36,399 bases of DNA, taken from a virus. The notes under the pieces were generated by a model. It did not search any database. It worked only from the letters and a program-made list of their open reading frames with translations, and was not told the origin of the DNA. This document shows, in pieces, positions 1 to 36,399 of the stretch. A program made the translations under genes and the position numbers. Numbering within the stretch: the first letter of the stretch is position 1; each line of letters starts with the position of its first letter. The stretch is taken from IMG/VR virus record IMGVR_UViG_3300023178_000131, positions 1-36,399 of that record; one strand, 5' to 3'.

Positions 1-1162
1 TATAATCAATCTTTACTTCACCATTTACATTACGAAAGCCATACTGCCGCCATGATTTATGAAGCATCGACATTGTATTCAATGTTTGATCAATAATACG
101 ATTGTGATTTTTCTCTTCTGAATTTTTAGCAAGAGTATTTAAAGCAATCTCAAGTGACTTAGCATTGTCAGTAAAATCATACCATTCTTCAAATACATCT
201 TTCTTTACTTCAAAGTTTTCATCCTTTTTATACCAAATGTATGATTCATGATTTGCACTTCTTGCTCTGCTGGTAAATTGACGAATGATATCAGCACTCT
301 TATCTTTATCAATGTAATGTATCTGTGAAATACTTTTGTTTAAAAGATTGATGCCTTCTGTTAACATAGATGTTGTAATAATCACATCGACATCTTTGGC
401 AATGCGTTCATTCTTCAGCATCTGAATAATCTCTTCTTCATTCTTCTGATCACTATCGATCGACAATGGTCGGAATCCAAGGTCTTCAAGAGATTGTGCA
501 AGTGCTACATTCTCACTCTTATTGTTTCGATAGATCAATACCTTTTCTTTCTGTTCAACATTTCGTGTGAAGTGATTAATCATCACCTCATTCATCGTAA
601 CTTTATCACTGTTCTCAATATGAACACAAGTAACTACATCTTTCTTTCGATTCTTTTGTGAGATTTTGATATGCTCATCAACAATTAAGAAGTTACTTAG
701 ATATCTTGGCTCATATGTACTTGAAAATAAATTGACTTTTTTAAATGAACGCTGCCGTATTGCGTTTGAGATATAGTACATGACATTGCCACGATAGTTT
801 GCAGCAAGATATAAATTATGACATTCATCAAGATGAAGTTCATATTCATTCAGGTCTAGGTCTCTTTTGATCAATGATACAAGTTTATCATAGGTACAAA
901 CAATTTTAGTACCACGGTCTGGTTCAAAGTTCTGATTGTCAAGAAGATATTGAAAATTAGGATGCTTTTCTTGTTGCTGAAGAACCTGTGATGTATACGG
1001 AAAGGCAATGATTACTTTCTCAAGAAGTTTTGCCCGTTGAAACATCAATTCAGTTTTGCCAGTACCTGTTGGTGAATCAATCAGAGTACTATAGTTATCT
1101 TTACAGAACAAGAGGCTATGCGGAAGCTCACTTACAAAGGTTGTTATTTCATGTTTTTTCAC
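1..1162 (-). CDS. Superfamily-2 DNA/RNA helicase, N-terminal 387 codons (3' end outside window)
   Basis: The reverse frame is open from a GTG at 1162 to the window edge, so the C-terminus is missing. I read it codon by codon. Walker A is SPTGTGKT (residues 30-37), motif II is DECH (112-115), a motif-III-like FSST lies at 146-149, motif V TTSMLTEGI at 263-271 and motif VI RQFTSRAR at 294-301. These are the two RecA-like lobes of an SF2 ATP-dependent helicase/translocase. The GTG start is chosen because GGAG lies 8 nt upstream and the nearby ATG codons run straight into stops. It does not look like T4 UvsW. The DECH box and the divergent motif VI leave the subfamily open; an origin-binding UL9-type or other phage helicase is possible. 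A sigma70 promoter sits just upstream, so it is probably expressed early, unlike the late structural genes around it. Confidence 0.85.
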   Translation of the reverse strand, partial: MKKHEITTFVSELPHSLLFCKDNYSTLIDSPTGTGKTELMFQRAKLLEKVIIAFPYTSQVLQQQEKHPNFQYLLDNQNFEPDRGTKIVCTYDKLVSLIKRDLDLNEYELHLDECHNLYLAANYRGNVMYYISNAIRQRSFKKVNLFSSTYEPRYLSNFLIVDEHIKISQKNRKKDVVTCVHIENSDKVTMNEVMINHFTRNVEQKEKVLIYRNNKSENVALAQSLEDLGFRPLSIDSDQKNEEEIIQMLKNERIAKDVDVIITTSMLTEGINLLNKSISQIHYIDKDKSADIIRQFTSRARSANHESYIWYKKDENFEVKKDVFEEWYDFTDNAKSLEIALNTLAKNSEEKNHNRIIDQTLNTMSMLHKSWRQYGFRNVNGEVKIDY

Positions 1163-1209
1163 GTTCACTCCATATGATAAGGTTCCAGGTCAAATAAAAC
1201 ACCTATCTG

Positions 1210-1238
1210 ATTATATCATATCTAGTGTACATAGTCAA
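1210..1238 (-). promoter_or_regulatory. Sigma70-type early promoter for the helicase gene
   Basis: On the minus strand TTGACT (+ strand 1233-1238) is followed by a 17-nt spacer and then a perfect TATAAT (1210-1215), with TG one base upstream of the -10 (extended -10). Transcription should start near 1203, about 40 nt before the GTG at 1162. The site fills most of the 100-nt gap 1163-1262 between gp4 and the helicase. I see no hairpin terminator in that gap, so late gp4 transcripts could also read into the helicase. Confidence 0.8.
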
Positions 1239-1262
1239 GTAGATCTTATAAACATTCTCAAC

Positions 1263-1703
1263 TTAGATATTGATTCCCATTTTACCTAGTTCTTTCTCAG
1301 TCCAGACTACAAATTTCCAATTCTGCTTTGCACAGAATTCTTTTGCCTGTTTCCATTTTGATTGATTGATAATATATACAATCGCCTGTTGTTTATAATT
1401 TCTCACTCGCCTTGTTGGTGGTTGTGTCTCACGATATGGTTTGACCTCAACCATATATACTTCATTGTTTTTGTTCATGAAAACAAAATCTGGAAAATAT
1501 GAATGCATTTTCTTGTCAATTGGATTCATATAAGGTACAATAAGTCCTTCACTGTTCCACCACTGCACGTTTGATGATTCATCAAAAAACGCCATGATAC
1601 GTTTTTCCCAGGAACTCCGATAAATAACATTACGAGAATTGCCTTTATATTTCTCAATGTGTTTTGGTACAAACTTTCCCTGTCTATATTTTGTTCTACT
1701 CAT
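1263..1703 (-). CDS. 4: gp4-like head completion nuclease
   Basis: The 146-aa product matches T4 gp4 (about 150 aa) along its length: the start GKFVPKHIEKYKGN, then YRSSWEKR, then EVKPYRETQPP, and a C-terminal FVVWTEKELGKMG. gp4 acts on filled heads before tail joining and belongs to the TnsA/PD-(D/E)xK nuclease fold. Candidate catalytic residues are E33, D72 (in FPDF), E86 and K88 (EVK). The ATG at 1703 is the only sensible start because a TAA lies six codons upstream in frame. No clear Shine-Dalgarno is visible. It is transcribed away from the gp48-like gene, whose reading frame begins within about 65 nt; a candidate late promoter box lies at 1764-1771. Confidence 0.9.
   Translation of the reverse strand: MSRTKYRQGKFVPKHIEKYKGNSRNVIYRSSWEKRIMAFFDESSNVQWWNSEGLIVPYMNPIDKKMHSYFPDFVFMNKNNEVYMVEVKPYRETQPPTRRVRNYKQQAIVYIINQSKWKQAKEFCAKQNWKFVVWTEKELGKMGINI
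1619..1626 (+). promoter_or_regulatory. Candidate T4-type late promoter box (GATAAATA) ahead of the hub operon
   Basis: GATAAATA fits the NATAAATA form of the T4-like late -10 element. It lies inside gp4 on the opposite strand, about 90-150 nt before the possible starts of the gp48-like gene, where a plus-strand late promoter is needed. In DNA this AT-rich the 7-mer ATAAATA is expected by chance many times in 36 kb, so the support is mostly positional. Confidence 0.3.
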
Positions 1704-1763
1704 AGGTACAATTGTCAGTTACTGTTTTAACATATCCATTTAGAAGGAGAGACTTTCAAAAAA

Positions 1764-1771
1764 TATTTATG
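1764..1771 (-). promoter_or_regulatory. Candidate T4-type late promoter box (CATAAATA) ahead of gp4
   Basis: The minus strand reads CATAAATA about 61 nt upstream of the gp4 ATG, a normal distance for a late-gene leader. It overlaps the start region of the divergent gp48-like gene. The evidence is motif plus position only, with the same chance-occurrence caveat as any ATAAATA in this AT-rich DNA. Confidence 0.35.
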
Positions 1772-2692
1772 AGAATGGATATCGTGGAGAACAAAGTTGA
1801 TCCTGCAATAGGAACACCTGACGATAAAACAAAGGCATCAATATACATGCCTGCACCTAAAGGATTGCTAATTGAGAACCACTTGATCAATTGGCGAGGT
1901 AATGATTTAGGTATCTCAGGTGAGCTTGTCATGAATAGTTCTGACCGTGTTCGTGAGGCTTTCAATTCTTCAGGGACAACGGGTTTAGTTTCTGGTATTA
2001 TGTCAAGCATGGAGACTGCAGTTGGAGAAGCAAAGAAAGCAGCATCAACTTGGGTAGATAAGCAAGTCATGGAAGCATCTTCTTTTGGTATACCAATTAT
2101 TAATCAAGCATTTGGTCAAACAGCAAGATCAAATCATACACTGATGTTTGAAGGTGTTGATAAGGTTCGTGATTTTATTCTTGAATGGAGTATCTTTCCA
2201 AATAATTATTCTGATGCATGGTCAATTGAAACAATTATAGCCGTTCTACAAAAAGCAGCATTACCTAAAATTGAAAATAAAACAATTCTTGATAAAGTTC
2301 AGACTCTTGCTACTAATACATTTTCAGAAAAAGATTCAAACCGTGATGTAAAAGAAAATAAACCAGTAATGCCATCAGGTTTGTATAGCGTAACATATAA
2401 ACTACCATATAAAGTAAAGATTAAACTATTTGAAAGAAAAGATACTAGCGGTTCATATGGAAACTTAGCAACGTCAGACCTTACGGAAATCACACACCTA
2501 ACTAGTTTTCCAAAAGAACTTGTGATGAGAAACATTTATCTTGAACATGATATTTCAGGTATTCATCCACCAATGGTTCAATTTGTTGATGATAGTTCAG
2601 GTGATACGGAATATTTTCATACAAAATATAATCTTCGTGTATCATTAACAGATATTACAGTTACAACAAGCGAAGATATAAACTATAGCTAA
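1769..2692 (+). CDS. 48: gp48-like baseplate tail-tube cap protein
   Basis: The product is 307 aa from the ATG at 1769, or 326 aa from a TTG at 1712 in the same frame. I prefer 1769 over the TTG, but an AAGGAGAG at 1744-1751 is too far from either ATG (1769 or 1775) to decide, so the start is uncertain. A central segment LMFEGVDKVRDFILEWSIFP followed by NN resembles the tube-like fold shared by T4 gp48, gp54 and tail-tube gp19, where a hydrophobic F/LxW strand precedes a P-N/R turn. In T4 these proteins sit on the hub and start the tail tube. The next gene is a paralogue and T4 gene order is 48-54, so this one is called gp48; the two labels could be swapped. Confidence 0.65.
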   Translation: MRMDIVENKVDPAIGTPDDKTKASIYMPAPKGLLIENHLINWRGNDLGISGELVMNSSDRVREAFNSSGTTGLVSGIMSSMETAVGEAKKAASTWVDKQVMEASSFGIPIINQAFGQTARSNHTLMFEGVDKVRDFILEWSIFPNNYSDAWSIETIIAVLQKAALPKIENKTILDKVQTLATNTFSEKDSNRDVKENKPVMPSGLYSVTYKLPYKVKIKLFERKDTSGSYGNLATSDLTEITHLTSFPKELVMRNIYLEHDISGIHPPMVQFVDDSSGDTEYFHTKYNLRVSLTDITVTTSEDINYS

Positions 2693-2693
2693 T

Positions 2694-3593
2694 ATGGCAG
2701 AACTAACAGAGTTAAGATTTCCTTCTGATTTAGGAACAGGACGTATTAAAAATTATATTCGTTTTCAGTTTTATGAGAAAACTAAAACAAGTCCGAGTGT
2801 TACTTATGATCCAACAAGTGTAAATCTTGCAAAATATAAACGAAATAAACCTGATATATTTTTACCGATAACTACTGACCTATTTCGTGATGTATTAGGT
2901 GTTGCTTATAATGAAACGTCACTTGGTGTTCTAGGTTCTCTATTATATAATGAAGCAAAGAGAATGAATGACCTAAGTCCTGAATCAATTGAACGTGTGT
3001 TTTCAAATGCAATGTCATCGGAAGCAATTAAAAATGGTATCAAATCATATGTGAACACTCAGATAACAACATCAAGTCTTGATGCTGTTAAGGCATATGC
3101 ATATAAGAATGGCATGGCATATAATCAAAACTTAATGTTGATGTTTAATGGTACAGCATCACACTATCGATTCTTTCGTTTAAGTTGGACACTGAGACCA
3201 AATAATGTATCAGAAGCTGATACAATTCTTAAAATTGAAAAAACATTTTTGAAAAACATTTTACCAACAACAGCAAATGGTGGAATGAATAGTAAAGACC
3301 TAAAGTATGATAATCATTTTAAATATCCTTATGAAATTTGGATGACAGTTTATATCAACAATGAGCCATTTGAAAAGTTTAATATTCTACCATGTTTCGG
3401 TATTTTCTTTGATGCTTCCCATGAAGAACATCAAGAAGGTCTTGAGTTGTCTTTAATGAAAAAAGGTGATAGTCGAGTTTACTACACACAAACAATTTTA
3501 AACTTAGGTCTTCAAGAAAAAGAACAATTTACAAGAGAAAGTGTTACCTTTGCAAGAAAACCAAATCAAATAGTTGAGGATATATTCAAATGA
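2694..3593 (+). CDS. 54: gp54-like baseplate tail-tube initiator protein
   Basis: The 299-aa product (T4 gp54 is about 320 aa) starts one base after the previous stop. It carries the same signature as its upstream neighbour, here LMFNGTASHYRFFRLSWTLR then PNN (about residues 148-170), so the two are tube-related paralogues. In T4, gp54 binds the gp48 cap and nucleates tail-tube polymerisation. The N-terminal part (about 1-130) is specific to this protein. It ends in an ATGA overlap with the gp53 gene, suggesting coupled translation. The 48/54 assignment rests on order and on this shared segment. Confidence 0.65.
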   Translation: MAELTELRFPSDLGTGRIKNYIRFQFYEKTKTSPSVTYDPTSVNLAKYKRNKPDIFLPITTDLFRDVLGVAYNETSLGVLGSLLYNEAKRMNDLSPESIERVFSNAMSSEAIKNGIKSYVNTQITTSSLDAVKAYAYKNGMAYNQNLMLMFNGTASHYRFFRLSWTLRPNNVSEADTILKIEKTFLKNILPTTANGGMNSKDLKYDNHFKYPYEIWMTVYINNEPFEKFNILPCFGIFFDASHEEHQEGLELSLMKKGDSRVYYTQTILNLGLQEKEQFTRESVTFARKPNQIVEDIFK

Positions 3594-4099
3594 ATTTCTT
3601 TCGCAATTTTCCAAAAACTACTATGCGAGTTGAAAATGTAGATGTTAAATTAATTGATATTTCAATTCGTACAAAAATTATGGATTGGATTACAAAGAAT
3701 GATGAATATCTCATTAAAGAAAATTATTCGCTTGATCGTGAACAACGACCAGAACAAGCTTCAATGGAATTATATGATACAACAGATTATACTTATATCT
3801 TATTAGTATTAAATAATGTTTATGATATTTACGAAGATTGGATATGTCCATCAGAACTTCTTGATCGTTTAATCATTAAAAAACATGGATCAATTCAAAA
3901 CGCAATGAGAGAGATATACCAATGGTATGATCAGTATGGTACAGAGGTATCACCCAAGTCACCAAAAAAACATCGTAGTTTATCTTATTATGATAAACTA
4001 ATGCAGGATAATGAAAAGAAAAGAGTTATTAAAACTCTTGACTTGGCATCAACAATTCGCATACACAATGATTTTGCGCAGGTACTAAGTAAAGCATGA
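3590..4099 (+). CDS. 53: gp53-like baseplate wedge protein
   Basis: The 169-aa product matches T4 gp53 (about 196 aa) best at residues 53-84: RPE (53-55), then an ELYD..DYTYILLVLNN stretch, NNVYD (75-79) and W84, parallel to the T4 RPEELAN...LYWVLLMCNDNYD...W segment. gp53 clamps the inner wedge to the hub and promotes joining of the six wedges. The basic, Lys/Ser-rich tail (about 120-140) is shorter than in T4. It overlaps both neighbours by ATGA (3590-3593 and 4096-4099), placing it in a tightly coupled hub operon. Confidence 0.8.
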   Translation: MNFFRNFPKTTMRVENVDVKLIDISIRTKIMDWITKNDEYLIKENYSLDREQRPEQASMELYDTTDYTYILLVLNNVYDIYEDWICPSELLDRLIIKKHGSIQNAMREIYQWYDQYGTEVSPKSPKKHRSLSYYDKLMQDNEKKRVIKTLDLASTIRIHNDFAQVLSKA

Positions 4100-5652
4100 G
4101 AACAATATTTTCAAAAACAAAAAAAGAAGATTTATTTCCAGAACAAATTGGTGATTACGAATTAATCTCATTAATGCTCGAATCACCAAGAGATGATAAG
4201 GGTGAAGGTATTAAATTTAAACAATATGGTCTTGATTTTGTTTATTCAAATTTTAGTATATATGAAGATTTATATTCAAATTGTTTAACAGGCTCTGTAA
4301 CAATTGTTGATGGAAATCATTTACTTACAGATTTTCCCATCATTGGTGAAGAAACAATTGAGATTTGTTTTCGTTCAATGAATACTCCAATTTGTATATT
4401 ATTAAGAATGAGAGTTACTGGAATTTCTCCAGTTTCTAAGTTTAATGAAAATTCATATATGTATACTTTGTACTTAACGTCAAATGTTGCAATTGAAAGT
4501 GAGAAACAGAAAATATCAAAAGCATTTAATGAGGGCACTATCTCTCAAATGGTTGAATATATTTGTATAAAGTATTTGAAAATGATTGATGATTCAAAAT
4601 TAAATTATGAAAAGGAAGGTGATTTCTCATTAAAACATAAAGATAAGTATTCAAACTATTTTTCAATTGATACAGCATCAGGACATCAAGAAAAATATAT
4701 CGCACCTTATTTTTCACCATTCCGGTTGATAAATAAATTGTGCCAAAGAGCAGTTTCAACTACAGGTTCATTATTCTTTTTCTTTCAAGATATCAATAAG
4801 TTTCGTTTTGTAAGTCTTGAAGACCTATTTAAAAAACGAGAAAGTGAACATGCATATAAAAAATTATTATACATTCCCGCAGACAATATTAATCGTGATA
4901 ATCTAGGTGCTTGGAATATAGTTACGGATTATAAGGTCAAAGAAAAGTTTGATGTATTTAAAAACATGTCAAAAGGAATGTATTCTTCTCAGTATACATT
5001 TATTGATGTTGAAAAGCGTAATGTTAAGAAAAATGAATTTTATTATCAGCGTGATGCTGCCAAATTTCATCATGTAAACAATGATAAGTTTTTATTAACT
5101 ACTAATCACAGTGATATAACACATAAGATTTCAGAAGAAGATCCAACTACAGTTGCTGGTGTTGTAATGTTCCGTACGGGTGATCCTGAATCACAAGATC
5201 GTACAATACATTTTTCAGAAACATTGCAAAGAAGATTGGCAATGCAAGCAAGTATTGAGGCAATTGTTCTACAAGTAGTGCTTCCTGGAGATTCATCTGG
5301 TCAAATTACAGTTGGTGATATTGTTGAATTTGTATTTCCTAAATTAGATAAAAAAGAAGGTGATGCATATTTGAGCGGTAAATATCTTGTGACACGAATT
5401 AATCATTCTGTTGATACTGCAAAAAAATATTCATTAATTGTTGAATTAGTAACTGACACAATTTCAAATGACTATCAATTAATACCGGAAGTACCATCAA
5501 GTTCATTAGGCATCAAAGCAGTATCAAAAGAAATATTACTTGAACATGATGATGATTTAGTAATGTCTTCTGTACTATCATTGGATGCAGTTGATAATTA
5601 TCATGATGCAACTCGAAAACGTTTTCTTCAAAAAAAGACAGTAGGATATTAA
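4096..5652 (+). CDS. 27: gp27-like baseplate hub protein
   Basis: The 518-aa product has the layout of T4 gp27 (391 aa). An N-terminal beta domain contains YSNCLTGSVTIVDGNHLLTD then a GEETIEICF strand, which parallels the gp27 YGRNEGMLQFYD...GNEIIQISV region. A later domain (about 390-470) carries a barrel-like SGQITVGDIVEF and GKYLVTRINHSVD. gp27 forms the trimeric ring at the tail tip that holds the gp5 spike, and the next gene is gp5, which supports the call. The sequence is about 125 aa longer than T4, with an extra C-terminal piece (about 470-518). Similarity is remote, so homologous hub proteins of other marine myoviruses would be the best match. Confidence 0.7.
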   Translation: MRTIFSKTKKEDLFPEQIGDYELISLMLESPRDDKGEGIKFKQYGLDFVYSNFSIYEDLYSNCLTGSVTIVDGNHLLTDFPIIGEETIEICFRSMNTPICILLRMRVTGISPVSKFNENSYMYTLYLTSNVAIESEKQKISKAFNEGTISQMVEYICIKYLKMIDDSKLNYEKEGDFSLKHKDKYSNYFSIDTASGHQEKYIAPYFSPFRLINKLCQRAVSTTGSLFFFFQDINKFRFVSLEDLFKKRESEHAYKKLLYIPADNINRDNLGAWNIVTDYKVKEKFDVFKNMSKGMYSSQYTFIDVEKRNVKKNEFYYQRDAAKFHHVNNDKFLLTTNHSDITHKISEEDPTTVAGVVMFRTGDPESQDRTIHFSETLQRRLAMQASIEAIVLQVVLPGDSSGQITVGDIVEFVFPKLDKKEGDAYLSGKYLVTRINHSVDTAKKYSLIVELVTDTISNDYQLIPEVPSSSLGIKAVSKEILLEHDDDLVMSSVLSLDAVDNYHDATRKRFLQKKTVGY

Positions 5653-5653
5653 T

Positions 5654-7765
5654 ATGATTGAAACAGATTCATTATCATTTGGTAAAAATATGGTTTGGTT
5701 TGTCGGTGTGGTTGAAGACCGCATGGACCCAAACTTTCTTGGTCGTGTTCGTGTGCGTTGTTTTGGCTTTCATACTGAAGACCGTGATGAAATACCAACA
5801 GAAGCATTGCCCTGGGCTACGGTGATGCAACCAATTACTTCAGCAGCACAAACAGATGTTGGTCAATCACCTACTGGACTTGTTGATGGTTCATGGGTAG
5901 TCGGTATGTTTCTTGATGGTGAAGAAGCACAACAACCACTAATTGTTGGTTCTCTTGGTGGATACGCAAGAAAACCAGAAAAACTTAATCCTTCAGATCA
6001 TGAAGACTGGGCAGACTATGGCTTTAAAGATGTCCGTGAAGGTGTTCATCTACAAAGAAGAGGGTTTCCTCAACCACCCGTCAACGTACACCGCAATCGA
6101 GGAGATGCTCTTGGAGTAACAATTGAAGAAGATGAGTTTGTTTCAAGATATCCTAGAGTTGGTGAAGAAGATTCTTCCACCACACCTAAACTTGCTCGAG
6201 GTATCAATGATTTAACAATTCGATATGACCCAGAAGTTTCTGAAACATCAACGTTTGAACAAACAAAGGCCGCATACAAAGAGCCAATGCTATCAAAAAT
6301 GTTGAATGTTAATCGTAACATACCAACAGCAGTACCAAGTTATAAATTTGACCAACCGCAATCTCCATATAAAGCGGTGTATCCATTTAACCATGTTACT
6401 CAAACAGAATCAGGGCATATTGTTGAGTATGATGATACACCAAATGGTGAAAGAATTCATGAATATCATCGCTCTGGTACATTTCGTGAGATTTATCCAG
6501 ACGGAACACTGGTTAAACAAACTATGTCTGACCAATATGATTTTACAGAAGCACATAGTTACGAATATACAAAGGGCGCAAAGTATTCAACACACCGCCG
6601 AGGTGTTGCATTAATGGTCAATTCTGCTCGTTTAGCAGGTGAGAATTATGAAGTTAAAGTATGTGGTAGTAGTAACCATAATTTAATTGTTGAAGATGGT
6701 GATTATAATGTAAAAGTACAAACGGGTAAAATTGATATGATCGCATCTTCAATGCAACATCGTGGTATCAATGAAATCATACAAACATCTCCGCTAATTC
6801 ATACAAACGTAGGTAATCATCTTCATCGAATTCAAAATGATTATACAGGTGATGCCAGAGGTGCGTATAATATTAATGGTGGTGCTGTTGAAATTACTTC
6901 TGCAATGAATACGAATATGGCTGCTGGTGATAACTGGACATGTAGTGCAGGTCATACAATTAGTATGACTGCAGAGAATTCATTTGCCATGCTACCTTTC
7001 TATGCACCTGAACCCGTAGCCATTTCACATGTTGCTCGACATGGTCATATTGAATTAAATGCACAAGATGGTGATACTCGTATTTCGTCAAGGTCTGCTG
7101 TTGGAGGTTTGCTCGGTGTTATGGGTGATAAAGGATCATTCACAGTAACTTCACCTTTACGAACATCAATTGCTTCAATCTTTCAAATGCAACCATCTCC
7201 TGAATGGGAAACTCATATGTCTCATCCCTCGAGTTTGGTTGGACAAACTCAAACAGGATACATTTACCTTGTATCAAGATTGGGTAATATTGTTCTTGAG
7301 ACTCAAACATTTAATAGTATTAAAATTAAAGCAACTCCAGTGGGAACAGTTGAGACCTATGGTGGATATATACAAACAATCTCAACCTCTTCACATATTT
7401 TATCAAGTTCTAGGTTAAATACATATATTAAAGCCGGTATGGGTTTGTATACTAATTCGTTCATTGGTACACAAATTTATTCTGGCATGGAAGTTTTCGT
7501 TAAAGCAGCAACATCAATTGATCTACATGCTCAGTTTGCTGGATCATTCCATGTTGGTACACCAAGACAACCTGATGGTAGATTAGCTTTAGGTGATTAT
7601 ACTGCACATTCGCCCGCACTTCGAGGTGATGAGTTTATGAAAATGTTTTTAAATCATTTTCATTTGACACCACTTGGTCCAACTAGTACTGTATCAACTT
7701 CAGGAGATCCTTCTATCGTGATGGGCGTGATGAAATCATTTTGTCAAAAAACATTTGTATTTTAA
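5654..7765 (+). CDS. 5: gp5-like baseplate hub/spike protein without lysozyme domain
   Basis: Residues 15-40 read WFVGVVEDRMDP..LGRVRVR, almost identical to the OB-fold start of T4 gp5. The region around 243-285 (YPFNHVTQTESGH, EYDDTPNGER, then SGTFREIYPDG) matches the T4 segment leading into the spike. Between them T4 has a lysozyme domain (EG...DTEGY...GIGH); here only about 90 polar residues (150-240) are found and none of those motifs. The long C-terminal part (about 290-660) is beta-rich and probably forms the trimeric needle. An HFH motif (668-670) near the end resembles the HxH metal site at the tip of other phage spikes. Length is 703 aa against 575 in T4. Confidence 0.88.
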   Translation: MIETDSLSFGKNMVWFVGVVEDRMDPNFLGRVRVRCFGFHTEDRDEIPTEALPWATVMQPITSAAQTDVGQSPTGLVDGSWVVGMFLDGEEAQQPLIVGSLGGYARKPEKLNPSDHEDWADYGFKDVREGVHLQRRGFPQPPVNVHRNRGDALGVTIEEDEFVSRYPRVGEEDSSTTPKLARGINDLTIRYDPEVSETSTFEQTKAAYKEPMLSKMLNVNRNIPTAVPSYKFDQPQSPYKAVYPFNHVTQTESGHIVEYDDTPNGERIHEYHRSGTFREIYPDGTLVKQTMSDQYDFTEAHSYEYTKGAKYSTHRRGVALMVNSARLAGENYEVKVCGSSNHNLIVEDGDYNVKVQTGKIDMIASSMQHRGINEIIQTSPLIHTNVGNHLHRIQNDYTGDARGAYNINGGAVEITSAMNTNMAAGDNWTCSAGHTISMTAENSFAMLPFYAPEPVAISHVARHGHIELNAQDGDTRISSRSAVGGLLGVMGDKGSFTVTSPLRTSIASIFQMQPSPEWETHMSHPSSLVGQTQTGYIYLVSRLGNIVLETQTFNSIKIKATPVGTVETYGGYIQTISTSSHILSSSRLNTYIKAGMGLYTNSFIGTQIYSGMEVFVKAATSIDLHAQFAGSFHVGTPRQPDGRLALGDYTAHSPALRGDEFMKMFLNHFHLTPLGPTSTVSTSGDPSIVMGVMKSFCQKTFVF

Positions 7766-7767
7766 TT

Positions 7768-8259
7768 ATGGCTTTAGATTTAGGAACATTAATACCAGGA
7801 TTAATCTGGGCGTGTAAAACAATGGATCCACTTTTTCCTGGATTACAATGGGCATCAAATGTAAATGCAGCACTATGCACCTATGTAAATGGTGGTGGTA
7901 ATATTCGTTTGTGGTTTCTACAACCATATGCATTCACATGGTGGATGCCACCATTTCCAGGTTTATTAGTTGCACAAAAATCATATTCATTTTCACCATT
8001 TGAATTTGGTGTAAAAGTTGGTATTGCAATTGAAACTTCAATAAGAACAATTTATACAGCAGGTCAATTGCGGCTTGATTATATACCAGGACAATTACCA
8101 GCAAAACTTGGACCAATCTTTTCAAAAATAAATCCTTTACCCGAGATTGCTGCAATTGAAATGGCTCAAGCAATACACACATCAATGAGAACAGTATTAA
8201 TTACTGTATTAGACAACACATGGCCAACGCCAAAACCAATAACAGGACCTTTCATTTGA
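7768..8259 (+). CDS. Hypothetical 163-aa hydrophobic protein next to the spike gene
   Basis: I do not recognise this protein. The frame can be opened from a TTG at 7741 inside gp5, but the ATG at 7768, two bases after the gp5 stop, is the sensible start (163 aa). The sequence is rich in Pro, Trp and hydrophobic residues (LGTLIPGLIWACKTMDPLF, then LWFLQPYAFTWWMPPFPGLL), with an Ala/Ile-rich helix (about 125-150) and a Pro-rich end. The position right after the spike suggests a tip or hub accessory protein. I looked for a PAAR-like tip pattern and saw none. Confidence 0.7.
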   Translation: MALDLGTLIPGLIWACKTMDPLFPGLQWASNVNAALCTYVNGGGNIRLWFLQPYAFTWWMPPFPGLLVAQKSYSFSPFEFGVKVGIAIETSIRTIYTAGQLRLDYIPGQLPAKLGPIFSKINPLPEIAAIEMAQAIHTSMRTVLITVLDNTWPTPKPITGPFI

Positions 8260-8271
8260 GAGATATTTGAT

Positions 8272-11200
8272 ATGTCAAATTATTATTATAGTCCAGAATC
8301 CTCAGGAGTTAAAACATATTGGGAAGAAGATTGGGCGGCACGGAAGTGTAAGATTTATTTTAAAAATGCATTATTATTTCAATTTAATTTACCTACAAAT
8401 GCATCATCAATTCCGCCAGGTTATGGATGTATTCCAAATGCTTCAGGTTTATATAAAGATGCTGTTGCTCATCGTGGAAATCTTCAGTGGGATGCAGGTA
8501 CAAAGAAAAGATATCAAATTCGAGTAAGGAGTTGCCATGATCAAACTTACCTCAGCGGCAGTTGGTCTGGGTCCGGTTCATTTCTTCCATCCGGCTGGCC
8601 TCTTCCCGCAGGTGGTTCAGGCTCCGGAGGTGGAGGCGGCGGCGGAGGTGGTGTTGGTGGCGGCACAGGTGGCGGATCAACAGTAGGATCTGGTGGTGGT
8701 GACGCAAACATCGCTTGTATGGCTCTGCGCAAATCACTTGGAATGACATTTAAAAAGGTGCCGATTGCTCTTCAGCAAATGAGAGCCACGATCATTAATA
8801 ATTGTAATGATATGATACAGGACATGAAACGTTATGCATTTGAAGAGATTGCAGAAATTGTTCAAGTTTGTACAGCACTTGGTATTAAAAGAGCATACCT
8901 AAGAGGTCTTACTTATAATGTTAATTCAGAAGAAGATATTGACAAATACATTCATCGTTTCAATTTAAATGGTGCATTACCATTTCAAGATCAATCAGTA
9001 CCATCACCAAATGGTGGACGTTTTGCTGATAAAGCTTTCTTTTTTGGTACAAGAAACACTATCATATTGCAAGCAATTCGTATTGATGGCGAGCCGTTTT
9101 TAGTTGTAGATGGTGAAGATATCAAAACAGTTGAAGATCAAAAACTACCTTTAACTGCATTCATACCAAAATATCGTCCTGAAGGTGACAGTGTAAATCC
9201 TTTCATGCCTTGGTTACCATACATGACTTGTGATTTGTTGTATAATATTCCAAATCCTGATGAATGTATTACAACAATTGATATTTCAAGTCAAGCGACA
9301 AATCCACCAGACTTAAACATGTTGGTGCCAATTGGAGATAATCCTGCTCCTTACACAGGACCGAATAAAGGATTTCCATATTCAAAAGAAGTAAACCCAG
9401 AGCCTAAGCCATTAAGATTGGTTATGGATGGTAGTCCAGTTGAAGGTGAGAAAGTTATTCTTGCTAATCGTTTTGAACTTTCTGGTATTGTAAAAGTTTC
9501 TGCTGGTGAAGAGGTAGTAGTTAATATTCAAAACAAAGAAGGTGGTGATACTGGATCTACAATTGAAGTTCTTGATAGTCCTTGGGACCTTGAAGATGGT
9601 GATACGATTATTCTTGATCCTACAACAGTTGACGCAAATACTGCTAATAACAATTGGGATTTTATATTTGAAAATCCTGATGGTGAACCCTCTGACGGTG
9701 GTGACGGAATACCTGAACCTCCTACAGGAAGAGATCCTGAAGATGGACCTGATATACCACCTGAAGGACCGAGAAAAGATCCTGAAGATGATGGTGAACC
9801 AACACCTCCTGGTGGACCAGGTGATGTTGATGATGATATCCCTAAAACTGATTATGATGATGAATGGGATGGTGAAGGCGGTGGCGGTGGCGGACAGGAC
9901 AAACTTGAATTTCCAATTAAAAATGAAAACGGTCAAGCTACCAGTGATAGAGAATTACCGAAGGCTGAAGAGGATCCTACTGATGATGATGATCCTGGTG
10001 CTGTTGTAGGCCGCCGTAGTCTTCCTGCTTCTTATGCTGGTAAAGCGATTCTACAACGTGACCCTATTACAGGATTCGAAAGTAAGTATTTAACAGAATT
10101 AAATCCTGGTGATATTGTTGAATTACAATTTGAAGAAATGATTATACCCGGAATATTCTATTCAATTGGACATGGCTTTATCCACTATAAAGGAACATAT
10201 TTCCAAAAATCGTACAAGAAAAACATGCATATTGTTTTTGGAAACGTACAATATGAAGTAACTGGACAAAGTGGAGGTGGCACATTAACATATAAAGGAT
10301 ATACTTTTGAATATGATAACGTATATTCAGTTAACAGACTTAAAGAGCAGTTTAGACCTGAAACTTACGGTTCGGCAAAAGCAGAAACATTTGCTCAATT
10401 ATCAACTAAAGCAAGTTTATATCCAATGATGAACAATGTTAAACTTGGATACATTGTGTTTGAACCAGGTGGTTCTGTTGACATATCAAAAAATAGATCA
10501 GATGGATCTGATCCAGCACTTGATTACTTTGAAAAGGGAGACCTAATTAGTCTTGGTGGTATTGAATATCGTTTTCAAAACATTTATAATGGTCAATTAA
10601 GAGGTGTATATCGTGTTGATGGTTCTGATATTGGAGGAGGTGTTGAAAATTCAACTCTTGTAAGAGCAGCAAAAGTTACAAGAGCCATGGCTCAAAATGA
10701 GTATTCGCAGGCAATGATTCTTCCATATAGATCATACTACGAAGTAAATCAAATTCACTCTGATACATCAATGACATTTATACCTAACTTCAGTATGGGA
10801 ACTAACTATGAAGGTAAATTGTATCGTGTAGGATTTAATATTCGTTCAACATCAAGTTCACCAGATTTACGAAATTCTGGATTTTCTGAAAGAGGATATG
10901 CACAATTCTTGCCCGATGGTTCAGCAACAGATAATAGCCGAAACTTCTATTTACCAGAGGCTTCAACGAATGCTGCAATTATATACAAAAATAATGAGAT
11001 TAATTCAGATGGTGGTTTTGGAGGTGCAAGTGTACAAGGAGTGGTATCTGTAGATAGTGCGTTACGAGGTAAATTTTTCAATCATGTATTTCATGGACCA
11101 AATCATTTAAAACATACTAAAGGTGCTGTAGTTTTCCCAGGTGATTATGATTTGAGAATTGATGAAGAAGAAAAGGGTGAATTGTATTTCTCAAATGGCG

Positions 11201-11940
11201 ATGACCGGTATATCATTCTTGAAACGATGAAAGACAATCATCCAATTTCACATGGTTTTTCTGCGGGTGATCGTTTAACAATTCAAAGAGTAAAATATAA
11301 CCCAGATTTCTTCACAGATGAACCATATGGTAAATTAATTCGTTATACTGATCCAAAGTTTGTTAGTGCCCCTATGCAGCAAGCAGACTATAAAGATTGT
11401 GGTATGCTTATTGAAGTTGCGGACATTGTAAATCCACATCGGTTCAAGGTGCTGAAGAAAGGTCCTTCTTGTGGATCAAATGCAGCCAAGTTCTTCCATG
11501 ATTATGATAAAGATGCCGACTATTACTTAACAGCAACAAATGGCGGAATACTTGAATTCTGGGCAAAATATTTCAATGCAGTATTCATGGATGGAACAGT
11601 TACTGCTGATAGTGAAAATGAATATTTAACTTATAATCCAACGAGAACATTTAATTTATGCTCAAAAGGTACAAATAGTAATAAACTAAAATACAATTAT
11701 AAAATGGATGCATTCACTGCTTCATATAAACTTGGTATGACTGCAGTTAATTTAACGATGTCAGGAAATAAAGTATTTTTAAATCCTTCGACATCAACAG
11801 CAGATGGTACATATATTTTTAGTATTAAAGATTCTGTTACTGCTCCACCTAGATTGCTCGATGTGTTTCCATTGAGAGTAGTTGAATTTGAAGTTGTAGA
11901 TACCAATCCTGTAAATCAAGAAGTTTACTACCTAGGATAA
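8272..11940 (+). CDS. Unknown 1222-aa structural protein with Gly-rich and acidic Pro-rich linkers
   Basis: No family is recognised. A Tyr-rich N-terminus (YYYSPESS) leads to a domain of about 100 residues, then a linker of almost pure Gly/Ser (about 112-145, including a run of 10 Gly). A helical segment (about 148-215) follows, then a globular region, a Pro/Glu/Asp/Gly-rich acidic linker (about 468-580) with PEDG/DDD clusters and another Gly run, and a beta-rich C-terminal half of about 640 residues. Two flexible hinges joining folded domains suggest an extended virion component, probably attached to the baseplate given its place between gp5 and gp25. Start ATG 8272 follows the previous stop by 12 nt with only a weak GAGAG upstream. 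The codons over the Gly linker are GC-rich (65% G+C in 8581-8700). Confidence 0.75.
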   Translation: MSNYYYSPESSGVKTYWEEDWAARKCKIYFKNALLFQFNLPTNASSIPPGYGCIPNASGLYKDAVAHRGNLQWDAGTKKRYQIRVRSCHDQTYLSGSWSGSGSFLPSGWPLPAGGSGSGGGGGGGGGVGGGTGGGSTVGSGGGDANIACMALRKSLGMTFKKVPIALQQMRATIINNCNDMIQDMKRYAFEEIAEIVQVCTALGIKRAYLRGLTYNVNSEEDIDKYIHRFNLNGALPFQDQSVPSPNGGRFADKAFFFGTRNTIILQAIRIDGEPFLVVDGEDIKTVEDQKLPLTAFIPKYRPEGDSVNPFMPWLPYMTCDLLYNIPNPDECITTIDISSQATNPPDLNMLVPIGDNPAPYTGPNKGFPYSKEVNPEPKPLRLVMDGSPVEGEKVILANRFELSGIVKVSAGEEVVVNIQNKEGGDTGSTIEVLDSPWDLEDGDTIILDPTTVDANTANNNWDFIFENPDGEPSDGGDGIPEPPTGRDPEDGPDIPPEGPRKDPEDDGEPTPPGGPGDVDDDIPKTDYDDEWDGEGGGGGGQDKLEFPIKNENGQATSDRELPKAEEDPTDDDDPGAVVGRRSLPASYAGKAILQRDPITGFESKYLTELNPGDIVELQFEEMIIPGIFYSIGHGFIHYKGTYFQKSYKKNMHIVFGNVQYEVTGQSGGGTLTYKGYTFEYDNVYSVNRLKEQFRPETYGSAKAETFAQLSTKASLYPMMNNVKLGYIVFEPGGSVDISKNRSDGSDPALDYFEKGDLISLGGIEYRFQNIYNGQLRGVYRVDGSDIGGGVENSTLVRAAKVTRAMAQNEYSQAMILPYRSYYEVNQIHSDTSMTFIPNFSMGTNYEGKLYRVGFNIRSTSSSPDLRNSGFSERGYAQFLPDGSATDNSRNFYLPEASTNAAIIYKNNEINSDGGFGGASVQGVVSVDSALRGKFFNHVFHGPNHLKHTKGAVVFPGDYDLRIDEEEKGELYFSNGDDRYIILETMKDNHPISHGFSAGDRLTIQRVKYNPDFFTDEPYGKLIRYTDPKFVSAPMQQADYKDCGMLIEVADIVNPHRFKVLKKGPSCGSNAAKFFHDYDKDADYYLTATNGGILEFWAKYFNAVFMDGTVTADSENEYLTYNPTRTFNLCSKGTNSNKLKYNYKMDAFTASYKLGMTAVNLTMSGNKVFLNPSTSTADGTYIFSIKDSVTAPPRLLDVFPLRVVEFEVVDTNPVNQEVYYLG

Positions 11941-11943
11941 TCT

Positions 11944-13320
11944 ATGCTCGGAACAAAAGGTATTATCAGTGGTCTACCAACAATGCCTAAAGGATTTTTT
12001 AAAGGAGGTTTAAGCATTGGCGGTGTAAAAGTCGTAGCAGCAGAACCAAAGCCAGCACCAGCTGGACCTTGTGGTGCATATGATGAAACAAAAGGTATGA
12101 CTGATTGGCCGACTGCAAGTAATTCAGATATAATTGGTATCACAAATAATGGAATTGCTTGGGCTGGTAAGGATGGTAGAAATGTATCATACGTTGATGT
12201 TGAATTAAAACAAATTTTTGAAACGGTGAAGGGTAATTCAGATTTATTGTGGAAAGGTATATTAAAAGAATTTAGTGCAGCTAAAGGTTTTAAGTATTAT
12301 TTGGTCACTGGTTGGACAAAAGCAAAAGGTTGTAGAATGTATTATACAAATCACCTTGCAGAAATGAAAAGTCTTGATAAGCATCTTAATTTGAAGAAAC
12401 ATGACCCGCCAAAACCAAAACCTGTTACATTTGATTTGTCAAATTCAAGTAACTGGAGGAATTTATTTAAAGCACCTCACCTAGCAGAACTTGACTTTGC
12501 ATTAAAAGAAAAAACAAAATTTACTGTACGTGGTTTGGAAATATTGTTAAATTTCAAAACTTATGTTGACTCTGGGAAATATACCACAAGACCATTACAT
12601 ACAAATAGAGGGAAGGCTTGGTTTGGACCTTACTCTGGTGTATTTTCTCGATATCAAAATGGAACTGACTCTTGGACTGCATTATGGTGGTGCTTTGTAG
12701 GTGGCAATACAGATAAATCATGGAAAAGAACAATGAGCAGATCAGGAGCAACAGATGCTAAAGAGATGTTTGACTACCAATGGAATTGGTTTCAATCAAA
12801 ACGAGGTACAAGATGGTCGGAACAAGGACTTTCAACATATGACTGTATGAGTGATCCTTGGTACTGGCCAGATGGTAGTGAAAATGATTTTGGAAGAAGA
12901 GGGAGAGGTGATCCAGGTATTCATCCAAAAAGAGATCAATATTTTAAAGTAATTTTACAACTTTGGGAATATGATTATCCAGATCCGAAAGGTGGTAGAA
13001 AACCCGGATTAGGCTGGCAGTGGTTAAAAAAAGGTACGGGTGATAAACACCTTGAAAAGTTAAGAAGAGTGTTAAAAATTGAAGGTGAGCTATATGATTC
13101 TGGTTGTAAATTAGTTTTTCAAGGTGTTCCAAATCGTAGTACGGCAGGAACATTTACAGCCGTATCATATGGTTTTTGCACATCAATTTCTGGTGGTGGT
13201 GCAGGTTCGGTGAAAGGATTAGCAAGTGCAGCAAAACCAGCGGCTGTAACAAAGCCATCATCAATTAGTGGAAGTTCTGCATCAGGTGGCACAAATAAAA
13301 CAATGTCGAGAAGTTTTTAA
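11944..13320 (+). CDS. Unknown 458-aa tryptophan-rich protein
   Basis: No homology is recognised. The start ATG 11944 has AGGA overlapping the previous stop, about 9 nt upstream. The N-terminus has Gly/Pro/Ala-rich low-complexity sequence (about 10-45), then a domain unusually rich in Trp and aromatic residues (about 100-400; for example SWTALWWCF, YQWNWFQSKRG, DPWYWPDGSEND, GLGWQWLKKG). It ends in a Ser/Gly/Ala/Lys-rich tail (about 415-458). About 20 Trp in 458 residues is far above average; such surfaces often bind sugars, but that is only a guess here. It lies 3 nt after the 1222-aa gene and 9 nt before the 697-aa gene, so the three form one transcription unit. Confidence 0.72.
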   Translation: MLGTKGIISGLPTMPKGFFKGGLSIGGVKVVAAEPKPAPAGPCGAYDETKGMTDWPTASNSDIIGITNNGIAWAGKDGRNVSYVDVELKQIFETVKGNSDLLWKGILKEFSAAKGFKYYLVTGWTKAKGCRMYYTNHLAEMKSLDKHLNLKKHDPPKPKPVTFDLSNSSNWRNLFKAPHLAELDFALKEKTKFTVRGLEILLNFKTYVDSGKYTTRPLHTNRGKAWFGPYSGVFSRYQNGTDSWTALWWCFVGGNTDKSWKRTMSRSGATDAKEMFDYQWNWFQSKRGTRWSEQGLSTYDCMSDPWYWPDGSENDFGRRGRGDPGIHPKRDQYFKVILQLWEYDYPDPKGGRKPGLGWQWLKKGTGDKHLEKLRRVLKIEGELYDSGCKLVFQGVPNRSTAGTFTAVSYGFCTSISGGGAGSVKGLASAAKPAAVTKPSSISGSSASGGTNKTMSRSF

Positions 13321-13329
13321 GGAAATAGT

Positions 13330-15423
13330 ATGCCAACAAATTTATTTACAAGTGGAAGTTTTTTTAAAAAAATCAAAGGTGTTTATGACAAAGTTGTAGG
13401 TACTGCAACTGTTGTTTGCCCTGAAGTTATCATCAACAAGAATTGGAATCCAGATTCACAATATGTTGGTGATGCAATGAAAGTACCTTCGAAAAATTTT
13501 TATGACTATTTAAGTCCATGGCTTGCACCTGATCCAGCATTAAAAAGTGGAAACTATACAGACAAGAAAACACTTAAAAAACATAAAGGTGTTGGACTTG
13601 GTCAGGATCCATATAATAATGATCTGACTCGAGCATTAGACCGAGAAGAGTTTAGTAATCCAGGTCCTCTCGCTATGGCAATGGATTATCAAGAATGTGG
13701 TGAAGTTATTATGAATGTAGGATATTATAATGATCACATGGCTTGTAAGAAGAATGCCTCAAGTGGTAGCCGCATTTATCGTACAGTTGATTTCTCGCAA
13801 CATGATATGGATTGGGAAGGTGACTGGGGAGATGTTAAAAATGGATTTCAAACTGGTGTTGCACTTCAAATATTTGAAAGACACCACAATCAAAGAGTTC
13901 CTGGTGGAGTTACTGGTGGTGTAAATGAACCTACAGGTTCATACACACAAGTTTGGATAGGTTCAAAGTCAGACCAATCCCCGACAAATGCAAGTCCAGC
14001 CGCTAAACATATGACAAGTCCTACAGCATCTCCTTATACTAAAAGGCAATCTTCACACAAAAAATTTTACAACCAACATTTTTCTACTGGTTATCATCAT
14101 CAAGGTAATGGCGGCACATCAGTTGATGTACACATGGCATTTATACCAAGAAGACCTTATGATGAAACTCTTCGTATTAATGCGATTAATGGTACTCGAG
14201 CCGGTAAATATGATTTTGTAGATATAAAATGTAAAAATCCCAGTCTAAAAATTTGTCTACTTGGAGAATGTATTACTGTTACGGTACCTGTCTGTTGGGC
14301 GCTTGATCCAATTCTTGATATTATCAATGAAGTATTTCGAACTCTTTTTGGTAAAGATGATATCTATAGTTCAGAATCAAGAATAAAGGTAACAATTGTT
14401 GGTAAACAATTTTGTTCAATTGATGGTGATGAATTTATGCACCATCCTATAATGAGAAATTGGCATCCAAACGATACAACATCAATTGCAAATATTGATA
14501 AAAAGGAATTTAATTTTACTCAGTTTTATTATCCAAATATTACTAAAAATCCATTATTTGCTTACGCTAAAGATTTCAATTGGAAAGAACCATACTTTAA
14601 GAATGAAGTTGTTGAAAATGGAACTTATAATGATCGCATACAGATAGAACATCCTCTTCTGAAAAAGTATAAATATTTTACACCATCTTTATTTTCATTA
14701 TTATATGAAACAAATATTGGAGTGTTTTATGATCAATTAGCTAAACAAATGCAACCGAAAGGTATTGCATTAAGCTATCACACTAAACTTAATGGTGGGT
14801 TTAATGAAGATTCACCTAATACTCCAAAAGAAAAACAAAAAGAATGTCTGGCTGATATTTTATTTCCAACAAATCTTAGTAAATGGAATGATAAGATTGA
14901 AAATGGTTGGGGAAATCATTCAGCTAAAAATACAACTCATTTAAAACAATATCTTGATTGTTCTTCAATACCAGCTTCTCCGGGTTCTGCACTTCCTGGT
15001 GACTATTCAAGTGCATTAGGACGATATGGAATATCTGGTAGTAGTTTTGGTGAAATTGACAATATCATAGGTTCGTTTTCACTTATGAAAGGACTGGTAA
15101 ATTCTAATGGTGCAGATGTTGATAAGTGGACTCAATCGGCAAATACACACTATAAAGCATTGTCTACTGGAAGTCCAAAAAATTTGGCAGTAAAACTCGC
15201 ACAATATATTTGCTGGTATCTTGAACCAAATGGTGTCGCTGACCGAACAAGAACTTCGGTTCGTGCGCTGTATGAATATGAAAAACATATTGATGACCAA
15301 ATCGATGATTACAGAAAAGCAGCCGGCTGTGGTGCAAATTATAAAAAATATCATATTGTAGGAACAGATAAGTATGCAAGAGAATGCGACACCGAAGAAT
15401 ACAACTACCTCACAAACGGATGA
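13330..15423 (+). CDS. Unknown 697-aa structural protein
   Basis: No family is recognised. ATG 13330 has a good AAGGAAA Shine-Dalgarno. The sequence shows an amphipathic N-terminus (FFKKIKGVYDKVVGTATVV), a His-rich middle (about 250-285, GYHHQGNGGTSVDVHMAF), a hydrophobic Cys-containing strand pair (about 305-330, LKICLLGECITVTVPVCW) and a Cys-dotted C-terminus. The mix of Gly/Asn/Tyr loops and beta strands fits a virion protein. It sits in the unknown block between gp5 and gp25. Its 3' end overlaps the 59-codon gene at 15374 by 50 nt in another frame. Confidence 0.7.
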   Translation: MPTNLFTSGSFFKKIKGVYDKVVGTATVVCPEVIINKNWNPDSQYVGDAMKVPSKNFYDYLSPWLAPDPALKSGNYTDKKTLKKHKGVGLGQDPYNNDLTRALDREEFSNPGPLAMAMDYQECGEVIMNVGYYNDHMACKKNASSGSRIYRTVDFSQHDMDWEGDWGDVKNGFQTGVALQIFERHHNQRVPGGVTGGVNEPTGSYTQVWIGSKSDQSPTNASPAAKHMTSPTASPYTKRQSSHKKFYNQHFSTGYHHQGNGGTSVDVHMAFIPRRPYDETLRINAINGTRAGKYDFVDIKCKNPSLKICLLGECITVTVPVCWALDPILDIINEVFRTLFGKDDIYSSESRIKVTIVGKQFCSIDGDEFMHHPIMRNWHPNDTTSIANIDKKEFNFTQFYYPNITKNPLFAYAKDFNWKEPYFKNEVVENGTYNDRIQIEHPLLKKYKYFTPSLFSLLYETNIGVFYDQLAKQMQPKGIALSYHTKLNGGFNEDSPNTPKEKQKECLADILFPTNLSKWNDKIENGWGNHSAKNTTHLKQYLDCSSIPASPGSALPGDYSSALGRYGISGSSFGEIDNIIGSFSLMKGLVNSNGADVDKWTQSANTHYKALSTGSPKNLAVKLAQYICWYLEPNGVADRTRTSVRALYEYEKHIDDQIDDYRKAAGCGANYKKYHIVGTDKYARECDTEEYNYLTNG

Positions 15424-15553
15424 GAATGATGATGTCAAAAAACTGCAAAGACAGTTGGCTGATTTTGAACGTGTTAAGAATAGTTTAGAAAAAGTTTTAA
15501 CACACGTTGAAAAATTTGAAAATATGCTTTTAAATAAAGGACATTCTAAATGA
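15374..15553 (+). CDS. Small 59-aa coiled-coil protein
   Basis: This short gene starts at ATG 15374 within the end of the 697-aa gene (AGGAA lies about 9 nt upstream) and stops at TGA 15551-15553, sharing ATGA with the start of the 1217-aa gene. The product begins with a polar Thr/Asn/Asp-rich stretch (MQENATPKNTTTSQTDEND). It continues as one amphipathic helix with a heptad-like pattern of L/V/F (VKKLQRQLADFERVKNSLEK, then VLTHVEKFENMLLNKG). It explains the otherwise empty gap 15424-15549. The exact ATGA coupling, the visible ribosome site and the coherent helix argue that it is real. Function is unknown; a coiled-coil oligomerisation or assembly factor for the adjacent large proteins is plausible. 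Confidence 0.75.
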   Translation: MQENATPKNTTTSQTDENDDVKKLQRQLADFERVKNSLEKVLTHVEKFENMLLNKGHSK

Positions 15554-18500
15554 GTGTAGCTAAACATTTGACACAATTTGGTGATGCACTCTCAGATAAA
15601 GATTCAACTAAAATTAATTCTGAGTGGGAAACACTCCAATTAGGAAATAATTTTGTTGGTATTAGTCTCGAAGATTCAAAATATCTTCTTGATAATGTAC
15701 AACGTATTGAAAATAATGTAGTGTTTGTTTTTGACTTTGCAATCACTGCAATATCTTTATATCGTGATTTTTTATTCTTCCTTCCAAATTTTATGAATGC
15801 TGTTGTCAACTATTTGGCAGGCATTTTATACAATGCTCTTGATTCGTTTTTACGTTTGGGTATGTATGCATTGGTTGTACCACCAAATCTTGCTGACACA
15901 AGCTTTCAAGGCCTTCCAACCACAAGTTTAAAAGAACAGGCAGATAACGCATATAAAAAATTCTATGATGTTTCAGATCCTAACCTTCCATACAATCTTC
16001 CATTTGAGAAAAATCTTGCAGAGCAAATTATTGATAATGGTGATAAACTCAAAAACAAATTAAAATTTTATTTTGAAAATAAAGATTCACCTTTTTATAT
16101 GGAAGGTGCTGATAAGAAACTCGCTCATTTTGATCGTAACTTTACAGACTTTGAAAAGGCGGCTAGAAACCTAGAAATACCAGTGGGCTTTTATGATGCA
16201 ATCTATCTTTATTTTGCTATCAGTTATAATTCTGGTGGAGGTTCAACAGTTGATAATTGGATTGAGGCAGTTGCAAAAATTGGAGACTTGTTCAAATTTC
16301 CAACTGTTGAGGGTTTATTAAAAGAATATGATTCATTATTCAGACCAAAAAGAAAGCGTATTAAAGTTCTATGCGTTGATAAAATTAAGGAACTTAAAGG
16401 AGTTTCTGTAACAAAAAATGCGGCTCACAATTTAAAGCGCATTGATATGGATACTCAACGAAGAAATTATAGTGATCCTGATCTAAAACCTTACCGAATG
16501 ATCGAAGCGGATCCACTTAAAGCAATGACAAATGATCGAAAGGACCGACTCATAGCTGCCTTTGAAAAGCAATTGGAGCGAGATAAGGAGTATAAAGAGA
16601 AATTGGGAGACCAAGGTCTTGATGCGATGGTTGAGTATCGTTTAAAACATAATCGTGAATATAGGACATTACAAGAAGATATTGCTGAAATTGAAGATGA
16701 AATAAAATATTATGATTATAAAGAATACGTTAAGGTGTCACTTAATGGCACAGCCAAACATGATTTTGACACCTTCTATACAAAACTTAAATCAGATGAA
16801 AAACATTTTAATCAATTAAACAATGTAAGTGAGTATCCAAATGCTGCAGCATTTCAATCAGAACGAGAAGTTTTCTATACTGCATATGCAGTCTATCAAA
16901 GTTCACATACTGCAACAGCACTTGTAAAAGCAAATGCACTTCAAAATTTAACTAAGTCACAAGAAAGATTATTTAAAATTGGTGAAAATGTTGTCAATGA
17001 AACTATTGTGACATTAACACCACCTGATATGTCACAGGTTGATCGTTCTAACAGATTAAATGAAAAGCTTTATGAAGAAGATAAAATCAAAACTGAAATC
17101 ACACACAACACAAAAGAATATCTCGAGTCGGATTTAACAGATAGAATTGATCGTATTATTAAAAGTAAAAAAGACCAGATAAAATATATTGAGGAATCTC
17201 ATTGGGCGACTGATTCTGATGGACTGCCTTTCATTCACGAACATGAAATGAGATTTAAAGGTGCGCAAATAACATTTTTAAGTAATTTCTATGCAAATTC
17301 TGGCCGCTCATCGTTGTATGAAAGTTATATGGATAAGTTCTATAACTTCAATACAATTGCTGATACTGATTATATGTATGAATTTATTATCGAAGTTGAT
17401 TCAAGTCGAGAAGGATTTTCAACAAAGATTGATAAGTTTCATCCAGGACAATATGTTATGATAGGAAAAGAGAATGGTGCTGGTTACTATGATTATGTAG
17501 GTTCAGGTATTATTGTTGCCGAAGTGGCAGAACATTTCACAGATGCCGGTGTTGGTACATGGGTTTCTGCTAATTTTTCAGATATTGTTGGTCTCACTGC
17601 AGATATTAAAAGACTTCAAAATGAAATTCTTGGATTTAAAAATCTATTTAAACCAAATACATCTGCATTTGATGCGATTATTGATTTTCTAAAAAATGTT
17701 AAGCAAAGAATTTTAGATCTTATTCGTATACTTAAAGAGTTAATTAATATCATACAATTACTTTTGAGTATTCAACTTGCGGGTAAAGTGCAGGGCAAAT
17801 ATGTCCGTGAACGTGATTATGATCAAATGGCTGCTGTTCTATGTGATACATCAAAATTACCAAATCAGACTACAAAAAGAAATTGGAAGCCAAGTCAAAA
17901 CGCAACTGTTCGCCATTTCTTAGGAAGAATTCGTGCTGTAGATCCTCAAAGAGCGGCTGATATTGCGGACAGAATTGATACTTTATATACAAAGACTGCA
18001 CCAGAAGATGATGAATATCGCAAAGATACTATTGATGCTAATCGATTTGTTTCAGATGCATATCCTGCTTCTGCAGAAATGCATAAAAGGGCAGGCCAAT
18101 TAAAAGAAAGTATATTGCTTGAATTACAAAAAAAGGTTGACAATGTTCAAAATATGTTTGACCTGGGTAAGTCTACGGGTGCAAGATTAACATCATCAAG
18201 TAAAAATGAAAATAAAGTTGAATCAAAAGAAGATGGAGAAAAAAGAGATAAAGATTATCAACTTGAGACATGGGAAAGAAGAATTTGGAACGAACTACAT
18301 GCCAAAGAGGCTGCACTAACAAATGAATTTGGATTCTCTCTTATCTTGTTAAGTTATTTACCACAAGGCTTACCTTTTTATCCAGTTCGTTGGATGGCAG
18401 AAAGACTTGGACTTGTTGAACAAGATCTAGGCATTGTTGGTAATACTTTAAAAGCAAATATACATGGTCGTCCAAATCCATTTATTCTTGATGGTCTTGA

Positions 18501-19203
18501 TGAGGGTACAATACAAAATTTAATGCCAAAAAAATCACCAAGTGATCTAATTGGTATTATGACACAAAATAGTATAGCAAGAAATCCAGCTGTTGGGTAT
18601 ACACCGAAGCCTATAGCATTTAAAGTGAAATTCAATCCTCTTGTTTCAACTGCAGAATTTAATTTCACTTTGAAACCTATTCTTGATGGAACAATTCAAG
18701 GTGAAATTGGATATTCAAACACGGATAATACGTTTAAGGTTGATAAAAGTTTACGCACACGATATTTAGCTGGTGCATATCTTACCAAAACAAATGGCGA
18801 TCCGATTACATTAACTACCGATAAAGCTTTAAATACAAACTATAAATATCTATATGAGATAATATTAGGTACTGGTATTAGTAGTGCAGGAGGATGTGGT
18901 GAGAATAAAGATTTAGATAAACTGCAAGTTCATCTCGGAGGGTTTCCATTTGCTTCTGCAACGTCAACTGGCGATGCATTCTTGCATACACATCGAAAAG
19001 GCTATGAAAGAAACAGTGATGGAAATACGATGTTTCGTTTTGGAAGACTGGCACAAAAAATCTTCTCAGCAGAAATCTATGTAAAACAAGATACTACCGC
19101 ATTCTTGCCTTACATTTTAATTGGTCATGATGATGATAAAAAGCTCAATGAATTTATTTTTGAATTAATCGACTCAACAATTAAATTTTATCGAATAGCA
19201 TAG
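15550..19203 (+). CDS. Unknown 1217-aa protein with N-terminal hydrophobic segment and coiled coil
   Basis: No family is recognised. Residues 57-112 form a long hydrophobic stretch (VVFVFDFAITAISLYRDFLF, then LPNFMNAVVNYLAGILY) that could be one or two membrane-inserting or buried helices. A charged, helical region (about 325-400; EKQLERDKEYKEKLGD, EDIAEIEDEIKYY) looks like a coiled coil. A second apolar helix lies near 715-748 (LIRILKELINIIQLLLSIQL). The C-terminal 250 residues are beta-rich. The mixture resembles phage proteins that line the tail or enter the host envelope, but gene order does not make it the tape measure, which in T4 (gene 29) lies before 48. Its start is coupled to the 59-codon gene; it ends 12 nt before gp25. 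Confidence 0.72.
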   Translation: MSVAKHLTQFGDALSDKDSTKINSEWETLQLGNNFVGISLEDSKYLLDNVQRIENNVVFVFDFAITAISLYRDFLFFLPNFMNAVVNYLAGILYNALDSFLRLGMYALVVPPNLADTSFQGLPTTSLKEQADNAYKKFYDVSDPNLPYNLPFEKNLAEQIIDNGDKLKNKLKFYFENKDSPFYMEGADKKLAHFDRNFTDFEKAARNLEIPVGFYDAIYLYFAISYNSGGGSTVDNWIEAVAKIGDLFKFPTVEGLLKEYDSLFRPKRKRIKVLCVDKIKELKGVSVTKNAAHNLKRIDMDTQRRNYSDPDLKPYRMIEADPLKAMTNDRKDRLIAAFEKQLERDKEYKEKLGDQGLDAMVEYRLKHNREYRTLQEDIAEIEDEIKYYDYKEYVKVSLNGTAKHDFDTFYTKLKSDEKHFNQLNNVSEYPNAAAFQSEREVFYTAYAVYQSSHTATALVKANALQNLTKSQERLFKIGENVVNETIVTLTPPDMSQVDRSNRLNEKLYEEDKIKTEITHNTKEYLESDLTDRIDRIIKSKKDQIKYIEESHWATDSDGLPFIHEHEMRFKGAQITFLSNFYANSGRSSLYESYMDKFYNFNTIADTDYMYEFIIEVDSSREGFSTKIDKFHPGQYVMIGKENGAGYYDYVGSGIIVAEVAEHFTDAGVGTWVSANFSDIVGLTADIKRLQNEILGFKNLFKPNTSAFDAIIDFLKNVKQRILDLIRILKELINIIQLLLSIQLAGKVQGKYVRERDYDQMAAVLCDTSKLPNQTTKRNWKPSQNATVRHFLGRIRAVDPQRAADIADRIDTLYTKTAPEDDEYRKDTIDANRFVSDAYPASAEMHKRAGQLKESILLELQKKVDNVQNMFDLGKSTGARLTSSSKNENKVESKEDGEKRDKDYQLETWERRIWNELHAKEAALTNEFGFSLILLSYLPQGLPFYPVRWMAERLGLVEQDLGIVGNTLKANIHGRPNPFILDGLDEGTIQNLMPKKSPSDLIGIMTQNSIARNPAVGYTPKPIAFKVKFNPLVSTAEFNFTLKPILDGTIQGEIGYSNTDNTFKVDKSLRTRYLAGAYLTKTNGDPITLTTDKALNTNYKYLYEIILGTGISSAGGCGENKDLDKLQVHLGGFPFASATSTGDAFLHTHRKGYERNSDGNTMFRFGRLAQKIFSAEIYVKQDTTAFLPYILIGHDDDKKLNEFIFELIDSTIKFYRIA

Positions 19204-19215
19204 CATAAATAATAA

Positions 19216-19593
19216 ATGTCCAAGTACATAGATTTAGATTTAAAATTTCTACCACATCCAAATACAATGCGTGTAAATCATGTTGTGGGGAAAGCCGCTA
19301 TCTTTCGTTCTATAAATCATATACTTTTTACACGTCCTGGGGAAAGAGTTTATAATCCAGATTTTGGTATTGGAATTCAAAATCGGCTATTTGAACCAAA
19401 TGATTTTATTGGTCTTGATTCATTAAAGACAGACATTAAAGACCAAATAAAAAATTATGAAGAACGTATTACAGTTAAAAACATTGAACTTCAAAATGAT
19501 TTATATAATCTTGAAATAAAGCTTACATTTTACTTAAACACGGAACCATCAAATGAAATAACATTTGAGAGGACTGTCAAACAGATTCGCTAA
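19216..19593 (+). CDS. 25: gp25-like baseplate wedge protein
   Basis: At 125 aa it has the normal length for the gp25/GPW family (T4 132 aa). The family signature is clear: RSINHILFT (31-39), PGER (41-44), NPDFGIG (47-53), then NRLFEP (56-61) and a C-terminal beta sheet with TFERTVKQIR. gp25 is the most conserved wedge subunit; it joins gp6/gp53 and helps seat the first sheath ring. The counterpart in type VI secretion is TssE. No Shine-Dalgarno is visible before the ATG. A CATAAATA lies 4 nt upstream of the ATG, too close to be a convincing late promoter. gp6 follows after 3 nt. Confidence 0.93.
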   Translation: MSKYIDLDLKFLPHPNTMRVNHVVGKAAIFRSINHILFTRPGERVYNPDFGIGIQNRLFEPNDFIGLDSLKTDIKDQIKNYEERITVKNIELQNDLYNLEIKLTFYLNTEPSNEITFERTVKQIR

Positions 19594-19596
19594 TCA

Positions 19597-21441
19597 ATGT
19601 CTAAAATACCTAAAGAACATATAAGTGAATTAGATTTTAATGAGATACGAAAAAACTTTCTTAGTTATGTACAAAATAATTCTGAATTTGCGAATTATGA
19701 TTTTGAAGCCTCAGGTTTAAATTTTGTTATTGACCTTCTCGCCTATAATACACAATACAATGCCTTTTACTTGAATCAAATCTCAAGTGAAATGTACTTA
19801 GATACAGCACAGAAGAGAAAGAATGTTGTATCAATTGCAAAGCAAATGGGCTACACTCCTCGCTCAAAGAAATGCGCCACAGCAAAAGTATTACTTCGTT
19901 TAACAGGCGTTGAAAATTTCCGCGGTCCTCTCCCAGTTGAAAGATATACTGAATTTATTGGTAAGAATATTAATGAAGATACATTTCCTTTTGTTCTAAG
20001 AAATCGTGTTAATGTTTCAAAGCTAAGAAATTTTGAGGAACCTCTAACACTTATTCAAGGATCATATCAAAGAGAAGAAATAGTAGTTAATAATCTCATG
20101 CTTGAAAAAAGATATGAAATACCAAGTAGAGATATTGATCTTGATACTCTTGAAGTTTATATAAAACCATTCCGTGAATCACAAGAAAGAGAAAGATTTT
20201 TTCGAGCCGATGATATAACACTCGCAAATAAAGATTCAAAAATTTATTTTATTGAACAAAATTATGAAGGTAAGTATGAATTAATATTTGGTGATGGTAG
20301 ATTAGGTAGAGCAGTTAAAAATAATAACTGTATTGAATTGCATTATCTAGTCACTCGAGGAACGGAGGGTAATGCTTGTGTTCAATTTCGTTTAAAAAAG
20401 AAAGATGAAATATCTGTCAATCATGTGATACGAACAATTGATCCTTCAGGCTCTGGACAAAATGAGGAAGATATTGAAACAATTCGGTTAAGTGCCAGAA
20501 AATCTTTCATGAGCCAAAACAGGTTAGTTACTGTGAAGGATTATGAAATTGCATTATTAAGATACTTTAATTATATTGATACTATTTCTGTTTGGGGTGG
20601 TGAAGACAATGATCCTCCTTCATATGGCACAATTTTCTGTGCAGTAAAACCAAAAAATCAAATTGCACTTTCAGGCATTCAACGGTCAGAAGTTTATAAC
20701 AAACTTAAAGATTTAAGCATTGTAACGATTACACCCAAAATAATTGATCCGATTTATACGTTTTTAAAATTAAATTGTAATATAATTTATAATGCAGAAG
20801 AAATTACTTCCACTGAAGGTGTAATTATAAATGAAACAAAAATACTCTTACGAGATCATTTAAAAGAAAACTTATTAAAATTTGAAAAACAATTTCATAT
20901 TTCAGATGTTACTCGTTTAGTTGATAAACAAGATGAAAATTATATTGCAACTCATGTTACAATAGCTTTGTATCAAAGAATTAATCTTGATATTGGTATT
21001 CCAAGTTTTTATAAAATAAATTTCAATAACAAAATTAAAAAAGGTTCTCTCAGAGTTTCTTCTTTTGATTATGTTGATGAACATAATAATTATATAAAAA
21101 ACTGTTACTTAAAAGAAAGTAATGATTTTGATGGAAATGTTTCTGTGGTTAATGATATTTCAATTTCAGGCAAAACAGAAACTACTATGGTAGCTAAGAA
21201 TATCGCTAAAATTGATTATGAAAATGGTTTATTTAAACTTGAAACATTTCTGCCATATATGGCAGAAGGTAAAACAGAATTAATTGTTACTGTTGATCCA
21301 GACACATTTATTATTTCTCCATCAAAAGAACAAATATTGGCTGTTCTTGAAGAAGATATTGAAATTACACCAGAACCGTTTGTTAGCCGTGTCAAAAACG
21401 AACAGACACTTACAAAAAATGGGATGTTTAAATCCTTATGA
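19597..21441 (+). CDS. 6: gp6-like baseplate wedge protein (gpJ family)
   Basis: The 614-aa product (T4 gp6 is 660 aa) has the conserved N-terminus: YDFEASGLN (34-42), DLLAYNTQYNAFY (46-58) and SSEMYLDTA, followed by KQMGYTPRS, equivalent to YDFEGSRLN...DLLAYNT...NGYLPTS in T4. Mid-region sequence YELIFGDGRLGRAV (about 227-240) is the typical gpJ-type FGDGxxG turn. gp6 forms the continuous ring that holds the wedges together and is the TssF counterpart in type VI secretion. It is three bases after gp25 and ends in ATGA overlapping the giant gp7-like gene, as expected for the 25-6-7 wedge order. Confidence 0.92.
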   Translation: MSKIPKEHISELDFNEIRKNFLSYVQNNSEFANYDFEASGLNFVIDLLAYNTQYNAFYLNQISSEMYLDTAQKRKNVVSIAKQMGYTPRSKKCATAKVLLRLTGVENFRGPLPVERYTEFIGKNINEDTFPFVLRNRVNVSKLRNFEEPLTLIQGSYQREEIVVNNLMLEKRYEIPSRDIDLDTLEVYIKPFRESQERERFFRADDITLANKDSKIYFIEQNYEGKYELIFGDGRLGRAVKNNNCIELHYLVTRGTEGNACVQFRLKKKDEISVNHVIRTIDPSGSGQNEEDIETIRLSARKSFMSQNRLVTVKDYEIALLRYFNYIDTISVWGGEDNDPPSYGTIFCAVKPKNQIALSGIQRSEVYNKLKDLSIVTITPKIIDPIYTFLKLNCNIIYNAEEITSTEGVIINETKILLRDHLKENLLKFEKQFHISDVTRLVDKQDENYIATHVTIALYQRINLDIGIPSFYKINFNNKIKKGSLRVSSFDYVDEHNNYIKNCYLKESNDFDGNVSVVNDISISGKTETTMVAKNIAKIDYENGLFKLETFLPYMAEGKTELIVTVDPDTFIISPSKEQILAVLEEDIEITPEPFVSRVKNEQTLTKNGMFKSL

Positions 21442-24400
21442 GTTCACCCAGAGATTTAATTGAAAGTCAATTTCCGAATTACTTTCTTGAACAATATCCA
21501 CAATTTGTAAAATTCATTGAAGAATACTATGATTTTCTTGAATCATCAATAGTGATCTTTAATGATCCAAAAGATTGTAAAGTCGGTGATATAATTTATG
21601 GTACGTTATCAAAAGCTAAAGCAATTATTAAAATTGCGGCAGACGGCAAATTTTATTTTGATTATAGTACAGATACCAATACATTCTATAAGAATGAAGT
21701 TGTTTTAAATGGAACAACAGGACAGATCTATATTATTAAGAATGTCTATCAAAATATTTTTAACTTCGCTAAAAATATGGAGAATGATACGGCATATGAT
21801 ACTGTCCGCAATCTCTACAAAAAATATTTCAAAAGAAATATTTCTCTTGACCATAGTATCTTTCGCCGATTAGATCCAAATACCCTCACAAAAAGAATTC
21901 TTGATTACTATCAAAAAAGAGGTACTGAAGATTCCATGTATTGGTTCTTTAGAATTTTCTTTGATGATGAGATTGAATTATATTATCCTAAAGTTGACAT
22001 ACTCCGTCTTTCAGATACCAATCATATTCAAAGACGTTGGATGCAAATTGATGTTCATGCAACTGTTGAACGTTTTTACAATACACGAATTGTTGGAGTA
22101 AAAAGTAAAGCAACTGCAACTGTAAGAGCAACTGAAGTCAAGGAAAGATTTAATACTGTACGAGCATATCTTGACCTGATTTTTATCAACGGTACATTTG
22201 AAGCAAATGAAGAAATTATAGGATATGATATTATTACAGGCCAAGAAAAGGCAAAAAATACTGTAAGAAAAACAGTTGGTAGATTAAAAGTTCTTGATGG
22301 TGGTATTGGACACCATATGAAAGATGAATTTGGATATGCTGATGGTGTCGGTGAAGTTGTCGGTCAAGAAGAATATTCAGTTACACAAATTAAAGTTCTT
22401 AATCCAGGATATTTACATTCACCTGGTGATGTAATTGAATTTGATAATGAATATCGTGGTGCAACCGCATTTGCAAATGCAGAGGTTCAAACTGTACAAA
22501 CAGATTATCAGTTTTCAGATTATGCATTTCATTTAAACACTGTAATGAAATATCAGCAAGTCAGTTCTTTCTTACATATGAACTTGACTGATTTTATTGC
22601 AAATAATTCTCCACTAGTTTTTCAAAACGCAAATACAGCATCGCAATTGCCCGGTGATTGGAAAGAACTTGGACCAATTGATAAACTTCAAATCAACAAA
22701 TCAGGTCTAGAATATAAGTTTGCACCTGCTGCAAAAGTTATCAATACAAACAAAGTTGCACATATCACCAAGTATTTTGATTTAACATTTGATTTGCAAC
22801 ATCCAAATACATACTTGATGGACGCAAATACATTTGTTTTGATTGATGGTGAGCCTGCTTATTTTCAGGGTGTAAAATCAATCAGCAATAATATCTTCTT
22901 GTCAAATACAAATTTGCTGACAGAAGATTTCCATGTTCATCGTTTTATTGCACCTCGCTGGCTTGAAGCAAACAATCAAATTGCTACTGCAAACATTCAA
23001 TTCTATACATCAAGTAATACACTTCATCTTTCTGATATTCTATTTGATACTCACAATAAAAATGAATTGATGACTTTGCCAGTCAAGGCACTTCATTCAT
23101 GGGAAGGCCTTGCCAATGTATCACAGATTGAACCCGAACTTGGTTATGGTGTAGCAAGAGTACAAGCAACTCAAGCAGGTTTACTAGCAAAAGCAAAAGA
23201 TAAAGTAAAGTTTCTTGACAAACCAGAATTGAGAGAATATGATCATCCTAATATCATACACGGTTTATCAGCAGAACTTGGACTTGAAGAAACTATACTT
23301 TTTGATCCTATTCCATTCTTCTTAGAAAATAATAGTAATCTTTCTTCTGAAAAACATATTCAAGATAATTACTATTATCAAACATATTCATACGAAATTA
23401 TCACAAGTTTGAAGCCAGAAGAAATTGATATGAATTTGTTTGATGATTTACATCCTGCTGGTTTTATTGCGTTTGTAAGAAATCGTATTGATTGGGAAAT
23501 GCAACAGCATTTAAAAGTTACTGCATTTCCTAAAATTGAAATTTATACTGAAACTGCAAAATGTATGGTTGATACGCATGAAGAAATTCAACGTATACAA
23601 ATCACACATAAAAAGATGGAATCACAATCTACTGAAGAACGAGATTTCTATACATTTGTAGAAGTTGATGCCAAGGTTGATGGTACAATTAAAGAAACAG
23701 AAGTATATCCAAGATTTGAAGAAGTTGCTTTTGTTGATGTATTTGAAGCATTCCGTTTATATGTTGAAGATGTATTGATTCGTCCAGAAAGCAGTACATT
23801 CACTGAATTCCGTAAATGTGAAGGTTCGTCATTATCTTTTGACCACGGATCTACAGAGCATGATCCACTAGATTTTGAAATAACATTTGACTCAATTGAA
23901 ACTGAACCACCTTGGGGTCGGTTTTCTCATACAGGCGGATGCAAGCTTACAGGTTATGGCACATCAAAGGAATTTCAAACATTAATTACAGAACAATTTC
24001 ACTATGATGGTCATGTAGCCATTGAATCATTTATTAAATTAGTCAATGTCGAAGATAAAGCTAATTGGAAGACAGATTTAATTGAAGCATTCGGTGGTAA
24101 AATTGGAGACCGAAGAGACCAGCCAATTAATAATCATGTTGCTACTGTTGAAGAAATTATTGAACGCACCGTTGGAAACAATCCAGGTAAAAGAATTTTA
24201 ATTCGTGATTCAATGGGAGAAGCATCACGAACATATTTTGATACAGAACATTCAAAAAATAGTCACACTGATAAATTCTATGATGGCTTTCCGATCAACT
24301 TTACAGAGAATCCATTCTGGACTTGGGACCTAGATAAAGATGCATTTAATGCGGTATCATTGGGTGTAGATCCGCTTGAACCAGATTTTTCAGATGATGG

Positions 24401-27400
24401 TGGTGGACCGAAACGATGTACTGCCGATTGGCATGATCATAATGCAAGAAACTTTTCAAATGAGCCAGCCAAATCTTATACACCAACAATTTCTGGTAAC
24501 ACAATTGAATATCGTGGCTCTTACTTACCAACCACTGAGGTGTTAACAAAAAATCGTGGCTTTGTTCAAATTCAGAATATACAATTAAGTGATATTGTTG
24601 GAACAATTGACGATAAAGGCAGAACCGTTTGGTTGAATCCAACTGAAGTTATTCGTCAAGATTATACTGGATACATGTATCGTATTACGGATTATAATCG
24701 TATATCATTTCATGTAACACCGAGACAAAACTTAGTTTTATTTGATAGCCGTGAGTTACCAGATATTAAAGCTGAACTTTGGAAAGCAGAACGAATTCAA
24801 TTACCAAGAATGGTAAATCATAGTTTTGGTATTGTTGACCATACATCAGTATCAATGACTGGTAATTCAGTTACAGATTATATTCCAGTTACCAATTGTC
24901 ATAAATTTTTAGTTGAATATTCAGGACCTGTTTATTGTTTACTGTTTGCAGATTATAAAGAAGGTGTTCCTGCAACCGATAAGATGAGAATTGGTGAAGC
25001 AGATATGGATTCCTTACATATTGCTTTAGAAATTCGTGATGAAAGATTAATGCCAAAGGTTGATATTCCCACAGAACAACCGACAATATGGAATTATGAT
25101 CATCTAGATAGTGCTATTCGAATTGATATGAGCAACTTCCAATACAATATTTCTTCAAATAGTATTGTACTTGGTATAGCAAATACACGTTTTGAGGAAG
25201 CAAAATTAAACCATGCCAAAATGTTGAATATTGATGGTCCACTATTTGACCGCAATATGGGATGGTATGATAGGACGACTTTTGATTCAACACAAGGTGC
25301 TGAATTCTCTGATACATCCGAACGGTTTAAGGTGTTCACAACAAGAATGCATTCTGGTCAGTCACTTGCAATTACAAGACCGCCAGTAGTTGTTGAAACT
25401 CCATTGATTATGGATACAAAAGTAAACATTGATTATTATACAGACATTGGTGGATTCTTACCAGATAGTCCCTACTTTGAAAAGGCCAATACAGCAAACG
25501 GTGAAATACAAGAAAAACAAAATGTAGAAATGATACAATACACAATGCTTGATTTTGGTGATCAAAGTGCAATGATGAAGCCAATATCAACATTAACGTC
25601 AGAAAAAGATATTGGATTATATCCAAAGTTTGGAAATTTGAAAATGTCTTGGGACAATCAACCACTTGATATGCCTTGGGAACCATATGGTTCACTGGAT
25701 GCCGCAAATACAACTGTATTACAGGTTCGAAATCAAAGGTTTGATTCAAATACTGTTTTGAATTGGGGTTCTACATTCGGTGCAAGAAACTACGATAAAA
25801 TGCCTGATGAACTTTTAAGATATAACAGTTTATTTGATTCAATTGAAGATGTCTTTACATTTGATAAAACAAGAGCCAGGTTCTTAAAGAACGAACAAAC
25901 TATAATTGCAGATCAAATATTAGTAAGTGAAGCAGACGGAAAGGTTCCTGTCAGATATGGAGGTTCTGAACAGGTGCGCATTCGTGAAAACTTTGGTACT
26001 GCTATTGTCGCAACGATTAAAAACTACAGAATAGACCCAAAAAAAAAATTCTTTGATAGCTTAATTTACACATTTGATCGTGATTATAACAAAGCTCAAT
26101 ATAATGAAGAAGGTTGGGATAGCGGACATAGACCAAGTCTCCTTGACTTAGAATGTGTCCACTTATTCTTCGATGCAGATGGTATTGATTTTGGTAGGTT
26201 TGATATTCAGTATTATACCCGTGATTTTGCTCCAAAAACTCTTGACAATTCGGCACTCAACTTTACACAAACTGATACTAACTGGGATCGATATGGTTGG
26301 CTCTACAAAGATTGTAGTACACGTTACACACCACATCCATATGATGAAAGTGATACAAATATAACACTCAATCTCAAAATGATTTATGAGATTGATGGCT
26401 ATGGACCACACAATTATGCTGCAGCATTTGACGATGGAGATAACCGATATGGATGGGCACGAACTAAGTTTCCAGGATTTGATAATAGCCGAGGTGCGAT
26501 CAAACCATACATTGATCCAGAATATGTTATCACAATTGATGGTGGACACACACCATTTGAGCCAACTGCTGGTGATTGTGTAATTGAAATTGATGCCGCA
26601 CCGTTTAGAGATGTTGAAGCAAAACTTGTTCTTGAACAACCACTAAGATATATTCACGGTCCTTTCTTTGACCGACAAAAAACAGATACAACATTTGACC
26701 AAACTTGGGAACCAAAGTTTGATGATATACATTCAGGTCATATACCTCCGTTAATGGCTGAATCTGTACAAGTACTAGTAAATTATAATGATGTGTACGT
26801 CTGTGACTACGGATGGATTTATCACCATACAATAGTTGATCGTTATTTGAAAATGAAGATACATCCATTCCTAGACAGAAGAGGTGGATGTCCACCAGAT
26901 ACAACTGAAGGAACAGTTGCCGTAGGTGATTACTACTTCTACAATTTTGACCATGAAGACATGAGTATTGAACTTGAAGATGTAGAAACAATTGTTTATC
27001 ATGCACCATCAGAAGTCCAAGAAATTATTGAAACAATTCAGACACAAGAAATTGAAGTTGTCACTGAAATTCAATCCTGCAAGCCAATCCGATATACAGA
27101 TACTATTTCATATTTTGAAAGGTACTTCATTCAAGCTTACATAAATGATGATTGTCCTGGACCAGATCGTTTACAAAGACATGAGTTGTTCTTATGGCCA
27201 TCAATCATTAATGATGTGAAATTAAACATGAGAGCATATGCATGGCAAGCAATCTATACAGATGAAATAAATTCAAATACAGCAGAAGTGGTTGTAATTA
27301 CAGATGGATTTGGAGATGTGAAACTTGATTCATATTGGGGTGAACATTATGTACATGTTGACCAACCAATACTTTCAAGGAATTGTGCAATTGCAAGAGA

Positions 27401-30400
27401 AGATAAAATCAAAACATTCTATTGGACAAAAATTACAGATTGCCATTTGAGAGAACCGATTCGAGATTATACTCGAGACTTGGTATATACAGGCAAAGTA
27501 AGTCAAGAAACAATTCAACAACAACTGCAGGCACCGAATACATGGATTGTTGAAGCCAATACATGGCCGACATATACAGCACACCAGCACATTGAAGGTG
27601 AATTTGGTCTTCTTGAAAAGTTGACTGAAGTTGAGATGGGAATTCCAATTAATGACCGTTGGAAATATTTGGCACTTGATAATATTATTAGTGAGAAATT
27701 CTGGGATATAATTGGAAGAGATATACAGAGAAATGAAATTGTACAAAGCAACCTACAACACATTCCGACAGTTCGTATAAAAGGTTTGACAAAAATACGA
27801 AAGAGTGATGAAGTAATAACAAACTCAACTGCAAACATTGTATCATCTTTAATTCGTTTTGCAGATCAAGATGTTGAAATGATGTCTGAATTTACAGAAG
27901 AGAATGAAGAAGAAATTATAATTAATATGAAAGACCGTGGTAAGATTATTGATTTGAATGATATTATTGCAGCTAAGTTCTGGAAATATATTCAGCCAAA
28001 TATGGACAATTATGAAATTACAGATAATCCTTGGGAATATATTCCAACTGTAAAGGCTACTGCTTTCAATGAAATTGAGCAGTATCGTTCAAACAGTATG
28101 ATGGCTGTTGCTAATCCAGATACAGTTCAAAGTACAAGAATTAAAAAGAAAAAAGCAAACACTTCAAATGCAATTAGTCATACAATGCCACCGGCTAGGG
28201 AAGCACCGAGAGTCGATAGCCGTGATGATTTCCATCGATTCATTGAAGCGGAGTTTCGACTTGATGATAATCCAGAATTAGAATATGTGGTAGATCTGAG
28301 AGACCGCTGGATGTTATTAGACTTAGATGATATTATTGCACCAAAATTCTTTGAGTTGCTACCTGCACGACCACAAATTTATACCATTTCTGATTATGTT
28401 GATGAATATATTCCAACTGTAAGAGCAGTTGCATTTAATGAAATTGAACAATATCGCAATAATGTGATGACTGCAACATATGAATCAATGACAACAGTAC
28501 CATTTACTCAATCAGTTGAAACTATACAAACAACTGATGAAGAAAATGAAATTGAATATGTAATTGATATTTTAGATAGAAATAAAGCTATTGATCCAAA
28601 TAAAATTATTGCTGCAAAATATTATGACTATATCTATGAGAATATGATGAGATATCCAATTTTAGATTATGTGCTTGATCGTATTCCAGTTGTGACTGTT
28701 GACAGTAGACCATCAATTCGTGTAAAGAATGAGCATAAGTATAATTTGCAGGCAAATCTATTCTTTGCAACAACACTCACCGGTGAGAACCTACACCAAG
28801 AGATTGATGTATCTCATGATACAGATGAAGATAATGAAGTTGAATATGTAATTAACATGTTTGACCGATGGCGCACAATACCTCTTACAGAAAAGCCTGT
28901 TGAAGGTCGTTGGGAAAATTGGGTTATAACTAAAAAATCTTTGATCTATCCTATTGTTGAAGATGGTGGTGGTTATATGCCAACCGTAAGAGTTGATCCA
29001 TTGCCATCAATTGTGCCAACAAGAGAAGAGAAACACGACCTTCAAAACAATACATTTCCGTATACTGTAATGACAGGAGATTTCTTATCTTCTGTAGTTG
29101 AAATGAAGCAAATAGTTGATGAACATACTGAACTTGAACATGTAGTAACATTGTGGGCTGACTATACAATCAATCTTACAGATAGTATTGGTCCTTGGTA
29201 TGATGAAGTAATCACTGAAGCACTTCTTGAAACGAAACTAAGAGACCAATATTATACTGCACACACTCCGAAATTTAAAACACTTCCTGAAATTGAAGTT
29301 GTTTATGAACATAATGCAAATTTAGAATACTTTACAACATCAACAATGTATGATGAAGCAACATTCAATGATGTGACTGGTGAAGTTAAACTTGAAGGTG
29401 AACATGAAAGAAACATTCATATACCTGATCGGCATCGCTTAGTTAACATGAATGACCGTATACCTCATTATCTTGCGGCTGAATATCTTCATGATAGTGT
29501 TTGGTTTGATTTAGATAAAGAGATTACTTGGTATGATGGATATGCAATGCCAAGAATGACAATTGACAGTAGACCATCAATTGAATCGTTACGAACATAT
29601 CATCATGACATTCAATCGAATACATTCCTGTTTGAAACAACAACACATGATTCATATATTGAACAATCGTTTGAAACTACACCAATTAATGATATTGAGT
29701 TTGAGAATAAGATTGTACAACGAGCGCCATATTTTGATTTGACAAGACCAATTCCAGTCAATCAATGGTTTGGTATGGGATTTGCTCAAGAAATTACTGA
29801 TGAATGGACTAAGTTAAAGTTGACTGATTGGATTGGAGATAAAGCAATCTTTGGTGCAGTTGATCCAGAAGTTTATATTGTAAATGCAAATACAGTGAAC
29901 ATGGCACCAGTATATGATTATGTTTATACTGCACTTGAAGAACAAGCTTTATTTATGAATATGGGTCCAACAACCGAATATCAAGAATTGAATAATGATG
30001 TATTCATGTATAATGATAGTAAAACTTTTGGTATGGAAAGACAAACAAAATCATGGTTTAAAGATTGGGTACTTGCTGATTATTTGAATCATCGTCTACG
30101 TCCAAATGCAACAATACCAACAGTTGCACCAGGACCTCTATCAAATTATGAAGCGGAACAAAGACTTGTCAACCGACCAATGCATTCGGCATATGGTCCT
30201 CAACAATGGGTACAGGATCGATGGACATTTAAAGTTTCTACAGATCCGCAAACAGTTACATCCTATACAGAGTTCACTTTAGATGCATTTGCTGAGAGTG
30301 AAATGATCTTTAAAGAAACATATATCCGTGCCGAAACATTGATTGAAGCAGAAATGCTACCAGATGCATTTGATGAAAATGGAGATAAGATTTCAAGAAT

Positions 30401-31622
30401 TCAACTTGATGAACAAAGATTGATTATGTTCTATCCTGTTGGTATTGAAAAGTTTGGTAAAAACAAAAATCAATTAACTTGGAAGATGTCAGCAAATGAT
30501 TGGGTATCCGAATACATGACAAAACCAATTGAAGAATTTGCACATGTTCCTGTTGATGTATTTGACATGGCTGATATTCGAACTGAAAGTGAAATCTACT
30601 CTCAAATGCCAAATGCGAACACTGTTTCTGGTAATACATGTTTTACAAAACTTGATGAACAAAAATTATCAATGGAATATGTTGCAGAAGGTTCGCCATT
30701 TGCAAACTCAATTACATTCCATAATTCTTATGGTTCACAAAGACTTGGTGTTTACTATCCAAAAGATGCCTGTCTGCCTTTAAGGTCTCGCTCCGAAGCT
30801 TTCAATCAATATATAAAAGCATCAAATGTCAAGCTTCAGGGAGTTGATGCATTATTACCATTGATTGATGATGAATCAGTAAATGCGTTTTCTCAAGATC
30901 CAGGTAATACTCATGGAGGTAACACTTCAACAACTGTTTACAATAAAGACTTATTTTTTGATAAATCTGGTCCAGCATATTTGCTTGATAAAAATCGAAA
31001 CTTTTTCACTGAGTTAAATGATTTAACAGCAAACACTGCAAATAATGGACCTCAAGCAAATCGTACAATTGAAATGGCGTCATTTGAAAGGTATGAATTT
31101 CGAATCACTGATATTGCCAACACACATGCTAATGGAGTATTTGCTTTAGGTTTAGCAGATGTATATGAAAAGAACCGTGCATCTTCGGCTAACTTAATTT
31201 TTGGTGATGCGAATTCAACATATATGGTTGACGGAGTTAAATATACAAATTGGAATGATTATGAAGCAGACTTTGCAAATGGTTCAAATGCAGTAATTAC
31301 ATTCCATCCAACAATTGACTTCCTACATACAAAAGGATTGAATGCAAATACCGCAAATGGAGATACTTGGGAAAAGAGATCAGGTGTTTGGAATACAGCC
31401 GGATGCGATATAAAAACTGGTAATACTGTTGCGAATACATTCGAAATATTCTATTTTACAACAGCAAATAATGAAATCTTTAGTGCAGGAGGAATTATCA
31501 GGATTTACGAACTAAATATGTTAGAGGCTTATGATTTTACTATAAATAAAAAAGAGTACTTAGATAACATAAGAACACTACCAGAAATAAATGATTATAT
31601 AAGTTCTGATTGTATTGCGTGA
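21438..31622 (+). CDS. 7: Giant gp7-like baseplate wedge protein (3394 aa) with a Hint-like domain and internal repeats
   Basis: The position after gp6 and before gp8 and the N-terminus (SQFPNYFLEQYPQFVKFIEE then YYDFLE, residues 8-35) match the gp7 wedge protein of marine T4-like phages. T4 gp7 (1032 aa) is the outer wedge arm that starts wedge assembly with gp10 and gp8. Here it is more than three times longer in one open frame. Regions: the gp7-like N-terminus and beta domains (1-about 1020); a Hint/intein-like segment (about 1028-1175); a long Asp/aromatic-rich part (about 1200-2050) with recurring GP(L/F)FDR units; eight degenerate repeats of about 95 aa (about 2060-2840); and a C-terminal region with ANTAN(N/G) linkers (2841-3394). 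An A10 tract occurs at 26039-26048. The start is coupled to gp6 by ATGA. Confidence 0.75.
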   Translation: MSSPRDLIESQFPNYFLEQYPQFVKFIEEYYDFLESSIVIFNDPKDCKVGDIIYGTLSKAKAIIKIAADGKFYFDYSTDTNTFYKNEVVLNGTTGQIYIIKNVYQNIFNFAKNMENDTAYDTVRNLYKKYFKRNISLDHSIFRRLDPNTLTKRILDYYQKRGTEDSMYWFFRIFFDDEIELYYPKVDILRLSDTNHIQRRWMQIDVHATVERFYNTRIVGVKSKATATVRATEVKERFNTVRAYLDLIFINGTFEANEEIIGYDIITGQEKAKNTVRKTVGRLKVLDGGIGHHMKDEFGYADGVGEVVGQEEYSVTQIKVLNPGYLHSPGDVIEFDNEYRGATAFANAEVQTVQTDYQFSDYAFHLNTVMKYQQVSSFLHMNLTDFIANNSPLVFQNANTASQLPGDWKELGPIDKLQINKSGLEYKFAPAAKVINTNKVAHITKYFDLTFDLQHPNTYLMDANTFVLIDGEPAYFQGVKSISNNIFLSNTNLLTEDFHVHRFIAPRWLEANNQIATANIQFYTSSNTLHLSDILFDTHNKNELMTLPVKALHSWEGLANVSQIEPELGYGVARVQATQAGLLAKAKDKVKFLDKPELREYDHPNIIHGLSAELGLEETILFDPIPFFLENNSNLSSEKHIQDNYYYQTYSYEIITSLKPEEIDMNLFDDLHPAGFIAFVRNRIDWEMQQHLKVTAFPKIEIYTETAKCMVDTHEEIQRIQITHKKMESQSTEERDFYTFVEVDAKVDGTIKETEVYPRFEEVAFVDVFEAFRLYVEDVLIRPESSTFTEFRKCEGSSLSFDHGSTEHDPLDFEITFDSIETEPPWGRFSHTGGCKLTGYGTSKEFQTLITEQFHYDGHVAIESFIKLVNVEDKANWKTDLIEAFGGKIGDRRDQPINNHVATVEEIIERTVGNNPGKRILIRDSMGEASRTYFDTEHSKNSHTDKFYDGFPINFTENPFWTWDLDKDAFNAVSLGVDPLEPDFSDDGGGPKRCTADWHDHNARNFSNEPAKSYTPTISGNTIEYRGSYLPTTEVLTKNRGFVQIQNIQLSDIVGTIDDKGRTVWLNPTEVIRQDYTGYMYRITDYNRISFHVTPRQNLVLFDSRELPDIKAELWKAERIQLPRMVNHSFGIVDHTSVSMTGNSVTDYIPVTNCHKFLVEYSGPVYCLLFADYKEGVPATDKMRIGEADMDSLHIALEIRDERLMPKVDIPTEQPTIWNYDHLDSAIRIDMSNFQYNISSNSIVLGIANTRFEEAKLNHAKMLNIDGPLFDRNMGWYDRTTFDSTQGAEFSDTSERFKVFTTRMHSGQSLAITRPPVVVETPLIMDTKVNIDYYTDIGGFLPDSPYFEKANTANGEIQEKQNVEMIQYTMLDFGDQSAMMKPISTLTSEKDIGLYPKFGNLKMSWDNQPLDMPWEPYGSLDAANTTVLQVRNQRFDSNTVLNWGSTFGARNYDKMPDELLRYNSLFDSIEDVFTFDKTRARFLKNEQTIIADQILVSEADGKVPVRYGGSEQVRIRENFGTAIVATIKNYRIDPKKKFFDSLIYTFDRDYNKAQYNEEGWDSGHRPSLLDLECVHLFFDADGIDFGRFDIQYYTRDFAPKTLDNSALNFTQTDTNWDRYGWLYKDCSTRYTPHPYDESDTNITLNLKMIYEIDGYGPHNYAAAFDDGDNRYGWARTKFPGFDNSRGAIKPYIDPEYVITIDGGHTPFEPTAGDCVIEIDAAPFRDVEAKLVLEQPLRYIHGPFFDRQKTDTTFDQTWEPKFDDIHSGHIPPLMAESVQVLVNYNDVYVCDYGWIYHHTIVDRYLKMKIHPFLDRRGGCPPDTTEGTVAVGDYYFYNFDHEDMSIELEDVETIVYHAPSEVQEIIETIQTQEIEVVTEIQSCKPIRYTDTISYFERYFIQAYINDDCPGPDRLQRHELFLWPSIINDVKLNMRAYAWQAIYTDEINSNTAEVVVITDGFGDVKLDSYWGEHYVHVDQPILSRNCAIAREDKIKTFYWTKITDCHLREPIRDYTRDLVYTGKVSQETIQQQLQAPNTWIVEANTWPTYTAHQHIEGEFGLLEKLTEVEMGIPINDRWKYLALDNIISEKFWDIIGRDIQRNEIVQSNLQHIPTVRIKGLTKIRKSDEVITNSTANIVSSLIRFADQDVEMMSEFTEENEEEIIINMKDRGKIIDLNDIIAAKFWKYIQPNMDNYEITDNPWEYIPTVKATAFNEIEQYRSNSMMAVANPDTVQSTRIKKKKANTSNAISHTMPPAREAPRVDSRDDFHRFIEAEFRLDDNPELEYVVDLRDRWMLLDLDDIIAPKFFELLPARPQIYTISDYVDEYIPTVRAVAFNEIEQYRNNVMTATYESMTTVPFTQSVETIQTTDEENEIEYVIDILDRNKAIDPNKIIAAKYYDYIYENMMRYPILDYVLDRIPVVTVDSRPSIRVKNEHKYNLQANLFFATTLTGENLHQEIDVSHDTDEDNEVEYVINMFDRWRTIPLTEKPVEGRWENWVITKKSLIYPIVEDGGGYMPTVRVDPLPSIVPTREEKHDLQNNTFPYTVMTGDFLSSVVEMKQIVDEHTELEHVVTLWADYTINLTDSIGPWYDEVITEALLETKLRDQYYTAHTPKFKTLPEIEVVYEHNANLEYFTTSTMYDEATFNDVTGEVKLEGEHERNIHIPDRHRLVNMNDRIPHYLAAEYLHDSVWFDLDKEITWYDGYAMPRMTIDSRPSIESLRTYHHDIQSNTFLFETTTHDSYIEQSFETTPINDIEFENKIVQRAPYFDLTRPIPVNQWFGMGFAQEITDEWTKLKLTDWIGDKAIFGAVDPEVYIVNANTVNMAPVYDYVYTALEEQALFMNMGPTTEYQELNNDVFMYNDSKTFGMERQTKSWFKDWVLADYLNHRLRPNATIPTVAPGPLSNYEAEQRLVNRPMHSAYGPQQWVQDRWTFKVSTDPQTVTSYTEFTLDAFAESEMIFKETYIRAETLIEAEMLPDAFDENGDKISRIQLDEQRLIMFYPVGIEKFGKNKNQLTWKMSANDWVSEYMTKPIEEFAHVPVDVFDMADIRTESEIYSQMPNANTVSGNTCFTKLDEQKLSMEYVAEGSPFANSITFHNSYGSQRLGVYYPKDACLPLRSRSEAFNQYIKASNVKLQGVDALLPLIDDESVNAFSQDPGNTHGGNTSTTVYNKDLFFDKSGPAYLLDKNRNFFTELNDLTANTANNGPQANRTIEMASFERYEFRITDIANTHANGVFALGLADVYEKNRASSANLIFGDANSTYMVDGVKYTNWNDYEADFANGSNAVITFHPTIDFLHTKGLNANTANGDTWEKRSGVWNTAGCDIKTGNTVANTFEIFYFTTANNEIFSAGGIIRIYELNMLEAYDFTINKKEYLDNIRTLPEINDYISSDCIA
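24519..24965 (+). other. Degenerate Hint (intein-type) domain inside the gp7-like protein
   Basis: Residues about 1028-1175 follow the block order of a mini-intein. Block A: SYLPTTEVLT (1028-1037) then KNRGFVQIQNIQLSDIVGTI, like the usual C/S-x-x-x-x-TEVLT..GF..I..I..GD.V. The N2/N4 part is EVIRQDYTGYMYRIT. Block B: FHVTPRQNLVLF, where the usual VTPxHxxLV has Gln instead of His. The WKAERIQLP linker follows. Block F: VEYSGPVYCLLF (1159-1170), like YxGxVYCxxV. No terminal His-Asn-Cys/Ser/Thr follows. No homing endonuclease is present; the size (about 145 aa) fits a mini-intein. With block B His and block G missing it should not splice. Confidence 0.6.
27618..29970 (+). repeat. Eight degenerate tandem protein repeats (about 95 aa each) in the gp7-like protein
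   Basis: Units begin near 27618, 27893, 28262, 28533, 28821, 29114, 29392 and 29686, a period of about 285 nt. The second unit is longer because of a Lys-rich insert (IKKKKANTSN). The consensus is roughly E-x-E-Y-V-I-x-(M/L)-x-DRWxxIDLxDIIAxKFWxYI, then a YxIxDYxxEYIPTVR, then (A/S)xxEIExYRxNxM. Units 2 and 3 share EYIPTV and AFNEIEQYR with high DNA similarity (28035-28110 against 28409-28480). Units 4 and 7 share an exact 20-nt stretch (28699-28718 and 29563-29582) coding for SRPSI. This shows growth by internal duplication. Confidence 0.8.
31541..31548 (+). promoter_or_regulatory. Candidate T4-type late promoter (TATAAATA) for gp8
   Basis: TATAAATA, the exact T4 late -10 box, lies near the 3' end of the gp7-like gene, about 108 nt upstream of the gp8 ATG. 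gp8 is the one gene in this run set off by a 34-nt gap with its own strong ribosome site, which makes a separate promoter plausible. Motif plus position only; chance matches are common in this AT-rich DNA. Confidence 0.35.
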
Positions 31623-31642
31623 GTAATTTAAAGTTAATTAAC

Positions 31643-31651
31643 AAAGGAGAA
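31643..31651 (+). promoter_or_regulatory. Strong ribosome binding site for gp8
   Basis: AAAGGAGAA ends 5 nt before the ATG at 31657. It is the best Shine-Dalgarno in the plus-strand structural run, where most other genes rely on overlaps or weak sites, and suggests gp8 is made at a higher level than gp7. Confidence 0.7.
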
Positions 31652-31656
31652 CCCAA

Positions 31657-34248
31657 ATGCCAGCATTAGTGCATACCACATTTCGTGTTAGTAATGCTAA
31701 ACAATTTCGTGAAAGTTTTGAAGAAAAGAAAGAAAACGGAATTGGTGGATATGTTCCGGCTAACTTGTATTCATTCAACGTTGCCAACAACCAAATGGAA
31801 CTAACTTCACCAACAGTTACAAAAGCAGATATTGATAGTATTCCAACATATGCTCTTGACGATCAAATCTTTTTGTTCATCGGTAGAGTTGGAAAATGGT
31901 CACAATTTGACCATGCTGCATATGAAGTAGATGGTACAATTGATCCAAACTATAATGAGAACAACCCTCCTCCCCCAGTAGATAGTCCAAAAGACTCTCA
32001 CTTCAATCATTGGGATGATATGATTGCAGCAAAGAAAGTGGCTGCGTCTGAGGTTTCTCATGTAATCAAAAGAGAAAGAGCAGATGAAATTCGTGCTGGT
32101 GTAAGAAACTGGAAAGCCGGTTTGAGTTATGACGAATACGATAGCCGTGATCCATTCATGTTTGATGATGATATGTTAATTCATACCACGAATGAAAAAT
32201 TCCGTGTTTATAAATGTATCAAAAGAGGTATCGGTAAATTCACAAGAATTGATAACGTACCTGGTGTCTTGGCTGATAACATGGGTCCTGTTGCAACCAA
32301 TACAATCTTCATGTGGAACTACCAGTCAACAAGAGAGCCATTGTTGAGAGATATTTCTTGTGATGATCCAAATGGTAAGTGGACAGAAAACTTCATGTAT
32401 ACTGGTGGTGCAAATCCAGATGATGCCTACAATGATGGCTATCAGTGGAAGTACTACTACACTATCGATGCAGGACAAGCATTGAAGTTTGTAACAACTT
32501 CTTATATTCCTGTAAAGAGATTGCGTAAAGAAAATGGTGATATTATTGATGATTCTTCTGACCAATTTGTTGTAGAAGAAGCTTCGATTCCAGGAGCGAT
32601 TCTTAATGTTGTTACATTGAAGAAAGAAGAAAATGGTTATGATTCAACTGGACAAAGATATGGATATGATCCAATTGGTGGTGATGGTTATTTCCAAATT
32701 GGTGCCAAAAATGTTCGAATTGAATATAATTCAGCGCCTGCAGCAAATACAATGGTCTTTAAGATCCCAGTTGGTGAAGTTAAGGCTTTGCTTGCTCATA
32801 CGGCTGGTACTCCAGGGATGATGGACAACGCACCAATGTGGCCGAATCCAGAAGTTGCGCAACTCAATGCTGGTTTTGATCCTACATACGAAGGTTATAA
32901 TATGTTTGATATTGTCACTGCTGGACAACCTGCTGAACAATGGATTAAAAATGCTGGAGGAGGAGTAAACGCATTTGAGGATGACGGTACAAACAATCCT
33001 GCAATGAATCCTCTACAAGGATATGGTGTTGTCATTCAAAGCTTTGCTGCGGGAACAACATCTCCATTAGATACTGAGGAATTTAAACGATATGTATATC
33101 CAATTGATCCTAACGTTGGTGTAACTAACTTTGACGGGGCTCATTATAATTTATCAATTAAACAAGACTTCTTGGATAAAATTGCACATAATCAAGCATC
33201 ATTGAATATGCCAGCAGATATTTTTGGACTTCCTGCAGGTAATCTTACAGAATCTGATGGTGCAGCATCCAATGGTTGTGCAATTTCAGTTCATCCAATT
33301 GTAAATATTGAAGCAAACTTCCAGAGTTCAACTGAATCTGATCCAATTGATGCGTTCCAAGCATATGCAATTGTTGAACCAATGATTGTTGATCCTACTG
33401 TACTTACACCTAAGTATGCTCAAACACAACCAGGAAGAATTATTGATGTATTCGTTCAACACCCAGGTAGATACCACTACCGAGTTGACAAAACATATGT
33501 TGCAAATAATCAGTTGACCGGTGCTGTTGCGGGTGCCGCAAATAGCGCAACTGTTTGGGCATCAATTCCTCCTGTCGGTGGACATGGATGGGATCCCGTA
33601 GAAGAACTTGGTGGATTCAACGTCATGATTAATGCTCGTTTTGAAGGTGATGAAGCAGACGAATTCACTGTAAAGAACGAATTCCGAAAGATTGGTATTC
33701 TCAAGAATCCTCTCAAGTACGAAGCAGCAAGTGACTTGAATCAATTGTGGGTATCTCCTCTTGGTTACACTGAATTGTTCAGAGAGTATAAAACTGATCA
33801 ATGTTACAGAATCTTCCTTGATGGAAATCCTACAGTAGGTTATACTACAGGATCAGGTCCGTTGAGATTTGAGCCTGATATGGATATTGAATTCAGAAAT
33901 GCAAATGGTCAGCCTTTGACTGGTGTAACTGGTAAAACATATGCATGGGATGAAGTTATTGCAACTGCAAGAGTAGTTGATCATGATGATGTACAACATC
34001 GTGTTCGTGTAATTAAGCCACGAAAAGATTGGGGTACTATTCTAAGAGGTGGTAACTTCCAACTCGTTTCGAAAACCAACCACTCTGTTAAGCATGAACC
34101 AGTAGCTGGTAATACTGTGAATACATATATTCCAGAAACTCCAGGAATGAAACCATTCTCTGGTAAAATTCTATACATTGAAAACAGAAGTATGGTTTCT
34201 CGTTCTGAGAATCAAACTGAAGACTTGAAGATTAGTATCCAGTTCTAA
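31657..34248 (+). CDS. 8: gp8-like baseplate wedge protein, enlarged (863 aa)
   Basis: Both ends match T4 gp8 (334 aa). The N-terminal part has LDDQIFLFIGRVGKWS, DSHFNHWDDM, then FRVYKCIKRG (about 182-191) and DGYQWKYYYTID (about 260-271), parallel to TIFITFGRSEPWS, WLVYRCLDVP and DGYVWEYLFEIP. The C-terminus (836-863) has GKILYIENRSMVSRSENQTE then ISIQF, parallel to GEMIYMENR...DQTEEINILFTF. Between about residues 290 and 830 lies an insertion of about 500 aa, beta-rich with Asn/Gly/Pro loops, that T4 lacks. gp8 is a dimer at the outer wedge that binds gp7 and gp10. The gene ends 24 nt before a strong terminator. Confidence 0.88.
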   Translation: MPALVHTTFRVSNAKQFRESFEEKKENGIGGYVPANLYSFNVANNQMELTSPTVTKADIDSIPTYALDDQIFLFIGRVGKWSQFDHAAYEVDGTIDPNYNENNPPPPVDSPKDSHFNHWDDMIAAKKVAASEVSHVIKRERADEIRAGVRNWKAGLSYDEYDSRDPFMFDDDMLIHTTNEKFRVYKCIKRGIGKFTRIDNVPGVLADNMGPVATNTIFMWNYQSTREPLLRDISCDDPNGKWTENFMYTGGANPDDAYNDGYQWKYYYTIDAGQALKFVTTSYIPVKRLRKENGDIIDDSSDQFVVEEASIPGAILNVVTLKKEENGYDSTGQRYGYDPIGGDGYFQIGAKNVRIEYNSAPAANTMVFKIPVGEVKALLAHTAGTPGMMDNAPMWPNPEVAQLNAGFDPTYEGYNMFDIVTAGQPAEQWIKNAGGGVNAFEDDGTNNPAMNPLQGYGVVIQSFAAGTTSPLDTEEFKRYVYPIDPNVGVTNFDGAHYNLSIKQDFLDKIAHNQASLNMPADIFGLPAGNLTESDGAASNGCAISVHPIVNIEANFQSSTESDPIDAFQAYAIVEPMIVDPTVLTPKYAQTQPGRIIDVFVQHPGRYHYRVDKTYVANNQLTGAVAGAANSATVWASIPPVGGHGWDPVEELGGFNVMINARFEGDEADEFTVKNEFRKIGILKNPLKYEAASDLNQLWVSPLGYTELFREYKTDQCYRIFLDGNPTVGYTTGSGPLRFEPDMDIEFRNANGQPLTGVTGKTYAWDEVIATARVVDHDDVQHRVRVIKPRKDWGTILRGGNFQLVSKTNHSVKHEPVAGNTVNTYIPETPGMKPFSGKILYIENRSMVSRSENQTEDLKISIQF

Positions 34249-34271
34249 GAACTTAATACTAAAAAGAAGAG

Positions 34272-34301
34272 AGCCGGGTTTAAACGCCCGGCTTTTTTTT
34301 T
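34272..34301. terminator. Strong intrinsic terminator after gp8 (partly bidirectional)
   Basis: AGCCGGG (34272-34278) pairs with CCCGGCT (34287-34293) around an 8-nt loop, giving a 7-bp GC-rich stem followed on the plus strand by a run of nine T (34293-34301). It ends the plus-strand structural transcripts. Read on the minus strand the stem is followed by CTCTTCTTTTT, a weaker tract, so it may also stop the convergent fibre transcripts, whose last gene ends at 34305. Confidence 0.93.
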
Positions 34302-34304
34302 GGC

Positions 34305-35558
34305 TTAAAATGTGGAGAGTTTGAAATTTGAAACAGTTCTTCCGATGAGATAATCCATAGTTGATGAGCTACCAGCCCAACATCGTCCTGTCACTTCCGC
34401 TTGCATCCAATTAACTTGTCGGTTCCAATGCTTGCCATCGTAACCTATATTACGAGAACACCAATCACTATAGACACTGCTACTTCCACCAGTTCTTTGA
34501 TCATTTACTGAAATCGAACCATCATTTGATATATTAGCCAATGACACTCTTGCAGCCAAAGAATTGTAACGATTGTAGGCTCTTGTGTGTTCGTCATTTG
34601 GCCTTCTAGGTACAAGTGATTGATGGCCGTATGTACTCAATGATGCTTGTTGAAGATAGCCAATTATATTATGATTAACCCAACTTTCTGGCCATATCAT
34701 ATTGTTATGTTTATAAACATATGGAGTACAATACAAGTCTCTTTTGAATATATTTGTTCCTGACAAGTTTCCTAATTGAACCTTTGCATTATGTCCTGTA
34801 TATCCAAAAGTCATGGGTGGCTTTGTATACAAAACAACATCAACTAAACCTGTAACGCCATTTGCCAGATATATGTACTTTGTCTGACTAAGTGTTACTC
34901 TTTGTCCCCATGGTATTGTACCTGTACGAGGTCTAACAATAAGATCACTTTTAAACGTATAATCCAAATCTTCAACTACAATACCACCAACACCTGAACC
35001 TAACGAATAAAAAGTAAAATGAGTTCCATAATTATTTTCAATGTGTGGAGCAGGTGCAGATATTGATTTATATATTGCGCTATCTTGATTATTCGCCATA
35101 TATCCCATGTCAAAAAGCTCACCAAGATAACCATTAGGATCTTGTGTTATTAGAAAACGAGTACCATTTGTTTGCCATGCTGCTCGGCTCATGTCAATAA
35201 TATTACCGCTTCCATTATTAACACTTGTTTGATTTATAGGAAGGTTCCAACATTTCGCTTGACACCATATACCATCTATCGTTATGTCCCATTGGGCATT
35301 GATTTTAGTTATTGGTGTTTTTAACCAGTTTAAAGTATCTGGTTCAAGTAATGTTTGTTTGTTGACCAAACCTTTATCAATTAATATACCATCAAAAGGT
35401 GGTACAGAACTTGCACCATAAAAATCTTTAATACCTATTCTACCACTTGTAGGTATACCAGTACTAGCTCCATAATATGCCTTTAAATTTGGATCAGTTC
35501 TTGAATATTCTGTTTGTATATCACTTAAAGCAATTTGACCCGATGTTTGTAGTGTCAT
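34305..35558 (-). CDS. Tail fibre / virion structural protein with GQIxLSDI motifs
   Basis: The 417-aa product begins with SGQIALSDIQTEY and, about 30 residues on, SGRIGIKDFYGAS, a paired motif common at the N-terminus of fibre-like proteins in marine T4-like phages. After a Pro-rich PPFDGI joint, the rest (about 60-417) is beta-rich with many Asn, Tyr, Trp and Gly, typical of a fibre tip or receptor-binding module; I do not recognise the fold. It starts by ATGA overlap with the upstream S74 fibre gene, so the two are translated together. The product may be the distal partner of that fibre. Host range cannot be inferred. Confidence 0.75.
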   Translation of the reverse strand: MTLQTSGQIALSDIQTEYSRTDPNLKAYYGASTGIPTSGRIGIKDFYGASSVPPFDGILIDKGLVNKQTLLEPDTLNWLKTPITKINAQWDITIDGIWCQAKCWNLPINQTSVNNGSGNIIDMSRAAWQTNGTRFLITQDPNGYLGELFDMGYMANNQDSAIYKSISAPAPHIENNYGTHFTFYSLGSGVGGIVVEDLDYTFKSDLIVRPRTGTIPWGQRVTLSQTKYIYLANGVTGLVDVVLYTKPPMTFGYTGHNAKVQLGNLSGTNIFKRDLYCTPYVYKHNNMIWPESWVNHNIIGYLQQASLSTYGHQSLVPRRPNDEHTRAYNRYNSLAARVSLANISNDGSISVNDQRTGGSSSVYSDWCSRNIGYDGKHWNRQVNWMQAEVTGRCWAGSSSTMDYLIGRTVSNFKLSTF

Positions 35559-36399
35559 TTGTTTTTAAGTTCATCAATTTCTTGTTTAAGTTCTTGAATG
35601 GCTTTGAGCAAAAGCACAGAAAGTTTAGGATAATCAACAGTTAAATAATTTTTACCTGATACTGACACACCTTCGCCATTATCATCTACTGGTGCAAGTC
35701 TCACTAACTCTGGCATGACTTTTTCAAGTTGTTGTGCGCTAACACCAATATGGCTATTTGTATCAAACCCTAAATCATTTGCTGTTGAATTATATGAAAA
35801 GGCAAATGTATCAAGGTTTGAAATTTTATCAAGTGCATTTTCAATTGGACTCAATACTGTTTTAAGTCGATCATCAGATGCTGCAGCAAGAATATCTCCT
35901 GTCATTGATTTAATATCACCATCGGCTGTGATGGTTGATGCATTAGTAATTTGATTAGACAACATGTTAAGTCCGCTTGCACCTATTGTACAAGTCAAAT
36001 CACCACCAGCAAAGATACCAATATGTGCGGGTGATACAGTTTGGTCGGAAGGTGTTCGTGCTTTTTCGCTAAGTAAAATTCCATTGCTAAGATAATTTCT
36101 TGTTGTAATATCTTCAATGGCATGTGCATACATCCAAGGTGCAGCAATATTAACTGAATCTGGTATTAGACCACCAAGAGCAGGTAATGAATGTTCATGA
36201 GCTACTGATGGTCCAAGACCAATACCTGAATTGTCAAGTCCTGTTTCACCAGATATAGCATCATTTGGATAACCTACACTTGTTTTTGGACCAAGAAGAA
36301 TACTTCGATTATGTTCAATACCATCAAATGGTGGTGTAGTTAAACTAATTAAGCTTCCATCAAAATCAACATAGAACAATAAGTTTGTTAGACGATCAC
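35555..36399 (-). CDS. Tail fibre with C-terminal S74 intramolecular chaperone domain (5' end outside window)
   Basis: The frame is open to the window edge. A TTG at 36379 is in frame, but codons upstream (reading DRLTNLL) continue without a stop, so the N-terminus is probably missing. The visible N-terminal part is low-complexity fibre sequence (Gly/Ile/Ser-rich, IGLGPS, IGIFAGGD). The last 107 residues form a peptidase S74 / endosialidase-type chaperone: SDDRLK at the cleavage point (Ser codon 35876-35878), then IENALDKISNLDTFAFSYN, IGVSAQQLEKVMPELV, LTVDYPKLSVLLLKAI and a terminal coiled coil QELKQEIDELKNK. This domain trimerises the fibre, then cuts itself off before the Ser. It shares the PPFDGI joint with the next gene. 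Confidence 0.85.
   Translation of the reverse strand, partial: DRLTNLLFYVDFDGSLISLTTPPFDGIEHNRSILLGPKTSVGYPNDAISGETGLDNSGIGLGPSVAHEHSLPALGGLIPDSVNIAAPWMYAHAIEDITTRNYLSNGILLSEKARTPSDQTVSPAHIGIFAGGDLTCTIGASGLNMLSNQITNASTITADGDIKSMTGDILAAASDDRLKTVLSPIENALDKISNLDTFAFSYNSTANDLGFDTNSHIGVSAQQLEKVMPELVRLAPVDDNGEGVSVSGKNYLTVDYPKLSVLLLKAIQELKQEIDELKNK

Follow-up and report, generated by a model that had tools for sequence, protein, structure and literature searches.

The gp7-like baseplate wedge gene

The window, i.e. the whole stretch of 36,399 nucleotides that we analysed, comes from an uncultivated T4-like phage. It encodes a giant protein whose N-terminal part aligns with the gp7 of other phages:

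21438..31622, + strand: gp7-like baseplate wedge protein of 3394 aa, which contains the Hint domain (ORF)
21447..23792, + strand: residues ~4-785, which align with the gp7 of other phages (profile built from 42 of these proteins)

The ORF matches the Pfam family Baseplate_wedge (PF23786, 4.4e-11) and the baseplate wedge family PHROG_17744 (9.6e-29), with gp6 (PHROG_219) upstream and gp8 (PHROG_438) downstream. This homology and the gp6-gp7-gp8 order identify it as a gp7-type wedge protein. A profile built from 42 other gp7 proteins (760-1400 aa) covered residues 6-782 (score 227). T4-like gp7 wedge proteins (PF23786) are homologous to residues ~4-785 and share the gene order, but those that we examined have no detectable Hint domain and are mostly 500-1700 aa long, against 3394 aa for the carrier. 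Among the other gp6-gp7 loci, that of Synechococcus phage Sf-CH1b has a gp7 of 3640 aa (L025:1832-12754); the two giant proteins have little in common outside the N-terminal part.

Further along the gene, a divergent tandem repeat with units of ~100 aa, unrelated to the Hint domain, occupies 27582-29762 (residues ~2049-2775); for example, residues 2154-2225 match residues 2277-2348 with E = 2e-19. Elsewhere in the window, PHROG_230, a family of baseplate tail tube caps, is matched by each of two adjacent ORFs, at 1712-2692 (1.3e-4) and 2694-3593 (6.9e-19), which are possibly a gp48/gp54-like pair. At 8272-15423, the baseplate cluster contains large ORFs of 1222, 458 and 697 aa, for which family matches are weak or lacking.

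A Hint domain in the C-terminal extension

An earlier note on this sequence had described a splicing-dead Hint domain at 24519-24965 within a baseplate wedge protein. The ORF is indeed gp7-like, but the domain starts ~240 residues past the end of the gp7-alignable section, outside the conserved wedge part and inside a lineage-specific extension of ~2,600 aa. Its features are as follows:

24519..24983, + strand: Hint/intein-derived domain, residues ~1028-1182, C-terminal limit approximate (profiles, hhalign, AF2 model, PDB fold search)
24519..24548, + strand: block A, SYLPTTEVLT, residues 1028-1037, Ser1028 replacing Cys1 (alignment, translation)
24558..24599, + strand: GFVQIQNIQLSDIV, counterpart of GWKxFxDxxxxDxxA in phage inteins (alignment)
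24708..24743, + strand: block B, FHVTPRQNLVLF, Thr1094 (B:7) retained, Gln1097 replacing His (B:10) (alignment, translation)
24912..24947, + strand: putative block F, VEYSGPVYCLLF, residues 1159-1170, Cys1167 at F:4 (C-terminal profile, alignment; alone not significant)
24948..25022, + strand: expected site of block G (RRNGxxxxGN followed by S/T/C in phage inteins), block absent (C-terminal profile, alignments)

Translation placed the block strings quoted in the note in frame where it had put them: GFVQIQN starts at residue 1041 (24558) and TPRQNLVLF spans residues 1094-1102 (24717-24743).

When a 200-aa segment was compared by tblastn with 50,697 phage records, matches were weak (best E = 1e-3). 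Those at E <=0.05 with host genes that we examined were inteins aligned in the same register: in Prevotella phage Lak-A1, in the ribonucleotide reductase of Vibrio phage 1.161.O (Pfam Hint 2.8e-6), in a mycobacteriophage phosphoesterase and in the prohead protease of an uncultured phage. A match in gp6 of phage Sf-CH1b (E = 9) was taken as chance. Pfam, NCBIfam and PHROGs yielded sub-threshold matches of intein type to the segment (phrog_85 thymidylate synthase, 0.003-0.03; Tes intein, 0.011-0.1; intein_Nterm, 0.08-0.24), and the other matches, such as NIR_SIR_ferr at 0.005, were regarded as chance families. The segment retrieved no intein from the PDB by sequence search. Searches with blocks A-B found no match in bacterial genome contigs and only the known sister variants in viral contigs.

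To limit circularity, we built a profile of blocks A-B from 12 further phage inteins gathered via the Lak intein, leaving out the gp7 sequence, and the background comprised all ORFs of the window plus 3,522 ORFs from the gp6-region loci of other phages. This profile matched residues 1031-1101 with E = 1e-8 (runner-up 2.2), and a second one, from 62 IMG/VR inteins, gave 5.5e-11 on the gp7-like ORF (runner-up 0.48). Profile-profile alignment with hhalign reached a probability of 97.8 (E = 7e-13). With the phage-intein profile built without the domain, the real sequence scored 39.7 bits, against at most 8.1 in 5000 shuffles. Independent intein profiles and hhalign thus agree on blocks A and B in the order of the Hint family; the blocks seen by the earlier note are real, and the profile search that it proposed shows a Hint domain. 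Its block F-like motif fared less well. VEYSGPVYCL aligns with the block F of phage inteins and is the sole match of the C-terminal profile in the whole protein, but block F alone scores 6.6 bits, within the range of 5000 shuffles. The motif stands by eye, by position and by alignment; its position, its form in the sister variants (VEYxGxVYC) and its place in the multiple alignment together make the assignment credible. Judged by sequence, residues ~1028-1182 are a Hint/intein domain, and its closest kin are phage inteins of the ribonucleotide-reductase/thymidylate-synthase type. A small tree built from blocks A, B and F unites the gp7 copies of all three variants in a single clade with a long stem (1.84 changes per column), a pattern consistent with one old capture; no donor could be named from this tree.

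The predicted structure agrees. AlphaFold2 failed on the three sister sequences alone (pLDDT 29.5), and with the 62 phage inteins in the alignment it returned a Hint horseshoe beta fold (pTM 0.68; 40 residues with pLDDT >=90; blocks A-B at ~80-94). All 50 PDB matches listed in a fold search with this model were inteins, BIL or Hedgehog domains (best 6zgq, 1.1e-6). The Hint fold expected by the earlier note is thus predicted with intein rows in the alignment, and for this reason the fold result partly inherits the assumption of homology, which the sequence statistics do not.

Loss of the splicing features

The gp7 family keeps T6, E7, L9, T10 and G14, positions that are non-catalytic and invariant or nearly so across phage inteins, as well as ThrB:7 (T67). 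It differs from phage inteins in having Ser for Cys1, Gln for the block B His and Phe for the Trp that follows the conserved Gly. An active class 1 intein requires Cys or Ser at position 1, where all variants have Ser1028. Among 80 phage inteins sampled from IMG/VR this position was Cys in 80/80, a count somewhat biased by a retrieval pattern that, for some of the set, gave preference to CY. The block B His was present in 78 of the 79 that were readable. According to the literature, no intein residue is more conserved than this one, HisB:10 (of the TxxH motif); of the two listed exceptions, one is a pseudogene, and the other relies on a lysine at another position (PMC4031507, PMC3196547). Every variant that covers the domain has Gln1097 in its place, together with Ser1. 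G-N-S/T/C is the C-terminal ending of nearly all of the 80 IMG/VR inteins, and with 305-405 aa most of them have space for an endonuclease. In the gp7 domain, profiles and alignments found no C-terminal Asn junction followed by Cys, Ser or Thr (block G) after block F, and there is no room for a homing endonuclease because blocks B and F are only ~56 residues apart.

The earlier note was therefore correct that a Gln (Q1097) replaces the block B His and that block G is missing. Its term 'splicing-dead' fits the combination of Ser1, Gln at B:10 and absent block G, as well as the literature on inteins lacking HisB:10 (PMC3196547, PMC4031507). By these residues, the domain is a member of the Hint superfamily that does not qualify as an active intein. 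Class 3 inteins are marked by a Trp in block B, CysF:4 and a Thr in block G (partly PMC3196547, partly general knowledge). We rejected this class for the domain, which has CysF:4 but lacks both block G and a Trp in block B. BIL and Hedgehog autoprocessing domains keep the catalytic Cys1 and the block B His; with Ser at position 1 and Gln at B:10, the gp7 domain departs from them in both residues.

Distribution, variants and selection

We found three distinct variants of the domain, all on metagenomic contigs: that of the window, one represented by L002, L003 and L004, and L005. Two fragments (L006 and L026) show no difference from the window wherever they align with it. Profile searches detected no Hint domain in the gp7 of other gp6-gp7 loci, several of which are incomplete; a weak match at L093 lies in an upstream ORF, not in gp7, and looks like chance. 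Hence, the Hint module is lineage-specific in gp7. The earlier note had considered, as an alternative, an ordinary gp7 beta domain common to all relatives. This did not hold, since the profile of 42 gp7 proteins stops at residue ~785 and the gp7 loci examined lack a Hint domain. The comparison of homologues that it suggested found the domain only in the sister variants, all with the same residue losses. Homologues of the flanks (residues ~786-1027 and from 1181 on) were not detectable outside the sister variants, so an empty insertion site could not be shown. As no empty allele was found, we infer the insertion origin of the domain.

Pairwise dS between the three variants is 0.74-0.96 over the Hint domain. 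Across this distance the domain shows neither gaps nor stops, and its dN/dS is 0.13-0.15 (0.08-0.10 for blocks A-B). The values are 0.09-0.14 for the core of gp7 and 0.17-0.28 for the segment after the Hint domain, i.e. higher than in the domain itself. These results argue for purifying selection on a domain that is maintained rather than decaying. The earlier note had spoken of a 'decayed or domesticated' intein; because of this selection the second term is the better one, and the first fits less.

Origin and fate of the domain

We think it likely that this is a domesticated, splicing-dead Hint fold, a former phage intein retained under purifying selection as a structural module of the baseplate. 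A phage intein of the ribonucleotide-reductase/thymidylate-synthase type would have entered the long C-terminal extension of the giant gp7-like protein and then lost its homing endonuclease, its block B His and its C-terminal splice junction. These losses would have made the intein permanent. The Hint fold would remain in the mature chain, and thus in the virion, neither spliced out nor cleaved, and may give the baseplate a rigid, beta-rich module for spacing or docking, where purifying selection would keep it.

Other readings share part of this evidence. The domain may cleave itself without splicing, in the manner of Hedgehog and BIL domains: an N-O acyl shift at Ser1028 would cut the chain into a gp7 of ordinary size (1027 aa) and a second protein of ~2367 aa. 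Ser is a legitimate nucleophile at position 1, all variants retain Ser1, ThrB:7 and CysF:4, and the Tko CDC21-1 intein is active without HisB:10 by means of another residue (PMC4031507). Residues 1-1027 also match the length of gp7 in related phages (1016 aa in HTVC008M, 1007 aa in phiM12), but gp7 lengths range widely (500-1700 aa), so this match may be chance. Moreover, no residue could be named that would make up for the replaced HisB:10, and Ser stands at position 1 in a family with Cys in all sampled members. We find self-cleavage unlikely for these reasons. A stronger version, in which the conserved Ser1028, ThrB:7 and CysF:4 would form a one-sided self-cleaving switch, a device of virion maturation that releases a 1027-aa gp7 and a ~2367-aa baseplate component, seems to us slightly less likely again.

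A recently inactivated intein, tolerated and without a role, would account for the loss of the splicing residues and of block G, and has a precedent in an intein pseudogene kept in a genome (PMC3196547). The conservation of the three variants speaks against such a remnant, since blocks A-B have a dN/dS as low as that of core gp7, with dS near 1 and intact reading frames, and it appears quite improbable. The lack of an empty site or of any trace of an endonuclease, and the long stem of the gp7 copies in the tree, would also suit an old structural Hint paralogue that was acquired as such and never was an intein. Yet the nearest sequences are phage inteins with a VYC-type block F, not BIL or Hedgehog domains, and we hold this origin to be very unlikely. 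Finally, splicing might still occur at a displaced C-terminal junction, N1249-T1250 (IVLGIANT): the pattern I/L-G-I-A/S-N-T is conserved across the three variants and looks like a strand with N-T at its end. This junction would lie ~80 residues beyond block F instead of ~25, the block F/G profile does not select residues 1243-1250, and HisB:10 is missing, which leaves active splicing with hardly any likelihood.

Relation to known inteins and Hint domains

Phage inteins, which occur in ribonucleotide reductase, thymidylate synthase, terminase, portal and prohead protease and mostly have Cys1 and a VYC-type block F, show blocks A, B and F in the same order as the gp7 domain with its putative block F. 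Sequence identity with the gp7 domain is 20-28% for the IMG/VR inteins and reaches 30% for the Lak intein, and the predicted fold is alike. However, phage inteins have Cys1, HisB:10, a C-terminal GN followed by S/T/C and usually a homing endonuclease, whereas the gp7 domain has none of these and sits in the extension of a baseplate wedge protein. BIL and Hedgehog autoprocessing domains share their fold with the model (2lwy, 6y75, 1at0), but are less similar to it in sequence than phage inteins. Two inteins resemble the gp7 domain in lacking HisB:10. One, Arsp-FB24 Arth_1007, is a pseudogene likewise retained in its genome; its exteins total 66 residues and the whole precursor was judged a pseudogene (PMC3196547), whereas the gp7 host is large, conserved, of virion type and under purifying selection. 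The other, Tko CDC21-1, activates its N-terminal splice site via Lys58 (PMC4031507), for which we identified no equivalent in the gp7 domain.

Our literature search, of incomplete coverage, found no baseplate protein reported to contain a Hint or intein module, nor one with a conserved splicing-dead Hint. Inteins are viewed as selfish elements or, with conditional splicing, as regulatory switches (PMC8987985). If our preferred reading is true, a Hint domain stripped of catalysis and under purifying selection in a virion protein represents a third fate, as plain protein architecture. Such a second life, in which a selfish element becomes part of the virus particle, would be unusual, and it would offer a route for the growth of giant structural proteins in phages.

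There are precedents for inteins in the head and packaging proteins of phages. They have been reported in terminases (PMC3706429, PMC7156551), and a portal protein annotated as intein-containing was among the inteins that we collected. We also observed, in the uncultured phage LR756508 (L015:3713-5440), an intein with a LAGLIDADG endonuclease inside the prohead core serine protease (Peptidase_S77).
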